DNA from: Rhodanobacteraceae bacterium
Lineage (GTDB): Bacteria; Pseudomonadota; Gammaproteobacteria; Xanthomonadales; Rhodanobacteraceae
Direction: 5' to 3'
Assembly: GCA_016790075.1 (NCBI GenBank)
Contig: JAEUPP010000009.1
Location: forward strand, 16,157 to 80,156
Length of the DNA: 64,000 bases
Part shown: positions 1 to 64,000 of the stretch, piece by piece
Position numbering within the stretch: position 1 is the stretch's first letter
Layout of the letters: every line of letters begins with the position of its first letter
Notes under the pieces: model-generated
Database searches by the model: none
Seen by the model: only the letters and a program-made list of their open reading frames with translations
Told to the model about the DNA's origin: nothing
Program-made: the position numbers and the translations under genes

Positions 1-446
1 AGCTGGCTCCCATTCAAACGAAGCAACTCGCGGATGTCATCCACATCCCTCAGTCGAGATGGATCGTTGTGGAGTGCCTGCAACTTGAATCCGACCAGCC
101 CCTCAACGCTTACGACGCGAATAGATCCGACCGAAAACTCACGACTTTTCGCCTTTTTCAACAAATCAACCGAATGAGGTCGGCGCGCATAGAGCAAGTC
201 AAGCCGCTCATCTCCGCGTGAATAATTGGCGACATCGTCGGTTCGATAAATGCACTGGTAATGTAGATCCAGTAGCGCGTCATGCAGCCGGTCAGCATCG
301 CTGAGCGCCACAAGGAAGTCGATATCCGTTGTTGCACGCACCACGTTGTACACGTTGACCGCAAAGCCGCCGATCAAGGCCGGCGGCTCACGGCACACTG
401 TGAAGGCCTGCAAAACTTCGCGGAGTTGTTCGACCAGCTTCGCCAT
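1..446 (-). CDS. Nucleotidyltransferase-like protein, 3' end cut by window
   Basis: The reading frame is open from an ATG at 446 down to the window edge without a stop, giving at least 148 residues. Near the N-terminus it reads LIGGFAVNVYNVVRATTDID, which is the GG...R.T.DID pattern of minimal nucleotidyltransferase folds (DUF6036 / AbiEii-type). A downstream stretch, SVEGLVGFKLQAL, resembles the part of these proteins that follows the core (often 'dLi.lKl.A'). The ATG lies 18 bases after the icmF stop on the same strand, so it may be the distal gene of that transcript. No clear Shine-Dalgarno is visible. Such proteins occur both as toxin halves (AbiEii, MenT-like) and as uncharacterised enzymes. 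No antitoxin gene is visible on the side that can be read. The family is fairly clear, the function is not. Confidence 0.7.
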   Translation of the reverse strand, partial: MAKLVEQLREVLQAFTVCREPPALIGGFAVNVYNVVRATTDIDFLVALSDADRLHDALLDLHYQCIYRTDDVANYSRGDERLDLLYARRPHSVDLLKKAKSREFSVGSIRVVSVEGLVGFKLQALHNDPSRLRDVDDIRELLRLNGSQ

Positions 447-463
447 GGCGCTATACGCGTCGG

Positions 464-3400
464 CTACATGTTGCGCCGATACTCACCACCGACATCGTAA
501 AGTGCATGGCTGATCTGGCCCAGACTATGCGTCTTGACGGCATCCATAAGGCTTTCAAACACGTTGCGGCGTTCCCGCGCAGCCGCCTGCAGCGGCTTGA
601 GCCCACCATCGGCATAGCCATTGCGATTGCACTGGTAGCTAGCAACGTTGTCGATCTGCTGCGCCTTTTCGGCTTCCGTAGAACGAATCAGCTCGATCTC
701 GGTAACGATATCGCCACCGTGATCCTTGGGCAGGAAAGTGTTGACACCGATCAATGGCAGACTGCCGTCATGTTTCTTGTGCTCGTAGTAGAGGCTCTCT
801 TCCTGGATCTTGCCGCGCTGGTACATGGTGTCCATCGCGCCCAGCACGCCGCCGCGTTCGCTGATCGCCTCGAATTCCCGATATACGGCCTCCTCGACAA
901 TATCGGTAAGCTGATCGACAACGAAGCTGCCCTGCCAGGGGTTCTCGTTGAAATTCAGGCCTAACTCCTTGTTGATGATCATCTGGATCGCGACCGCGCG
1001 GCGCACGCTTTCCTCGGTCGGTGTCGTGATCGCTTCGTCGTAGGCATTCGTGTGCAGGCTGTTGCAGTTGTCAAACAGCGCATAGAGCGCCTGCAGCGTC
1101 GTGCGGATATCGTTGAACTGGATTTCCTGTGCGTGCAGCGAACGCCCCGAAGTCTGAATGTGGTATTTCATCATCTGGCTGCGCGCCGACGCGCCGTAGC
1201 GTTCACGCATGGCGCGCGCCCAGATACGCCGCGCGACGCGACCGATCACGGTGTATTCCGGATCCATGCCGTTGCTGAAGAAGAACGACAGGTTCGGTGC
1301 GAAATCGTCGATGCGCATGCCGCGCGCCAGGTAGTACTCGACGATGGTGAATCCGTTGGACAGGGTAAACGCGAGCTGGCTGATCGGGTTCGCACCGGCC
1401 TCGGCAATGTGATAGCCCGAAATCGACACCGAGTAGAAATTGCGCACGTTACGGTCAACGAAATACTGCTGAATGTCGCCCATCATGCGCAGCGCGAATT
1501 CGGTCGAGAAGATGCAGGTGTTCTGCGCCTGATCTTCCTTGAGGATGTCGGCCTGCACGGTGCCGCGCACGGTGGCCAGCGTATGCGCCTTGATGCGTTC
1601 GTAGGTGTCCGCATCCACGACCTGACTGCCGCTGACCCCGAGCAGCCCCAGGCCGAGGCCGTCGTTGCCGTCGGGCAGCAGGCCGCCGTAGCGGGGCCGG
1701 CTGCGGTCGGCGTAGATCGCATCGATCTTCTCGCGTGCCGCATCCCAGCGCGTGCCGTCTTCACGCAAGTATTTCTCTACCTGCTGATCGATGGCCGTGT
1801 TCATGAACATCGCGAGGATGATCGGTGCCGGACCATTGATCGTCATCGACACCGAGGTACTGGGCGCACAGAGATCAAAGCCGGAGTAGAGCTTCTTCAT
1901 GTCGTCCAGCGTCGCAATGTTGACGCCGGAGTTACCAATCTTGCCGTAGATGTCGGGACGTACGGCCGGGTCTTCCCCATACAGCGTGACCGAGTCGAAC
2001 GCCGTCGACAGGCGCGCCGCCGGCAGGCCGACACTGAGATAGTGGAAACGCCGGTTGGTGCGCTCGGGTGTACCTTCGCCGGCGAACATGCGAATTGGGT
2101 CTTCACCGCTGCGGCGATACGGATAGACCCCGCCGGTATACGGGTAGTAGCCCGGCAGATTTTCCTTCTGCAGGAATACCAGCAACTCGCCCCAGCTACG
2201 GTACCTGGGCGCAGCGATCTTGGGGATCTTCTGATGGCTCAGCGACTCGCGATAGTTCTCGACCCGTATGGTCTTGTCGCGGACCTGGTATTCGTTGACC
2301 TCGTCAGTCACCGATTTCAGGCGCGCCGGCCACTCGCGCAACAGCTTCAGCGCCTCGGAGGTCAGCGCCTGGATCGCATCGTTATAGCGCTGGCGCAAGG
2401 TACGCAGACTGCGGTCGTCACCTTCGCCCAGATGCTCGACGGCATAGAGGTCCAGCGCCCTGGGCAGACGCGGATCCTCAAGTTCCCGCAACGATTGCCA
2501 GTAGGACTGGGCTCGATCGGCGATTTCGGCCTGGGTTTCGATGGCAGCATTGATGCCGCGGCCCTGTTCGGCGATTTCCGCAAGGTAACGCACCCGATTG
2601 CCGGGAATCAGCACCGTTGCGCGCGGCTCCTTGAGCGAGGTATCAATGGCCGGTGCAAAATCGCAGCGTGGACTGACTCCCGATTCGGCGCTTCCGGTTC
2701 CCAGCTTGTGCCGCAGCAGTCGGCACAAGTTCGTGAACATCCAGCTGATGCCCGGATCATTGAACTGGCTCGCGATCGTCGGATAGACCGGCACGTCCTC
2801 GTCTTTCATCTGGAATGCCGTACGGTTGCGCTTCCACTGTTTGCGCACATCGCGCAGCGCGTCCTCGGCGCCGCGCTTGTCGAACTTGTTCAGCACGACC
2901 AGCTCGGCATAGTCGAGCATGTCGATCTTTTCCAGCTGGCTAGGCGCGCCGAAGTCGCTGGTCATCACGTACATGGGAAAGTCGACGAGGTCGACGATCT
3001 CCGAATCCGACTGACCTATGCCGGCCGTCTCGACAATGACAAGGTCGTAGCCCAGCCCCTTGAGAAACGCAATGCAGTCCTTGAGCACGATATTGGTCGC
3101 GACGTGCTGGCGGCGCGTCGCCATCGAGCGCATGAACACGCGCGGGCTGCGCAGCGAATTCATGCGGATACGATCACCCAGCAATGCACCACCGGTGCGA
3201 CGCCGCGTCGGGTCGACCGAGATCACGGCCATGCGCATCTCCGGGAAGCTCGCCAGAAAGCGGTTCAGCAGCTCATCCGTGACCGACGACTTGCCCGCAC
3301 CGCCGGTACCTGTGATGCCAACTACCGGCACGCCCCGGCCGGCGAGTGCAAAGCGCGAATCGCCGGCGGCACCGTCCTTGCGCAACTGGGCCAGCTCGCT

Positions 3401-3976
3401 GTCGCTGCAGTCTCCGTTCTCGATGGCCGTGAGTACGCGGCCGATGGCGATCTCATCATCGAACGCCAGCGGTGCGCCTGAGGCCGGCAGGGAGCGCGGC
3501 GCGCGGCGGCTGCGTCCCTGCTCCGCTCGGCGCACCACGTCCTCGATCATCGCGACCAGCCCCATGTGCATGCCGTCGTTCGGGTGATAGATGCGCTCGA
3601 CGCCGTAAGCCTGCAGTTCTGCAATTTCCTCAGGCGTGATCGTGCCGCCGCCGCCGCCGAATACACGCACATGGCCGGCACCACGCTGCGCGAGCATGTC
3701 GACCATGTACTTGAAGTACTCGACATGCCCCCCCTGGTAGGAGCTCAACGCGATCGCATCGGCGTCTTCCTGCAGCGCTGCACGCACCACATCCTCGACC
3801 GAACGGTTATGACCAAGATGAATAACTTCCGCGCCCTGGGCCTGGATCAGCCGGCGCATGATGTTGATCGCTGCATCATGTCCATCGAACAGACTCGCAG
3901 CAGTCACGAAGCGCAGCGGCGCGGCGGCGGCTATCTGGTTCAGCGGGGCTATGCGTGGGGCGGGAGTACTCATCAT
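464..3976 (-). CDS. icmF: Fused isobutyryl-CoA mutase IcmF (B12 domain, G-protein chaperone, mutase)
   Basis: This is an adenosylcobalamin-dependent carbon-skeleton mutase that interconverts isobutyryl-CoA and n-butyryl-CoA, with its own GTPase chaperone built in. The 1170 residues contain, in order: a B12-binding domain with [12 protein letters not shown] at about 31-42 (His ligand H33) and a glycine run at 107-111; a MeaB/ArgK-type GTPase with Walker A GTGGAGKS at 223-230 and NKFD at about 363-366; and the mutase barrel from about 560 ([11 protein letters not shown]). By mental alignment, F631 in RMFAGEG and Q818 in QAQNTCIFS sit where methylmalonyl-CoA mutase has Tyr and Arg, which favours isobutyryl-CoA as substrate. 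Two ATGs stand in tandem at the start, with no strong ribosome binding site. The role is likely valine or butyrate-linked acyl-CoA metabolism. It fits the other branched-chain genes in this window. Confidence 0.93.
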
Positions 3977-4962
3977 GGGTCCGGATAAAGTGGCGCAGGC
4001 GCATAGTGTAGCCCGCCTGCTATCCGGACCTCGCAGACTTCGGCGCCAGCGCGCATCCGATCGACAGGCTTGCTGCCGACAAGCTCGGGCGTCCGCGTTC
4101 AGTACCCGGCTTGCTTATGCGTTACAGAAATAATCCTGACCGGGGAGGCCTAGACCGATTTCATAACGACCACTTGCGCGAGGTCGGGCGTCGAGTGCTA
4201 TGTTCGGCCCGAATCAGCATTGCTTTCGCAGCACCCGCCCCTGGGCAGCCGCCAAGCAGTGTTCCGGGCCGTCGGCACAGCCGGAACAGACAGCCGACAC
4301 CATTGACGTGCTGCGGGTACCGGGCCACGCCAGAACCAGCCGCAATCAGGTGCAGATAGAGGGCGTCAAGGCGTATGGCGCAGCACCGAGGTCTTGCTGC
4401 GGGCACTTGTTCGGGCCTTTACATGAAGTTACTCGCCTATGGAACCGCCAGGAGCGCACACTAGGGACCACAGCCCCCGAAGAAACGTTTGTTTGAATAG
4501 TGGATGAAGCCTCCAGACAGTCGAACAGCTCAACGATCGGTATAGGCTCAATGATCGGTATCAGCAGCCTCCATTGCATGGGCAACTGCGAGAGAAGATG
4601 CGCCATCCGGGTTACGGCTGGCGAAGAACAAGCGCCTCCGGGTCAGGGGTTGGCGCACCACCATTGTTTTTGTATCTGATCTGGTGCGCGCCTACCTTGC
4701 GCTGAAAAATAGATAAAATTGGACTGCTTTAGTTGATAAAACAAAGCTATGCATGCTCGCATGAATATTTCTTTGAGGACATGACGCAGCACGCAGCAAA
4801 CTTGCCATCCGATCACTAGGCTGAATGCTGCAATACGGTAACGACAGGTTTCACGGGGCGGCAAAGGAGAGGTCGCTTAGCGAAGGGTCCGACCAGACAG
4901 GAAAGTAAGGTATCCCGGACCGTTACGGCGGCAGCATCTGGCTGCGGTCCCGGAGTGCTGAG
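3977..4962. other. Long intergenic region between divergent icmF and CadC-like gene
   Basis: This stretch of nearly 1 kb holds no reading frame that I believe. The short ORFs on both strands are rich in Arg, Cys and Pro and resemble no family. The half near icmF is GC-rich like the rest of the window. About 4690-4800 is noticeably A+T-rich and could hold promoters for the downstream regulator. An 8-bp inverted repeat, GCGCACCA (4653-4660) and TGGTGCGC (4682-4689), flanks 21 bases. No tRNA-like sequence was seen. Confidence 0.5.
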
Positions 4963-7872
4963 ATGGCCGACACCCCCAAAAATACCTGGCCGCCAGCGAC
5001 ACGCCAGCTACAGGTCGGCACACTGGTGGTGGATCTGCGCTATCGGCGCATCCTGCGCAGCGATGGCGAGTACGAGCTGACTCAGCGTTGCTTTGATCTG
5101 CTGCTGCTGTTTCTTACCGAACCCGCAACTCTGCACACACGGGAGCAGATATTCCGGCGCATCTGGCCAGGCGTCGTGGTCGAGGACGCCAATCTGACGA
5201 CCTCGATATGGATGCTGCGCAAGGCGCTGGGCCCCGAAGCAAAGGAATGGGTCCGCACAGTGGCAAAACAGGGCTATGTGTTCGAGCCGCCCACACTCGT
5301 GCACCCCGTTCATGAAGTCGTGCAGACGCTGGCCGCTAGCGCAACCGACCCACAGGCCGACGACACGCCGACCACGGAACCAACGCCGGACAAGTTCGTA
5401 CCGGCCGAACCGGTTCCATCTGTTGCCGCTCAGGTTGCCAGGGCCAGCGCGCCGCAACGATCCTGGTCGGGCTTCGGTGCGCGCCTTTCGGTGCGTGCAA
5501 TACTGAGCGCCATTGTGCTGTTGGCCAGCTTGTTCGCGTTGGTCCGTTGGCAAGCCGACAGCCACACGGTGCAACCGGTTACCTTGGTGGTTTCGACCGA
5601 TGCAGCACTGACGGATGACGCTCGCTGGCCCGCGGAGCTGCTTCAGATCTGGCTGGAGTGGAAGCTTGGCAGCAGCAGCAATCTGGCCGTAACCCGAGGC
5701 ATAGACGACGGCGATTCACGCAAGAGTCAGTTGGTCCTGATTCGCGTCGACCAGTCGGCCGAACAAACCGGAGAATGGCGCATCAACGTTCGTTTTCACG
5801 GGCCGCGGACAATACCGGACATAACAGCAGCCAGCCTGCCTGACCGCCTGCCCGCAACCCTGGATGCAGTCAGCCAGCAAGTATACGCAGCACTCGACGG
5901 CGAAAAAACCGAGGTGGACTGGCCCGCACTCGAATTGGATCCCGTTACTGCTGAAGCATTCACCGCAGCATCGCGTGCCGAGCAGCAACACCGCTGGAGT
6001 GACGCAGCCCAGGGGTTCCGGCGCGTGGTCGGAAAAACGCCGGGGTTTGGCTACGCACGACTAAAGCTGGCCGAGAGTCTGGCCGAGCTCGGCCAGCAAG
6101 CTGCCGCGGAGGCCGAAGCGGCAAGTGCCGCAGAATGGATTTCGCGTCTGCCCGCTCAGGCAAAGGCCCCTATTGCGGCGCGCGTTCTGGCGATAGACCA
6201 ACACTATAGCGAGGCCGCCTCTGCGTTTGCCGCATTAGCGAGAAAAGAAAAAGGAAACACTTACGCATACAGCTTGATTCAAGCACAGAATCTGCGTCGA
6301 GCCGGGCGCAGCGGCGAGGCATTGGCCGTACTGCGTGAAGCTCTCCCCCCGTCGCCAACGAAGCTTGCACCGTGGCTGATCGAACGGGCAGCGGCCGAAT
6401 TCGCCTCCGGCGATGCAAGGCGCGCCCTGGCCAACGCCGAGGAAGCCGAAAACCTGGCCAAGAGACTGGGCTGGATCAATGAGCGCGCGCGGGCATTGCT
6501 GACCGTAGCCCTTGCACGCAGCGTGCTTATACGGCGGGAAAAAACCGACGAAGCGCTTGCACAAGCACGACGCGAAACCGCTGATGACGCGTTCGCCGCA
6601 GCGATCCGCGAATTCGAAGCGGCAGGCGACCGCCTGGGCGGGCTGCGAGCCCGCCTTTTTGCAGGGATAATGAGAATCCCGGCCAGCTTGCACATCGTTC
6701 ATCTCGACGAACTGCTTGCCGAAGCCCGCGCCGCCGGCAACGCTGCAGTCGAGATCGATGCTTTGCGGCACACCGCCTATTTTCACTACCGTGCCGGCGA
6801 CATGGGCGCCTACCGCCAGCGCATAGCCGAGGCTGCTGCAGTGGCAGGCTCTGTGGGTAATCGCCTTCTCCGCCGCCAGCTCGAGACGGACTTGCTACAT
6901 GAGGACGTGCTCAGAGCTGACTTTGACGCGGCAGATCGGCGTATTGCCGAGTTGCGCAGTGAACCGGCGCAAGGGGCTTTGGCCTATTGGCTGGGATTGT
7001 TCGAAGCCGGCCTGGCATCACGGCGCGGTCAATACGATCAGGCACTGAGTGTTCTGAGCGAAACGGAGCAGACGTTGCGTGGGGCCGCCCCCGATACACT
7101 ACCAGCGCTAGCCGCAGGCTTGTCCTGTCTGCGCGGCGCTATAGCCCTGACTCAGGGGCGTGGTGGCGATGCGCGAGTCGCATATGCACATTGCCGATCC
7201 CCAACGTTGCTGTACTACGACTTGCAGGCCGGTATTGGCGAAGCTGAGCTGGCGCTGCACGGTGGTGACCCAAACATGGCGCGGCATCACCTTGCGACGG
7301 TGGAACAGAGTATCGAGAAGATACCGAGTTTTCCTGATCGGTGGATGCTGTCCATCGAGCTGGCACCATTGTTGGCGCGCACCGGGCGTATCGCTGACGC
7401 ACGGCGCCTGATTCAGGGCGTACTGCCCGCCGTGGAACAAGCCGGCTATCGCAGCTTGGAGGTCGATGCACGGACTACGCTGGCAGAAGTCGCTCTTGCC
7501 GAGGGCGACCAGGCCACGGCGCGAAAAGAGCTTTCCTCCGCAATGGCATTGAGTCCAACCGATGACTGGGTAGGACGCCGCCGCCTGCGCACGGTGGACG
7601 CATTGCTGGACCACCTGAGCGGCCAGACGGAAGCGGCTGCGCACACGCTGGGGTCGCTCGATTCCGAAGCGCGGAGCCACGCCGATGTACTGGCGGAATT
7701 GCTGGTTCACAGCGTGGTGCAGGCCACCTCAGCCCTTCCCCAATGCAGCAGCGATCGGCACGACCGCTTGCTCGCGCAAAGCGGTCTTCGCGGCGCCTCA
7801 GAACGCTGGATGGCAAATATCCCTGAGGCCGATGCTGCAGTGCAGCTTGTGCAGGGGCAGAGCTTCCCCTAG
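4963..7872 (+). CDS. CadC/ToxR-like membrane-anchored transcriptional regulator with TPR region
   Basis: This is a one-component regulator of 969 residues. Residues about 15-108 form an OmpR/PhoB-type winged helix, with the family signatures LTQRCFDLLLLFLTEP, LHTREQIFRRIWP and VRTVAKQGYVF. A Pro/Thr/Glu-rich linker (about 110-170) leads to a single hydrophobic helix at about 177-196. The remaining 770 residues are Ala/Glu/Arg-rich helical repeats of TPR type. With DNA-binding domain inside and one membrane pass, the repeat domain should lie in the periplasm and act as the sensor. The start is supported by GGAG about 8 bases upstream. The family usually controls neighbouring genes, and the secreted protease downstream is the nearest candidate target. 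That link is a guess from position. The ligand is unknown. Confidence 0.85.
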   Translation: MADTPKNTWPPATRQLQVGTLVVDLRYRRILRSDGEYELTQRCFDLLLLFLTEPATLHTREQIFRRIWPGVVVEDANLTTSIWMLRKALGPEAKEWVRTVAKQGYVFEPPTLVHPVHEVVQTLAASATDPQADDTPTTEPTPDKFVPAEPVPSVAAQVARASAPQRSWSGFGARLSVRAILSAIVLLASLFALVRWQADSHTVQPVTLVVSTDAALTDDARWPAELLQIWLEWKLGSSSNLAVTRGIDDGDSRKSQLVLIRVDQSAEQTGEWRINVRFHGPRTIPDITAASLPDRLPATLDAVSQQVYAALDGEKTEVDWPALELDPVTAEAFTAASRAEQQHRWSDAAQGFRRVVGKTPGFGYARLKLAESLAELGQQAAAEAEAASAAEWISRLPAQAKAPIAARVLAIDQHYSEAASAFAALARKEKGNTYAYSLIQAQNLRRAGRSGEALAVLREALPPSPTKLAPWLIERAAAEFASGDARRALANAEEAENLAKRLGWINERARALLTVALARSVLIRREKTDEALAQARRETADDAFAAAIREFEAAGDRLGGLRARLFAGIMRIPASLHIVHLDELLAEARAAGNAAVEIDALRHTAYFHYRAGDMGAYRQRIAEAAAVAGSVGNRLLRRQLETDLLHEDVLRADFDAADRRIAELRSEPAQGALAYWLGLFEAGLASRRGQYDQALSVLSETEQTLRGAAPDTLPALAAGLSCLRGAIALTQGRGGDARVAYAHCRSPTLLYYDLQAGIGEAELALHGGDPNMARHHLATVEQSIEKIPSFPDRWMLSIELAPLLARTGRIADARRLIQGVLPAVEQAGYRSLEVDARTTLAEVALAEGDQATARKELSSAMALSPTDDWVGRRRLRTVDALLDHLSGQTEAAAHTLGSLDSEARSHADVLAELLVHSVVQATSALPQCSSDRHDRLLAQSGLRGASERWMANIPEADAAVQLVQGQSFP

Positions 7873-7879
7873 CTTGCGC

Positions 7880-7905
7880 CCACCTTACGCCTCAGCGTGA
7901 GGTGG
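7880..7905 (+). terminator. Hairpin after CadC-like gene
   Basis: An 11-bp stem (CCACCTTACGC / GCGTGAGGTGG, one G-T wobble) with a CTCA loop begins 8 bases after the stop codon. It has no T-run, so terminator activity is uncertain. Confidence 0.4.
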
Positions 7906-8068
7906 CGGCTGCCTCCGGGTCACGGTTTCCACGTCGTCGTGCCATGCTCGAACCGCGGTATTGCTTACCGCGCCTCTCGCACCCTCGCAGTGCGAAGTCG
8001 TTTATGCATCGTCACCACGGCTGTGTTGGCGCAACTAACGTTGCGTTTACCAGCATGAGGAAATCACG

Positions 8069-10324
8069 ATGCGTTTTGATTTGGTCCCCCTGGCTCTGGT
8101 GGCGGCTGTTGCAGCTTCTTCCGCGCAAGCCCAATCCGTCGAGTCGCGCGCTGCGCAGCTTGGCTTCTCCCACGTAAGCGTCGGCAGTAGCGGCCGTGTG
8201 GACATGCTTTCCGGCCGTCCCAACCTGCGCGCCGCGACTAGCGAAGGCGTGGTCAACCTGTTCAAAGGTGAACTAGGCAATACCGTCGGCCTGCAGACCG
8301 ATGGCGCCGTAAGCGTATTCGACACGAATGTCACGGCTGACGGCCGCCGCTACTACCGCGCCCAGCAAACCTACCGCGGCATTCCGGTCTGGGGTGATGG
8401 CCTCACAGTACAGACCGACGCCAGTGGCAACGTCGAAGCCATATTCGGCAGCGCGATTCCGGTTGCGAACCTGAGCATCGACAAACCACGTCCAGCAGCC
8501 GAGTTGTTCCCTGCTGCCGTCCTCGCGGCGCTCGCCATCGAAGGCCATACCATGGGCGCCCGATTGAGCGGCAAGTTCTTCCGCTATACGCGCGAGCCCA
8601 GCCTTGCTGTCTATGCAGCCGACGGCCACACACCGGTGCTGGCCTGGGATGCGGACGTTTCCTACGATAACGGCGGCCGTATTTTCCATTCGCGCCTGTT
8701 TGTCGACGCACGCAACGGCAGCTTGTTAAACAGTTATACCTATGTGCGTGAAGCACTGAATCGCGCCATCCATAATCTCAACGGCACCTGCATCACGAAC
8801 AGCGGCGGTAATCTGCCGGGCCAGTTGGTCCTGAGCGAAGGCGGCAACAGCAGCGACAGCGTGGTGAACCAGGCCTATCGCAATGTAGGTCGCGTCTATT
8901 GGTTCTTCCGCGATGCGTTCAACCGCGACAGCTTCAACGGCAGCGGTGCCAGGATCACGGTATCGGTGCGCGGCCAGTTTCCGACTCCGCAGGGCGGTTG
9001 CAGCGGCGACAACGCCATATGGAGCGGGTCGCAGATCGTGATGGGCCGTGGCGGCTCGACGTTCAAGGACATGAATACCGAGCCAGATGTGATGTATCAC
9101 GAACTCGGCCACGCGGTGACGCAGTCCACCTCCAACCTGGTCTACCAGAAGGAATCCGGCGGCCTCAACGAAGCCACCTCGGATATCTACGCGGCCTCGG
9201 TCGAAGCCTGGATGAATACGGTTTCGGGCGAGCCCGGAGCGGGAACGGCGGTCAACTACGTGCCGGACGCCGACACCTGGAATCTGGGTGAAAACATGCG
9301 TGCCGACGGCAGCAGCGCGCCGCTACGCTACATGCACGACCCCAAGGCCGACGGACGCAGCCTCGACCACTACACCCAGTACACACAACAGTATGGCAAC
9401 TGCTCGCCCTCGCAACAGAACGACATGTGCGGCGTGCATCTGTCCAGCGGCATCGCCAACCTCGCCTTCTACTTGCTGACCGTCGGCGGCACCCATCCGC
9501 GTAATGCCTCCAGCGTCAGCGTGCCCAAGATTCCGTTCGATCGCGCCATCAAGTACGTCTATGAGGCGCATACCAGCGTCCTGCAGGCCAACGACGGCTT
9601 CAGCCGCATGCGCAACGCGATGATGGCGCGTGCCCGGGTCAACGGCTCGGTTGGCCCTTGCGACGAGATTTCGGTGGCCAAAGCCTGGGACGCGGTCGGC
9701 GTCAGCGGCAGCGCGCCCAGCAATCCCAACGCCTGCGGCGGTGGGGGTGGCGGCGGCAACCAGTCACCGGTGGCGTCGTTCACGGCCACGCCCAGCGGCC
9801 TGACGGTAGCGCTGAACGGCAGCGGGTCGAGTGATCCTGACGGCACGATTTCCAGCTACACCTGGAATTTCGGCGATGGCACCACCGGTTCCGGCGCCAG
9901 CACCACCAAGACCTATAGCAGCGCTGGCACCTACACCGTAACGCTGACTGTCACCGACAACCAGGGCGCTACCAACACCGCAACACGCCAGGTTACGGTC
10001 GGCGGCGGCGGCGGTAGCTGTGCCGGAGCAAGCTATTCCGGAACTTTCTCCGGTGGATTCGGCCAGACCCAGTACCAACCAAACGGCAACTACTACCAGG
10101 CCAATAGCGGCGCGCACACGATCTGCTTCTCCGGTCCAGCCGGCACCGATTTTGATATTTTCCTGGATCGCTGGAACGGCTCTGCCTGGGCCAATGTCGC
10201 CAAGAGCGACGGGCCCAGTTCGTCCGAGCAGATCAGCTATAACGGCGCCGCAGGCTATTACACCATCCGCGTCATCAACTACCAGGGAACTGGTGCGTAT
10301 ACGCTGAACCTGCGGAAGCCGTAA
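8069..10324 (+). CDS. Secreted M4 (thermolysin-like) metalloprotease with PKD and PPC domains
   Basis: This 751-residue exported zinc endopeptidase starts with a signal peptide (MRFDLVPLALVAAVAASSAQA). An FTP-type inhibitory propeptide follows (about 60-200, with YRGIPVWGDGLTVQTD). The M4 catalytic domain carries HELGH at 344-348 and the third zinc ligand E368 in NEATSDIY, exactly the thermolysin spacing. A glycine-rich linker separates this from a PKD domain (about 564-646, DPDGTISSYTWNFGDG). A second Gly linker leads to a C-terminal pre-peptidase domain (about 655-751), usually removed on secretion. AGGAAA lies 7-8 bases before the ATG. It is probably monocistronic, with an intrinsic terminator behind it. 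The likely role is extracellular protein degradation for nutrition or interaction with other cells. Confidence 0.95.
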   Translation: MRFDLVPLALVAAVAASSAQAQSVESRAAQLGFSHVSVGSSGRVDMLSGRPNLRAATSEGVVNLFKGELGNTVGLQTDGAVSVFDTNVTADGRRYYRAQQTYRGIPVWGDGLTVQTDASGNVEAIFGSAIPVANLSIDKPRPAAELFPAAVLAALAIEGHTMGARLSGKFFRYTREPSLAVYAADGHTPVLAWDADVSYDNGGRIFHSRLFVDARNGSLLNSYTYVREALNRAIHNLNGTCITNSGGNLPGQLVLSEGGNSSDSVVNQAYRNVGRVYWFFRDAFNRDSFNGSGARITVSVRGQFPTPQGGCSGDNAIWSGSQIVMGRGGSTFKDMNTEPDVMYHELGHAVTQSTSNLVYQKESGGLNEATSDIYAASVEAWMNTVSGEPGAGTAVNYVPDADTWNLGENMRADGSSAPLRYMHDPKADGRSLDHYTQYTQQYGNCSPSQQNDMCGVHLSSGIANLAFYLLTVGGTHPRNASSVSVPKIPFDRAIKYVYEAHTSVLQANDGFSRMRNAMMARARVNGSVGPCDEISVAKAWDAVGVSGSAPSNPNACGGGGGGGNQSPVASFTATPSGLTVALNGSGSSDPDGTISSYTWNFGDGTTGSGASTTKTYSSAGTYTVTLTVTDNQGATNTATRQVTVGGGGGSCAGASYSGTFSGGFGQTQYQPNGNYYQANSGAHTICFSGPAGTDFDIFLDRWNGSAWANVAKSDGPSSSEQISYNGAAGYYTIRVINYQGTGAYTLNLRKP

Positions 10325-10364
10325 CAGGAAGAACGCTCGCGCCGCGCTCCCGCGGCACGCTGCA

Positions 10365-10396
10365 ACGGCGAGCCCCTGGCGGGCTCGCCGTTTTTT
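10365..10396 (+). terminator. Intrinsic terminator of the M4 protease gene
   Basis: An 11-bp perfect stem (ACGGCGAGCCC / GGGCTCGCCGT) with a CTGGC loop is followed directly by six T's, about 40 bases after the protease stop. Confidence 0.9.
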
Positions 10397-10559
10397 CTCC
10401 CGCCGGCGTTGGCAGTAGTGATCCCGACGTCGACAGGAAAATCCGGCACAATTTGCACGCCCGGGGAAGTACCCGCGCTGCAACCGGCAGGGTGCAGCAG
10501 GAACCGCTGACAGGCACTATGATGTCGTGTTTTCCGCCCTGCCCCCCCCGGAGTCGCAG

Positions 10560-11165
10560 ATGCACTACCGCCCTATCCTGCTGTTCGCGCTGGCCGCCGC
10601 TGGCGCCGCGTCCGCAAAAGATATTCCGCTGAACAACCCCAGTTTCGAGGACGCAGCCACGGTAGACGCCGTCGTCAGCGGCTGGCGTGCGCTGCAGCAT
10701 TCGGGTGAAGACGCCTACGAGTTCACCACCGTCGGCGACATTTACGCCAAGGGCAAGCGCAGCTTTCGCCTGACCCGCATCAAGGAACAGTACTACGGCG
10801 CGCTCGACCAGTCCCTGCCCGCGGCACCACTGGCCGGCAGCAAGATCGAGTACCGTTTCCTGGTACGCACGGAAAACGTCGGTGCCGAGGGTTTTTATCC
10901 TTATATCAATCTGACCAGCAGTACCGGGGACGTGCTTGAGCAGATCCGTGGCGAGCAGATCACTGGAACCATCAACAAGTGGAAAACGGTAAAAATTTCT
11001 GTCACCGTGCCGCACGACGTGCACAACGTGGTAGTCGGCATGCTGCTGATGGACGCGGGCACAGTCTGGGCGGACGACGTCAGCTTGCGCACCATCGACG
11101 ACGACGCGGCCAAGCCGGCACCCAAGCCTGAAAAGCCACGAACGAACCGGATCATGATTCCGTGA
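10560..11165 (+). CDS. Exported protein of unknown function, carbohydrate-binding-like fold suspected
   Basis: The product is 201 residues. I start at the ATG at 10560 rather than an upstream ATG at 10527, because it has GGAG about 8 bases before it and opens directly into a signal peptide (MHYRPILLFALAAAGAASA). The mature part begins with IPLNNPSFED and later has VTVPHDVHNVVVGMLLMDAG and TVWADDVSL. This pattern (NPSFE near the N-terminus, W.DDVSL near the C-terminus) is common in CBM4/9-like beta-sandwich modules, but here the module stands alone. The tail is Lys/Pro-rich. Neighbours give no functional hint. It could be a periplasmic or surface sugar-binding protein; that is inference only. 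Confidence 0.75.
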   Translation: MHYRPILLFALAAAGAASAKDIPLNNPSFEDAATVDAVVSGWRALQHSGEDAYEFTTVGDIYAKGKRSFRLTRIKEQYYGALDQSLPAAPLAGSKIEYRFLVRTENVGAEGFYPYINLTSSTGDVLEQIRGEQITGTINKWKTVKISVTVPHDVHNVVVGMLLMDAGTVWADDVSLRTIDDDAAKPAPKPEKPRTNRIMIP

Positions 11166-11282
11166 GATCCGACGCGGCTTCAGCGTCACGAGCCTGGAAG
11201 CTGCTACCCGCCGGAGCCGCCGCACCGCCGGCTTGAGGCGGAAAAAGCGGCGGTCGTCGCCAGGCCGCAGCACATCGCCGGT

Positions 11283-11325
11283 TAGCACAGACCAGCAGTG
11301 CTGGCGCTGCTGCGGTTCTGTGCTA
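11283..11325. other. Long hairpin upstream of leucine dehydrogenase promoter
   Basis: TAGCACAGA (11283-11291) pairs perfectly with TCTGTGCTA (11317-11325), and CAGCAG/CTGCTG lies inside. It sits 118 bases after the preceding gene's stop and just before a promoter candidate. It may end the upstream transcript, but there is no T-run. Confidence 0.35.
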
Positions 11326-11330
11326 GAGCG

Positions 11331-11359
11331 TTCCACCCACCAGCGCACGCGGCTACACT
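11331..11359 (+). promoter_or_regulatory. Candidate sigma-70 promoter for leucine dehydrogenase
   Basis: TTCCAC, a 17-base spacer, then TACACT, about 150 bases before the start codon. Each hexamer matches consensus at four or five of six positions. Confidence 0.4.
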
Positions 11360-11369
11360 ACGCGCCGTC

Positions 11370-11395
11370 AACGCCGGCCGAGACCTGCCGGCGTT
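11370..11395 (+). promoter_or_regulatory. Leader hairpin of leucine dehydrogenase mRNA
   Basis: A perfect 9-bp stem (AACGCCGGC / GCCGGCGTT) with an 8-base loop lies just downstream of the candidate promoter, so it would be near the 5' end of the transcript. It could stabilise or attenuate the mRNA. No leader peptide was recognised. Confidence 0.35.
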
Positions 11396-11510
11396 GGTGT
11401 GCATGTCTTCTTATTCAGCCACTTAGCGCAGGATCTTCGCGAAATCAATGCGCCTTCGTGCGCGCCTGTCCCGCGCAAGTCCCGCGTCTCCACACCGGAG
11501 TAGTACGTCG

Positions 11511-12614
11511 ATGATCTTTGAAACCCTCGCTCAGACGGGCCACGAGCAGGTTGTTTTCTGCCATAACAATGACGCGGGCCTGAAGGCCATCATCGCGATC
11601 CACAACACGGTCCTGGGTCCGGCGCTCGGCGGTACGCGCATGTGGGCCTACAAGACCGAGCAGGAAGCACTGAACGACGTGTTGCGCCTGTCGCGCGGCA
11701 TGACTTACAAGGCGGCGGTATCGGGCATCAACCTCGGCGGCGGCAAGGCCGTCATCATCGGCGATCCATCCAAGGACAAGTCCGAAGCCCTGTTCCGCGC
11801 CTTCGGCCGCTTCATCAATTCGCTCAACGGTCGCTATATCACGGCCGAAGACGTCGGTATCGACGTCAACGACATGGAATACGTGCTCAAGGAAACCGAG
11901 TTCGTCACTGGCGTACACCAGGTTCACGGCGGCTCGGGTGATCCTTCGCCGTTTACCGCGTTCGGCACGCTGCAGGGCCTGATGGCAGCACTCAATGTCA
12001 AGTTCGGCAATGAAGACGTCGGCAAATACAGCTACGCCGTACAGGGCGTGGGCCACGTCGGCATGGAATTCGTAAAACTGCTGCGCGAGCAGGGCGCCAA
12101 AGTCTGGGTCACCGACATCAACCAGGAAGCGGTGAGGCGCTGTGTCGACGAGTTCGGCTGCGAGGCTGTTGCACTGGATGAAATCTACGATGTGCCGGCC
12201 GACATTTATTCGCCCTGTGCACTCGGTGGCACGATCAACGAGAAGACGCTGCCACGCCTCAAGTGCCAGGTGATCTGCGGCGCTGCGAACAACCAGCTCG
12301 CCAACGACGCAATCGGCGACGAAGTCGAAGCACGCGGCATCCTCTACGCACCCGACTACGCGGTCAACGCCGGCGGCCTTATGAACGTCTCGCTGGAAAT
12401 CGACGGCTATAACCGCGAGCGCGCGATGCGCATGATGCGTACGATCTACTACAACCTCGGCAAGATCTTCCAGATCGCCAAGCGCGACAACATCCCGACC
12501 TACAAGGCAGCTGACCGCATGGCCGAGGAACGCATCAACACCATAGGCAAGATCAAGCTGCCCCATATGGGCAACCAGCAGACTCGCTTCCTGGGCCGCA
12601 TGCGCGGCCAGTAA
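11511..12614 (+). CDS. Leucine (Glu/Leu/Phe/Val) dehydrogenase
   Basis: NAD-dependent oxidative deamination of leucine and other branched-chain amino acids to 2-oxo acids, the first step of their catabolism. The product is 367 residues, the usual length for leucine dehydrogenase. The start at 11511 (MIFETLAQTG) is chosen over an upstream ATG at 11448: it has GGAG in front and matches the family N-terminus. Visible features are GPALGGTRMW, the two active-site lysines K67 and K79 (MTYKAAVSG and GGGKAVI), the Rossmann signature VQGVGHVG and the C-terminal APDYAVNAGGLMNV. It stands ahead of isovaleryl-CoA dehydrogenase with one unrelated gene between. A valine dehydrogenase preference cannot be excluded from sequence. 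Confidence 0.93.
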   Translation: MIFETLAQTGHEQVVFCHNNDAGLKAIIAIHNTVLGPALGGTRMWAYKTEQEALNDVLRLSRGMTYKAAVSGINLGGGKAVIIGDPSKDKSEALFRAFGRFINSLNGRYITAEDVGIDVNDMEYVLKETEFVTGVHQVHGGSGDPSPFTAFGTLQGLMAALNVKFGNEDVGKYSYAVQGVGHVGMEFVKLLREQGAKVWVTDINQEAVRRCVDEFGCEAVALDEIYDVPADIYSPCALGGTINEKTLPRLKCQVICGAANNQLANDAIGDEVEARGILYAPDYAVNAGGLMNVSLEIDGYNRERAMRMMRTIYYNLGKIFQIAKRDNIPTYKAADRMAEERINTIGKIKLPHMGNQQTRFLGRMRGQ

Positions 12615-12626
12615 GGCAGTCCTGCT

Positions 12627-12656
12627 CCGGCCGCCGCGCACCGCACGCGCGGCCGG
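12627..12656 (+). terminator. Hairpin after leucine dehydrogenase
   Basis: CCGGCCGC and GCGGCCGG form an 8-bp GC stem starting 13 bases after the stop. There is no T-run, so it is only a possible terminator. Confidence 0.35.
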
Positions 12657-12886
12657 CCTGAGCCACCGTCGGGCCAGCGAGTGCCCTGTTCCGTCAATAC
12701 GTCGAGGAAATTCCCGAAGAATTTTGCCCCGAGACCAGGCACCCAGAGGAGTCGTAGCGGCGCTGCCGCGACGATCGGCAACGACGTATCGGGGGTGAAA
12801 GACCGCGGAATTGCTCAATAGTTATTTGCGGGACAGGTCACTGGAGTCGCCCGGGCCAAGCACAGCGGCCAGGATCGGGGAAAAGC

Positions 12887-13720
12887 ATGGCGCGTTCTCG
12901 CTGGATCTGCATCGTCTGCGCAGCAGTACTCTGTGCCATGGCTGCACTCGCTGGTGCCACGCCTCAGACGTTCGGCTCGCGCAGGCTGGAAATCCCGCAG
13001 CCGGATGGTTACGGCCCGACATCCGGCAGCTCAGCGCAGATCTTCAACTTCGGTAGCGCATTCCTGCCGCCAGGCAATCGCCTCGTCGAGTTCTACGTCG
13101 TGCCAGCCGACGGCGAAGCACTGCTTGCAGGACGGCTAGACAAACTGCCACGTTATTTCCAGCTGAACGTACCGCGCTCGATCGACGGCAAGCCCGTGTC
13201 CACGGCGGAATTTCGCGCAAATGCGAAAACCATAGAAAGCAGCGTCGAAGCAGCCATGGAAAACCGGGGCGCGCGGTCTGACCAGATCGCACGCGAAGGC
13301 AACCAGCGTGTGCAGCAGCGGGCCGGCGTGGACCCAGGCGTCAGCATCGACGATATCGGCTATCACGGCGTGTTCCGCCGTGAGGACTGGGGCATCTTCT
13401 TCAGCATGAGCAGCACCGTCGGTGCAACCGGCACAGGCAGCGATCGCATGTTCTGCGCGGGCGCGATCGCCCTGGTGGATCACCAGCTGCTCTATTTCTA
13501 CACCTATGCCATCGAGCGCACGCCCGCCGATCGGGACTGGGCCAAGCGTGCCCTGGTCGCCTGGGTGGAAGCCGCGCGCGCAGCAAATCCTGACGATGCC
13601 GCGATTGAAGCGGCCGCCGCGCCGCAGCATGTTGACCCACTCGTGCGCATTCTCGGCTTGGCTATAGTCGGCGGTCTGATCGGCCTGGTTGTCGCAATGA
13701 TTCGCCGCCGCCGCAGCTGA
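12887..13720 (+). CDS. Exported protein with C-terminal membrane anchor, function unknown
   Basis: The product is 277 residues. It has an N-terminal signal peptide (about 1-25, ending ALAGATPQ) and one C-terminal hydrophobic helix at about 251-270 (RILGLAIVGGLIGLVVAMI) followed by RRRRS, a stop-transfer anchor. The soluble part between them should be periplasmic, tethered to the inner membrane. It carries no motif I recognise. A glutamine- and arginine-rich stretch lies at about 130-150. GGGGAAA stands before the ATG. It lies between leucine dehydrogenase and isovaleryl-CoA dehydrogenase on the same strand, but the gap after leucine dehydrogenase is 270 bases, so co-transcription is doubtful. 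Confidence 0.75.
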   Translation: MARSRWICIVCAAVLCAMAALAGATPQTFGSRRLEIPQPDGYGPTSGSSAQIFNFGSAFLPPGNRLVEFYVVPADGEALLAGRLDKLPRYFQLNVPRSIDGKPVSTAEFRANAKTIESSVEAAMENRGARSDQIAREGNQRVQQRAGVDPGVSIDDIGYHGVFRREDWGIFFSMSSTVGATGTGSDRMFCAGAIALVDHQLLYFYTYAIERTPADRDWAKRALVAWVEAARAANPDDAAIEAAAAPQHVDPLVRILGLAIVGGLIGLVVAMIRRRRS

Positions 13721-13753
13721 CTGCTGCACAGCGCGCATGTACGGACATGCCGA

Positions 13754-13783
13754 TTACCCGCGCGGCGCTCGCACGGCTAGAAT
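13754..13783 (+). promoter_or_regulatory. Candidate promoter for isovaleryl-CoA dehydrogenase
   Basis: TTACCC, 18 bases, then TAGAAT, ending 34 bases before the start codon. The -10 is good and the -35 is weak. Confidence 0.35.
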
Positions 13784-13817
13784 CCGGTTCTCTTTGCCCA
13801 GTACCCGGTGAATCCGC

Positions 13818-14975
13818 ATGCGCCCTTTCCCTCTCGGTGAAGACCTTGACCTCCTGCGCGAATCGGTGCGCCAGTTCTCCGACAAGGAGATCGCACCTCG
13901 CGCGGATCTGATCGACAGGGAAAATGTGTTCCCGGCCGACCTGTGGCGGAAACTTGGCGAAATGGGCCTGCTTGGCGTCACCGTGCCGGGTGAATACGGC
14001 GGCTCGGAGCTGGGCTATCTGGCCCATGTCGTCGCGATGGAAGAAATTTCACGCGCTTCGGGATCCGTGGGGCTGTCCTACGGTGCCCACTCCAACCTCT
14101 GCGTGCAGAACCTGTTTCACAACGGAACCGAGGCGCAGCGCCGGAAGTACATTCCCGGCCTGTGCAGCGGTGAACTCGTGGGCGCCCTGGCCATGAGTGA
14201 ACCCGGAGCCGGCTCCGATGTGGTGGGCTGCATGAGCTGCCGTGCCGAGCTCAAGGGTGATCGCTGGATTGCGAACGGCTCGAAGATGTGGATCACGAAT
14301 GGTCCCGACGCCGACGTACTGCTGGTCTATATGCGCACCGCACCACGGCCAGCCGGGTCGCGCTGCATGACCGCCTTCATCGTCGAAAAGGGCATGAAGG
14401 GCTTCTCCACGGCACAGAAACTCGACAAACTCGGCATGCGCGGTTCCAACACCTGCGAGCTCGTGTTCGAGGACTGCGAGATCCCGGTGGAGAACGTGGT
14501 CGGCCAGATCAACGAAGGCGTGCGCGTGCTGATGAGCGGTCTGGATACCGAACGTCTCGTGCTCTCCGGCGGCCCCATAGGTCTGATGCAGGCCGCGCTC
14601 GACATCACCCTGCCCTATGTGCGCGAGCGCAAGCAGTTCAATGCGCCCATAGGTACTTTCGGCATCATGCAGGCCAAGATTGCCGACATGTACACGGCGC
14701 TGCAGTCCTCGCGCGCGTTCGCCTACATGGTGGCGCAGGACTTTGACCGTGGCACCAGATCGCGTATCGATCCCGCTTCATGCCTGCTGAATGCTTCCCA
14801 GAATGCGGTACGCGTCGCGCTGGAGGCTATCCAGGCGCTGGGCGGCAACGGCTACATCAACGAATTTCCGACCGGACGCCTGTTGCGCGACGCGAAACTC
14901 TACGAGATCGGCGCGGGCACTAACGAGATCCGCCGCATGCTGATCGGCCGCGAGCTGTTTCACGGCAAGTCCTGA
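13818..14975 (+). CDS. ivd: Isovaleryl-CoA dehydrogenase
   Basis: An FAD-dependent acyl-CoA dehydrogenase of 385 residues that oxidises isovaleryl-CoA to 3-methylcrotonyl-CoA in leucine breakdown and passes electrons to ETF. Family signatures are [13 protein letters not shown] (about 124-135), the substrate-side KMWITNG, and the C-terminal [22 protein letters not shown] and [10 protein letters not shown]. The catalytic base is E245 within [14 protein letters not shown]. This location, rather than the later position used by straight-chain enzymes, is diagnostic for isovaleryl-CoA dehydrogenase. The product feeds methylcrotonyl-CoA carboxylase, whose beta subunit is encoded at 26.5 kb. The other leucine-pathway genes (MCC alpha, methylglutaconyl-CoA hydratase, HMG-CoA lyase) are not in the window. 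Confidence 0.95.
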
Positions 14976-15249
14976 GCATGACGGATAGACCGGCCGCGAG
15001 CACTGCCTGACTACTTGCGATGCAGCGGCCTCTACTACAGCACCATGCATGCGGGAAGACCAGGCAGCACCGTTTGCAATGATCCCGCGCACGTATCCGG
15101 CGCCGTTGGGTGGGCTTTGGCCCACCATGACACCGTACCCGTAGCTACCAAAGGTCATCTCAGCGCCGCGCTGTCTCGGGCGCCGATCACCGCCGCAGCC
15201 TCCGGCAACTAAGGTAGACTGCACCTGGACTCACCGGCGGGAGGGGCGC

Positions 15250-16776
15250 ATGGGTTTGTTGGACGACCGCCTCGAATTCGCAGCCGAACCGTCACGGACA
15301 CAGCTGCCGTGGAAAGTGCTGATCGTCGACGACGAACCCGAGGTGCACAACGTCACGCGCCTCGTACTCAACAACTTCCGTTTTGCCGAACGCCCACTGG
15401 AACTCATCAGCGCCTTTTCAAGCCGTGAGGCCGAGCAACTGCTACTGCGTCACCACGATGCGGCCGTGGTACTGCTCGATGTGGTCATGGAATCCGAGCA
15501 GGCTGGACTGGATCTCGTGCGCACGATTCGCGAACGTCTCGGCAACCAGTTCGTCCGCATCGTGCTGCGCACGGGACAGCCAGGCCAGGCGCCCGAACAT
15601 GAAGTCATCGCCGCCTACGATATCAACGACTACAAGGAAAAGACCGAGCTGACCGCGCAGAAGCTTGCGACCACCCTCTATTCCGCGCTGCGTGCCTATC
15701 GCGATATGCGCACGATCGAAGCGAGCCGGCGAGGCCTCGAACAGGTAATACGCGCATCGAGCCAGGTATTCGCCCATCACCAGCCGCAGCAGTTCGCATC
15801 GACCGTGCTCACCCAGCTGGCCGACCTCGTCGGCGTGGAAAGCGGTGCACTGTGCTGCCGCATCAGCCATCCGAACGGGGCACTGCCCGAGCATTTCCAG
15901 GTTGCCGCAGCCAGCGGAGACTACAGCCGCTATATCGAGCGCAATGCCGAGGAAAAACTGCCGGATCATGTCGTGCAGTCATTGCGCAGCGCGTATCTGC
16001 GCAAACAGCACGTGTTCGGCAACGATCACTACGTACTGCATTTTGTCGACAGCAATTCCTCCGAGGCACTGCTCTACGTCGGCGAGGCGCACGAACTCAG
16101 CGAACTCGGCCATCGCCTGATGCAGGTGTTCTGCAACAACGTCGCAATCGCGTTCGAGAACTTGCACCTCAACCAGGAGCTGTTCGAAAGCCAGCTCGAC
16201 ATGGTTTACCTGCTGGCCGGTGCTGCCGAAACGCGCTCGCAGGAAACGGCCAATCACGTGCGCCGCGTCGGCATGCTGGCGGCGATGCTGGGCCACCACT
16301 ATGGCCTCGACGAGAAAACCTGCGAGCTGCTCAACTATGCGGCACCACTGCACGATATTGGCAAGATTGGAATTCCGGACGCCATACTCAACAAACCTGG
16401 CCCGCATACCCCGGACGAGGTGGCGATCATGCGTACACATGCCGAGCTGGGTGCGCGCCTGCTCAGCGGCTCACGCCGCCCGGTACTGCGCCTTGCCGCC
16501 GACATCGCGATCAGCCACCACGAGAACTGGGACGGCAGCGGCTATCCGCGTGGCCTGACAGGCACCGACATTCCCGTCGCCGGTCGCATCACCGCGCTGG
16601 CCGACGTGTTCGACGCGTTGGGCAGCCGGCGCTGCTACAAGGAACCCTGGCCTGAAACCGAGATCCGCAGCTATATCGCCTCGCGTCGCGGCACCAAGTT
16701 CGATCCCGAACTGACCGATCTGCTGTTTGCACACTGGGACACCGCGGTAGCGCTGCGGCGTAACCTGCCGGACTGA
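15250..16776 (+). CDS. Response regulator with DUF3369 and HD-GYP domains (c-di-GMP phosphodiesterase)
   Basis: A 508-residue response regulator. The receiver domain (about 20-150) has the acidic pair D27-D28, phosphoacceptor D77 in VVLLDVVM and a lysine in INDYKEKTEL. A DUF3369 sensor-like region follows (about 165-315). The C-terminal HD-GYP domain carries LHDIGKIGIPDAILNKPG, a later HAELG and HHENWDGSGYPRGL, so both the HD metal-binding pair and the GYP motif are intact and hydrolysis of c-di-GMP is expected. The start is preceded by a strong purine run (GGGAGGGG). The stop is 25 bases from the end of a convergent sensor kinase gene, and the two kinases there are plausible partners. That pairing is inference from proximity. 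Confidence 0.92.
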   Translation: MGLLDDRLEFAAEPSRTQLPWKVLIVDDEPEVHNVTRLVLNNFRFAERPLELISAFSSREAEQLLLRHHDAAVVLLDVVMESEQAGLDLVRTIRERLGNQFVRIVLRTGQPGQAPEHEVIAAYDINDYKEKTELTAQKLATTLYSALRAYRDMRTIEASRRGLEQVIRASSQVFAHHQPQQFASTVLTQLADLVGVESGALCCRISHPNGALPEHFQVAAASGDYSRYIERNAEEKLPDHVVQSLRSAYLRKQHVFGNDHYVLHFVDSNSSEALLYVGEAHELSELGHRLMQVFCNNVAIAFENLHLNQELFESQLDMVYLLAGAAETRSQETANHVRRVGMLAAMLGHHYGLDEKTCELLNYAAPLHDIGKIGIPDAILNKPGPHTPDEVAIMRTHAELGARLLSGSRRPVLRLAADIAISHHENWDGSGYPRGLTGTDIPVAGRITALADVFDALGSRRCYKEPWPETEIRSYIASRRGTKFDPELTDLLFAHWDTAVALRRNLPD

Positions 16777-16801
16777 ACCCGGCCATGCGTGCGGGCCGGG
16801 T
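16777..16801. terminator. Bidirectional hairpin between convergent regulator and kinase genes
   Basis: ACCCGGCC (16777-16784) and GGCCGGGT (16794-16801) form a perfect 8-bp stem with a 9-base loop. It fills the entire gap between the two convergent stops. No long T-run is seen on either strand. Confidence 0.45.
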
Positions 16802-19800
16802 CAACCCGCCCCGCCCCCCGGCTGCGGCTTCCATCGCACGACGAAACGAGTGCCCACACCCGGTTGGGAATCGCAGGCAATTTCACCGCCCAACAGTTGC
16901 GTGACCAGGTTGTAGACGATATGCAGACCAAGGCCGCTACCGCCCTGGCTGCGCCGCGTCGTAAAAAACGGTTCGAATGCACGCGCGCGTTCGCGTTCGT
17001 CCATGCCGCGGCCATCGTCGCAGACCTCGATGCGGATCTCCTCGCCGTCCCGCGACAGCCGTATCGTCAACGTACCCACCTGTCCTGCGCCGAACGCATG
17101 CTGCAGCGCGTTGAGTACGAGATTGCTGATGATCTGATAGAGCGCACCTGGCGAGGTGTGCACAACGACGCGTTGTGAAGATTCAATGACGATGTGATGC
17201 GGCGTCGTACGGAGCACGGGTCCGAGCATGACCAGCGTGTCGCGTACCGACTGCTCCAGGTCAATTTCGCGCCATTCGTTGTTGGCCTGATCGACCGCCG
17301 TCTGCTTGAAGCTGCGCACAAGCCGGTCGGCGCGCTGCAGGTTGCGCAAGATGATGTCGCTGCCTTCGCAAGCTGCCTGCTGGAATTCGTCCAGTTCGGA
17401 ACGGCGCAGCGTTCCGGCCGCCAAGCGCGTGCGCAGCTGTGTCGCTTGCTGCTGCAAATGCGACGCTGCTGTAAGGCAAACCCCAAGCGGCGTATTGATT
17501 TCGTGCGCGATACCGGCAACCAGGCCGCCGAGCGAGGCGAGTTTCTCGGCTTCGACGAGCTGGCGCTGCGCCTGGCGCAACTGGTCGAGCGTGTTCTGAA
17601 GCTCCCGGTTGCTGCGGCTCAAGTCGGCAGTGCGCTGGGCAACGCGCGATTCGAGTTCGTCATTGAGACGACGCAGTGCTTCTTCGCTGCGCTGTATCGT
17701 TACCGCCACCTGGCGCGCGTCACTCAGACGCTGCTGATTGCGGCGCAGGAGCTGTCCCAGCATCAGCACAAGCATCAGTGCGTAGCCCGCATAGGCCCAG
17801 GGCGAACGCCAGGGAGGTGGCGCGATGCTGACATCCACCCCCGTCTCGCGCGGTTCACCACCTTCCCGCAAGGCCTGCACCCGGAAACGATAGCTGCCGG
17901 CCGGCACGCCAGAAAAGGTAACGCTGCGCTGATCCGGCAGAGTCGGTATCCAGTCCTCGTGTAGCCCGTCGAGACGGTAGCGGTAGCCGACACTGTCAGC
18001 CGACCGGTAGTCGAGCGCGGCGAAACTAAAGCCGAACACGCTGTCGCGATGACTCAGGCGCACGCGCTCGGTATAGGCCAGAGCCCGCTGCAGCGGTGCC
18101 TTGCTGTCCTCCGGCCGCGGCCGCACCGACGCGTTGAACAGCAGCAGTTCGTCCAGCAGCAACGCGCCAGTCGCTGGCAGCGGCGGCAGTTGCCGCGGTG
18201 CAAATACGACGAGCCCGTGCGGACCGCCAAGAAACAGACGCGAGTCAGCAAACTGGCAGGCATTATGGGAGTAGCCGCGCCGATCAAGCGCATTGAGCAA
18301 GTTGACCCGGCGCGGCACGGAGGAAAGCGCCGGATCAAGAACAAGCAGCCCGTCGACCGTGCCGACCCAGAGGCGGCTGCCCTCATCGTCTGCAAGGCAG
18401 GTAATGCTGCGCGAGCCGCCGCTATCGGGCCAGGATTGCGGCTCGAAACGCACCTCGCCGTTGTCGCTGTAACGGATTCGATCCAGACCGGCACTGCCGC
18501 CAGCCCAGAGGCTTCCATCGGGGCTCGTATGCACGACACGCACGACATCGTTGCGCGGTCCGGCATCGGACGACATGGCAGCTGAATAGCGACGGATGCG
18601 GCGATGCTGCGGATCCAGCCGCGCGACGCCACCACCGAACAAGCCGAGCCAGATCGCGCCATCAGGCGTTTCGGCAATGCTCGTCACCGTCGCTACCGAC
18701 AGGTCAAATGTGTCGTCCGGGATGGTGTGCGTCTGGAACGAGGCACATCCGCTGCAAAGGCTGCCTAGTCCGCCGCCGTCGCTACCGACCCAGAGGGTAT
18801 CGTCGGCATCGACATGCAGGTAGTTGACGAGATTCCCCGGCAACGAACGCGGATCGGCACCGATGCGGCGGTAATGACGCAGTACGCCGCTACGTGGATC
18901 GAGCCGATCCAGTCCGTGCGTGTCATGACCGACCCAGAGCATGCCGTCGCGGGCAAACGCGAGTGCTGAAATCGCGTTACTGGCGAGGCTCTTGGGATCG
19001 GCCGCGTCATGTCCGTAGCGACGAATTACGCCAACGCCAATCTGAAAGTGAACCAGCCCACCGCCGGCGAACCCAATCCACAACGTACCATCAGCTGCCA
19101 CAGCGATCGCCTGCACCGCGCCGTTGGGCAAGCCTCCTGGGTCTGCCGCCCGCCGGTGATAGACCGAGACGACCTCGCTAGCCGGATCGTGCACGCCGAT
19201 GCCGCGAGTAGAGCTGCCGGCCCAGATCAACCCATCCCGATCCTCAAACAGCACGTAGACCCCTTCGGACGGGCTGTTTGCGTCCGAGGCGTCGTGCGGC
19301 ACGTCGACGAAGCTGTCGCTGGCGGCGTCGTAACGTGCGATGCCGCCGCTGGTACCCACCCAGATCACACCGCTGCGCGTCTGCAGCAGACCGCGCGCTT
19401 CACCAGAGCGCAGCGCGCCGCCGCGGCCGGCCTGATAGTGCGCAAGCACCTTTCCATCGAGGTCAAGTCGCAGCAGACCGCCATCAAGGCGCCCTACCCA
19501 GATCTGCTGGTCGCGGTCCAATACTGCCCATTCAATGTTTGGCTGCACTTCGCCCGGCGCCGCTGCGAGCAATGGCTGCGCCTGTGCCGCACGACCGTCC
19601 CAGCGCAGCAAGCCGGAGTCGTTCACAAATACATACCCCGCTCCGTCCGGCAGCGTCAGTACACGATGCACCCGCTGCAGCGACGCTGGGCGCCCCAGCG
19701 GCAGATCACGGGCAAGGCCACGGCGTATGTCGAACCGCTGCAGCGTCGCACCAAAGCACCCCACCCAGAGATCGCCATCAGGCGTCGTCTGCAAGGTGCG

Positions 19801-20241
19801 CACATAGTTGCCAGCCAGTCCGGTCTCGGCACCGGCGCGGAACGAATGAAAGCGATCGCGCTCGGCTTCGTAGCGTGCAAGACCGCCACCAGCGGTGCCA
19901 ATCCATAACGTGCCGTCGTCAGCGACAGCGAGCGCCATCACGACATTGTCGGGCAGGCTGTAGGGATCGCCGGGGTCGTGGCGATAGGTACGGAAGCGGC
20001 TGCCATCGAAACGATTGAGGCCGTCGCGCGTGCCGATCCAGACATAGCCGCTACGATCCTGCGTGATCGCGCGTACGCGTCCGTTGGACAATCCCTGTTC
20101 CACGTCGTAATGGCGAAAGCGCACCGCTTCGGGTTCCAGGCGCGCCGGGGCAGCAGTCGCGACGACGGGAGCTGTCAGCATCGCCGCCAGCGCCAGCCTC
20201 GCAGCGCTGAGCAGGCGACACCGTACATCAAGCCAATACAT
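16801..20241 (-). CDS. Propeller-type sensor histidine kinase (Reg_prop, Y_Y_Y, HisKA, HATPase)
   Basis: The product is 1146 residues. I start at the ATG at 20241 (MYWLDVRCRLL) because it overlaps the stop of the upstream paralogue by 14 bases and follows GGCGGGGGC; a longer ORF begins at 20286. Order of parts: signal or anchor helix (about 8-30); two-component-regulator propeller repeats (motifs such as GYVWIGTRDGLNRFD and TLWIGTAGGG) to about 720; a Y_Y_Y domain; one transmembrane helix at about 810-830; a coiled coil; a dimerisation helix with phosphoacceptor H913 in GIAHEINTPLG; and an ATPase domain with NLVLNALQHAF, DDGRGM and GGSGLGLHIVYN. There is no receiver or DNA-binding domain, so it needs a separate regulator. 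The propeller would sense a periplasmic ligand, unknown here. A CSGC motif lies in one propeller blade. Confidence 0.9.
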   Translation of the reverse strand: MYWLDVRCRLLSAARLALAAMLTAPVVATAAPARLEPEAVRFRHYDVEQGLSNGRVRAITQDRSGYVWIGTRDGLNRFDGSRFRTYRHDPGDPYSLPDNVVMALAVADDGTLWIGTAGGGLARYEAERDRFHSFRAGAETGLAGNYVRTLQTTPDGDLWVGCFGATLQRFDIRRGLARDLPLGRPASLQRVHRVLTLPDGAGYVFVNDSGLLRWDGRAAQAQPLLAAAPGEVQPNIEWAVLDRDQQIWVGRLDGGLLRLDLDGKVLAHYQAGRGGALRSGEARGLLQTRSGVIWVGTSGGIARYDAASDSFVDVPHDASDANSPSEGVYVLFEDRDGLIWAGSSTRGIGVHDPASEVVSVYHRRAADPGGLPNGAVQAIAVAADGTLWIGFAGGGLVHFQIGVGVIRRYGHDAADPKSLASNAISALAFARDGMLWVGHDTHGLDRLDPRSGVLRHYRRIGADPRSLPGNLVNYLHVDADDTLWVGSDGGGLGSLCSGCASFQTHTIPDDTFDLSVATVTSIAETPDGAIWLGLFGGGVARLDPQHRRIRRYSAAMSSDAGPRNDVVRVVHTSPDGSLWAGGSAGLDRIRYSDNGEVRFEPQSWPDSGGSRSITCLADDEGSRLWVGTVDGLLVLDPALSSVPRRVNLLNALDRRGYSHNACQFADSRLFLGGPHGLVVFAPRQLPPLPATGALLLDELLLFNASVRPRPEDSKAPLQRALAYTERVRLSHRDSVFGFSFAALDYRSADSVGYRYRLDGLHEDWIPTLPDQRSVTFSGVPAGSYRFRVQALREGGEPRETGVDVSIAPPPWRSPWAYAGYALMLVLMLGQLLRRNQQRLSDARQVAVTIQRSEEALRRLNDELESRVAQRTADLSRSNRELQNTLDQLRQAQRQLVEAEKLASLGGLVAGIAHEINTPLGVCLTAASHLQQQATQLRTRLAAGTLRRSELDEFQQAACEGSDIILRNLQRADRLVRSFKQTAVDQANNEWREIDLEQSVRDTLVMLGPVLRTTPHHIVIESSQRVVVHTSPGALYQIISNLVLNALQHAFGAGQVGTLTIRLSRDGEEIRIEVCDDGRGMDERERARAFEPFFTTRRSQGGSGLGLHIVYNLVTQLLGGEIACDSQPGVGTRFVVRWKPQPGGGAG

Positions 20242-23200
20242 GTCTGCCCCCGCCAAAGCGAATTGCGATATCGATGCCCTGTCCAATTTCGCTGCCTACC
20301 CGAATCGTGCCCCCGAGCGACTGCGTGACGAGGTTATAGACAATATGCATGCCGAGGCCGGAGCCGCCCTGACCACGACGCGTTGTAAAAAATGGATCAA
20401 AAATCCGTGCGCGCGTTGCTTCGTCCATGCCGACGCCGTCGTCACGATAGCCAATCATGACCTCATCGCCGGTTCGCGCAATGGTAATGACGATACGTCC
20501 CGGGCGTTCGTCGACAAAACCATGCAGCAGCGAATTCATGACCAGGTTGCTCACGATCTGATACAGCGCGCCGGGTGCGGTTTCGCAAAACACGGGCTCG
20601 GCGCAGACCAGTTCGACCTTGTGCGGAGTTTTTCTTAGCGAAGGCCCCAGCGTGGTCAGAATCTCGCCTATGCAGGCACCGAGTTCAACCACGCGCCGGT
20701 CCTCGGTCGACTGGTCGACGGCAACCTGCTTGAAGCTTTTTACCAGTGCATCAGCGCGCCGCAGATTGCGCAATATCATTTCGGCCGATTCGCAGGCTAC
20801 GTACAGGAAGCGGTCGAGATCACTACGCCCCAGCCGCTCCTGCTGCAGCAATCGCGACAGCCGTGTCGCCTCCTCAGCCAGATGCGAGGCCGCGGTAATG
20901 CCGACCCCCAGGGGGGTGTTGATCTCGTGCGCAATGCCGGCGACCAGACCGCCCAGCGAGGCCAGCTTTTCCGCTTCCAGCAATTGGCGCTGGGTCAACG
21001 TGAGCTGACCCAGCGCATGCTGCAGCTCGACGTTGGTCGCGCGCAGATCGGCGGTGCGCCGCTCCACACGCACCTCGAGCTCTTCGTTGAGCGCCCGCAG
21101 CGCCGCTTCCGCACGTTTGAGCGCCGTGATGTCCTGTGTGATGCCGCTCATGCGCCGCGCCAGCCCGTTCGCATCGACATCGACGACGCGGCCACGCGTG
21201 AGCAGCCAGACCCATTCGCGATTGGTGTCAAGCGTGCGATAACTCGCCTCGAATAGCGGGGTTTCTCCGTGCAGATGCGCTTTGAACCGCCCCTCGAAGG
21301 CGTCCAGATCGTCCGGATGTACGAACGGGCGAAATCCTGACATCGACTGCTCGGCCGCTTCGGCGGTCGCCGCGACATGCTCCATGCGGTTCTCGCGGTG
21401 CATGCGTCCGCTCGGCAGTTCCACGTCCCAGAGCTCGCTGCCACTGCCGGTCAACGCAAGTTTGAGACGCTCCTCGCTGAGCTTGATGCGTTCCTGCACG
21501 TGCTCCCGTGCTCGCCGACCCGCTTGCACGCGCTGCGCAATCAGCAAAGCCAGCAGGCCAGCCAGCAGCAGGTACCCGGCATACGCCCAGGGTGAGGCCC
21601 AGGGCGGCGGCAAGACGATGACCTTCACCACACCTTCCTGCTTGACCCAGTCCTCGCCGTCCCGGCGCACGCGCACACGAAACTGATAGCTGCCTGAGGG
21701 CAGATCGGTATAGGTCGCGAACGGGCGCCGGTGATCGGCCTCGATCCAGCGCGAATCGTGCGCATCGAGCCGGTAGGAGTAGCGCAGCGATTCCGCACCC
21801 GAGAAGTAGGGCGAGGCAAACTCAAACGTGGCATTGTCGTCTTCGTGGCTCAGTTGCACCTCGCCGCCGCGAATCAGGCTGCGTTGCAACGGCGATCCCG
21901 CATCACGCCTGAGCAACGCCGCCGGTATGTTGTTCAGCAGCAGGTTGGTGACTAGTGGTGCCGGCGCAGGGGCGAGACTGACCGCGGCAGTATCAATCAG
22001 GGTGAGACCTTCCGTCCCGCCGAACGCGATACGCCCGTCAGGCAATTGCGCCATCGATCGCGCCCAGTAGCCTCCCGACAACGCCCCCTCATGGCGCCCA
22101 AAATTGATGATGCGGCCGCTGTCGGGATCGATACGACTGATACCGAGCGTCGTGCTGATCCAGATCAGGCCACGTCCGTCCTCGGCGATTTCACCCACCG
22201 CGTCGGCGGCCAGCCCCTGCCGTGTACTGAACAAGCGGAACGCCGACGCGGCATCGTTCGCGTCGGCCAGCATCGCCAACCCGCCACCTTGCATGCCTAT
22301 CCAAAGCCGCCCTTTGCGATCCTCGTACAACGCGGACACGGAGTCGTTGACCAGCCAACGCAAGGAGCCGTCCTGCGTTGGCAGTCGCTCGGCGCGGCCG
22401 CGGCCCCGGTCAAAGCTGCCGAACCCGGCCAGCCGGTACGCCAGATAGAACCGGCCGCTGCGCGTTTCCAGCACACCGTTGACGGTATCGCCGGCAATAC
22501 TGTGTGGATCACCGGGATCGTGCACGTGGTGGCGGAAACTCTCGCAACCGCTGCACAGTTCGTCGAGACCATGATCGAGGGTGCCAACCCAGAGCGTGCC
22601 AGCGCTGTCCTCGCGCACGAATACCAGCGCGTCCGCGGCCAGGCTGCCAGGGTTCTGCGGGTCGTGCCGGTAGTGCTCGAATCCTGTGCTGCCGGGACGC
22701 AGGCGATTGAGGCCGCCGCCCCCGGTCGCCACCCACAGACTGCCGTCGCGCCCACGGGTCAATGCCTGGACGAAATTATGCGACAGCGAAGCAGGGTCGG
22801 CCGGATCGTGTACGTAGCGCTGCAGCAACCCGCGTTGCGGATCGAAATGGACCAGCCCCCCGCCTTCACCCAGACCTATCCACAAGCTGCCGTCACGATC
22901 CGCATGCACACTGGGCACAGCCCGTGAAGGCAGTGCGCGCGGCTCGCCCGCAACCGCGTCGATACGTGTAAATCCACGCGTGCGCGGGTCGTGAATGCTG
23001 AATCCGTTGACCCACGATCCGACGATGAGCAGGCCGCTACGCTCGCGCATCACCCGCCATAGGCGATTGGCAGCAACCGTGTAGTTACGCGTTGCGTCAT
23101 GCGCGTAAGTGGCGAAGCGGCGTTTTTCCGGATCATAGTGACTGAGACCGTGATTGGAGGTCGCGAGCCAGAGCGTGCCGTCCGGGTCCGTCAGCAGACC

Positions 23201-24340
23201 AGGCACCGCATTGTCCGGAAGGCTGTCGCCAGGGGCGGCATTCGGGTCATGCCGCAGGTGCTGCAGCAAGCCGCCCTGCGTACTGAGCTGCAAGACGCCT
23301 GCGTCGAGCGTACCGACCCAGATGCTTGCATCCGCCGCTTCACCCAGCGCATAGGCATCTACCTGCGCAACCTCGGCGGCCACCGGCAAAGCCACACGCC
23401 CCTGCGCATCCAGATGCAGCAATCCGCCCCGTGTGGCAAGCCATATGCTGCCGTCACGCGCCTGCAACATCGCGCGCACGATGCGTAGTGCCGGCATCGC
23501 TCCGACAGGCACATCACTGAACCGACCCGTTGCACGATCCAGCCATTGCAGCCGGCCTGCGGCCGTTGCAACCCAGAGGCGTTGCTCGCGATCGAGCAGC
23601 AGCGCCGTCACGTGATTCGCCGCGAGCGTATCGGAGCGCGTACTGTCGGCAAGGAAGTTGTCGAACCGATCGAGCCCGGCGTCATAGCGACTCAGTCCGC
23701 CGCTCTGCGTGGCGATCCAGAGATCGCCGTCCTTGTCAGGCACTATGTCCCAGATATGGTTCTGCGCAATCGAATGCGGATCATCGCGATCATGGCGATA
23801 GGTCGTGAAACCGTGGCCGTCAAACCGGTTCAGCCCATCCTGCGTGCCTATCCACAGAAAACCGTTGCTGTCCTGCGCTATCGCGCGTGCGGTTACCTGC
23901 GAAAGCCCCTCGTCCGTACTGAAAGTCCGAAAGTGCACATTCTCGATACCGGGAACATCCGCCGCGCCCGCGCCAGCGACAACCAGCACGAACAGCCCGA
24001 ACAGCCCGAACAGCAGGAGGCTCCGGGCAAGTCCGCATTTCTCACGCCCGCACGTAGCGACGCCGCCGAGACACCGCCCTGATGCGCGCCGCGAACTGAG
24101 TGGCGGCGAAGTCGTAGCCGACACGACGCCGAGCCGACACGAGGCAGCAGCGCGCGTCAGGGCGAGCGTCTCGGTGGTCGCAGTGGAAGGGGTGTAGGAA
24201 ATGCGGGCTAGCCCCCCAGTCGCGCATGTGCCGAGGCTAGCCGCGCCAATGCCCGGGCACAACCACTGCGTGCCGGCGGCTGGCGAGGTCGGTTCCGACG
24301 GATTGCTGGCCGCGTCCGCCACGAGCAGCCAAACGCCCAC
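20228..24340 (-). CDS. Propeller-type sensor histidine kinase with extra PAS domain; start uncertain
   Basis: A paralogue of the kinase downstream. The longest frame has 1370 residues, but residues 1-103 are low-complexity and look untranslated; the signal or anchor helix is at about 104-127 (LLLFGLFGLFVLVVAGAGA). No in-frame ATG, GTG or TTG lies close before it; the nearest candidate is a GTG at 24124. The periplasmic part is a Reg_prop propeller (GFLWIGTQDGLNRFDGHG) plus a Y_Y_Y domain. A transmembrane helix at about 915-935 is followed by a PAS domain (about 955-1070) absent from its neighbour. The kinase has H1138 in GIAHEINTPLG, NLVMNSLLHGF, DDGVGM and GGSGLGMHIVYN. It overlaps the next gene, so the pair is probably translationally coupled. 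A CSGC motif occupies the same propeller context as in the paralogue. Confidence 0.85.
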   Translation of the reverse strand: MGVWLLVADAASNPSEPTSPAAGTQWLCPGIGAASLGTCATGGLARISYTPSTATTETLALTRAAASCRLGVVSATTSPPLSSRRASGRCLGGVATCGREKCGLARSLLLFGLFGLFVLVVAGAGAADVPGIENVHFRTFSTDEGLSQVTARAIAQDSNGFLWIGTQDGLNRFDGHGFTTYRHDRDDPHSIAQNHIWDIVPDKDGDLWIATQSGGLSRYDAGLDRFDNFLADSTRSDTLAANHVTALLLDREQRLWVATAAGRLQWLDRATGRFSDVPVGAMPALRIVRAMLQARDGSIWLATRGGLLHLDAQGRVALPVAAEVAQVDAYALGEAADASIWVGTLDAGVLQLSTQGGLLQHLRHDPNAAPGDSLPDNAVPGLLTDPDGTLWLATSNHGLSHYDPEKRRFATYAHDATRNYTVAANRLWRVMRERSGLLIVGSWVNGFSIHDPRTRGFTRIDAVAGEPRALPSRAVPSVHADRDGSLWIGLGEGGGLVHFDPQRGLLQRYVHDPADPASLSHNFVQALTRGRDGSLWVATGGGGLNRLRPGSTGFEHYRHDPQNPGSLAADALVFVREDSAGTLWVGTLDHGLDELCSGCESFRHHVHDPGDPHSIAGDTVNGVLETRSGRFYLAYRLAGFGSFDRGRGRAERLPTQDGSLRWLVNDSVSALYEDRKGRLWIGMQGGGLAMLADANDAASAFRLFSTRQGLAADAVGEIAEDGRGLIWISTTLGISRIDPDSGRIINFGRHEGALSGGYWARSMAQLPDGRIAFGGTEGLTLIDTAAVSLAPAPAPLVTNLLLNNIPAALLRRDAGSPLQRSLIRGGEVQLSHEDDNATFEFASPYFSGAESLRYSYRLDAHDSRWIEADHRRPFATYTDLPSGSYQFRVRVRRDGEDWVKQEGVVKVIVLPPPWASPWAYAGYLLLAGLLALLIAQRVQAGRRAREHVQERIKLSEERLKLALTGSGSELWDVELPSGRMHRENRMEHVAATAEAAEQSMSGFRPFVHPDDLDAFEGRFKAHLHGETPLFEASYRTLDTNREWVWLLTRGRVVDVDANGLARRMSGITQDITALKRAEAALRALNEELEVRVERRTADLRATNVELQHALGQLTLTQRQLLEAEKLASLGGLVAGIAHEINTPLGVGITAASHLAEEATRLSRLLQQERLGRSDLDRFLYVACESAEMILRNLRRADALVKSFKQVAVDQSTEDRRVVELGACIGEILTTLGPSLRKTPHKVELVCAEPVFCETAPGALYQIVSNLVMNSLLHGFVDERPGRIVITIARTGDEVMIGYRDDGVGMDEATRARIFDPFFTTRRGQGGSGLGMHIVYNLVTQSLGGTIRVGSEIGQGIDIAIRFGGGRHVLA

Positions 24341-24371
24341 ACCAAGCTCGTATTGGCTCCCGTTTCGTCAA

Positions 24372-24401
24372 TTGCCGCAGCGCAACAGGACGGCGCATAA
24401 T
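24372..24401 (+). promoter_or_regulatory. Candidate promoter for thiolase gene
   Basis: TTGCCG, an 18-base spacer, then CATAAT, 64 bases before the start codon. It lies just upstream of the divergent kinase frame. Confidence 0.5.
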
Positions 24402-24465
24402 CGGGCGATTCGGCGCCTGCGGCGCCGTGATATCCAGTTTCCATCCACGCTACGCGGAGAGATGT

Positions 24466-25644
24466 ATGTCCGATATCGTCATCGTCGGCGCCAAGCGCAC
24501 GGCCATTGGTTCCTTCCTCGGTCAATTCAGCGGCGTTCCTACTCCAACCCTAGGTGCGGCGGCGATCAAGGCCGCGCTGGAGCATGGCGGTATCTCCGCC
24601 GGCGACGTCGACGAAGCCATCATGGGCTGCGTACTGCCCGCCAATCTCGGTCAGGCACCGGCACGCCAGGCGGCGCTTGCCGCCGGCCTGCCGGCGACAA
24701 CCGGGTGCACGACGATCAACAAGGTCTGCGGCTCGGGCATGAAGGCGATCATGCAGGCGCATGACGCGATCAAAGCCGGTTCCGCGGCCGTCGTCGTCGC
24801 CGGCGGCATGGAGTCGATGACCAACGCACCGCACCTGATCCCGAATTCGCGCAGCGGCAACCGCTACGGCAACTTCGAGGCCGTCGACCACATGGCCTGG
24901 GACGGCCTGACCAATCCTTACGACGGCAAGGCCATGGGCGTGTTCGGCGAGCAATGCGCCGACAAGTACAACTTCACCCGCGAAGAGCAGGACGCCTACG
25001 CCGCCGAGACCGTACGGCGTGCACTCGCCGCGCAAACCAGCGGCGCGTTTGCCAACGAGATCGTCCCGGTCAAGGTCGCCACGCGCAAAGGTGAAGTGGA
25101 ATATTCCACGGATGAACAACCGTCCAAGTGCGACATTTCAAAAATCGCCGCACTGAAGCCCGCCTTCCGCAAAGAAAACGGCACGATCACCGCGGCCAGC
25201 TCCTCCAGTATCTCCGACGGCGCCGCCGCGACCGTGCTCATGAGCGCCGACGAGGCCGCCCGCCGCGGCCTGAAGCCGCTGGCACGCATCGCCGCCCACG
25301 CGACGCATTCGCAGGAGCCGCAGTGGTTCACGACCGCGCCGGTCGGCGCGATCTCCGCCGTGTTGAGCAAGGCCGGCTGGCGCGTGGACGAAGTCGACCT
25401 GTTTGAAGTCAACGAGGCCTTCGCCGTTGTCGCCATGGCTCCCATGCGCGAGCTAGGCATCCCGCATGCCAAGCTCAATGTCAACGGCGGCGCCTGCGCC
25501 CTCGGCCATCCTATCGGCGCCAGCGGCGCGCGCCTCGTCGTCACGCTGATTCACGCGCTGCGCAATCGAGGCCTCAAACGCGGCGTCGCGTCACTGTGCA
25601 TCGGCGGCGGTGAAGCAACGGCGATCGCGATCGAACTCATCTGA
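24466..25644 (+). CDS. Acetyl-CoA acetyltransferase (thiolase)
   Basis: A 392-residue type II thiolase, which condenses two acetyl-CoA or cleaves acetoacetyl-CoA. The start at 24466 (MSDIVIVGAKRTAIG) has GGAGAG in front and matches the family N-terminus; the ATG at 24427 is rejected. The catalytic residues are all present: C88 in KVCGSGMKA, H348 in ALGHPIGASG and C378 in LCIGGGEA, the same numbering as classical biosynthetic thiolase. EVNEAFAVVAMA is also intact. With methylcrotonyl-CoA carboxylase downstream and isovaleryl-CoA dehydrogenase upstream, it could finish leucine breakdown by cleaving acetoacetyl-CoA. It could equally serve polyhydroxybutyrate synthesis or ketone metabolism. The gene symbol (atoB versus phaA) cannot be decided here. 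Confidence 0.93.
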   Translation: MSDIVIVGAKRTAIGSFLGQFSGVPTPTLGAAAIKAALEHGGISAGDVDEAIMGCVLPANLGQAPARQAALAAGLPATTGCTTINKVCGSGMKAIMQAHDAIKAGSAAVVVAGGMESMTNAPHLIPNSRSGNRYGNFEAVDHMAWDGLTNPYDGKAMGVFGEQCADKYNFTREEQDAYAAETVRRALAAQTSGAFANEIVPVKVATRKGEVEYSTDEQPSKCDISKIAALKPAFRKENGTITAASSSSISDGAAATVLMSADEAARRGLKPLARIAAHATHSQEPQWFTTAPVGAISAVLSKAGWRVDEVDLFEVNEAFAVVAMAPMRELGIPHAKLNVNGGACALGHPIGASGARLVVTLIHALRNRGLKRGVASLCIGGGEATAIAIELI

Positions 25645-25763
25645 ACCTGTGCGGTGCGCGCGGGCATGGCGCGCACCGATGCACCTGACCGCAGCAGCCG
25701 CGTTTTCCCGAGTACCACAGCGGTTTGATGCTGCCGCTCTATCGACACGAGGAGGATCTTCCT

Positions 25764-26195
25764 ATGAACATCTATCGCAGCGGGTTAAGTCTTGCACTGA
25801 TCATCGGCCTTGCGGCCTGCAGCCAGCAGGACCAGCAGCGCGCCGACGCCGCCTCGAAAGCCGCCACACAGAAGATCGAAGCAGCCAAGCAGACCGCCGC
25901 GGAAACAACCGCGACCGCAAAAGAAGCGATCAAGGAAGCAGCGGGCGAGGTCAAGCAGGCCACGGCTGAAGCCGGTGACCGTATTCGCACCATCACCAAC
26001 GAGGCCGGGGCAACCATCGAAGACGGAGTCAGCAAAGCCGCGGACGCCAGCAAGGCCGTCGGCCAGGAACTCGCCGAAGGCGCCAAGGAAGTCGGCCGCG
26101 AGGTCAAGGACGGCGCCGTCGCCGTTGGCCGCGAGATCAAGGAAGCCGCGGTCGAGACCAAGGAAGCGGTCAAGGACGCAACGAAGAAAAACTGA
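25764..26195 (+). CDS. Small lipoprotein with charged amphipathic (LEA-like) repeats
   Basis: The product is 143 residues. It starts at the ATG at 25764 after GAGGAGG; the upstream ATGs lack this. An N-terminal lipoprotein signal ends in the lipobox GLAAC, with the acylated cysteine at about 20. After SQQDQQRAD the whole mature part is Ala/Lys/Glu-rich helix with short repeats (KEAIKEAAGEV, GAKEVGREVKDGA, VGREIKEAAVETKEAVKDA), much like the 11-residue repeats of LEA or apolipoprotein-like proteins. No aromatic residues occur in the repeat part. It is probably tethered to the outer or inner membrane facing the periplasm. An intrinsic terminator follows. Function is unknown; a stress-protective or membrane-surface role is a guess. 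Confidence 0.85.
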   Translation: MNIYRSGLSLALIIGLAACSQQDQQRADAASKAATQKIEAAKQTAAETTATAKEAIKEAAGEVKQATAEAGDRIRTITNEAGATIEDGVSKAADASKAVGQELAEGAKEVGREVKDGAVAVGREIKEAAVETKEAVKDATKKN

Positions 26196-26213
26196 TCGCC
26201 TCATCCGCGATGC

Positions 26214-26246
26214 AAAAACCGGCCGCGACTGCGGCCGGTTTTTTTT
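26214..26246 (+). terminator. Intrinsic terminator of the lipoprotein gene
   Basis: A perfect 8-bp stem (CCGGCCGC / GCGGCCGG) with a GACT loop is followed by eight T's. An A-run upstream of the stem can extend pairing with the T's. Confidence 0.93.
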
Positions 26247-26525
26247 CACCTGCCTCCGGCTAGCAACCTGCAGACATCCATCAGTTACATCGAAACCCGG
26301 TAATGAACAGTGCCGTCGTTAGCGGCTGCGCGATTCCCCGTTCCACTGGCCATGAGCATGCGAAGACCTTGCTCGACGCCACTTCGCTCGAATGCGCTGA
26401 GCGGGCCCTCTGCTGGCGGTGCGCCCAGCCACGGTTGCAACGACTATCCAGACCCGATTCAACGATTTCCCAAACCGGCATGCGCTGTGTTTTCATGCGC
26501 GCCTTCGCTGATTTCCGGTGCGCCC

Positions 26526-28133
26526 ATGACCCTGATCGAATCCAAGATCGACACCCGCAGCCCTGAATTCCAGGCCAATGCCGCCCAGTTACGCGCCGCG
26601 GTGGATGATCTGCAAGCGCAGATGGCGAAGATCGCGCTGGGAGGCGGCGAGAAGGCACGCAACAAACACACCGAACGCGGAAAACTACTGCCGCGCGAGC
26701 GTATCCGTGCACTGCTCGATCCCGGTTCGCCGTTTCTGGAACTCTCTCCGCTTGCCGCACACGGCATGTACGACGATGCGGCGCCCTGCGCCGGCGTGAT
26801 CACCGGCATAGGCCGTGTGCACGGCCAGGAAATCGTCGTGGTCGCCAATGACGCCACCGTCAAGGGCGGCACGTATTTCCCGATGACGGTAAAGAAACAT
26901 CTGCGAGCGCAGGAAGTCGCACTGGAGAACCGCCTGCCCTGCGTCTATCTCGTCGATTCCGGCGGTGCCTTCCTGCCGTTGCAGGACGAAGTGTTTCCCG
27001 ACAAGGAGCACTTCGGCCGCATCTTCTACAACCAGGCCCGGCTGAGTGGACTGGGTCTCGCCCAGATCGCCGTAGTCATGGGCTCTTGCACCGCAGGCGG
27101 CGCCTATGTACCCGCCATGTGCGACGAAACCATCATCGTCAAGGAACAAGGCACGATTTTTCTCGGCGGCCCACCACTGGTGAAGGCAGCGACGGGTGAA
27201 GTCGTCGACGCCGAATCACTGGGCGGTGCAGATGTGCACACTGCCGTATCCGGCGTTGCGGATCACTTCGCTGAAAACGACGCACATGCACTGGTGATCG
27301 CACGCGACGTTATCCGGCACCTCAACCGGCGCAAGCAATTGCCCGTCGCCGTAGCCGCACCGCGCGAACCTGCCTATGGGGCCGAGGAAATCTACGGTGT
27401 CGTGCCCAGCGACACGCGCCGCCCCTTCGATATCCGCGAAATCATCGCGCGCATCGTCGACGGGTCTGAATTCCAGGAGTTCAAGGCACGCTACGGCAAG
27501 ACCCTGGTCTGCGGCTTTGCCCATATCTACGGCTATCCGGTCGGCATCGTGGCGAACAACGGCATCCTGTTCGCTGAGTCTGCACTCAAAGGCGCGCATT
27601 TCATCGAGCTGTGCAACCAGCGCAATATCCCGCTGGTATTCCTGCAGAACATCACCGGCTTTATGGTCGGCCGCAAGTACGAGAACGCCGGCATCGCCAA
27701 GGACGGCGCGAAGATGGTCACCGCAGTGGCGTGCTCACATGTACCGAAGTTCACTGTCATCATCGGCGGCAGCTTTGGCGCCGGCAACTATGCCATGTGC
27801 GGCCGTGGCTACCAGCCGCGCTTCCTGTGGATGTGGCCCAACGCCCGCATCAGCGTCATGGGCGGCGAACAGGCCGCCTCGGTGCTCGCGACCGTGCGCC
27901 GTGACGGCCTTGAGGCAGCTGGTCAGTCCTGGAGCAGCAACGAGGAAGAGGCCTTCAAGGCGCCCATCCGTGCCCAGTACGAACGCCAGGGTCACCCCTA
28001 CTACGCCAGCGCTCGCCTCTGGGACGACGGCGTCATCGATCCAGCCGACACACGCCGCGTACTCGGCCTTGCGATCTCAGCCAGTCTCAACGCCCCGATA
28101 GAGCCACAGCGTTACGGCGTATTCCGCATGTAG
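26526..28133 (+). CDS. Methylcrotonyl-CoA carboxylase, carboxyltransferase (beta) subunit
   Basis: This subunit transfers carboxyl from biotin to 3-methylcrotonyl-CoA, forming 3-methylglutaconyl-CoA in leucine breakdown. The 535 residues are the standard length when started at the ATG at 26526 ([19 protein letters not shown]). The frame is open upstream to 26310, but that part is Pro/Cys/Ser-rich and not family-like. No good Shine-Dalgarno is visible. Signatures: [72 protein letters not shown] and [15 protein letters not shown]. The last motif and [15 protein letters not shown] separate MCC beta from propionyl-CoA carboxylase beta. The biotin-carrying alpha subunit, often next door, is not in the window. 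Confidence 0.94.
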
Positions 28134-28411
28134 CATCGCCCCTAGCGAGGGCGAATCCCGTTGTGCCACACAAGCAGCCCGGCGTCCTATCACGCCGCAC
28201 GGGCATCCGTTGCTGGCGCATTGATCCGCCAGCACGAAAAGTCACTGTGTGACGCATTACGTCGGCATCATCCGCAGACGAACCGCTCGCTCGACCGCAG
28301 AGTCGGTCAACCACGACCGTTCGGCGGCGTATTAAGCCGTCTGTGCGGGCTGTCACGATGCGGCCTAGTATCAGCTCGTAATGTTCGGAAGCCAGTACCG
28401 GGGAAGCCACC

Positions 28412-30067
28412 ATGCCACTGACCAGCCGTTACGGCGCATTGCTACTTTGCGCCGCTCTTGTTGCTCCCAGCGCGCATGCGCGCACGTTCTTCAAGTCCGG
28501 CTTCGAGCCCGCGACCGATATTCCCGCCACCGACGGCGAAGCCGCCCGCTTCCTGACTCAAGCCACTTTCGGGCCGACCGAAGCGGACATCGCCAAGGTG
28601 CGCCAGATCGGCCTCTCAGCCTGGATCGACCAGCAGATGAACGCGGTCGCCATGACCGCGGCGCGCCCACATATGGAATCCGTAGCTGCCGCCATGACCG
28701 CCGGCGGCACGGAGACGATAGGCCAGAACCAGCGCATGAGCCGTTGGTTCCATACGGCCGTCACCGGTCCTGACCAGCTACGCCAACGCACTGCCTGGGC
28801 GCTGTCGCAAATCTTCGTAATCTCCGACACGAACGGCGCCATCAGCGGCGAACCGGTTCAGATGAGCGAGTACTGGGATCTGCTAGCACGCAATTCGTTC
28901 GGCTACTACCGCACCTTGCTCGACGAAGTGACCTACAACCCGTCCATGGGCAAGTTCCTGAGTCACTTCCGCAATCGCAAGGCCGCCACGGGCCGCGAAC
29001 CTGACGAGAACTACGCCCGCGAAGTGATGCAGCTGTTCTCGATAGGCCTGGTCGAGCGCAATATCGACTACTCGCCGCTGCTGCAAGGCGGCCAGCCGAT
29101 TCCGACTTACGACCAAAGCGTCATCAGCAACTACGCCAAGGTATTTACGGGTTTTGCCTATAACAACGCGGGCACCAACCTGTTCGGAGGAACAAACACC
29201 TATCTGCCCATGTCCTGTGTCGCGACCGAACACGATACGACGGCGAAAGTGCTGGTCGGCGGCACCACGATTCCGGCAGGTCAGACTTGTGCGCTCGATG
29301 TGCGTGACGGCCTCAACCTGCTGGCCTCGCACCCCAACGTCGCGCCGTTCATGGCGCGCCAGTTGATACAGCGTTTCACGACCAGCAACCCTACGCCGGC
29401 ATACATCACCCGCGTGGCACAAAAGTTCAACGACAATGGCGATGGCGAACGCGGCGACCTTGCGGCCGTGATCAAGCAGATCCTGCTCGATCCCGAAGCG
29501 CGCGCCGCGAATCCACCGGCGAATTTCGGCAAGGTGCGCGAACCACTGCTGCGTCTGACCGCCGTGCTGCGCGCCTGGAATTTCCAGCTGCCCGCTGCGA
29601 CGCAGTATGGCGAGATCCGCATGGGCATGACCAATCCAACCGCAAGCTATGCTCAGCGTCCGCTGGGCGCAGCGACCGTGTTCAACTTCTACGAACCCGA
29701 CTATCAGCCGCCCGGCCCGGTTGCCAACGCGAACCTGTTTGCACCGGAGATGCAGATCATCAACGAAGGCACGACGTATTCCATTTCCAATAGTCTCGCC
29801 GACTACACGTTTCGCTATTACGTCGGCATGACGAATCCGCCCACTGATCGTCCGCTGATCAACGTGGCCGAGCTTAGCGGTCTGTCTACTGCGGCGGAGA
29901 TGGTCGATCTCGTCAACCGGCGCATGTTCTACAACCAGATGACGGCCAGCACGCGCACGACGCTGCTGAACATGCTGAACTTCATGAACGGCGCCACGGC
30001 GAGCGAAAAGGCACGCTCGCTGCTGCAGATCGCCGCCATGTCGCCCGAATTTGCCACGCAACGCTGA
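28412..30067 (+). CDS. DUF1800 family exported protein, copy 1
   Basis: The product is 551 residues with an N-terminal signal peptide (about 1-23, ending PSAHA) and then FFKSGFEPATDIPATDG, a lead-in seen in many exported xanthomonad proteins. The DUF1800 body follows: EAARFLTQATFGPTEADI, AWIDQQM, RQRTAWALSQIFVIS, FLSHFRNRKA, DENYAREVMQLFSIGL, and later FMARQLIQRFTTSNPTP and REPLLRLTAVLRAW. CCGGGGAAG precedes the ATG. The DUF1501 gene follows after 10 bases, and the two families are linked in many genomes, so they presumably act together. The biochemical role is not established. The two-gene unit is repeated immediately downstream (32169-35319). Confidence 0.9.
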   Translation: MPLTSRYGALLLCAALVAPSAHARTFFKSGFEPATDIPATDGEAARFLTQATFGPTEADIAKVRQIGLSAWIDQQMNAVAMTAARPHMESVAAAMTAGGTETIGQNQRMSRWFHTAVTGPDQLRQRTAWALSQIFVISDTNGAISGEPVQMSEYWDLLARNSFGYYRTLLDEVTYNPSMGKFLSHFRNRKAATGREPDENYAREVMQLFSIGLVERNIDYSPLLQGGQPIPTYDQSVISNYAKVFTGFAYNNAGTNLFGGTNTYLPMSCVATEHDTTAKVLVGGTTIPAGQTCALDVRDGLNLLASHPNVAPFMARQLIQRFTTSNPTPAYITRVAQKFNDNGDGERGDLAAVIKQILLDPEARAANPPANFGKVREPLLRLTAVLRAWNFQLPAATQYGEIRMGMTNPTASYAQRPLGAATVFNFYEPDYQPPGPVANANLFAPEMQIINEGTTYSISNSLADYTFRYYVGMTNPPTDRPLINVAELSGLSTAAEMVDLVNRRMFYNQMTASTRTTLLNMLNFMNGATASEKARSLLQIAAMSPEFATQR

Positions 30068-30077
30068 GGGTGCTGCG

Positions 30078-31565
30078 ATGAACTCCAACGAACAAGCCCG
30101 TCGCCGCTTTCTGCGCAATCTTGGCATCACACTTGGCGCTGGTGGCGCGTCGGCGCTGCTGCCCCAGCTCAAGCTCATGAGTTCGGCACTGGCCGCCGAA
30201 AAAGGCACGGTTGCCGGTTATCGCGCACTGGTCTGCGTCTACCTCGCTGGCGGCAATGATTCCTGGAACATGCTGCTGCCGTACGACACCGCACTTCATG
30301 GCGTCTACGCGACGGCGCGCGGAGGCATCTACAACGCGACCACGAACCCGGGCGGCCTCGCCATCGACCGTGCGGCACTGACCAGCCAGTTCCAGATCAC
30401 CGACAGCGCCAGCGGCGCGCAGTACGCGGTCAATCCGGGCAATGTGAACTATCCGACTGGCATGAGTGATCTCGCGACGATTTACCGCGCGAACAAACTC
30501 GCCTTTATCGCCAATATCGGCACCTTGGTACGACCGATCACAAAAGCGGAATACAACAGCACGCCGTCCTCGCGCCCACCCCAACTGTATTCGCACAACG
30601 ACCAGGAAAACCTCTGGCATCTGGCGCGCACCAGCACAGCTGCCACCGGCTGGGGCGGCCTGCTCGCAGATCGCGTGCGGCTGGACAACGTCAATCAATC
30701 GCTGTCGCCCTGTATCTCACTCGCGGGCGCAAACCGCTTCGAGGTTGGTGAAAATACCTTCCCTTACCAGATGTCATCGAGTGGTCTGACCGGTCTTGCG
30801 AATATCTACAATTCAGCCAGCAGCAGCGGCGGAACCTACGGTTCGCAGCGTGCGGGTGCACTGGATCTGCTGCTTGCCGACACCTCGAATCCATCGCTGT
30901 TGACCCAGGAATACGCACGCACCTTCAAACGTGGCCGCGATCTCTATGACCTCGTCAATTCATCCCTGACTGCAGGTGATGGCTCAGGCAACGTGACTAC
31001 CGTATTCCCGGCCAACAACTCCTTGGCCGACCAGTTGAAGATGGTCGCGCGCATGATCAAGATTTCGCGCGAATCCAGTGGCCAGATCCAGCACAAGCGG
31101 CAGATCTACTACGTGCGCTTTGGTGGCTTTGATCTGCACGATGGGCTCATGGCGACCAACACCGGGGGCCACGGCGCCCTGCTCAATCGCGTTTCACAGG
31201 CATTGAGTGCATTCTGGACCGCACTGGGCGAGATCGGCGCACAGAACGAGGTAACCACCTTCTCGATGAGTGAATTCGCACGCACCCTGAGCTCCAATGG
31301 CAACGGCTCAGACCACGCCTGGGGCGGCGTGCAGTTCGTCATGGGTGGCATGGTCAACGGCGGGCGTCTGTACGGCACCTTCCCGGATCAGGCGCTGAAC
31401 AACGCGATCAGCTTCTCACGCGGCCAGACCATACCATCAACCAGCGTCGACCAGATGGCTGCAACACTGGCGCGCTGGATGGGAGTTACTGCGAGCAACG
31501 ACCTCGCGGCAATCTTCCCTAACCTGATCAACTTCCCGACCTCCAATCTCGGGTTTATGGCCTAG
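30078..31565 (+). CDS. DUF1501 family Tat-exported protein, copy 1
   Basis: The product is 495 residues, started at the ATG at 30078 after GAGGGTG; an ATG at 30051 lies inside the preceding gene. A twin-arginine signal (RRRFLRNLGIT at about 8-18, then a hydrophobic Gly/Ala stretch) indicates folded export. The DUF1501 body begins ALVCVYLAGGNDSWNMLLPYD, the alkaline-phosphatase-superfamily-like opening of this family. Further motifs are YSHNDQENLWH, TGWGGLLADR, FTMSEF-type FSMSEFARTL, SDHAWGGVQFVMGG and GRLYGTFPD. The Asp/His-rich motifs suggest metal binding, but no activity is known to me. It forms a two-gene operon with the DUF1800 gene before it. Confidence 0.9.
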   Translation: MNSNEQARRRFLRNLGITLGAGGASALLPQLKLMSSALAAEKGTVAGYRALVCVYLAGGNDSWNMLLPYDTALHGVYATARGGIYNATTNPGGLAIDRAALTSQFQITDSASGAQYAVNPGNVNYPTGMSDLATIYRANKLAFIANIGTLVRPITKAEYNSTPSSRPPQLYSHNDQENLWHLARTSTAATGWGGLLADRVRLDNVNQSLSPCISLAGANRFEVGENTFPYQMSSSGLTGLANIYNSASSSGGTYGSQRAGALDLLLADTSNPSLLTQEYARTFKRGRDLYDLVNSSLTAGDGSGNVTTVFPANNSLADQLKMVARMIKISRESSGQIQHKRQIYYVRFGGFDLHDGLMATNTGGHGALLNRVSQALSAFWTALGEIGAQNEVTTFSMSEFARTLSSNGNGSDHAWGGVQFVMGGMVNGGRLYGTFPDQALNNAISFSRGQTIPSTSVDQMAATLARWMGVTASNDLAAIFPNLINFPTSNLGFMA

Positions 31566-31582
31566 TCGCCTCACGGCGAAAA

Positions 31583-31631
31583 GCGGCAGCAGCTGGAGTG
31601 ATGGCGGAACGGCGCCGCCAGCTCCTGCCGC
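31583..31631 (+). terminator. Hairpin after first DUF1800-DUF1501 pair
   Basis: GCGGCAGCAGCTGG and CCAGCTCCTGCCGC form a 14-bp stem with one mismatch around a 21-base loop. It starts 18 bases after the DUF1501 stop and has no T-run. Confidence 0.45.
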
Positions 31632-32168
31632 GATCAGTACCGATTGCGCCAGCTTCGTGCGCAGTCCCTTCTGCTGAATCCTCGCGCCCGTGACGACGTC
31701 AGCGCGTGCGCGGCGCGTTTTTCAGAGCAACACACCTCACACAAAGTGGCTTCAAAGCCTCGCTGTCCCAGGATTCGAGCAAGCGCGATCCATGCTCTCT
31801 CGAGCACAGGCCTAGCTCCGATGAAAAACCCGGCATCCAACTACGGCGAGAGTCACTAGCACCTCGGGTTGCCAAGCTGACTCAACAGCCCGCTGAATCC
31901 TCTCTCCCATCTTGCACAGGTCGCCGGCAGTGATCAGTCGAAAATAATTTATACTGATCAAATTATCAAACTTGATAATTCAATAAAAATAAAAAATGCA
32001 TTTCAAATTCAAACCAAGCAAACCGAAGCAAGCGTAAATAAAGCGTTATTAGCCGCATTTATTCGCCAAAGAGTTTCACAACAGTTAACAATACCCGTGC
32101 ACGTCGTCACGAAGTGCTAAGACGCATGGCCGTATTTTCTTCGCTACGCCCGTATCGAGGATACCGCT
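31632..32168. other. Intergenic region between the two duplicated pairs, with an A+T-rich part
   Basis: No believable gene. From 31632 to about 31930 the composition is ordinary. From about 31935 to 32110 it drops to strongly A+T-rich sequence, rare in this window. This part carries inverted repeats listed separately and probably the promoter for the second gene pair. The first pair has no comparable upstream region, so the two copies are probably regulated differently. Confidence 0.6.
31931..31980. promoter_or_regulatory. Two nested inverted repeats in A+T-rich DNA, operator candidate
   Basis: TGATCAGT (31931-31938) and ACTGATCA (31953-31960) are perfect reverse complements 14 bases apart. 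Immediately after comes AATTATCAA-AC-TTGATAATT (31961-31980), a perfect 9-bp palindrome. The arrangement looks like binding sites for dimeric regulators ahead of the second DUF1800 gene. The regulator is unknown. Confidence 0.5.
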
Positions 32169-33821
32169 ATGCCTCCGTTCAGCCGCTGCGGTGCATTGCT
32201 ACTTGTCGCCATACTCATCACCCCTGCCGCATACGCACGCGTATTTTTCAAAACCGGTTTTGAGCCGGTGACGGATATTCCAGCTACCGATGGTGAAGCT
32301 GCCCGCTTCTTGACCCAGGCGACCTTCGGCCCTAACGAGGCTGACATCGCGAGGGTGCGCCAGATCGGTATGTCGGCCTGGATCGACGAGCAAATGAGCA
32401 CCGTCGCGATGACTGCCGCTCGACCGCATATGCAAGCGGTCGCTGCCGCAATGACCGCCGACGGGGAATCCATTGGACATGACCAACGCGTCAGCCGCTG
32501 GCTCCATACAGCCGTAACGGCACCCGACCAACTGCGTCAGCGTACGGCCTGGGCGCTATCGCAGATTTTTGTGGTCTCCGACGCCAGCAATGTCCTTGTC
32601 AACGAAGTAGTGAACATGAGCGAGTACTGGGATCTCCTCGCGCGCAATTCTTTTGGTTTCTACAGCACTTTGCTGAGCCAAGTGACGTATAGCCCTACGA
32701 TGGGAAAATACTTGAGCCACTTCCGTAATCGCAAAGCTGCGGCAGGCCGCCAGCCCGATGAAAACTATGCCCGTGAAGTGATGCAGTTATTCTCGATCGG
32801 TCTCGTCGAGCGCAACCTCGACTACTCGCCGCTGCTGCAAAACGGCCAGCCCATCCCGACTTACGACCAGAACGTCATCAGCAACTACGCCAAGCTGTTT
32901 ACCGGATTCGCATACAACAACGCAGGTTCAAACCTGTTCGGCGGCACGAACACTTACTTGCCGATGTCCTGCGTTGCGACCGAGCACGATACGACTGCAA
33001 AGGTCCTTGTCGGCGGCGCTACGCTACCCGCCGGGCAGACCTGCGAGGCGGACTTGCGCGACGGTCTTGGCCTATTGGTTGCGCATCCCAACACCGCGCC
33101 GTTTATGGCGCGGCATCTCATACAGCGCTTTACGACCAGCAACCCGTCTCCGCAATACATCACGCGCGTCGCGCAAAAGTTCATCGACAACGGCGACAAC
33201 GAGCGCGGCGATCTCGCTGCTGTGATCAAGCAGATCCTGCTCGACCCGGAAGCACGCGCCGTCAACCCGCCAGCAACGTTCGGCAAGGTACGTGAACCTT
33301 TGCTGCGCCTTACGGCCGTGCTGCGCGCCTGGAATTTCCAACTACCGGCGGCTACACAGTATGGCGAGATCAAAATGGGCTTGAACGCCGTAACGACCAG
33401 TTACGCGCAGCGCCCAATGGGAGCCCCTACTGTCTTCAATTTTTACGAGCCCGACTATCAGCCGCCAGGACCCATGGCAGCTGCGGGGCTGTATGCGCCT
33501 GAAATGCAAATTATCAATGAGGGAACGTCGTTCTCAATTTCAAACAACCTAGCCTATTACACATTTCGTGACTATGTCGGCATGCCGAACCCCCCGGCCG
33601 ATCGCCCCCTCATTAACCTGGCTGAATTCAACACGCTGACAACACCGGAACAGCTGATCGGCCTGGTCGATCGGCGCATGTTCTATGGGCAGATGACGGC
33701 CACGATGCGCAGCACGCTTACCACCTTGCTGAATTCCATGGGCAACGCAACAACGACCGAGAAGGCACGTTCGCTGTTGCTGATCTCAGCCATGTCACCC
33801 GAATTTGCAACGCAGCGCTGA
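32169..33821 (+). CDS. DUF1800 family exported protein, copy 2
   Basis: The product is 550 residues and highly similar along its whole length to copy 1. The signal peptide ends PAAYA and is followed by FFKTGFEPVTDIPATDG. The same blocks appear (FLTQATFGPNEADIARV, RQRTAWALSQIFVVS, DENYAREVMQLFSIGL, TTSNPSPQYITRVAQKF). Differences are scattered substitutions, denser near the C-terminus (LAEFNTLTTPEQLIGLVDRRM against LAELSGLSTAAEMVDLVNRRM in spirit), with no frameshifts, so both copies appear functional. Codons here are visibly less GC-biased than in copy 1 (for example more TTT, AAT and TTG). The gene stands behind an A+T-rich region with inverted repeats. Confidence 0.9.
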   Translation: MPPFSRCGALLLVAILITPAAYARVFFKTGFEPVTDIPATDGEAARFLTQATFGPNEADIARVRQIGMSAWIDEQMSTVAMTAARPHMQAVAAAMTADGESIGHDQRVSRWLHTAVTAPDQLRQRTAWALSQIFVVSDASNVLVNEVVNMSEYWDLLARNSFGFYSTLLSQVTYSPTMGKYLSHFRNRKAAAGRQPDENYAREVMQLFSIGLVERNLDYSPLLQNGQPIPTYDQNVISNYAKLFTGFAYNNAGSNLFGGTNTYLPMSCVATEHDTTAKVLVGGATLPAGQTCEADLRDGLGLLVAHPNTAPFMARHLIQRFTTSNPSPQYITRVAQKFIDNGDNERGDLAAVIKQILLDPEARAVNPPATFGKVREPLLRLTAVLRAWNFQLPAATQYGEIKMGLNAVTTSYAQRPMGAPTVFNFYEPDYQPPGPMAAAGLYAPEMQIINEGTSFSISNNLAYYTFRDYVGMPNPPADRPLINLAEFNTLTTPEQLIGLVDRRMFYGQMTATMRSTLTTLLNSMGNATTTEKARSLLLISAMSPEFATQR

Positions 33822-33831
33822 GGAGACTGCG

Positions 33832-35319
33832 ATGAACGCCAACGAACAAGCCCGTCGCCGCTTTCTCCGTAATCTCGGCATTACGCTCAGCGCTGGAGGC
33901 GCATCGGCATTTCTGCCCCAGCTCAACCTTTTGGGTTCGGCGCTGGCCGCCGAAAAGGGAACTGTCGACGGCTACCGCGCCCTGGTCTGTGTCTATCTGG
34001 CAGGAGGCAATGACGCCTGGAATACGCTGCTACCCTACGACAGTGCACGCTATAACATCTACTCGACAGCACGCAGCGGTGTCTACAACGCGACTACCAA
34101 TCCTAGCGGACTCGCTATCGACCGTGCCGCATTGACCAGCCAGTTTCAGATCACCGACAGCGCAACCGGTGCGCAGTATGCGCTGAACCCAGGCAACGCC
34201 AACTATCCCAGTGGCATGAGCGCGCTCGCTTCGATTTATCGCGCGAACAAGCTCGCTCTCATTTCCAATATCGGTCCATTGATCCGCCCGATCACGAAGG
34301 CCGAATACAACGCCTCAGCAGCGGTGCGTCCGCCGCAGCTGTACTCGCATAGCGACCAGGAAAACCTCTGGCACCTGGCACGAACGAGCTTTGCCAGTAC
34401 AGGTTGGGGTGGCCTCATCGCCGATCGCGTACGTATCAACAACGTCAATCAGTCATTGTCGCCGTGCATTTCTCTGGGCGGCTCGAACCGCTTCGAGATC
34501 GGCGCAGACACCTTCCCGTATTTCATGGGGGCGGAGGGCCTGAACGGCCTCGCCTTCGTCTACAGCGCGCCCAACAGCACCGGCGGTTTCTTTGGTACGC
34601 AGCATGCAGCCGCGATCGACGCGCTGCTGAACGACACGTCGAACCCGTCGGTAATGACGCAGGAATACGCACGCACGTTCAAGCGCGGCCGGACACTGTA
34701 CAACGTGGTCAATTCGTCGCTGACTGCAGCCGACGGCTCGGGCAATGTCGCCACCGTATTCCCAACCGGCAATGCACTTGCCAGCCAGCTCAGGATGGTC
34801 GCACGGATGATCAAGGTGTCGCGCGAGGCCAGCGGCCAGATACAACATAAGAGACAAATATACTATGTACGACTGCACGGCTTCGACATGCACGATGGAC
34901 TGATGGCGGCGGACAATAGCGGTCACGCCGCACTACTCAACCGCGTGTCGGAAGCACTGGGCGCATTCTGGACGGCACTGGGTGAGATTGGCGCGCAGAA
35001 CGAAGTGACCACGTTCACGATGAGCGAGTTCGGCCGCACCCTGGGGCCCAACGGCAACGGGTCTGATCATGCCTGGGGCGGCGTGCAGCTCGTCATGGGC
35101 GGCATGGTCAACGGCGGCCGCCTCTACGGCACGTTCCCCGATCAGACACTGGACGGCCCCGTGAGCTTCGCGCGTGGTCAGCTCATTCCATCAACCAGCG
35201 TCGACCAGATGGCTGCAACACTGGCGCGCTGGATGGGCGTTACCGCGACGAATGATCTTGCGACCATCTTTCCGAACCTGATCAATTTCCCAACCTCCAA
35301 TCTCGGCTTTATGGCGTAG
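33832..35319 (+). CDS. DUF1501 family Tat-exported protein, copy 2
   Basis: The product is 495 residues, identical in length to copy 1 and closely similar throughout. The ATG at 33832 follows GAGGAG and lies 10 bases after the preceding stop, the same spacing as in copy 1. The Tat motif RRRFLRNLGIT is conserved, as are ALVCVYLAGGNDAWNTLLPYD, YSHSDQENLWH, FTMSEFGRTL, SDHAWGGVQLVMGG and the C-terminus INFPTSNLGFMA. The middle (about 230-275) differs most, with FYFMGAEGLNG-like sequence where copy 1 has FPYQMSSSGLTG. Intact frames and retained motifs argue that both copies are kept by selection. Role unknown. Confidence 0.9.
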   Translation: MNANEQARRRFLRNLGITLSAGGASAFLPQLNLLGSALAAEKGTVDGYRALVCVYLAGGNDAWNTLLPYDSARYNIYSTARSGVYNATTNPSGLAIDRAALTSQFQITDSATGAQYALNPGNANYPSGMSALASIYRANKLALISNIGPLIRPITKAEYNASAAVRPPQLYSHSDQENLWHLARTSFASTGWGGLIADRVRINNVNQSLSPCISLGGSNRFEIGADTFPYFMGAEGLNGLAFVYSAPNSTGGFFGTQHAAAIDALLNDTSNPSVMTQEYARTFKRGRTLYNVVNSSLTAADGSGNVATVFPTGNALASQLRMVARMIKVSREASGQIQHKRQIYYVRLHGFDMHDGLMAADNSGHAALLNRVSEALGAFWTALGEIGAQNEVTTFTMSEFGRTLGPNGNGSDHAWGGVQLVMGGMVNGGRLYGTFPDQTLDGPVSFARGQLIPSTSVDQMAATLARWMGVTATNDLATIFPNLINFPTSNLGFMA

Positions 35320-35342
35320 CAGTGGGGGGCGGGAATCATCCA

Positions 35343-35376
35343 AGACGCGCTGCAAAGCTTACTTTGCAGCGCGTCT
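35343..35376. terminator. Strong hairpin between convergent DUF1501 and TonB receptor genes
   Basis: A perfect 15-bp stem (AGACGCGCTGCAAAG / CTTTGCAGCGCGTCT) with a CTTA loop sits between the two stops. No T-run follows on either strand, but its length and position suggest a bidirectional terminator or mRNA 3'-end protector. Confidence 0.6.
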
Positions 35377-35389
35377 GTCACGGTTCACA

Positions 35390-37684
35390 TCAGAATCGCG
35401 CCTTGAACTCCACGCCCCAGGTGCGCGGTTCGTTCAGAAACCCGGTGAGGTTGTTGAAATCGAGACCGCCCACGATCACTTTGCGGTCGGTAATATTGCG
35501 GCCGAACAGCGCCAGCTCGTAGTCACCGTATTTCCAGCCATAGCCGACTCGCAAACCACCTTCGAGCAGAGGCTTGCCGGTGTACTCAACCGACTCATAA
35601 AGGAAAAAATTCACCTTGCTGCGATAAGCCCAGTCGGTATAGACGAACAGCTCGCCGGCGCCCATCGGAACTCCGTAGCGCGCAGTCACGTTATAGACAT
35701 GGCGCGGCGCCTGCGGCAGCGGGTTGCCGTCGATGCGCACGGTGCCGGCAACCGTGCCGGCCGGGTCAAGCACGGTACACGGCGCACCGCAGCGGAACAC
35801 GGTCAGGTTGGGATCGCGGATCTCTGTCGGATTCCAGCTGGCGCCGAAGGTCACCAGCAGGTGATCAGTCAGCAGGGCCTCGATATCAAGCTCGGCACCA
35901 TGTCCCTCTGCCTTGTCCGCGTTGACCAGACGCGCGATGTTCGCGTTACCACCCACGGCGGTCAGCTGTGGGTCGTTGATGATGTAGCGGTAGAGCGCAA
36001 AGCCCAGGCGCAGGCGATTTTCCCAAAGCTGTGCCTTGAGCCCCGCCTCCCAGGACAACACGGTTTCCGAATCGGCTACCGTCACCAGTTCGCTGGTGGG
36101 CAAACTCGCATCCGCAAACATCAGGCGCCCCTGCACACTGGGCGCACGGAACCCACGCGCGACGCGGCCATACAGATTGAGCTGATCGTTGGCCTGGTAT
36201 ACGGCGCTGAAATCCCAGCTCACGTCGGTATCGCTGGGCTCAACGTGGATGGGTGCGATCGGCGGACCGAACGGGCCGGTTACGCGTTCGGCCACGAACT
36301 CCTTGCGGTCATCGCTGTAGCGCAGACCGCCGCGCAGCTTGAGCCGCTCGGTCGCATCGAAGTCCGCCGACGCGAACACGGCCCAGGCCTCGTTGTCCTG
36401 CTGCTGGGTCGCATACCCGTTCTGCGGCTGGCCCGGGGCGAAGGTGTTGTAGCTGAACGAGTCGACCGTAATCGACTCATCAAAACCAAATACACCGGCC
36501 TGCCAGTCAAAACGCCCCCATTCGTTGGATTCGATACGGAACTCCTGACTGAGCTGGCGATGGTCCGGCAAGCCATCGGCCGACTCGGCCGGAAACGGAA
36601 TCAGGCCAGGACCATAGTTGCCCTCACCGAGAAATACGGCGCCATAGCCACCGTCAATGTCGCCGCGGCTATACGCATCCACGCTTTCGTAGCCGGTAAT
36701 CGAATGCAAGGTTGTGCTGCCCAGGTCCCAGCGCAGGCGCAGGTTCGCCCCAAACTGGTCGAGCTCCTGCTCGTTGCGGCCATCGATGGACAGGAACTCG
36801 CGCCGGAAACCAGGCACGAAGTCGTTGCTGCCGGGGCGGATGATATTGGCGCGGAACAGGCGCGCCGTACCGTCAAGCTGGCGCGCGTGGACGTTGAACA
36901 GAGCCTCGAAACCCTCATCAGGTGCGTACAGGTACTGCAGCCGCGCCGCACTCTCGCGATACCCCTCGAGATCGTCACCGGGGCCATTGCGCGTATTGTC
37001 GACATAACCGTCGCGGCGCTGATGCAGCACCGACAGGCGCAGCGCGCCGCTTTCGCCAACGCCACCAGTGACAGCCCCTGACAGATTGCTTGTCGCAAAG
37101 CGGCCGTAACTCAGGCTGCCAAAACCGCCAAATTCGGTTTCCGGCCGGGCCGACTCGAACTTGATCACACCGGCCGGCGAATTGCGGCCAAACAGCGTGC
37201 CCTGAGGGCCGCGCGCCATTTCGACCTGGTCGAGGTCAAACAGCGGAAAGCCCTTGAGTATCGGGTTTTCCTGCACCACACCGTCGTAAACCAGCGACAC
37301 CGGCTGCGAGGCATTCAGGTCGAAATCGGTATTGCCAAGGCCGCGGATATAAAAACGCGGGAAGGCGCGTCCAAACGAGGATTCGATATTGAGGCTGGGC
37401 AAACGGCCTGCGAGAAAGCGGATGTCGTCGCCGCCCGAGGCCAGTATTTCAAGCTTCTCGCTTTCGACGGCCGTAATCGCCATGGGCACGTCCTGGATGT
37501 TCTCGACACGGCGCTGCGCCGTAACCGTGACCGTTTCCAGTGCGGGCGCTTCGTCGGCGCTAGCGGCCTCTTCGCGCGGTTCAGCTGTTTCCGCATGCGC
37601 CGCGCCCGCCAGCGCGGCGAGCAAGGCGGCCGCAAGGCCGTTGAGGCGCAAACCGCGGCGCGCGCGGCTGTTCGACGTCGTCAT
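35390..37684 (-). CDS. TonB-dependent outer-membrane receptor
   Basis: The product is 764 residues. A signal peptide (about 1-31, LAAALLAALAGAAHA) is followed by an acidic linker and a TonB-box-like ETVTVTAQRR at about 50-59. The plug domain has DVPMAITAVESEKLE, FYIRGLGNTD, SLVYDGVVQ and VEMARGPQGTLFGRNSPAGVI. The remaining part is a 22-strand-type barrel ending in aromatic KARF, the usual C-terminal phenylalanine. A very good ribosome binding site, AGGAGGAAAG, precedes the ATG. The substrate cannot be read from the sequence; this branch is common for polycyclic or plant-derived compounds as well as iron complexes. No siderophore, vitamin B12 or sugar genes adjoin it, and it ends against the DUF1501 gene with a hairpin between. 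Confidence 0.92.
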   Translation of the reverse strand: MTTSNSRARRGLRLNGLAAALLAALAGAAHAETAEPREEAASADEAPALETVTVTAQRRVENIQDVPMAITAVESEKLEILASGGDDIRFLAGRLPSLNIESSFGRAFPRFYIRGLGNTDFDLNASQPVSLVYDGVVQENPILKGFPLFDLDQVEMARGPQGTLFGRNSPAGVIKFESARPETEFGGFGSLSYGRFATSNLSGAVTGGVGESGALRLSVLHQRRDGYVDNTRNGPGDDLEGYRESAARLQYLYAPDEGFEALFNVHARQLDGTARLFRANIIRPGSNDFVPGFRREFLSIDGRNEQELDQFGANLRLRWDLGSTTLHSITGYESVDAYSRGDIDGGYGAVFLGEGNYGPGLIPFPAESADGLPDHRQLSQEFRIESNEWGRFDWQAGVFGFDESITVDSFSYNTFAPGQPQNGYATQQQDNEAWAVFASADFDATERLKLRGGLRYSDDRKEFVAERVTGPFGPPIAPIHVEPSDTDVSWDFSAVYQANDQLNLYGRVARGFRAPSVQGRLMFADASLPTSELVTVADSETVLSWEAGLKAQLWENRLRLGFALYRYIINDPQLTAVGGNANIARLVNADKAEGHGAELDIEALLTDHLLVTFGASWNPTEIRDPNLTVFRCGAPCTVLDPAGTVAGTVRIDGNPLPQAPRHVYNVTARYGVPMGAGELFVYTDWAYRSKVNFFLYESVEYTGKPLLEGGLRVGYGWKYGDYELALFGRNITDRKVIVGGLDFNNLTGFLNEPRTWGVEFKARF

Positions 37685-37871
37685 GATGGCTTTCCTCCTG
37701 GCGAATCAACACTGTTGGCGAGAAACCGGGCAGCGACAGCAAAACCAGGTATCCGCGGCTACGTTCCCCTTGGCTGCACGATGCAGCGTCGTAGCACTGT
37801 GCCGAAATTCACCTCATATCGCCACGGCCGGAAGCAATAGCACCGCCTCGGCGCGCTTGCGCTTCAACAAC

Positions 37872-37901
37872 TTGCCAAGCCTTTGCCCGCCCCGCTAGAA
37901 T
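37872..37901 (+). promoter_or_regulatory. Candidate sigma-70 promoter for rpsF operon
   Basis: TTGCCA, an 18-base spacer, then TAGAAT, about 100 bases before rpsF. The leader that would result (about 37908-38002) is GC-rich and could hold an S6:S18-type autoregulatory structure, which I could not confirm by eye. Confidence 0.5.
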
Positions 37902-38002
37902 CCGCGACCCCGCGCGCCATCCCGGCCTGCGGAACCTTGCCTCACCGCGCCGCGGGAGGCTGCGCAGCGGCATTCGCCCTGCGACATCCACAAGGAGTTT
38001 CC

Positions 38003-38410
38003 ATGCGTCATTACGAAATCGTGTTCCTGGTCCATCCGGACCAGAGCGAACAGGTGCCGGCCATGATCGAGCGCTACAAGGCGCTGATCGAAGGCGACAA
38101 CGGCGCCGTCCACCGTCTGGAAGACTGGGGCCGCCGTCAGCTCGCGTTCCCGATCCAGAACCTGGCCAAGGCCCACTACGTTCTGATGAACATCGAGTGC
38201 AGCCAGAACGTGCTGAACGAACTCGAATCGGGCTTCCGCTTCAACGACGCCGTGCTGCGCCACCTGATCCTGGTGCGCGACGCCGCCGTAACCGAACAGT
38301 CCTTCATCATGAAGAGCAAGGACGAGAAGAGCAGCGATCGCCGTCGTCGCGACGATGACGAAGGCGGTTTCGGCGGCAACGCTGATTCCAACGACGCCGA
38401 AGCGGCCTAA
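38003..38410 (+). CDS. rpsF: 30S ribosomal protein S6
   Basis: The product is 135 residues, started at the ATG at 38003 ([17 protein letters not shown]) after AAGGAG. The frame is open for 40 codons upstream, but that part is not S6. Conserved parts are [35 protein letters not shown] and [16 protein letters not shown]. The C-terminal tail is longer than the core fold and strongly charged, ending in an acidic Gly/Asp/Asn run, as in many gammaproteobacterial S6 proteins that are glutamylated. S6 binds S18 on the 30S platform, and rpsR follows after 15 bases. Confidence 0.97.
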
Positions 38411-38425
38411 GTTCAGGAGCCCACC

Positions 38426-38650
38426 ATGTCCAAGTTTTTCCGCCGCAAGAAGTTCTGTCGCTTTACCGCCGAAGGCACGGTCGAGATCGACTACAAGGAT
38501 CTGAACACGCTGCGCCAGTACATCGGCGAAACCGGCAAGATCGTCCCCAGCCGCATCACCGGCACCAAGGCGAAGTACCAGCGTCAGCTCGGCATCGCCA
38601 TTCAGCGCGCCCGCTTCCTGGCGCTGCTGCCGTACTGCGACAACCACTAA
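38426..38650 (+). CDS. rpsR: 30S ribosomal protein S18
   Basis: The product is 74 residues, full length for S18. It opens [17 protein letters not shown] and contains [32 protein letters not shown] and the end [19 protein letters not shown] precedes the ATG. It lies 15 bases behind rpsF, with which it forms the S6-S18 heterodimer in the small subunit. A GC-rich hairpin separates it from rplI. Confidence 0.98.
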
Positions 38651-38659
38651 GCTTCACCT

Positions 38660-38687
38660 GCGCAGCCCCGGCCGTCCGGGGCTGCGC
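38660..38687 (+). terminator. Hairpin between rpsR and rplI
   Basis: A perfect 12-bp stem (GCGCAGCCCCGG / CCGGGGCTGCGC) with a CCGT loop, followed by only TGTT. It may be a partial terminator or RNA-processing site that sets the rplI level relative to rpsF-rpsR. Confidence 0.5.
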
Positions 38688-38804
38688 TGTTCACGGTCCC
38701 GCGACGTTTAGCGACATCGCGATTCGGACAGCCACCGCTGCACCGGCTACGCCGCAGTCATTCCGCGACTGCGCATCGCCGGTGCTAACGAATCGGAGAA
38801 TCCC

Positions 38805-39251
38805 ATGGAACTCATCCTGCTGCAGAAAGTGAAGAACCTCGGCGTGCTTGGCGACAAGGTCAAGGTCAAGCCGGGCTATGGCCGCAACTACCTGGTACCG
38901 CAGGGCAAGGCCGTTCCGGCCACCGCGGACAATGTGGCGCAGTTTGAACAGCGCCGTGCCGAGTTTGAAGCCAAGGCCAACCAGATCCTGTCCGGTGCCG
39001 AAGCCCGCAAGGCTGCGCTCGAAGGCGCCAGCGTCACGATCAGCGCGAACGCGAGCCCGGAAGGCAAGCTCTTCGGTTCGGTCGGTCCGCGCGATATCGC
39101 CGAAGCGTTCACCGCTGCCGGCAAGCCGCTGGAGAAGTCCGAAGTGGTGATGGGCGAAGGCCCGCTGCGCCATATCGGCGAGTTTGAAGTACAGGTTCAC
39201 CTGCACGCTGACGTGCACACGACGGTCAAGGTCGTCGTCACGGCCAGCTGA
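38805..39251 (+). CDS. rplI: 50S ribosomal protein L9
   Basis: The product is 148 residues, standard length. The N-terminal 23S rRNA-binding domain has [19 protein letters not shown] and [17 protein letters not shown] long central helix ([16 protein letters not shown]) connects to the C-terminal domain ([39 protein letters not shown]). It is the last ribosomal gene of the cluster, with a clear terminator behind it and 154 bases separating it from rpsR. Confidence 0.98.
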
Positions 39252-39270
39252 TCGCTGCCAGGTGCTGGAA

Positions 39271-39306
39271 AACAAACGGGCGCCCTCGCGGCGCCCGTTT
39301 GTTTTT
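39271..39306 (+). terminator. Intrinsic terminator after rplI
   Basis: AACAAACGGGCGCC and GGCGCCCGTTTGTT form a 14-bp stem with a CTCGC loop; the 3' arm runs into TTTGTTTTT. It begins 19 bases after the rplI stop. Confidence 0.93.
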
Positions 39307-39477
39307 GCCGATGCCAGTGTGCCCGGTTGATGCGGGTTTTCGGTCGCGCCGCACGACAGCGCAGCTGAATGCGATCGCACAGCCTATACCGTAGTTATCA
39401 ACAGCTTTCCGTCTCGACAGGTGCGACCGCGATTCGGATCATCGAATGCCGTGCCGGTCGCTCGCCGCGAGACTTTC

Positions 39478-40866
39478 ATGGCCGCCTCACCCGATCGCAA
39501 ACCCCTCCAGCGCATAGACGCCCTGCGCGTGCCACCGCACTCGGTCGACGCCGAGCAGGCTGTGCTAGGCGGACTCATGTTGTCACCCGAAGCCTGGGAC
39601 AAGGTGGCCGACCGCCTCAACGAGGACGACTTCTACCGCAAGGATCATCGCGTCATCTTCCGCGCGATCACGGAGCTGTCGAACAAAAGCATGCCCTGCG
39701 ACGCGGTGACGCTGGGCGAGTGGTTCGAATCACAGGGGCTGGCCGATCTGGTCGGCGGCACGGCCTATATTCTGCAGCTGGCGAACACGACTCCGAGTGC
39801 GGCGAACATCATCGCGTACTGCGACATCGTGCGCGAGAAATCGGTGCTGCGGCAGCTCATCGATGCCGGCACAGAAATCGTCAGCGACGGTTTTGCACCA
39901 GAAGGCCGCAGTACCCAGGAAATCCTCGAGGGTGCCGAACAGCGCGTGTTTCGCATCGCCGAAGCCGGCGCCCGCGGCCGTCAGGGTTTTGTGCCTATGC
40001 GCACGGCGGTCAAGGACGCCTTTGCGATCCTGCATCATCGCTTCGAGAACCGCGGCACAGTTACCGGCATTCCGACGGGTTTCACTGATCTGGACGAAAT
40101 GACCGCGGGCCTGCAACCCTCGGACCTGATCATCGTCGCGGCGCGCCCCGCCATGGGCAAGACCGCGTTCTCGCTGAACATGGCCGAGTACGCGGCGATG
40201 AAGACCAAGCGCGCCGTGGCGGTGTTCTCGATGGAAATGTCAGCCTCCCAGCTCGCGTTCCGTCTGATCTCGTCGGTAGGCCGCATCAACCAGCAACATC
40301 TGCGCAACGGCGACATCCAGGAAGAGGAATGGCCGCGTGTCACCAGCGCCATCACCTTGCTGTCGGAAGCCAAGATCTTCATCGACGACACACCAGCCCT
40401 GTCGCCGGGCGAACTGCGCGCGCGCTGCCGCCGCCTCAAGCGCGAACACGATCTGGGCCTTATCGTGATCGACTACCTGCAGCTCATGCAGGTGCCCGGA
40501 AACAAGGAGAATCGCGCCACGGAAATTTCAGAAATCTCGCGCAGCCTCAAGGCCCTCGCGAAGGAACTGAATGTGCCGGTGATTGCATTGTCCCAGCTCA
40601 ACCGCTCGCTGGAGCAACGCCAGGACAAGCGTCCCGTCATGGCCGACCTGCGCGAGTCAGGCGCCATCGAGCAGGATGCGGACGTGATCATGTTCATCTA
40701 CCGCGACGACTACTACAACCAGGATTCGCCGGACAAAGGCCTGGCCGAAATCATTATCGGCAAGCAGCGTTCGGGCCCAACCGGCAGCATCAAGCTGACT
40801 TTCCTGGGGCAGTACACGAAGTTTGAAAACTACGCCTCGGACAATTACCTGGGTTCCTACGAGTGA
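39478..40866 (+). CDS. dnaB: Replicative DNA helicase DnaB
   Basis: The product is 462 residues. The start at 39478 (MAASPDRKPLQRIDAL) is chosen because the family N-terminal domain begins shortly after, at RVPPHSVDAEQAVLGGLML; the ATG at 39421 would add 19 unrelated residues. The RecA-like ATPase domain has Walker A ARPAMGKTAF, FSMEMSASQLAFRL, Walker B LIVIDYLQLM, then LSQLNRSLEQR, DLRESGAIEQDAD and the C-terminal KQRSGPTGSIKLTF. No intein or insertion interrupts it. As the hexameric 5'-3' helicase of the fork it unwinds DNA ahead of polymerase III. The gene order rplI-dnaB-alr is usual in gammaproteobacteria. Confidence 0.97.
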   Translation: MAASPDRKPLQRIDALRVPPHSVDAEQAVLGGLMLSPEAWDKVADRLNEDDFYRKDHRVIFRAITELSNKSMPCDAVTLGEWFESQGLADLVGGTAYILQLANTTPSAANIIAYCDIVREKSVLRQLIDAGTEIVSDGFAPEGRSTQEILEGAEQRVFRIAEAGARGRQGFVPMRTAVKDAFAILHHRFENRGTVTGIPTGFTDLDEMTAGLQPSDLIIVAARPAMGKTAFSLNMAEYAAMKTKRAVAVFSMEMSASQLAFRLISSVGRINQQHLRNGDIQEEEWPRVTSAITLLSEAKIFIDDTPALSPGELRARCRRLKREHDLGLIVIDYLQLMQVPGNKENRATEISEISRSLKALAKELNVPVIALSQLNRSLEQRQDKRPVMADLRESGAIEQDADVIMFIYRDDYYNQDSPDKGLAEIIIGKQRSGPTGSIKLTFLGQYTKFENYASDNYLGSYE

Positions 40867-40981
40867 GTGGCTGCGCGGAATCTGCGGGCAGGAAGCAGGT
40901 TATCGGCGCCGGTCTGATCGCGCAGCCGCCGGCACCAGCCCTCGCCGTCTCAGCGCCGACAGACGCGCCTCTGATACCTGC

Positions 40982-42058
40982 ATGAGCCGGACTACGGTCG
41001 CAGCCATCCATCTCGATGCCTTGCGCAGGAACCTCGCGCGCATACGCGCATTGAGCCCGGGCGCGAAGGTCATGGCCGTGGTCAAGGCGGATGGGTACGG
41101 ACACGGTCTGGAGCGCGTGGCGCGCGCGCTGGCGGAGGCTGATGCCTTTGGCGTCGCCGCAATCGCTGATGGCCAGCGTCTGCGGGCAGCGGGCCATCGC
41201 CAACGCATCGTCGTGTTGTCAGGCCCGGATCAGGCTGCGGATCTGGCCGAACTGCGCCGGCTGCACCTGGACGCTGTCATCCACCACGACTCTCAGCTCA
41301 CCTGGCTGCAAGCCGATCGCGATCCCCGGCCGCTGCGCGTCTGGCTCAAGATCGATACCGGCATGCATCGCCTCGGCTTCGCACCGGAACGCACGCGGGC
41401 GGTACTCGAACAACTGCAGGCGATGCCGTCGATAGAACGCGATATCGTGCTGATGACACATTTCGCCGCGTCTGATGAGTTCGACAAGGCAACTACCACT
41501 GATCAGATCGCGCGCTTCGAGGCGGCGACCCGGGACCTTCCCGGCGAACGCTGCCTGTCCAATTCAGCCGGCATACTCGGCTGGCCAGCTGCACGTGGTG
41601 ACTGGGTGCGCGCCGGCGGCCTGCTCTACGGCCTTTCCGTTATCGCCGGCAAGAACGGCTCCGACCTCGGCTTTGCACCGGCAATGAGCCTGTCGACGCG
41701 GCTTATCGCGATCAACCGTCTGCAGCGCGGTGAGCGCATCGGTTATGCGGGCACCTATGAATGCCCCGAGGACATGAATGTCGGCGTTATCGCCATCGGC
41801 TACGGCGATGGGTACCCACGCAGCGCGCCCGCTGGCACGCCAGTACTCGTCGGCAATGCACGCGCCGCCATTGTCGGACGCGTGTCCATGGATCTCGCCA
41901 CGATAGACCTGCGCAATGCGCCATCGGCCTGTGTCGGCGATCGCGTACTGCTCTGGGGAAGAGGCCTGCCGGTCGAGCAGATTGCCGACCATGCCGGCAC
42001 CATCGCCTACGACCTGACCTGTGGCATGACCAAGCGCGTACTGTTCGTCGAAGACTGA
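40982..42058 (+). CDS. alr: Alanine racemase
   Basis: A PLP-dependent enzyme that makes D-alanine for peptidoglycan. The product is 358 residues started at the ATG at 40982 (MSRTTVAAIHLDALRRNL); the frame is open upstream into dnaB but that is not family sequence. The PLP lysine is K35 in VVKADGYGHG. The N-terminal barrel also has KIDTGMHRLGF, HFAASDEFD and SNSAGILGWP. The C-terminal domain has the second catalytic base, tyrosine in RIGYAGTY, then GVIAIGYGDGYPR and GRVSMDL. It follows dnaB and precedes radA by 13 bases, so alr and radA are probably co-transcribed. A catabolic DadX role is less likely in this context. Confidence 0.96.
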   Translation: MSRTTVAAIHLDALRRNLARIRALSPGAKVMAVVKADGYGHGLERVARALAEADAFGVAAIADGQRLRAAGHRQRIVVLSGPDQAADLAELRRLHLDAVIHHDSQLTWLQADRDPRPLRVWLKIDTGMHRLGFAPERTRAVLEQLQAMPSIERDIVLMTHFAASDEFDKATTTDQIARFEAATRDLPGERCLSNSAGILGWPAARGDWVRAGGLLYGLSVIAGKNGSDLGFAPAMSLSTRLIAINRLQRGERIGYAGTYECPEDMNVGVIAIGYGDGYPRSAPAGTPVLVGNARAAIVGRVSMDLATIDLRNAPSACVGDRVLLWGRGLPVEQIADHAGTIAYDLTCGMTKRVLFVED

Positions 42059-42071
42059 CACGGAGGCGGCG

Positions 42072-43445
42072 ATGGCCAAGGCAAAGACGGCGTATGTCTG
42101 CAATGAATGCGGCAGCGAACACAGCAAGTGGCAAGGCCAATGCACCGATTGCGGTGCGTGGAATTCGCTGAGCGAAATTGCACTGAGTTCGGCCAAGACT
42201 GCCACAACGCTGCGCCGCAGCGGCTATGCCGGCGACGCGACCATGCCGCGCGTGTTGTCACTGGTCGACGTCGCGCAGAGTATCGACGAGCGCACCTCCA
42301 TAGGCATAGGCGAACTCGACCGCGTGCTTGGCGGTGGACTCGTCGCCGGATCCGTGGTTCTGATCGGCGGCGACCCAGGCATAGGAAAGTCCACCCTGCT
42401 GCTGCAGATGCTGGGCGCGCTAGGCCAGCGCCTGAACGGCCTCTATGTCACCGGGGAAGAATCACTGGCCCAGGTCGCCACGCGCGCGCAACGCCTGGGC
42501 CTGCCGCTGGCGCCCCTGCGTGCGCTCGCCGAAACCTGTGTCGAACGCATTCTCGACCAGGCGACTGCACACAAGCCGCATGTGCTGATCATTGATTCGA
42601 TACAGACCATATGGACCGAGCAGCTGACCGCAGCACCCGGCTCGGTCAGCCAGGTGCGCGAATCGGCCGCGAAGCTCACGCGCTTTGCCAAGGAGAGCGG
42701 CGTCAGCGTGTTTCTGGTCGGTCACGTGACCAAGGAAGGCGGTATAGCCGGCCCACGCGTGCTCGAACACATGGTCGATGCGGTGCTGTATTTCGAGGGC
42801 GAATCCGGCAGCCGTTTCCGGGTACTGCGTGCGTTCAAGAACCGTTTTGGCGCCGTCAACGAACTGGGCGTGTTCGCGATGTCGGAAAAAGGCCTGCGCG
42901 AAGTGCCCAACCCTTCGGCTATCTTTCTGTCCGCCCATGCCGGGCCCACGCCGGGCAGTGCCATCATGGTCACGCGCGAAGGCACCCGGCCGCTGCTGGT
43001 CGAAGTACAGGCTCTGGTCGATCAGTCGCCGCTGGCCAACCCGCGCCGTGTCGCATTGGGCCTGGAGCAGAACCGCCTGGCCATGCTGCTGGCCGTACTG
43101 CACCGCCATGGCGGCGCCGCGGTCTACGATCAGGACGTGTTCGTAAACGTGGTCGGCGGCATCCGCGTACAGGAAACCGCCGCTGATCTACCCATCCTGT
43201 TCGCCATCCTGTCGAGCTTCCGCGACCGCCCCTTGCCCGACAAGCTTGTCGCCTTCGGTGAAGTGGGTCTGTCCGGCGAAATCCGTCCCGTGCCCAACGG
43301 CGAAGAGCGTCTCAAGGAAGCCGCCACCCACGGCTTCCTCAAGGCTGTAGTCCCCAAGGCCAATGTGCAGAAAAAAACGCGTATTGGCGAAATGGAAATT
43401 GTCGGCGTCGAACGCCTGAGCGATGCGCTCGGCGCGATTCTGTAA
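42072..43445 (+). CDS. radA: DNA repair protein RadA/Sms
   Basis: The product is 457 residues. It starts with the four-cysteine zinc finger CNECGSEHSKWQGQCTDC at about 10-27. The RecA-like ATPase has Walker A GGDPGIGKSTLLLQML, LYVTGEESLAQV, Walker B VLIIDSIQTI and the RadA-specific motif FKNRFGAVNELGVF. The C-terminal Lon-protease-like domain (about 300-457) includes GGIRVQETAADLPI and FGEVGLSGEIRPV. RadA drives branch migration during recombinational repair. GGAGG lies just before the ATG. It is the last conserved gene of the ribosomal-replication block; insertion-sequence remnants begin about 70 bases after its stop. Confidence 0.97.
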   Translation: MAKAKTAYVCNECGSEHSKWQGQCTDCGAWNSLSEIALSSAKTATTLRRSGYAGDATMPRVLSLVDVAQSIDERTSIGIGELDRVLGGGLVAGSVVLIGGDPGIGKSTLLLQMLGALGQRLNGLYVTGEESLAQVATRAQRLGLPLAPLRALAETCVERILDQATAHKPHVLIIDSIQTIWTEQLTAAPGSVSQVRESAAKLTRFAKESGVSVFLVGHVTKEGGIAGPRVLEHMVDAVLYFEGESGSRFRVLRAFKNRFGAVNELGVFAMSEKGLREVPNPSAIFLSAHAGPTPGSAIMVTREGTRPLLVEVQALVDQSPLANPRRVALGLEQNRLAMLLAVLHRHGGAAVYDQDVFVNVVGGIRVQETAADLPILFAILSSFRDRPLPDKLVAFGEVGLSGEIRPVPNGEERLKEAATHGFLKAVVPKANVQKKTRIGEMEIVGVERLSDALGAIL

Positions 43446-43514
43446 CGCCGGAATGCGTCTATTTCGCGGCAGGCGGGGCACCGAACGTGCAAGCGAACGG
43501 GTTCCATCACTTCT

Positions 43515-43814
43515 GATATCCAGTCGCAGCTGTTCAACTTGCTTCTGCAGCTCTGCTATCCGCTGCTGCGCTACGTCCAGATCCCCCGGCTGAGCCACGG
43601 CCGCAGCCGCTCTGGTTCGCGCTTCATCGACCCAGCGACGCAACACTGTCTCGCCCAGCGCCTCGCACACTTGCGATACCGGAAATCCGGCGGATATCAC
43701 CGGGCGGCCCGCATCAGCTTTGAACTCATCGGAGAAATTCTCGCGGCCCATCGTCCACCTCGTTTCAAGGAAGAACCCTCTTTTCGAGGTGTCCTGGTCT
43801 ATTGGACCACTTCA
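43515..43814 (-). pseudogene. IS3-family OrfA remnant with one terminal end
   Basis: On the minus strand an ATG at 43751 opens MGRENFSDEFKADAGRP, SVSQ-like PVSQVCEALGETVLRRWVDEA and a coiled-coil AQQRIAELQKQVEQLRLD. This is the helix-turn-helix and leucine-zipper start of IS3-type OrfA proteins. The helix-turn-helix is altered (residues appear missing around ALGETVLRRW) and similarity stops near 43515; no OrfB (DDE transposase) follows. Upstream of the ATG, the sequence beginning TGAAGTGG at 43814 looks like the terminal inverted repeat and leader of such an element. The element is therefore truncated and inactive. It abuts an IS66 remnant on the other strand. Confidence 0.65.
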
Positions 43815-43870
43815 ACTTCAACGCTGCGTTCTCGGTTTGCTTTCCTTTGGATTGGACACGCTGAGCTTCG

Positions 43871-44530
43871 ATGAACTTACAGCGCGAATGGGCCTTATCC
43901 AGTGCTCCGCATAAGGCCCACTGCCGCCGTGAATTCTTCGACGCACAGAGCAGCGACCCCGAAGGGGTCGCACAAGCGCTGGAGCTGATCGGCGCACTCT
44001 ACGAAATCGAGCAAGACATACGTGATCGAAAGCTTGTCACCGAAGACAAACAAACCTTCCGCGCCACACACAGCAAACCCCGAATCGAGTAGTTCCTCGA
44101 TTGGGTCGAACAGCAACGACGACGATCTGACCGCTTGCCCAGCAACCCCTTCGCCAAGGCACTCCGTTATGCCTGGGAACGGCGTGTCGCGCTATTGGTC
44201 TACCTGATCGACCCCGATGTACCGATCGACACGAATCACCTCGAACGCAGTTTGCGGCCCATTTCGATGGGGCGCCGCAATTGGCTCTTCTGTTGGACCG
44301 AGCTGGGCGCCAAACACGTCGGCATCGTGCAAAGCCTGATCGTTACCTGCCGGCTACACGGCATCGATCCTTACACCTACCTTGTCGACGTGCTGCAGCG
44401 CGTTGGCCAGCATCCCGCTTCGCGCGTTCACGAGCTCACGCCCAGGCTCTGGAAGCAGCACTTCGCCGATGCGCCACTTCGATCCATCCTCTACACGCTG
44501 CAGCGGGAAGGTGGCAAGTACGTCCGGTAG
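43871..44530 (+). pseudogene. IS66-family transposase (TnpC) C-terminal remnant with internal stop
   Basis: The frame reads AHCRREFFDAQSSDPEGVAQ and ALELIGALYEIEQDIRD, then a TAG at about 44090-44092. It continues in the same frame with FLDWVEQQRRRSDRLPSNPF, AKALRYAWERR, IDTNHLERSLRPISMGRRNW, LFCWTELGAKHVGIVQSLIV and GIDPYTYLVDVLQRVGQHP. These are the C-terminal hallmarks of IS66 transposases, including the final catalytic glutamate in NHLERSLRP. The N-terminal two-thirds (zinc finger and first Asp) and the accessory genes tnpA and tnpB are missing. The remnant is dead. It marks an insertion hotspot between radA and the next genes. Confidence 0.85.
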
Positions 44531-45167
44531 TTAACGGTTACAGTCCGCCGACCATTCAGTCGCCGGAGTACTACTAGCCAGTGGAAAAGTCGCCAAACTC
44601 AACCCATTCACAGGAAAATGGGAGGACGTGATAAACGCATTCCGACAGCCCGTGTACGGAAGCACAGTGACCTCGGTCAGTGGGGCTGAGCTTTGGTATA
44701 CCTCGCCCAGCACAGTGTCGCCGAACACAGCATCGATGCTGCTGTTCTGAGCCAGCCAAGCCAGCAAGATGTCCGGCGCAAGGGCCAGCGGCCCTCGCGC
44801 CGGACGACTGTCCTCCATCCATGGTGAGAGCACTTGGCAATGCACGCCCCCGCTGCACCTATGCCCTACTGCGCGTTTCTACTCAGCTCTTACAAATATT
44901 TGCTCTGCAATCATTTGACCACCCACTAGACTCAAGCTGGCAAAAAAGTCCGACATAGCCGGGGATTATCGATATCTCTCGCGCGCCAGACAGCTGTCCG
45001 CAGTGGGCTTATGGACGCCACTCTTTGTGGTGCTGCGCTTGCAGAGCATCTGGTGTGACAAGGTGTCACTTTGATCTGCGGCGTGAGAAACCAGACCCGC
45101 TGGCCGGCGCAGCATCCGGCATCGACACAAAGAAAAGCGCTACGAAAATTGCTCCGAAGAGGCGACC
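44531..45167. other. Region after IS66 remnant without confident gene
   Basis: Base composition is lower in GC than in the flanking genes. A minus-strand frame (44845 to 44531, 104 residues) and a start-less plus-strand frame containing KLNPFTGKWEDVINAFRQPV are both open. Neither matches a family I know, and they overlap, so at most one is real. This may be a degraded gene brought in with the insertion sequences. Confidence 0.4.
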
Positions 45168-45620
45168 ATGCGCGACATCAAACGTGAGGAGCTGAACCAC
45201 CTGCGGACCACTGCCGCCGCATCCCTGCATGCCCTGCAAGAACGTTACGGACTGTTACGCGAGGGAATGGCCGAGTGGCCGTCGACGGAGCGGGACATGG
45301 ATACACTCATGCGCGCGTGGCGAAGCGACAGCAACCGGGACCGGCCGCCCAAAGACACTCTGGTGGAAGCTCTAGGTTTTGCGTTGGGCTACTACCTGAC
45401 GGGAAAATTTTCCCTGCGCTGGTGTATAGCACCTGACGATATCAGCCTGTCGCGCTGCCGCGTCGTCGGCGAACACTACGGAAATCCACTGTGTATCGCC
45501 CCATTTGATCTCGTGGAGCATCAGGTGGAATCAAGGCTGCAACGGAACTTCAGCAATTTGGTGGATGAGGCGCTGCAGGCCCGCAGCCTTCCGATCCGAA
45601 CCTATAGCCTGGCCTCCTAG
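45168..45620 (+). CDS. Small protein of unknown function, possibly DUF3806-like
   Basis: The product is 150 residues, cytosolic, without signal peptide or membrane helix. The ATG follows GAAGAGGCG. The N-terminal half is helical and charged (REELNHLRTTAAASLHALQE). The second half has LVEALGFALGYYLTGKFSLRW, VVGEHYGNPLCIAPFDLVEH and SRLQRNFSNLVDEAL. The order 'large helix with Gly, strand with Trp, D-x-x-G, then a helix' resembles DUF3806 domains, where a short acid-glycine strand precedes a P-x-x-x-v motif. I hold this only loosely. It stands alone behind the insertion-sequence remnants, on the plus strand, and is followed by 330 bases without a gene. Confidence 0.6.
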   Translation: MRDIKREELNHLRTTAAASLHALQERYGLLREGMAEWPSTERDMDTLMRAWRSDSNRDRPPKDTLVEALGFALGYYLTGKFSLRWCIAPDDISLSRCRVVGEHYGNPLCIAPFDLVEHQVESRLQRNFSNLVDEALQARSLPIRTYSLAS

Positions 45621-45957
45621 TGCAGCGCCTCATCGATACGTTGAAGAAATTCCGGCTGGATCAGCTGCATACGGCAAGCACTCAGGTGTAAGCCTGCGTA
45701 CTCGTGTTGCGGACACTGGCGGTGAAGCACTCTTCACTTTCCGGCCAGTGGCCAGGAACGTTCTGCCTGCCCCGACGCTACGAATGGTCAAGCCGTTGCC
45801 GCCGGTTGATCGACGGCGCACGCCACAACGAATCCTCATCACACCCGCATCCCTTCGGCTGAGCCAGCTGTGGTTAACGCCCGCGGAGGTTGTGGCGACC
45901 GAACGAGGCACGGAAACGATCACAGCGCGCCTCGTGCCGATTCGTCTGCATCAAGGC
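45621..45957. other. Non-coding stretch between convergent small genes
   Basis: No convincing reading frame on either strand and no clear hairpin with a T-run. A plus-strand frame covering this stretch continues through the SRPBCC gene in antisense and is taken as a shadow. Confidence 0.5.
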
Positions 45958-46485
45958 TCAGGTCTCGGCGACGGACTTGAGGTTGGCGAGACCCGTTTCA
46001 AAGTCCTTGCCAATAAGCTTGTCCATGTTGAACACCAGACCCATCAACTTGGACAGGTAGGGCTGCGGGCCATGCATGGCCCAGCGCACTTCGGTGCCAT
46101 CGGCTTCGGCCTGCAATCTGAACTCGGCTGTATTGTGCGCCTCGAAGGGCTTGAGAAAATCCAGCTGTATACGAATGACCGAGTGCGGCGAGGATTCGAC
46201 GATCTGCATGCGGCCCTGCCCCACCTTGCTGTTCCCTTCCCAGGCATAGACGGCACCCTGACCGCTGGCCGCACCGCTGTAGTCGCGCTTCATGGCGCTA
46301 TCGAGCTTCTCCCAGGGAGACCACGCAGCCCAGCGATGAAAGTCGTCGATGAAGGCGAAAATCTTCTCGGGCGGGGCCTTGATGCGAATGCTGCGCTCAA
46401 CGCGGAACGAATCCGGCTGTAACGCGGCGGCGATCAGCACGCAGGCAATGATGGCGACGAGGATCAGGGCGATAGTCTTGAGCAT
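45958..46485 (-). CDS. SRPBCC (START/polyketide cyclase-like) membrane-anchored protein
   Basis: The product is 175 residues from the ATG at 46485; the frame continues 51 codons upstream but without family character. One N-terminal transmembrane helix (MLKTIALILVAIIACVLIAA) is followed by a single SRPBCC domain: FRVERSIRIKAPPEKIFAFI, DDFHRWAAWSPWEKLD, YEWEGNSKVG-like YAWEGNSKVGQGRMQI, and the C-terminal LIGKDFETGLANLKSVAE. This is the widespread anchored-cyclase type in which the helix precedes 'RS..I.APPEKIF'. The fold makes a hydrophobic cavity for a small ligand, but substrates are generally unknown. No partner gene is obvious; the next gene on the strand lies 226 bases upstream. Confidence 0.88.
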   Translation of the reverse strand: MLKTIALILVAIIACVLIAAALQPDSFRVERSIRIKAPPEKIFAFIDDFHRWAAWSPWEKLDSAMKRDYSGAASGQGAVYAWEGNSKVGQGRMQIVESSPHSVIRIQLDFLKPFEAHNTAEFRLQAEADGTEVRWAMHGPQPYLSKLMGLVFNMDKLIGKDFETGLANLKSVAET

Positions 46486-46711
46486 GGCGAGGCATCCAGT
46501 TGAGGGGACGGCGGTGACGGCCGCCTGCAGGGTCGAATTGAGGCCAACCGACGTATCGGGCAGCAAGCGTACATCGATACCCTGCCCCGCGCCGACGGTC
46601 GCAGACTCTCCCTCGGCCCAGACAACGCGACAACGCATGCGGCATCAACAGCGTCGCAAGGAAGCTGACGCCGTTGATTTCCAGACACGCCGCAACAGAC
46701 CGGTTGCGATT

Positions 46712-47611
46712 TCAACTGGAGTAAACGAGCAGTTGCTTTGCCATCGCCCCCTGCAGCTTGCCAATGCCGCGGGCGAGGTGCATGAAACCAAACAGGATCA
46801 CGACCCCTACCAGCATCAGCAGCGGCTGCAGCCACAACGGTCCCGCCACGGCTACGCCGTTGTAGTGAATGCCAAAGACATCGGTGTCCAATAGCGCATT
46901 CGCGATCGGCCCAACTGCCAGGCTAGTACCAATGCTGATACAGCTCACTGCCAGCGTGAAAAAGAAGATGCCGAGCGGCAGCATCAGCACCATGTAAAAC
47001 AGCGTGCTCCAGGTGCGCACATCGGTGAACAGACGCTTGACTTTCTCCAGCAGCGACTCATCACGCGAGGGGTAAGGTGGACGCCGCGGCATACGCTCGC
47101 CCAGCATGACTTCAATGATGCGGCCCTCGACCAGGCTCAACGCACGCACGGTCGCAAGAAACAGCGCCGCGAACGGCAGGCCGATGATCAGGACCATGAG
47201 ACCAAGCGACAGGGACAAGCCCGTTACGGCCCAGGTGAAATAGAAGATGCCGGTCGGCAACGCAAGCAACATATAGAACACGGACGCCCAGGCCCGTGGG
47301 TCGAATATAACGCCGAAGAAACGCGCATAAGCCGATTTTGCCGGCGGCGGCCGCGGGGTACGCAGTGCGCGGTTTACGATGACTTCCTTGTCACGGTAAA
47401 TCTCGGCGACCTCTTCCGGCGCACCGTAGCTGCTGGCTATGCGCGCCAGCAGTTCTGCGGGTGGGACATTGGGATTTTCCGCAAATTCGGAACGCAGATG
47501 GTCCTCGGCATCATAGAGGGCGTCCTGGATCAGTGCGGGATCTTCGCCGTGTAGTGCACGGCGTAGCTGATCCAGGTATTCATCGATAGTGCGTGGCATC
47601 GGCCGGTTCAT
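46712..47611 (-). CDS. PadR-linked sensor-domain membrane protein (DUF1700-like N-terminus)
   Basis: The product is 299 residues from the ATG at 47611, whose ATGA overlaps the stop of the padR gene. The N-terminal part (about 1-80) is helical: TIDEYLDQLRRALHGEDPAL, YDAEDHLRSEF, ASSYGAPEEVAEIYRD. This is the HAAS/DUF1700-type module that usually pairs with PadR regulators. Two similar membrane blocks follow, each starting 'FDPRAWASVFYMLLALPTGIF' or 'TDVRTWSTLFYMVLMLPLGIF' in shortened form, with about four hydrophobic helices each and a conserved LGLMVLIIGLPF; these resemble the putative sensor domain of PspC-like or sensor kinases. The internal duplication is visible by eye. It is probably a membrane stress sensor or regulator partner of PadR. 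Its effector is unknown. Confidence 0.85.
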   Translation of the reverse strand: MNRPMPRTIDEYLDQLRRALHGEDPALIQDALYDAEDHLRSEFAENPNVPPAELLARIASSYGAPEEVAEIYRDKEVIVNRALRTPRPPPAKSAYARFFGVIFDPRAWASVFYMLLALPTGIFYFTWAVTGLSLSLGLMVLIIGLPFAALFLATVRALSLVEGRIIEVMLGERMPRRPPYPSRDESLLEKVKRLFTDVRTWSTLFYMVLMLPLGIFFFTLAVSCISIGTSLAVGPIANALLDTDVFGIHYNGVAVAGPLWLQPLLMLVGVVILFGFMHLARGIGKLQGAMAKQLLVYSS

Positions 47612-47973
47612 AGTTTCTGCCCCTTGATAACGGTGTCGACAAACATGCGCGTAGCGGTCCAGGCGGCTTCCCATTCGCGCAGCACCGCACGACCGAGTTC
47701 AGTCGCGCGGTAATAGCGGCGCGGAGGTCCGGTGATTGAAGGCTCGACTTCGCTGTCGAGCAGCCCGGCCGCACAAAGGTTGCGCAGTACCGGATAGAGC
47801 GCGCTCTGCTTGCCGATCAGCACGCCGTCACCGTTCTTCTCGAGCTGCTTTGCGATCTGGTAGCCATACAGCGGCTCGCTGGAATTCACGAGCACCGACA
47901 ACAGCACCAGCGACACCGTGCCAGCGCTGAGCTCCCGCTCGAACTTCTTGCGATAGCTATCGATACCGTCCAT
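47608..47973 (-). CDS. PadR family transcriptional regulator
   Basis: The product is 121 residues: a winged helix-turn-helix of the PadR type with GTVSLVLLSVLVNSSEPLYGYQI-like core, KQSALYPVLRNLCAAGLLDSE, and the wing GPPRRYYRATELGRAVL. A C-terminal dimerisation helix follows (WEAAWTATRMFVDTVIKG). Its TGA stop overlaps the ATG of the membrane protein gene (ATGA), so the two are translationally coupled. PadR proteins commonly repress their own operon and release it on membrane or chemical stress. No operator palindrome was identified in the short upstream region (47974-48061). Confidence 0.92.
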   Translation of the reverse strand: MDGIDSYRKKFERELSAGTVSLVLLSVLVNSSEPLYGYQIAKQLEKNGDGVLIGKQSALYPVLRNLCAAGLLDSEVEPSITGPPRRYYRATELGRAVLREWEAAWTATRMFVDTVIKGQKL

Positions 47974-48061
47974 CTGTCGCTCACTGAGCTATAGGCGTGA
48001 GTGAACGATAGTGTGAATCTAACAATAGTGTATCGGCTGGAAGTCATGCCCAACCTGCTGC

Positions 48062-48331
48062 TCAGGAGCTATCCGCCGCTACCACATCGAAATGCCCAGC
48101 CAATGCGCGCTTTTCCCGCGCGCTCAACTGCTTGATACGCCGCTCTTCGCGCAGCGCCGCAGATTTGTCGACCATAGCGAACACCGCCAGCAGACGTATG
48201 GGCGGCCGCGAACGCGTATAGCGCGCCCCCTTCCCGGCCCGATGCGCGGCATAGCGCGTGGCGACATCGATCGCAATACCGGTATAGATGCTGCCGCCAC
48301 GGCATTCGATCAAATAGACATACCAGCTCAC
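48062..48331 (-). CDS. GIY-YIG domain nuclease-like protein
   Basis: The product is 89 residues, full length for the single-domain YhbQ-like group. The GIY-YIG core is YVYLIECRGGSIYTGIAID, followed by RYAAHRAGKGARYTRSRPP with the conserved arginine and the helix KSAALREERRIKQLSAREK with the metal-binding glutamate (EER). Such stand-alone domains show structure-specific DNA nuclease activity in some bacteria. It is a single gene on the minus strand with no clear operon partner; padR lies downstream-adjacent but starts independently. Confidence 0.92.
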   Translation of the reverse strand: MSWYVYLIECRGGSIYTGIAIDVATRYAAHRAGKGARYTRSRPPIRLLAVFAMVDKSAALREERRIKQLSAREKRALAGHFDVVAADSS

Positions 48332-48458
48332 GCGATCATCTCGTCCGCATTCCGGCCCAGGCGGTCAGAACCTTGCCACAACTGATACCGGCCGCGGCCA
48401 GCCCCCGGCGCGAAGCTGTGTTCCAGCCAACAACGGCCTGACCAACCGGAGATACTCT

Positions 48459-48716
48459 GTGAAAACCGCACTGACCTTGCTTGCCTTTGCCCTGTTCCTG
48501 AGTACTGGCTCCGCCTGGGCACGCAAGCCCTGCGAAGAGCTGCGCCAGGAAATCGCCGCTGGACTGGACGCCAAGGGCGTCAAGCAGTACAGCCTGAGCG
48601 TGATCGCCAAGGATGCAGCCGATACGCGCAAGACCGTCGGCACCTGCAACGGAGGCGAGGAACGCATTGTCTATGAGCGCCAGCAACCCGCCGCGACAGC
48701 CGTCGCCAAGCGCTGA
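48459..48716 (+). CDS. DUF1161 small periplasmic protein
   Basis: The product is 85 residues with a GTG start, supported by CGGAG eight bases before. A signal peptide (MKTALTLLAFALFLSTGSAWA) leads to RKPCEELRQEIAAGLDAKGV, KQYSLSVI and KTVGTCNGGEERIVYER. The two cysteines (in KPCEEL and GTCNGG) are the pattern of DUF1161 proteins, presumably a disulfide. Function unknown. It is monocistronic, with a clear terminator. Confidence 0.85.
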   Translation: MKTALTLLAFALFLSTGSAWARKPCEELRQEIAAGLDAKGVKQYSLSVIAKDAADTRKTVGTCNGGEERIVYERQQPAATAVAKR

Positions 48717-48732
48717 ATGAGTCCTCCGTTTG

Positions 48733-48761
48733 CCGGCGCCACACCAGGCGCCGGTTTTTTT
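48733..48761 (+). terminator. Intrinsic terminator of the DUF1161 gene
   Basis: A perfect 8-bp stem (CCGGCGCC / GGCGCCGG) with an ACACCA loop is followed by seven T's, 17 bases after the stop. Confidence 0.93.
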
Positions 48762-48931
48762 CGAGAGGAAAAAGCGCGGATGAGAGCTCCTATGCGAGCG
48801 CAGATCGCCTGCCCTCGGCACCGCCAGCGACATGGAACACACCAACGCAAGACCAGTGGACAGTTGTCCGTTCCGGTCAGGAACTGCCGCCATCTGTGCA
48901 ATGCAGGGCGGCCAAGCGCCTCTGCGGGCAC

Positions 48932-51900
48932 CTAGCCCGAGGCCCCTCCCGCACCCGGCACATCAAGCTCGCGAGCCAGCTCACCCGATGCCCAGCCTTC
49001 GACCGTGCCCTTGCCACGCAGCACGATCTCAAGTTCCTTTGCCGTGATCGCTGCAAGTTTGTACCCAATACGCTCGGCTTCCTGACGCGCGGCTTCGACC
49101 AGTTCGATAGCTTCCTTGCGCTGATCGCGCAACCGTTCATCTTCACCTGCACCCAGCAGCGCCGCCATGAGGTTGAGGGCGGCAATGCGCTTGACTTTGA
49201 ACCCCTGGCTTTTGGCCAGGGCCAGTGCATTCATCACATCCTCCCGGGCCGAACGCAGTTCGCCGAAACTCAGGTATAGCTTCGCGCGCACTAGACACAT
49301 CGTGACCTCGATGCGCCGTAGGCCCAGACGTTTGCATTCGAGTTCTATCTTGCGCAGGCGCGTGAGCTGATGGCGCAGACGCACCGCACTGTCCGCAAAC
49401 CGTGCGTCCCGCAGGAACTCCGCCTCGGACAACATGACAGCCAGAATCAGATCGGGCCGCCCCGAGGCCTCGGCTTCTACGCGTGCGATTTTCAGCGACT
49501 GAGGCACCTGCTTGCCATTGCCGTTGGTGCCCTGCACGTCGGCGAGAATCTGGTGAAACCACGCCGTCAGCCCATGCAGACCGAGCTCCACGACGTCATT
49601 CTTATGCTTGTCAAGCAACTCTTGCACGCTGCCGACCGAACCCGTGAGATAGGCGACGCGTGCATCGATCAGGATGCAGACCTGGAGCAGAACAGACACT
49701 TCACGATGAACAGCGGGTTGCTTGCTGAGTCCGTGCTTACCGGTATGGTCGCCACCGGATACGGGCAGGAACACGGGTACGCCAGCCAGTTTTTCGAGAT
49801 CGGACCGTGAACGCCGCACTATGCGTTCGACGCGCTCGAAGTCGCCACACTCAATAGCCGCCAGACAGATATTCAGCAGGATGCGTATCTTCGCCAGCGA
49901 AAAATCACGCTTGTCATGAATGCACCGGTCATATCCACTCTCGTTCGCATGACGCAGACGGTGCTCCTCAAAGCGTAGCGCGAGCTCGAACAACGGCATG
50001 GCATCGTTAACCCCGCCCTGCACCATGCGTACGACGCCGAGTTCATTGAGCAGCCAAATCCACTCGCGCTCGTACAGCGGCCAGACCAGATCGTCGTACC
50101 GATGTTCCGGCACGGCATCAGCATTGAGCAGCAACGCGCGTCGGATCGCGAGCAGACGGCGCAGGTATTCATCCAGCGGGGAAAGTGTACTGCCTTGGTC
50201 TGGCGTGGGCGCGGCACGCAACACAATGCCAATGCGCAGAGACCCACGCATCAGGCCAAACGCAGAACGAATACGCTCGGCCTGCAACGAGGCCGTGGCG
50301 ACCGCATCATCGGCCCCGTTGCCGGTTGCAGGGCCGGCGCCGTCACTATGCGCAACGGACTTCGCAACCGCTCCAGCGCGACCTGAATCGATCAGTGCGT
50401 CGAATAATTTGCCGAGGAAAACCAGGTCATCGGCATCCAGCGGCGCAGCTTCTTCTTCCAGCACAGGCAAGAGTGTCAGCGCCGTCTTCTCACGACCACG
50501 CACGATTTCAAACGGCAGCCCTTTTTTCGACGCGAGATAACGCCGCACCTGGTTGTGCAGGCTCAGCCTCCGCTTCGAGCCGGCAGTTCGGCGTGAGTTG
50601 AGCTCGACCGCGAGCTGGTGGTCGACAAGCCACTTCGCGGCCCTGTCGATCGTATTGCCGTGCTCCTTGCTTTCGATTTCATAGCTGCTCAGGATCTCGA
50701 GAATTTCCGGGCAGCAGCCGAGGATGTCCTGATCGATCGCATTGCCGAACGCAAACAGGTGCTTGAGGATGCAGTGAGCCAGGATCTTGTTGAGCCGCTC
50801 ATTGAAGTCGCCATAGCCGACGACACGGCGCTCCAGATGCGACATGGCAATGTCGATGACCGTCACGACGCGCTGGCGCGGATCCTGGACCAGCCGCAGG
50901 CCATGTTCGATGTCCTCGAGCATTTGCGTGCGGAACTGTGTGAACGAGCCTGCCGCACTGCACGCGGCCCCTTTGAGCGGATCGCCATTCAGTATCGAAA
51001 CGAGAAACACCGCGAGCCAGCGCGACTCACAAAGCCCCAGGATATGTACGAGCGTACGCGCGAGTTCGCCTAGATCCTCGAGCAACGCCGCCGGCGCGAG
51101 CTCCGCCGCGCCAGCTGCCGGCGGCGACAATAATTCAACGCGACGGACACTGCAGGCAGCGTGGGGGGCCGGAGCACGCCCCGCTGCGTTCAGCTCAGCG
51201 CAAAGCCGTGTGAAATAACCGCTGGTCTGCGGGAATTCGCACAGAACAAGCAGACGGACGCTTCTTTCGCACAGCAGCTTGCGAAACATCAAATGCCATT
51301 CCGCGAGTTTTGGCACGCCGTGATTGCGGCTGAAGATAAGATCGGTTTGCAGGACCACGCAGTCAGCGCTGTGGTCCTTGTCCTTGCTTAGCCAGCACAG
51401 CATGTCGGCAAGCATGTCAAAGCACGAATCGAACTCGCAGGAGTTCGCAAACGAGATAATCCAGCGCCGGTGTTTTTTTGCAGCTGGCGGTTTGGCCAGG
51501 AGGCCGGCGGCCGTCCCCTTTCCGCGCCCCGCGGGCCAGCAGGCAAGCACCAAGGTGTTTTTCTTGCCTAGCTTTTCTTCGATGTCCTTGCCGATTTTGC
51601 CGAAACACCCATCAATCGTTCGGCTGTTGCCGGCCGCTGATTGATCAAACGAGGTGACGATGCTCGGGAGGCGCCAGTCAACGACTTTGCGCGCCTCACC
51701 GTGACGACGGTCCCAGGCCGGTTCGCGAAAGCGTCGCCAGACCACATCGGGCTGGCCCGGCTGCTCGAGCCTCCCTCTTGGGAAATAGGCCCAGCGTCGC
51801 CGCCATTCGAGTGCCTTGCGCGTGAAGAACACCAGGGCGTCCTGAAGCGCGCGAGCGCGGATAGCTTGCTCGATACTGTCCAGCGCACGCAGGTAATCCT

Positions 51901-53857
51901 GCTGCGACGCACGCATGCGCCGCAGCTCGGCAGGTCGGCGTGAGAACAGCGAGTAGAAGATGTGCTGGAACACTGCCGCATGACCCGGCGTCAATCGCAA
52001 CCGCGGCAAGCGATGCGCCGCATAAAGCTCGTTAAGAAAGTATCGGCGCTCCAGGCTGTCGGCCGCTGCCTCCTTGCGGAAAACGCTGGGGAATACCTTG
52101 ATCACATCCCCGACAAACACGCCGAATAGTTTGTCAGCTTCGGCATATAGCATCGCATCGCTCAGTGACTCGCTATCGATTTTCGCCAACCCCTTGACCA
52201 AGGCGCGCATCGCGTCGAGAACACTGCGCTCATCGCGCAAAGGCGGCAGACTCGCAATCAGGTGGTCAATTGCCTTGTCGTCTTTGTTCTCGAACAGGGC
52301 TGGTGCAGCGGCGCGTAAATCGTCGACCAGCGGGTGCTGGGAGAAGCTGCCAAACTCCGGATCGAGATCACGTCCCAACCGCGTGCCGACAAACAGCGTA
52401 CGCACGCCATAGCGCTGATACAGCTTGAGCGCAACGGCCGTGTCGCGATCGTCACCATCGGACTCAAGAAACGCGAACGCGGTCCGGCTCTCCCGGTTCG
52501 AGCTGTTGGCGAGCAGCCGCAGTGGCCGCAGCAGCTCGTCTTCCTTCATACCAACACCGAAGAAAACGACCGCATTCCCGCGAAACAGCATTTCCTGTCC
52601 GTCACCAAGGGCGGCTGACCAGCCGCCGGGCGAAAAATAGCGGCTGTTGTAGTCGCTATCGGTCACGATCATGCGCGAAGGGTCGCGCACGGAACCATGC
52701 AGATGGACGACCTGGATGAGATCGGATGGATAGCCGGCAGCGAACAGCATAAGCTCGCCGGCATTCTCCGGCCCCAGATCAAACGAACGGCCACGCTCAC
52801 CAAGACGGGAGCGCACAACGGCCTGGCGTGCTGTGGAATCGGTATCCCAATCCAGACCAGGAGCAGCCGTTGATTCATCGCGGCGCGGCCGTACCGGCGA
52901 GGTCAACGAATAAAACGGGAAGTCGTAATATTCCAGCGCCCGCTCTATCTCGAGATCGTAGTTGAGCGTCAGGTAGCGCGTAATGCGCCAGTCGTTGCGC
53001 AGACAGGCAAGTATGTCGACAAACGGGCGTTTCGCCGCAATCAGCTCCTTGCGTGACACTGGTGCGCGCCGCACCTGTGGATCCGAATCAGACTTATCCT
53101 CTAACAGAAACCCAAGCAACCTCATTCCGTTCTTCAATTCGATGGGCACGCGCTGTGCGGTAGCGCTTGGCGCGCGAGTCGCCAAGCCGGAAAGCTCATC
53201 CACTACAAGGTCGGGCGCCAGGGCTGTAGGGTCCGCGATCGTTGCTGCGTCGACCGCTGCATGGCGGCCAGACTCCTGGTACGGCGGTACCCGGGGTATT
53301 GACCAGTCGTCCAGATCGGCTGGCGTATAGTCGAGCCAGCGTGCGCCATCCTTGGACACGCCGATGCTGTCGCGGATCCAGAAAAGCGTGCTCAGTTTCT
53401 TTTCTAACGCCGCATCGAAACTGCCCGCCTCAGCATGACCGATGGAGCGCAACCACAGATCCTGCTGCCACGCGAACTCCCGCGCTAGCGAGAGCACAGC
53501 AGCCGGATCGAAGCTGCGCCCCTCTGCCGTCTTCAGTGCCTCGAGGCTCTTGGCCAGGTCGCTGCAATACTTGGCGAGCGAACCGTGCGCAGCTACCGAA
53601 GCGTAGAGCTTTCTCTGCTCCAGTGCGGCATCAGCAAAAGCAACCGCGAAGTCCTTCCAGCTGTCGTAACCAAGCAGCACGCTGGTGCCTGACCCGACGA
53701 ATGCAACGAGTCCACCGACCGAAAAGGCCCGATACAGGTCAAGGATCGAGCGGGCGCGGATAGGTGCACTTGCGTCGGGATATTCGATACTCAACAAGTA
53801 GCACGAGACATTGTCCACATCCTCGGAGGGCTGCTGGGGCAATGATGACTCGGCCAT
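48932..53857 (-). CDS. Large SIR2-like / P-loop (STAND-like) / helical-repeat protein, candidate antiphage sensor
   Basis: The product is 1641 residues from the ATG at 53857 (GGAG seven bases before); an ATG at 53920 is less likely. The N-terminal SIR2-like NAD-binding domain (about 45-515) has FVGSGTSVLLGYDSW (GSGTS at 55-59), a conserved asparagine N299 in LTLNYDLEIERAL, the catalytic-type histidine H387 in VVHLHGSVRDP, DSDYNSRYF, and the closing strand VVFFGVGMKEDELL. After a helical spacer comes a P-loop-like segment, CWPAGRGKGTAAG, at about 773-785, with VVLQTDLIF in the Walker B place and VRLLVLCEFPQTSG as sensor 1; both are non-canonical. From about 1150 on the protein is helical, TPR-like repeats to the end. 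This layout (NADase effector, STAND-like switch, repeat sensor) matches single-gene antiphage proteins such as Avs5. It is a lone gene, with no obvious partner. Confidence 0.75.
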   Translation of the reverse strand: MAESSLPQQPSEDVDNVSCYLLSIEYPDASAPIRARSILDLYRAFSVGGLVAFVGSGTSVLLGYDSWKDFAVAFADAALEQRKLYASVAAHGSLAKYCSDLAKSLEALKTAEGRSFDPAAVLSLAREFAWQQDLWLRSIGHAEAGSFDAALEKKLSTLFWIRDSIGVSKDGARWLDYTPADLDDWSIPRVPPYQESGRHAAVDAATIADPTALAPDLVVDELSGLATRAPSATAQRVPIELKNGMRLLGFLLEDKSDSDPQVRRAPVSRKELIAAKRPFVDILACLRNDWRITRYLTLNYDLEIERALEYYDFPFYSLTSPVRPRRDESTAAPGLDWDTDSTARQAVVRSRLGERGRSFDLGPENAGELMLFAAGYPSDLIQVVHLHGSVRDPSRMIVTDSDYNSRYFSPGGWSAALGDGQEMLFRGNAVVFFGVGMKEDELLRPLRLLANSSNRESRTAFAFLESDGDDRDTAVALKLYQRYGVRTLFVGTRLGRDLDPEFGSFSQHPLVDDLRAAAPALFENKDDKAIDHLIASLPPLRDERSVLDAMRALVKGLAKIDSESLSDAMLYAEADKLFGVFVGDVIKVFPSVFRKEAAADSLERRYFLNELYAAHRLPRLRLTPGHAAVFQHIFYSLFSRRPAELRRMRASQQDYLRALDSIEQAIRARALQDALVFFTRKALEWRRRWAYFPRGRLEQPGQPDVVWRRFREPAWDRRHGEARKVVDWRLPSIVTSFDQSAAGNSRTIDGCFGKIGKDIEEKLGKKNTLVLACWPAGRGKGTAAGLLAKPPAAKKHRRWIISFANSCEFDSCFDMLADMLCWLSKDKDHSADCVVLQTDLIFSRNHGVPKLAEWHLMFRKLLCERSVRLLVLCEFPQTSGYFTRLCAELNAAGRAPAPHAACSVRRVELLSPPAAGAAELAPAALLEDLGELARTLVHILGLCESRWLAVFLVSILNGDPLKGAACSAAGSFTQFRTQMLEDIEHGLRLVQDPRQRVVTVIDIAMSHLERRVVGYGDFNERLNKILAHCILKHLFAFGNAIDQDILGCCPEILEILSSYEIESKEHGNTIDRAAKWLVDHQLAVELNSRRTAGSKRRLSLHNQVRRYLASKKGLPFEIVRGREKTALTLLPVLEEEAAPLDADDLVFLGKLFDALIDSGRAGAVAKSVAHSDGAGPATGNGADDAVATASLQAERIRSAFGLMRGSLRIGIVLRAAPTPDQGSTLSPLDEYLRRLLAIRRALLLNADAVPEHRYDDLVWPLYEREWIWLLNELGVVRMVQGGVNDAMPLFELALRFEEHRLRHANESGYDRCIHDKRDFSLAKIRILLNICLAAIECGDFERVERIVRRSRSDLEKLAGVPVFLPVSGGDHTGKHGLSKQPAVHREVSVLLQVCILIDARVAYLTGSVGSVQELLDKHKNDVVELGLHGLTAWFHQILADVQGTNGNGKQVPQSLKIARVEAEASGRPDLILAVMLSEAEFLRDARFADSAVRLRHQLTRLRKIELECKRLGLRRIEVTMCLVRAKLYLSFGELRSAREDVMNALALAKSQGFKVKRIAALNLMAALLGAGEDERLRDQRKEAIELVEAARQEAERIGYKLAAITAKELEIVLRGKGTVEGWASGELARELDVPGAGGASG

Positions 53858-54035
53858 CGCCAGTCTCCGGAACGCCGTACGGACACCGCCAGGCGCAGAC
53901 GGCATGCGATGTGCCGGCACACAGAGCCGCCGGCACGCAAAGACTCCTGTGCCTTCAGTGTGACCAATCTCTCAGCCAGCTGCGGTCGGCTACCGGCCAC
54001 GCACCGTCCGATACGTGGCTGGTCATGGTGCCTCG

Positions 54036-55604
54036 CTACGCCGCCCGATAGTTGTCCACTTCTCTATAACTTCGCGCATAGAAGCCGAAGATCAGCGCCG
54101 CCACAAGGGCAAATACGGCAAAGAAGAACATCTGGAATGCGGTGACGCTGAAACCGGTCGAGGCGATGGAACCGGTCACGGTGTCATTGCGCACGGCGAG
54201 GTTGGCGAGCAGCACCCAGAGATTGCCTATGGTCGTGGTGAGGTTCCAGAAACTCATGACCACGCCTTTCATCGCCGCAGGTGCCTGGCTGTAGGCGAAC
54301 TCCAGACCGGTGGCCGACACCAGCACTTCGCCGAACGTGAGCAGCGCATAGGGCAGCACCTGCCACACTATGGACATGGCATTGCCGCCGTCCATGACGA
54401 CCTGGATAGCTCCGATCACGATCCAGGACAGGCCGCTGAAGGCAATGCCCGCCGTCATTCGGCGCAAGGCCGTTGCTTCCCAGCCTATGCGGCGCAGCCA
54501 GGGATACAGCACGAGATTGTTGAATGGGATAAGGATCATGACCAGCGCCGGATTCAGCGCCTGCATCTGCGAGGCAACGAACCATTCGGGCTTGGTCATG
54601 GCATTGCCCTGGATCACCCAGGTCGAAGCCTTCTGGTCGAACAGCGAGAAGAACGGCGTGACCAGGGCGAAGATCACCAGCACGCGAAGCACGCTGCGCA
54701 CGCCATCGACCGCGGCATCCGCATGCAGGCCGCGGGCGCGTTCCAGTTGCTGCCAGGCGCCGCCGCCGACACCGGCGAGCAGCGCGACCAGGGCCAGGCA
54801 AATCGCAATCACGATGCCCAGCTTGTGGGCGAACGCGAGCGCTAGCACAGCAAGCGCGGCACCGGCGATGGCGACATAGAGACCAGGGCGACCCGCACCG
54901 TCACGGCGTGCCAGCAGCGCCGTACGCACGACACGGTAGAACGAGTCGGGATCCGCACTGCTCGCTGGCGGCACCATGACGTATTGGCGCCGGCCCAGCC
55001 ACAGCACGATAGTCGCGATCAGCATCAGCACGCCGGGGATGCCAAACGCGACCTGAGGGCCATAGTTCTTGAGAAACAGCGGCATCAGCAGCGACGCGAA
55101 CAGCGATCCAAAATTGATGATCCAGTAAAAGCCGTCGAAAACGATCTTGGCCAGATGCTTGTTCGCCTGGGTGAACTGGTCTCCGACAAAGGAAGCAACC
55201 AGCGGCTTGATGCCTCCGGAGCCCAGTGCTATCAGCCCCAGCCCGACGAAGAAGCCGATGCGGTTATCCACAAACAGCGCCAGACTGAACTGGCCTATGC
55301 AGTAGATCAGGCTGAACCAGAGAATCGTGTTGTACTTGCCGAAGAAGCGGTCGGCGATATACCCCCCGAGCAGCGGAAAGAAATACACGCCTATCATGAA
55401 GGTGTGCATCAAGTCCTTGGCTGCGAGTTCGCGCTCGGCGCCAGCGGTCACATGCTGCAGCAGCAGCGAGGTGATCAGGAACTGCACCAGAATATTACGC
55501 ATGCCGTAGAAGCTGAAACGCTCGCAACCTTCGTTGCCGATGATGTAAGGAATCTGGCGCGGCATGCGGGCGGCAGGTGGCGCAGAAGCAGTTGTCATGG
55601 TCAT
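54036..55604 (-). CDS. POT/PTR2 family proton-dependent peptide transporter
   Basis: The product is 522 residues from the ATG at 55604, five bases after GGAG (a GTG at 55610 and an ATG at 55598 are alternatives). Family signatures: the proton-coupling motif NEGCERFSFYGMRNIL (ExxERF) in helix 1, GGYIADRFFGKYNTI after helix 2, and ALGSGGIKPLVASFVGDQF in helix 4-5. About 14 hydrophobic helices are visible. The long loop (about 200-240) holds the extra segment between the two bundles. It imports di- and tripeptides with protons across the inner membrane. It is the last gene of the rluC-mutL series, 34 bases after the VUT transporter. The secreted protease at 8 kb would supply peptides to it, an indirect link only. 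Confidence 0.93.
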   Translation of the reverse strand: MTMTTASAPPAARMPRQIPYIIGNEGCERFSFYGMRNILVQFLITSLLLQHVTAGAERELAAKDLMHTFMIGVYFFPLLGGYIADRFFGKYNTILWFSLIYCIGQFSLALFVDNRIGFFVGLGLIALGSGGIKPLVASFVGDQFTQANKHLAKIVFDGFYWIINFGSLFASLLMPLFLKNYGPQVAFGIPGVLMLIATIVLWLGRRQYVMVPPASSADPDSFYRVVRTALLARRDGAGRPGLYVAIAGAALAVLALAFAHKLGIVIAICLALVALLAGVGGGAWQQLERARGLHADAAVDGVRSVLRVLVIFALVTPFFSLFDQKASTWVIQGNAMTKPEWFVASQMQALNPALVMILIPFNNLVLYPWLRRIGWEATALRRMTAGIAFSGLSWIVIGAIQVVMDGGNAMSIVWQVLPYALLTFGEVLVSATGLEFAYSQAPAAMKGVVMSFWNLTTTIGNLWVLLANLAVRNDTVTGSIASTGFSVTAFQMFFFAVFALVAALIFGFYARSYREVDNYRAA

Positions 55605-55638
55605 GCACACTCCGGGCAGTTACGTCACCGGCCGCTGG

Positions 55639-56403
55639 TCAGTCAGCAGCCGCTCGGGTTTTCAGATCGGCCGCCAGCGGCTGGCCCAGCCAGCCATCGA
55701 GCAGCCGGCGCAGCGCATAGATCACTGGCGTCAGGGCAATTGCTGCACACACTTTATAAGCGTAATTCACCGTTGCTACCGCCAGCCAAAGACTGATCGG
55801 CCACTGCTGTGGGCCGATCACGAACGCGATATAGAGCACGATGAGACTGTCGAAAGCCTGCGAAACCAGGGTGGAACCGGTCGCGCGCAGCCAGATGTGC
55901 CGGGAACCCGTGCGTTTGCGGATTGCATGGAATACACCGACATCCACGAGCTGACCGACAAGAAAGGCCGTGACCGAGCCACCTATGGTCCATAGCCCCT
56001 GTCCGAAAATCTGCGCGAACGCGGCCTGCATGTCGGGTACGCCCTGGGCCTGCCCGACTGTTATCCACCAGCCGGCCGGCGCCAGCGCGATCGCGGCGAA
56101 GGCAAATACGAAGGCATAGAGAATCAGGAAAACGGCCAGCCACGAGATCAGGCGCACGCCACGGCGGCCGAAGTATTCGTTGATCACGTCGGTCATGACG
56201 AACACGACAGGCCAGAGCAAGGTACCGGCGGTAAAGCTCAGCGAGCCGGTCTGACCGTACAGGTTCCAGTTGAACGGCGCTACGCCCAGCGTGTCTTCCA
56301 GGGCGAAGATCTTGACGCCGATAAATTCGGCGAGGATCGCGTTGGCCACAAATACCGCGGCCAAAATCAGAAATAGCTTTTGCGCCTTGTTACTGAATTC
56401 CAC
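55639..56403 (-). CDS. VUT family transporter (YhhQ-type queuosine precursor uptake)
   Basis: The product is 254 residues. The start is taken as the GTG at 56403 (VEFSNKAQKLFLILAAVFVA), because GGGAGG stands five bases ahead; an ATG at 56445 would overlap the previous gene and add MRRHLNRHYGKGGY. About six to seven hydrophobic helices are visible. Signatures are FTAGTLLWPVVFVMTDVINEYFG in shortened form PVVFVMTDVINEYFG, GSVTAFLVGQLVDVGVFHAI and STLVSQAFDSLIVLYIAFVI, all characteristic of the DUF165/YhhQ group. E. coli YhhQ imports preQ0 and preQ1 for queuosine. This protein carries the same core but a longer loop near the periplasm (GVAPFNWNLYGQTG), so the substrate may differ. It lies 26 bases behind the phosphoesterase gene. 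Confidence 0.88.
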   Translation of the reverse strand: MEFSNKAQKLFLILAAVFVANAILAEFIGVKIFALEDTLGVAPFNWNLYGQTGSLSFTAGTLLWPVVFVMTDVINEYFGRRGVRLISWLAVFLILYAFVFAFAAIALAPAGWWITVGQAQGVPDMQAAFAQIFGQGLWTIGGSVTAFLVGQLVDVGVFHAIRKRTGSRHIWLRATGSTLVSQAFDSLIVLYIAFVIGPQQWPISLWLAVATVNYAYKVCAAIALTPVIYALRRLLDGWLGQPLAADLKTRAAAD

Positions 56404-56429
56404 GTAGCCTCCCTTGCCGTAATGTCGGT

Positions 56430-56954
56430 TCAGATGGCGGCGCAATAGCCGCCGTCATACCGTTGCGGAACGACACACCACTCCTGTGCCGACGCCTCCA
56501 GCAGCAGGCAGCTGGGCCCACCATGGGTACGCGCTCGCCCCGCAGCCCCGGGATTCAGCAACCAGGGCTGCAGCTCTTGATCGACGAGGAGGCGGTGACT
56601 ATGCCCGTAAACGACCGCGCGTGCAGCGGCGAACGCGCGCCGCAGCGCTGCATGGCGTCCGCGCGTGGGCCAGCGGTCGCCATGTACGACAGCCAATCGT
56701 CCGCCGGGCAGATCGATCTCAGCCTGCTCTGGCAGTGCATCCAGCAGGCAACGCTGCTGCTGCGGCCATTTGCTGGCGACGTCGTTGTTGCCGCGCACGG
56801 CGACGACCGCGCAACCCAGCGCGCCGAGTACAGCGGCATCGCCGATATCACCTCCGTGCACGACCAGATCGCAGCCGCGAGCCAGCGCCGCAATACGCGC
56901 ATCGACAGAGCCGTGGGTGTCGGCCACGATCAGTACGCGCGCGCGCGTCACCAC
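56430..56954 (-). CDS. YfcE/MJ0936-type metallophosphoesterase
   Basis: The product is 174 residues, starting at a GTG one base after the stop of the DUF1684 gene, so translation is probably coupled. The calcineurin-like metal-binding motifs are all present in order: VLIVADTHGSVD, VVHGGDIGD, VRGNNDVA, LAVVHGDRW and VVYGHSHRLLVD. The small size puts it in the YfcE/Vps29-like group, which shows in-vitro phosphodiesterase activity on artificial substrates. The physiological substrate is unknown. It precedes the VUT transporter by 26 bases. Confidence 0.92.
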   Translation of the reverse strand: MVTRARVLIVADTHGSVDARIAALARGCDLVVHGGDIGDAAVLGALGCAVVAVRGNNDVASKWPQQQRCLLDALPEQAEIDLPGGRLAVVHGDRWPTRGRHAALRRAFAAARAVVYGHSHRLLVDQELQPWLLNPGAAGRARTHGGPSCLLLEASAQEWCVVPQRYDGGYCAAI

Positions 56955-56955
56955 C

Positions 56956-57858
56956 TCAGTGCTTGCTGCCTTTGTATTTCTTCTCGCCCGCGTCGACGCG
57001 TAGATCCAGGCGATTTTCCGGCGGTGCCAGCGGACAGGTCGCGTACGGAGTGAACGCGCAAGGCGGGTTGTAGGCCTTGTTGAAGTCCAGCACTATCTTG
57101 CCGTCCTTGGGCATGTCGGCGTAGAGGAAACGGCCCGAGCCATAGGTCTCCTTGCCGCTGGTACGGTCGGCGAAAATCAGGAACAGCTGCTTTGCATCCG
57201 GTGTTTCCAGCACCGGCTGGAGTTCGTAAGTTTTACCGGCGCGCTCGAACGTGGCCTTGCCGGGCACCGCGTATTTTTCAACGGTGCCCAGAACAGTCGG
57301 CACTTCCAGAGTCTTCGGCGGATCGAATGCCTCCCACTTGGCCTCGACGCGCCAATTTTCCGCGATCTCGAAATAATCGAGACCCTGGAAGTTCTTCAAG
57401 GTCGGCGCGTTGGCGTCGCGCACGCGCAACGCCTTCTTGCCGTCGCGATCGATCACAATGAAAGACGCAGCGCCGAACGCAACGACAGTCGGTCGTCCAC
57501 TGCGATCATCGAGCAGCTTGCCGCTCCTGACCTTGTCGCTGCTGCCGATCACGGCAACTGCACCGTCGGCGAGTGCAAACGTCACTTCGCCGCCGGTCAG
57601 CGTGGCGGTGCCGAACTTCGGGGCTGCCGCAGCGATCACGATCTGGTTGTCCTTGGCGCTGCCAATCGAATTGGCCCCGTCCTTGAGCCAATGCAAGCCG
57701 ACCAGGCTGAGCCAACCGGTACCACTCTTGAGCCGGTCAAGGCGCTCGGCACGCCAGATCGTAATTTCGGCCGGATAGCGCTCCTCGGCCGAGACACTTT
57801 CGAGCACGATACCGTTCGAAGCCATGGCGGCCAGTGCGGTGGCAAACAGTAGCGACAT
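56956..57858 (-). CDS. DUF1684 exported protein
   Basis: The product is 300 residues from the ATG at 57858 with GAGGA upstream; a longer frame begins at 57882. A signal peptide (MSLLFATALAAMAS) leads to the DUF1684 body: ITIWRAERLDRLKSGTGWLS, LVGLHWLKDGANSIGS, VRDANAPTLKNFQGLDYFEI, NWRVEAKWEAF, and the highly conserved end KETYGSGRFLYADMPKDG, VLDFNKAYNPPCAFTPYATC and PLAPPENRL. The NPPCAF.PY..CPLPP-like segment is the family hallmark. Homologues occur in bacteria and halophilic archaea, with no established activity. It lies 24 bases after mutL. Confidence 0.9.
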   Translation of the reverse strand: MSLLFATALAAMASNGIVLESVSAEERYPAEITIWRAERLDRLKSGTGWLSLVGLHWLKDGANSIGSAKDNQIVIAAAAPKFGTATLTGGEVTFALADGAVAVIGSSDKVRSGKLLDDRSGRPTVVAFGAASFIVIDRDGKKALRVRDANAPTLKNFQGLDYFEIAENWRVEAKWEAFDPPKTLEVPTVLGTVEKYAVPGKATFERAGKTYELQPVLETPDAKQLFLIFADRTSGKETYGSGRFLYADMPKDGKIVLDFNKAYNPPCAFTPYATCPLAPPENRLDLRVDAGEKKYKGSKH

Positions 57859-57882
57859 TGCGTTAGTCCTCGTCTGTAGCAA

Positions 57883-59706
57883 TCAGCGACCGCGCAAGAA
57901 CAGGCGATCGAGTTCGTTGATGGAAAGCTGTACCCAGGTCGGCCTGCCGTGATTGCACTGGGCGGAGCGCTCGGTGGCCTCCATGTCGCGCAGCAGCGCG
58001 TTCATTTCGGGCAGACTCAGGCGCCGGTTCGCACGCACCGAGCCGTGGCAGGCCATGGTCGCGAGCACGTCGTTGCCCGCCTGCTCGATACGCTGCGAGT
58101 CACCCTGGGTACGCAGGTCCGCGATCACGTCGCGGACCAGTTGGGCAGCGTCGGCGCCATCGAGCAAGGTCGGCAGGCGCTTGACGACGACGCTCTGCGG
58201 GCCGCTGCGCTGCAGCTCGAACCCGAGTTCGGCGAAACGTGGGGCCTGATCTTCGACACAGGCTGCCTCGCGCTCGCTGAGACTGATCGACAGCGGCACC
58301 AGCAGCAGCTGCGAACGAATCCCCTGCCCGGCCTGCGCAGTCTTGAGCCGTTCGTAGGTGATGCGTTCGTGTGCCGCGTGCATATCAACCAGCACCAGAC
58401 CGTGCACGTTCTGCGCGAGCACGTAGATGCCATGCAGTTGCGCGAGTGCATAACCCAGCGGCGGAGCTGCCTCGCCTGATTCAGCCGCAGCAAGCGACGC
58501 AGAAAACGCCGCATTATCCACTTCGTGACGAAGCGGCAACGCTGTCGCTTGCGCCGGCGTACCCCCGAGCAGCGCGGCGTAGTCCGCCAGTGGCTCACGC
58601 GTGCCGAGGCCCAGCGAGCTCTGTCCGCGCCAGTTGCCGAATCCATAGGCATTCGCGCTGGCCGGCTGAGCCAGTGGTGCCGCCGCAAGCGCGGGCGCCG
58701 TGCCGGCTCGCGTTTCGGCCAGAGCATCGTTCAAGGTGCGATAGAGAAAATCGTGGACCAGGCGTGCTTCGCGGAAGCGCACTTCCTGCTTGGCCGGATG
58801 GACATTGACGTCAACACCGAGCGGGTCGAGTTCAAGGAACAGCACAAAGGCCGGGTGCCGGCCATGGAACAGTACATCCGCATAGGCCTGGCGTACCGCA
58901 TGCGCGACCACCTTGTCCCGCACCAGCCGGCCGTTCACGTAAAAGTACTGCTGGTCGGCCTGCGCGCGTGAGGCGGTCGGCAGACCGACCCAGCCGCTGA
59001 GGCGCAGACCCGCCGCCGCATGTTCTATGCGCAGGCTTTGTTGCAGGAACTCCTCACCCAGCAAGTCGCCGACGCGCCCCGCAATCGTGGCGGCATCCGC
59101 CGCCGCACGCAGCAGCCGCACCGGTTTTCCGTTGTTGCTCAGCCGAAACTCGACGCCGGTATGCACCAGTGCAAGCGATGCGATCAGCTCGTCGATACGG
59201 CCGAATTCGGTGCGTTCGGCACGCAGGAACTTGCGCCGCGCCGGCACGTTGTAGAACAGGTCGCGTACCTCGATCGTTGTCCCCGTCGGGTGCTGCGCCG
59301 GACGCGGCGCCTGCGGCTTGCCGCCGTCAACCTCGACGCGCATGGCATGCGCCTGCTCGGCGGGCCTGGACGTCAGCGCAAAGCGCGAGATCGAGGCAAT
59401 GCTCGGCAGCGCCTCGCCACGAAACCCCAGCGTCGCCACACGTTCGAGATCATCGAAACTGGCGATCTTGCTTGTCGCATGTGCGCTGATCGCGAGGTTC
59501 AGATCCTCTGCGCCTATGCCGCCGCCGTCATCGCGAACCCGGATCAGGCGCGCCCCACCCTCCTCGATATCGACCTCGATACGCTGCGCCCCGGCATCGA
59601 GACTGTTCTCCACCAATTCTTTGACCACCGAGGCCGGGCGCTCGATAACTTCACCGGCGGCGATCTGGTTGACGAGTTCGACAGGTAGTTGACGGATACG
59701 AGGCAT
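57883..59706 (-). CDS. mutL: DNA mismatch repair protein MutL
   Basis: The product is 607 residues. The GHKL ATPase N-terminus has [43 protein letters not shown] and [15 protein letters not shown]. The second domain has [20 protein letters not shown]-type [19 protein letters not shown]. The C-terminal domain (about 400-607) contains [30 protein letters not shown] fits the D-x-H-A-x2-E-x4-E endonuclease signature, along with [12 protein letters not shown] and QCNHGRPTW. MutL here is therefore probably an active nicking enzyme of the non-methyl-directed type, unlike the E. coli protein. It follows rluC by 81 bases and leads the downstream genes. Confidence 0.97.
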
Positions 59707-59787
59707 AAGCCGCCGATCATAGCCCGAAGCAGCACAGACTACCGAAGCCGTGCAGCATACAAAACCAGCTCGGGCGCGCAGGCCCAG

Positions 59788-60762
59788 TCAGCGGCGCGAG
59801 AGTGCGGCCGGCGGCAGGTGGTCGAGCACTGCCGCAAGATCGCTGGCCAACGGTGCCGAGAACGCATAGCTGCGCCCACCGAGTTCAAAGCCGAAGTGCT
59901 TGGCATGCAGAAACAGACGGCGCAGGCCGTGTGGACGCAGCAGCTTGTTGAATTCCGCGTCGCCGTACTTGTCGTCGCCAGCGATGGGGTGGCCCAGATG
60001 CTGGCTATGCACGCGGATCTGGTGGGTGCGGCCGGTTTCAAGCGTAGCCTCGACCAGACTCGCCAGTGCATACCGATCGATGGTCTTGAAATGGGTCAAC
60101 GAGGGCTTGCCCGTGTCGTCAACCCGGACCATGCGCTCACCGCCCTGAAGTATGGACTTGCGCAGCGGCACATTGACACTGAGCGCCGCCCGCGGCAGTT
60201 GCCCCTGGAGCAGACAGAGATACTGCTTGGTCGTGCGATTCTCCCGGATCAACTCCTGCAGCCCGGTCAAGGCGGCGCGCCGCCGTGCCAGCACCAGCAC
60301 CCCGCTGGTATCGCGGTCCAGCCTATGTACCAGCTCCAATGTGTCCTTGGGACGCAGCGCGCGCAGCAGCTCGATCGCGCCATGACTGACGCCGGAGCCG
60401 CCGTGGGCCGCGATCCCGGCCGGTTTGGACAACACGAGAAAGTCGCGATCCTCGTAGATCACGGCGTCGCCTATGCGCTCGGTCAGCCCGCGCGAGGGCG
60501 GCGGCACCTGGCCCGGTTCCGCGACACGAACCGGCGGAATGCGCACCTCGTCGCCACCGGCAAGGCGGCTGTCGGGCTTGGCGCGCTTGCCGTTCACCCG
60601 CACCTGACCGGTGCGCAAGATTCGATAGATCAGGCTCTTGGGCACACCTTTGAGCTGCCCGACCAGGAAATTGTCGATGCGCTGGCCGTCGCGGTCGTCG
60701 GCCACGCGAACCAGTCTTACGCCTGCCCCCGGCTCTGGGGAATTGCCCGAAGTTCGCGTCAC
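59788..60762 (-). CDS. rluC: 23S rRNA pseudouridine synthase RluC
   Basis: The product is 324 residues. An N-terminal S4 RNA-binding domain (about 26-75, QRIDNFLVGQLKGVPKSLIY, GQVRVNGKRAKPDSRL) precedes the RluA-type catalytic domain. The catalytic aspartate is D149 in LVHRLDRDTSGVLVLA. LETGRTHQIRVHSQHLGHPI and DDKYGD are also present. The enzyme modifies uridines 955, 2504 and 2580 (E. coli numbering). The S4 domain plus this length separates it from RluA. It is the first gene of the minus-strand series, divergent from rne, and its start codon nearly touches the rne -35 element. Confidence 0.95.
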   Translation of the reverse strand: MTRTSGNSPEPGAGVRLVRVADDRDGQRIDNFLVGQLKGVPKSLIYRILRTGQVRVNGKRAKPDSRLAGGDEVRIPPVRVAEPGQVPPPSRGLTERIGDAVIYEDRDFLVLSKPAGIAAHGGSGVSHGAIELLRALRPKDTLELVHRLDRDTSGVLVLARRRAALTGLQELIRENRTTKQYLCLLQGQLPRAALSVNVPLRKSILQGGERMVRVDDTGKPSLTHFKTIDRYALASLVEATLETGRTHQIRVHSQHLGHPIAGDDKYGDAEFNKLLRPHGLRRLFLHAKHFGFELGGRSYAFSAPLASDLAAVLDHLPPAALSRR

Positions 60763-60764
60763 GA

Positions 60765-60794
60765 TTGAAAAAATCTGCTGTCAGCTGGTAGACT
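60765..60794 (+). promoter_or_regulatory. Candidate sigma-70 promoter for rne
   Basis: TTGAAA, an 18-base spacer, then TAGACT. The -10 is fair and the -35 good. The start codon of rne is about 430 bases further on, which would give an unusually long leader. The -35 begins 3 bases from the rluC start codon. Confidence 0.5.
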
Positions 60795-61233
60795 TGGGCC
60801 GCACTTCGCGTCAAGGAACGAGGTATACGACCATCGTTCGGCGATGCACCTACCCGTTGACTGTACTGCCGGCCCTAGTGGACTCCTGACCGGAACCACT
60901 GTGGCGACCGGCCGCATCGTAACGGATCGGGTCGGAGATTGCCCGCAGCGCGGCAAGCGCCGCGGAGGGTCTCCGGTCGTGTAAAGGGCAATACACTTCG
61001 TGCCGACGCAATGCGAATTGCGGCGGACCAGAACAACACCGCGCTCCCGGCAATGATCGCGAGAGTGCGCAGCCAGGACGGCGCCGGACCGGCGCACCGC
61101 GCCACCGTCGTCCGCCGACCGGTATCCGCCGGTCTTTCCGTACGCAGCTTGCGCTGCGTAACGCAGGGCCACTCCTGCGAGGTATGCGCCTTTCACGTCC
61201 AGGGACGGTAGAGCGCATTACGGAATTACGACA
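60795..61233 (+). promoter_or_regulatory. Putative long 5' leader of rne with three hairpins
   Basis: There is no gene here. Three compact hairpins are visible near the 3' end: GCGCCGG-A-CCGGCGC (61081-61095); GACCGG-TATCCG-CCGGTC followed by TTT (61117-61137); and TACGCAGC-TTGC-GCTGCGTA (61141-61160). In E. coli the 361-nucleotide rne leader folds into structures through which RNase E controls its own mRNA. A similar role here is inferred. Confidence 0.45.
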
Positions 61234-64000
61234 ATGAAACGCATGTTGATCAACGCGACTCAGCGTGAAGAGTTGCGTGTGGCCATCGTGGACGGCCAGA
61301 ACCTGTTCGATCTCGATATCGAAATACCGTCCAAGGAACAGAAAAAGGCCAATATCTACAAAGGCCGCATTACCCGGGTAGAGCCTTCGCTGGAAGCCTG
61401 CTTCGTCGAATACGGCGGCGAGCGCCACGGTTTCCTGCCGCTCAAGGAAATTTCCCGCGAATACTTCACGCCCGGCGTCGATCACAATCGCGCCGGCATC
61501 CGTGAGCTGATCAAGGAAGGCCAGGAAATCGTCGTCCAGGTCGAGAAGGAAGAACGCGGCAACAAGGGCGCTGCCCTGACCACGTTTATTTCCCTGGCCG
61601 GCCGCTACATGGTGCTGATGCCGAACAACCCGCGTGCCGGCGGCGTCTCGCGCCGTATCGAGGGCGAGGATCGCGCCAACCTCAAGGAACTCATGGACCA
61701 GCTCAACTGCCCTGACGACATGGGGCTGATTATCCGCACCGCCGGCATGGGCCGCGATGCGGAGGAGCTGCAATGGGATCTGGACTATCTGCTGCAGCTC
61801 TGGAAAGCGATTTCGGAAGCCGCGACCTCGCGCCCGAGCCCGTTCCTGATCTACCAGGAATCCAAACTGATCATCCGCGCGCTACGCGACTATCTGCGCA
61901 ACGATGTCGGCGAAATTCTCATCGACAACGAAGAACTCTTCCAGGACGCCCGCGACTTCGTGCAGCAGGTCATGCCGACCAACCTGCGCAAGCTCAAGCT
62001 CTACCGTGATACCACGCCGCTGTTCTCGCGCTTCCAGATCGAGACCCAGATCGAGAACGCCTTCGAGCGCACCGTGCGCCTGCCTTCTGGCGGCTCCATC
62101 GTCATCGACCAGACCGAAGCCCTGACCGCGATCGACATCAACTCGGCCAAGGCGACCAAGGGCGGTGATATCGAGGAGACCGCGTTCAACACGAATCGCG
62201 AGGCAGCGATCGAAATCGCGCGCCAGCTGCGTATCCGGGACGCCGGCGGCCTTATCGTCATCGACTTCATCGACATGGACAGCCCGCGCCACCAGCGCGA
62301 AGTCGAGGAAACGCTGAAGGACGCGCTGAAGCTGGACCGTGCCCGCGTGCAGCTGGGCCGCATCTCGCGCTTCGGCCTGCTGGAGATGTCGCGCCAGCGC
62401 CTGCGTCCCAGCCTCGGTGAATCGACCCAGATCGTCTGCCCACGCTGCAGCGGCCACGGCCGCATTCGCAGCATCGAATCCCTGTCGCTGTCGGCGCTGC
62501 GCCTGGTCGAAGAGCACGCGATGAAGGACAACACCGGCCAGGTGCTGGTGCAGGCACCGTCCTCGGTCGCGAACTTCCTGCTCAACGAAAAACGACGCCA
62601 GGTCAGCGAGATCGAACAGCGGCATGATGTCGCCGTTGTCATCGTCGCCGACGAGAAGCTCGAAACACCCCACCTGGAAATCCAGCGCATCAAGAGTGCT
62701 GACCTCGGCGACACGCCGCGGCCAAGCTACGAACGACTGACACCTGTGGTCGTGACACCGCCGCCGCAGGTCGCCCAGCCCAGTGCAGAACCGGAACGTC
62801 CAGCGGTGAGCCGCGTTGTGCCGGCCAGTCCGGCGCCGCTGCGTCCGGAAACCGAGGCGCCCCCTGCCGCCGCCAGCGCAGCGCCGGTGGCATCGCGTTC
62901 GGCTCCGAGCCAAGGTTTTTGGTCACGTTTAGTCGGCTTTTTCAAAGGCAACCCGGCCCAGACGCCCAGCGTACCGGTCGCCGCTGCCCAGCCGGCCAAG
63001 CCTGCACGACCGCCGCAAGCAGCACGCAACGAACGCGACCAACGCCGTGGTGGCCGCGATCAGCGCGACCAGCGCAACGCCAGGAATGAAGCGCAGAACC
63101 GCGCAGCCCCGCGTGACGGCGGCAAGCCCGCCCGCCCTGAAGCGCAGCAGACCAAGCCGGCGCAGCCAACTCAGCAGCCCCGCCCAGAAAAGGAACCGCG
63201 CGCCGCACAGAACCCGGCCGCCCCCTTGAACAAGCAGGAGCGCACGGACAAGCAGGAACGCCAGGACCGGGAACGGCCGGACAAGTCGGACAAGCGGTCG
63301 CAGGGCGAGGGACGAGGCCCACGTCCGCCACAGGAAGCCCGCCCCGAGGTGGCTAACAAGCCAGCTGCCGAAGTGCGCAGTGAGCCGCGCGAGACCGCCG
63401 CTGCCAAACCAGTGGAGGCGCGAGCCCCTGCAACAACCGAAGCACGGCAGCCCGAAACGCGTACTGCAGCTGCCGCACCCAGTACGACGACCGAAACCAA
63501 GGAAGTGCAGGCCACGTTGCCAGTCACCACCACACCGGACAGCACCGAAGTCGCTCCGGGCGTGCTGGCAGATGACAACGGCCGCGAAGGCGGTCGCCGC
63601 CGCCGCGGCCGTCGTGGCGGCCGCCGCCGCCGCCGCAACGAAGGCAATTCGGCCGAAAACGACGGTAGCGACACCGAGACCGACGCCGACTTTGACGACG
63701 AGGAAAAAGATGCAGCAACAGCTGCGGTGATGGCTCAGCGCCCGGCAGGCACTGCCCAGAAACGCCCAGCTGCCTCGCCGCGAACCGAAGAGACCGGCGT
63801 ACCCGGCGCGCCGGCAACGGCACTCCCCGTATCGCCTGATCCCGTAACTCAGGCTCCGACGGCTTCGGCTCCGACGGCTTCGGCTCCGACGGCTTCGGCT
63901 CCGACGGCTTCGGCTCCGACGGCTTCGGCTCCGACGGCTTCGGCTCCGACGGCTTCGGCTCCGACGGCTGCGGCTCCGACGGCTTCGGCTCCGACGGCTT
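61234..64000 (+). CDS. rne: Ribonuclease E, 3' end cut by window
   Basis: At least 922 residues are open from the ATG at 61234 to the window edge. The catalytic half (about 1-515) opens [20 protein letters not shown]. It holds an S1 RNA-binding region ([20 protein letters not shown]), the catalytic aspartates D301 in [10 protein letters not shown] and D344 in [10 protein letters not shown], and the zinc-link CPRCSGHG. The C-terminal scaffold region is disordered. It has an amphipathic [10 protein letters not shown]-like membrane-targeting helix, Arg-rich RNA-binding clusters ([30 protein letters not shown]) and then (APTAS)n tandem repeats at the edge. RNase E is the endonuclease core of the degradosome, for mRNA turnover and rRNA and tRNA maturation. 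The scaffold is probably longer than in E. coli, but its end is not visible. Confidence 0.96.
63853..64000 (+). repeat. 15-bp tandem repeat in rne encoding APTAS units
   Basis: GCTCCGACGGCTTCG is repeated in frame from 63853 to the window edge, nearly ten copies in view. All are identical except one with GCG in place of TCG (APTAA). Near-perfect identity at the DNA level indicates recent expansion by slippage, so copy number probably varies between strains. The array continues past the window. Confidence 0.95.

Follow-up and report, generated by a model that had tools for sequence, protein, structure and literature searches.

Sensors of the STAND class, among them the NLRs and the Avs proteins, are generally described as switches driven by ATP. 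In Thoeris, ThsA carries a C-terminal nucleotide-binding STALD/SLOG domain and is partnered by the TIR-domain protein ThsB. DSR2 is a single SIR2 protein of large size, helical in its C-terminal part, and is not known to have a P-loop module. PaAvs5 combines a SIR2 domain, an nSTAND3 module (PF20720) with the Walker A sequence GPAGSGKT, and TPR or other repeats, and NAD is depleted upon phage infection; the published account reports that defence was lost upon mutation of Walker A, of the SIR2 domain or of Walker B, in the last case with E410A but not with E410Q, and that Walker B is reduced in PaAvs5-1 (PMC12931631). The SAMD9 family of animals and bacteria has a SIR2-like domain, a STAND-like NTPase with a GG[T/S] P-loop and a TPR array, with AlbA before these and an OB-fold after them (PMC5445408).

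The DNA analysed here (the window) is a 64,000-nucleotide stretch of a Rhodanobacteraceae bacterium genome (GCA_016790075.1, contig JAEUPP010000009.1), and coordinates without a locus name refer to it. It encodes, at 48932..53857 on the minus strand, a protein with a SIR2 domain, a STAND-like module and a presumed helical-repeat end. The 1641-residue open reading frame reported there by an earlier note, which gave no strand, was found to be intact, with an ATG start at 53857, a stop codon at 48932-48934 and no internal stops. A GGAG sequence lies upstream of the ATG, its end 7 nt from the start codon, and an alternative GTG start further upstream would give a protein of 1,662 aa instead of 1,641 aa. 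The gene had a GC3 of 0.69, compared with 0.75–0.81 for seven other genes of the window. Pfam analysis of the window protein revealed a single domain, SIR2_2 (PF13289); an NCBIfam scan returned nothing but one meaningless match, and a PDB phmmer search with this protein as the single query gave no matches at E ≤ 1. The four motifs named earlier were all located, namely GSGTS (G55-S59), TLNYD (T297-D301), HLHG (H385-G388) and PAGRGKGT (P775-T782). A decayed gene was ruled out by the open frame and the conserved catalytic residues.

A scan of genome contigs with the single sequence revealed no relatives. Two plasmid-borne relatives, in Methylobacterium FF17 (28%) and Azospirillum lipoferum 4B (35%), were first matched via the SIR2 part only; full-length alignments were nevertheless obtained of each protein with the query and between the two. 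A scan of GTDB contigs with a five-member alignment, which had a more central first row, yielded 25 loci from 122 pattern matches. Two of these had been found before (L012, which is genome G608, and L016, which is G450), and the L018 protein was identical to the Methylobacterium plasmid protein (2,082/2,082 residues). Nineteen of the 25 loci were labelled Alphaproteobacteria, the rest being two Lysobacterales, one Derxia, one labelled Mesoflavibacter and two Acidobacteriota. An alignment of 26 proteins was built from the query, the plasmid protein of Azospirillum and all of the 25 loci except L014, the gene of which is split into two ORFs. Four of its rows are incomplete: L013 is interrupted by an IS, L016 and L033 run into a contig edge, and L035 is represented by the first of two ORFs. 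The relatives at L014:9974-15571 and L035:10058-15282 each consist of two consecutive ORFs on the same strand. At L013:6018-14776, an IS21-type element (IstA/IstB-like ORFs at 6954-9235, identified by eye) separates the half containing the GSG motif from the rest. The identity of the query to the other aligned proteins was 18–25% over aligned columns, and only L017, L028 and L029 were close to one another. As full-length relatives exist elsewhere at this distance, the ORF is not a product of chance. A tree built without rows L033 and L035 paired the query with L032 at 100/100, with a warning from the program of long branches.

The distribution of the family was sporadic. A match was found in 1/197 genomes of a family sample (the window's own; the other 196 had none), in 2/299 of an order sample (own and G608) and in 3/398 of a phylum sample (own, G450 and a short separate SIR2 protein in G590), the three draws possibly overlapping. 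The G590 protein, a separate SIR2 protein of 376 aa, was dropped as a family member. At L011:4315-10862, a separate 376-aa SIR2 protein lies amid HsdM/HsdS-like type I restriction genes and a DUF262-like protein (by eye). With a match in one of 197 family genomes, a conserved chromosomal gene was ruled out; the earlier note had held that homologues in one conserved chromosomal place would speak against its proposal, and both the genome samples and the junctions described below gave the opposite picture. Relatives occur on plasmids, and IS elements or transposases interrupt or border those at L013, L018/L002, L022 and L003 (partly by eye). No relatives were found in the viral contigs and phage records searched.

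Alignment with congeners revealed the gene and its short flanks to form an accessory segment (48762..54035, no strand). The genus sample held seven congeners, and the loci of five were compared (G036, G065, G014, G091 and G079, not G050 and G103); the gene was missing at the junction in all five. At L047, L049 and L051 the sequences matching position 54036 and about 48760 lie 15, 243 and 69 bp apart, respectively, without the gene between them. At L050 no more than about 0.9 kb separates the transporter end from a PadR-like gene, and the interval contains a weak inverted match; L048 (G065) retains the transporter side with a different opposite side. The flanks at 46.7–48.8 kb and 54.0–62.6 kb are syntenic in the congeners, most fully in L047, L049 and L051. 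The simplest explanation is therefore that the 5.27 kb at 48762-54035 were added between the gene for the peptide transporter and the putative terminator (by eye) of the next gene. A comparison of its edge stretches showed no shared or inverted word of at least 10 bp, only short chance-like repeats; transposon cargo with visible ends was ruled out, there being no flanking repeat of note. The earlier description of an accessory stretch between insertion-sequence remnants and a mutL operon thus holds for the accessory segment itself but not for its surroundings, which are syntenic in the congeners. The added segment is not bordered by the IS66-like transposase fragment (44135-44530, by eye), which lies about 4.4 kb from the stop codon of the gene. 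Elsewhere in the window, a pair of genes encoding about 550 and 504 aa (DUF1800- and DUF1501-like by eye) is present in two tandem copies at 28412-35319.

The SIR2-like domain spans about residues 38-515 (52313..53746, minus strand), as indicated by Pfam, a PDB profile search and Foldseek. SIR2_2 matched residues 295-487 with an E value of 1.8e-13 (51.2 bits against a cut-off of 24.5) and exceeded the Pfam cut-off in 10/10 family members scanned. The GSGTS sequence (residues 55-59; 53681..53695, minus strand) corresponds to the NAD-binding loop and aligned with those of ThsA and KomC. N299 and D301 of TLNYD (52955..52969, minus strand), H387 and G388 of HLHG (52694..52705, minus strand), Y407 and G434 were identical in 26/26 aligned proteins, a count that includes L017 and L029, which are 94% alike, and L028, which is 70% like both. 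In the query, a long insert (about residues 68-280) separates the GSG motif from the NYD motif; the spacing is 244 residues, and ranged from 125 to 472 over 25 measured rows, the values for L013 and L016 being unreliable as their N-termini are missing.

A search of the PDB with a profile of 25 SIR2 regions placed ThsA nearest (2e-17 and 2e-10), followed by KomC (8e-9), FAM118B (5e-6), DSR2 (0.06) and EfAvs5 (0.52). In the profile alignment the counterparts of N299 and H387 in ThsA were residues 112 and 152, the former being Ala in the 8bto chain. H387 also aligned with residue 146 of KomC, the position altered in PDB entry 9xvc, which is named H146N. The predicted structure of the SIR2 region had a mean pLDDT of 57.4, and its Foldseek matches under an E value of 1e-3 were FAM118B (8.7e-5) and EcThsA (1.8e-4), although the TM-score of the top match by query length was low (0.24). 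KomC, SPARSA and DSR2 matched more weakly, then EfAvs5 (9jap) at 0.098. These matches and the conserved Asn and His bear out the assignment of an NADase-type SIR2 domain in the earlier note, and from the sequence the domain would be expected to have NADase activity. The comparison with defence-family HMMs suggested there did return SIR2-type PADLOC models, but the matches of the window protein were weak (Dsr1 2.5e-4, PDC-S25 5e-4, ThsA 0.012, LmuA 0.032). Across five family members the matches were likewise weak and confined to the SIR2 part, with a best E value of 2.7e-8. The likeness to ThsA ends with the SIR2 domain, as ten members had no STALD/SLOG-type Pfam match at E ≤ 1 and carry a STAND module and repeats instead. 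The family resembles DSR2 in its large size, its single-protein SIR2 plan and its helical C-terminal part, but is distant from it by SIR2 profile.

The central region was modelled over residues 690-1195 (50273..51790, minus strand). In the model, four to five strands made up a P-loop core (about residues 745-893), which was accompanied by a helical bundle and winged-helix strands (about 1083-1100), as expected from the STAND-like centre proposed earlier. Mean pLDDT was 66.9, with 67–87 per ten-residue block over model residues 81-200 and 67–69 at the P-loop itself. NB-ARC NLRs led the Foldseek matches, with NRC2 best (E value 6.9e-7), followed by NRC4, the NB-ARC of NRC1, ZAR1, CED-4 and NLRP7, and with ORC/Cdc6-type AAA+ proteins interspersed; the TM-score of the top match by query length was low (0.41). 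The predicted arrangement of P-loop core, helical bundle and winged helix is thus shared with the NB-ARC NLRs and NLRP7, but identity in the structural alignments was 11–16% and the family is without the canonical Walker A and B sequences. A PDB profile search with the central region returned nothing significant (best E value 0.027), and Pfam matches of NTPase type (STAND/NACHT/AAA) were sub-threshold and present in 4/10 members scanned.

The P-loop of the query (G777-x-G779-K780-G781; 51515..51529, minus strand) is atypical, and the 26-row alignment showed this to be a property of the family, with the consensus GxG[K/R]G. G777 and G779 were present in 26/26 rows and K780 in 21/26 (Arg in four and Asn in one), such that Lys or Arg was kept in 25/26, whereas the position of the Walker A Ser/Thr was Gly (G781) in 25/26. 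The Walker B-like strand CVVLQTDLIF (residues 833-842; 51332..51361, minus strand) has Leu at the Asp position and an Asp three residues on. Across the alignment this Asp position held N in 11 rows, S in eight, G in three, and T, L (the query) and D in one each, one row being unreadable, and Asp was therefore replaced in 24/25 readable rows. A second alignment, of 24 rows, agreed (Walker A Gly in 23/24, Walker B Asp in 1/24) and showed an acidic residue three positions past the Walker B site to be common (20/24). The lone Walker B Asp and the lone Walker A Ser were both in L034, an Acidobacteriota protein. The suspicion that the P-loop and Walker B of the window protein are unusual was therefore well founded. 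Conservation of the odd Gly points to function rather than decay, and replacement of both the Mg-binding Ser/Thr and the Walker B Asp makes nucleotide binding with little or no hydrolysis probable. Adenylate kinases, which are active, also have Gly after the P-loop Lys, so a loss of hydrolysis is likely rather than certain. Judged on these residues, the STAND switch probably binds nucleotide and hydrolyses it poorly, and the conserved loss of both putative Mg-binding side chains is the most telling new feature of the family.

Residues 1196-1641 (48935..50272, minus strand) form the C-terminal helical-repeat region, which is TPR/MalT-like in relatives and is presumed to be the sensor. The TPR-like end described earlier was detected in the relatives, with TPR-type Pfam matches (E ≤ 1) in 9/9 others scanned, over the Pfam cut-off in 4/9, but the window protein itself gave no TPR match at E ≤ 1. 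W1268, N1271, E1272 and G1281 of the query C-terminus are at family-conserved positions.

As one protein with the order SIR2_2, STAND-type NTPase and TPR-type repeats, and with the SIR2 Asn conserved, the family is most readily compared with Avs5. The P-loop is nevertheless of the GKG type in 25/26 proteins, compared with GPAGSGKT in PaAvs5-1, and the His of the HG motif is present in 26/26, whereas about half of Avs5 proteins have NG, according to the Avs5 account (PMC12931631). Ten family members scanned gave no match to nSTAND3 (PF20720) at E ≤ 1, and the PADLOC matches of five members, from a library that may contain no such model, included none named Avs5. SAMD9 proteins share the SIR2-like domain, the STAND-like NTPase with an altered P-loop and the TPR array, but their description has the Lys altered, whereas the present family keeps Lys or Arg in 25/26 and loses the Ser/Thr (PMC5445408). 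AlbA and OB-fold domains had no Pfam match in ten family members scanned. In a literature search without most subscription papers, no title or start of an abstract among those listed described the present family. By the tests run, which are comparisons of sequence, the family appears distinct from Avs5. The missing nSTAND3, the weak PADLOC matches, the SIR2 profile nearer to ThsA and the GKG-type P-loop agree with the earlier suggestion of a separate branch rather than a known type.

The gene was earlier described as lone, which is the case for the window copy but not throughout the family, as 8/25 related loci had a nearby gene of one family of large proteins (695–947 aa as ORFs). Their P-loop is exemplified by GPPGAGKS and their Walker B by FFDEFD, and two of four scanned exceeded the cut-off for Pfam AAA (PF00004). 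In seven of the eight, the AAA+ gene is directly upstream on the same strand, at −98 to +300 bp when counted to the first start of the SIR2 ORF. The Methylobacterium gene is oriented divergently, a transposase-like ORF separates it from the SIR2 gene, and its product ends in an RyR domain (PF02026, E value 1.1e-14); the remaining seven sequences stop before the RyR region. Seven of the eight loci fall in one branch of the tree. Among the ORFs of the other fetched loci there was no further strong match to the AAA+ partner and one weak match (L020, E value 0.002), the contig edge being too near to judge at L012, L016, L022, L024 and L033. One partner protein used as a query against the window's own genome gave no match, in a search with no positive control. 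A PfkB-like N-terminus suspected by eye in the AAA+ protein was discarded, as Pfam scans of four partners at E ≤ 1 did not return one.

The wider neighbourhood was surveyed through 203 ORFs (at least 170 aa, within 7 kb, many perhaps spurious) at 24 loci, L029 and L033 being left out; 181 of these and one annotated L003 gene (182 proteins) were scanned with PADLOC. Among the matches listed, which cover the top 25 of the 103 families in one scan and of the 41 in the other, clear defence genes were present within 7 kb at at least 3/24 loci, a count with no baseline. These were a type II restriction cluster at L021, a short Argonaute pair at L022 and an AbiU-like gene at L030; L035 had a generic PADLOC-matched kinase. 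Also among the matches listed were 'mad3' (three members, best 7.7e-34) and 'mad8' (two and two members). Defence genes were seen near some relatives, but by eye no defence gene was recognised adjoining the window copy. The picture fits mobile defence cargo; with neighbourhood counts that have no control set, no enrichment is claimed. Additionally, a 440-aa protein resembling the metallo-beta-lactamase fold (by eye) is encoded directly upstream of the Sphingomonas relative (L031:7876-9195), and its C-terminus matched the PADLOC LmuA model at 1.6e-9. The 824-aa product of L003:12838-15309, downstream of the Azospirillum plasmid relative, has membrane and patatin-like motifs by eye but was not matched by Pfam at E ≤ 1. 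The gene at L012:5831-7318, immediately downstream of the Lysobacterales relative, encodes a 496-aa protein that was matched neither by Pfam (E ≤ 1) nor by PADLOC (1e-5).

We consider it probable, with some reserve, that the protein is an immune sensor, a NADase of the STAND type that belongs to a branch apart from Avs5 and has a switch that binds nucleotide and probably hydrolyses it poorly. In the resting protein, the STAND module would be kept closed by the TPR-like array of the C-terminus together with the winged-helix region. Binding of an invader-derived protein, probably of phage origin, to the C-terminal repeats would let the STAND module open and oligomerise; NAD+ would then be hydrolysed by the N-terminal SIR2 domains, now clustered, and growth would stop. 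The role in phage defence is suggested by analogy, and the oligomerisation and the ligand are likewise putative. The functional guess of the earlier note, NAD loss upon phage sensing via the C-terminal repeats, is a reasonable conjecture. A divergent Avs5 (AVAST type V) with ordinary ATP-dependent STAND switching would account for the domain order of PF13289 SIR2, STAND and TPR-type repeats, for the presence of EfAvs5 among the SIR2 Foldseek matches, and for a weakened Walker B, which the Avs5 account also gives for PaAvs5-1 (PMC12931631). Set against the lack of nSTAND3, a SIR2 profile that fits ThsA far better than EfAvs5, and a Walker A unlike that of PaAvs5-1, we regard it as quite improbable.

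It is also conceivable, if unlikely, that the family is one half of a two-part system, in which the AAA+ ATPase reads or controls either the STAND state or what the SIR2 domain produces (ADP-ribose or a cyclic derivative), and that the window copy has lost its partner or never had one. The upstream position of most AAA+ genes and the RyR domain in Methylobacterium favour such a system, and a 2026 preprint reports that phage RyR-domain proteins bind or cleave cADPR signals, with hydrolysis described for one (PMC13232231). However, the partner is largely confined to one tree branch, the sequences there end before the RyR region, and neither the ORFs of the other fetched loci nor a single-query search of the window's own genome gave a strong match. 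Accessory SIR2-effector cargo directed against plasmids or other mobile DNA, or answering a non-phage stress, would suit two plasmid-borne relatives, several relatives beside transposases and the few known defence neighbours, but is improbable given that Avs5, the bacterial proteins with such a domain plan for which published tests were found, are antiphage (PMC12931631). An extension of the NADase immune sensor reading, offered tentatively and as possible rather than expected, is a family of hydrolysis-free STAND switches, sometimes with an AAA+ partner (an AAA+ RyR protein in one lineage) that would sense or recycle ADP-ribose made by the SIR2 domain.

As PADLOC models match five members weakly and in the SIR2 part only, surveys that rely on such models may miss the family. 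The AAA+ neighbour gene provides a new two-gene arrangement to test. A family that conserves a P-loop without either of the Mg-coordinating side chains would offer a test of whether an immune STAND switch needs hydrolysis.
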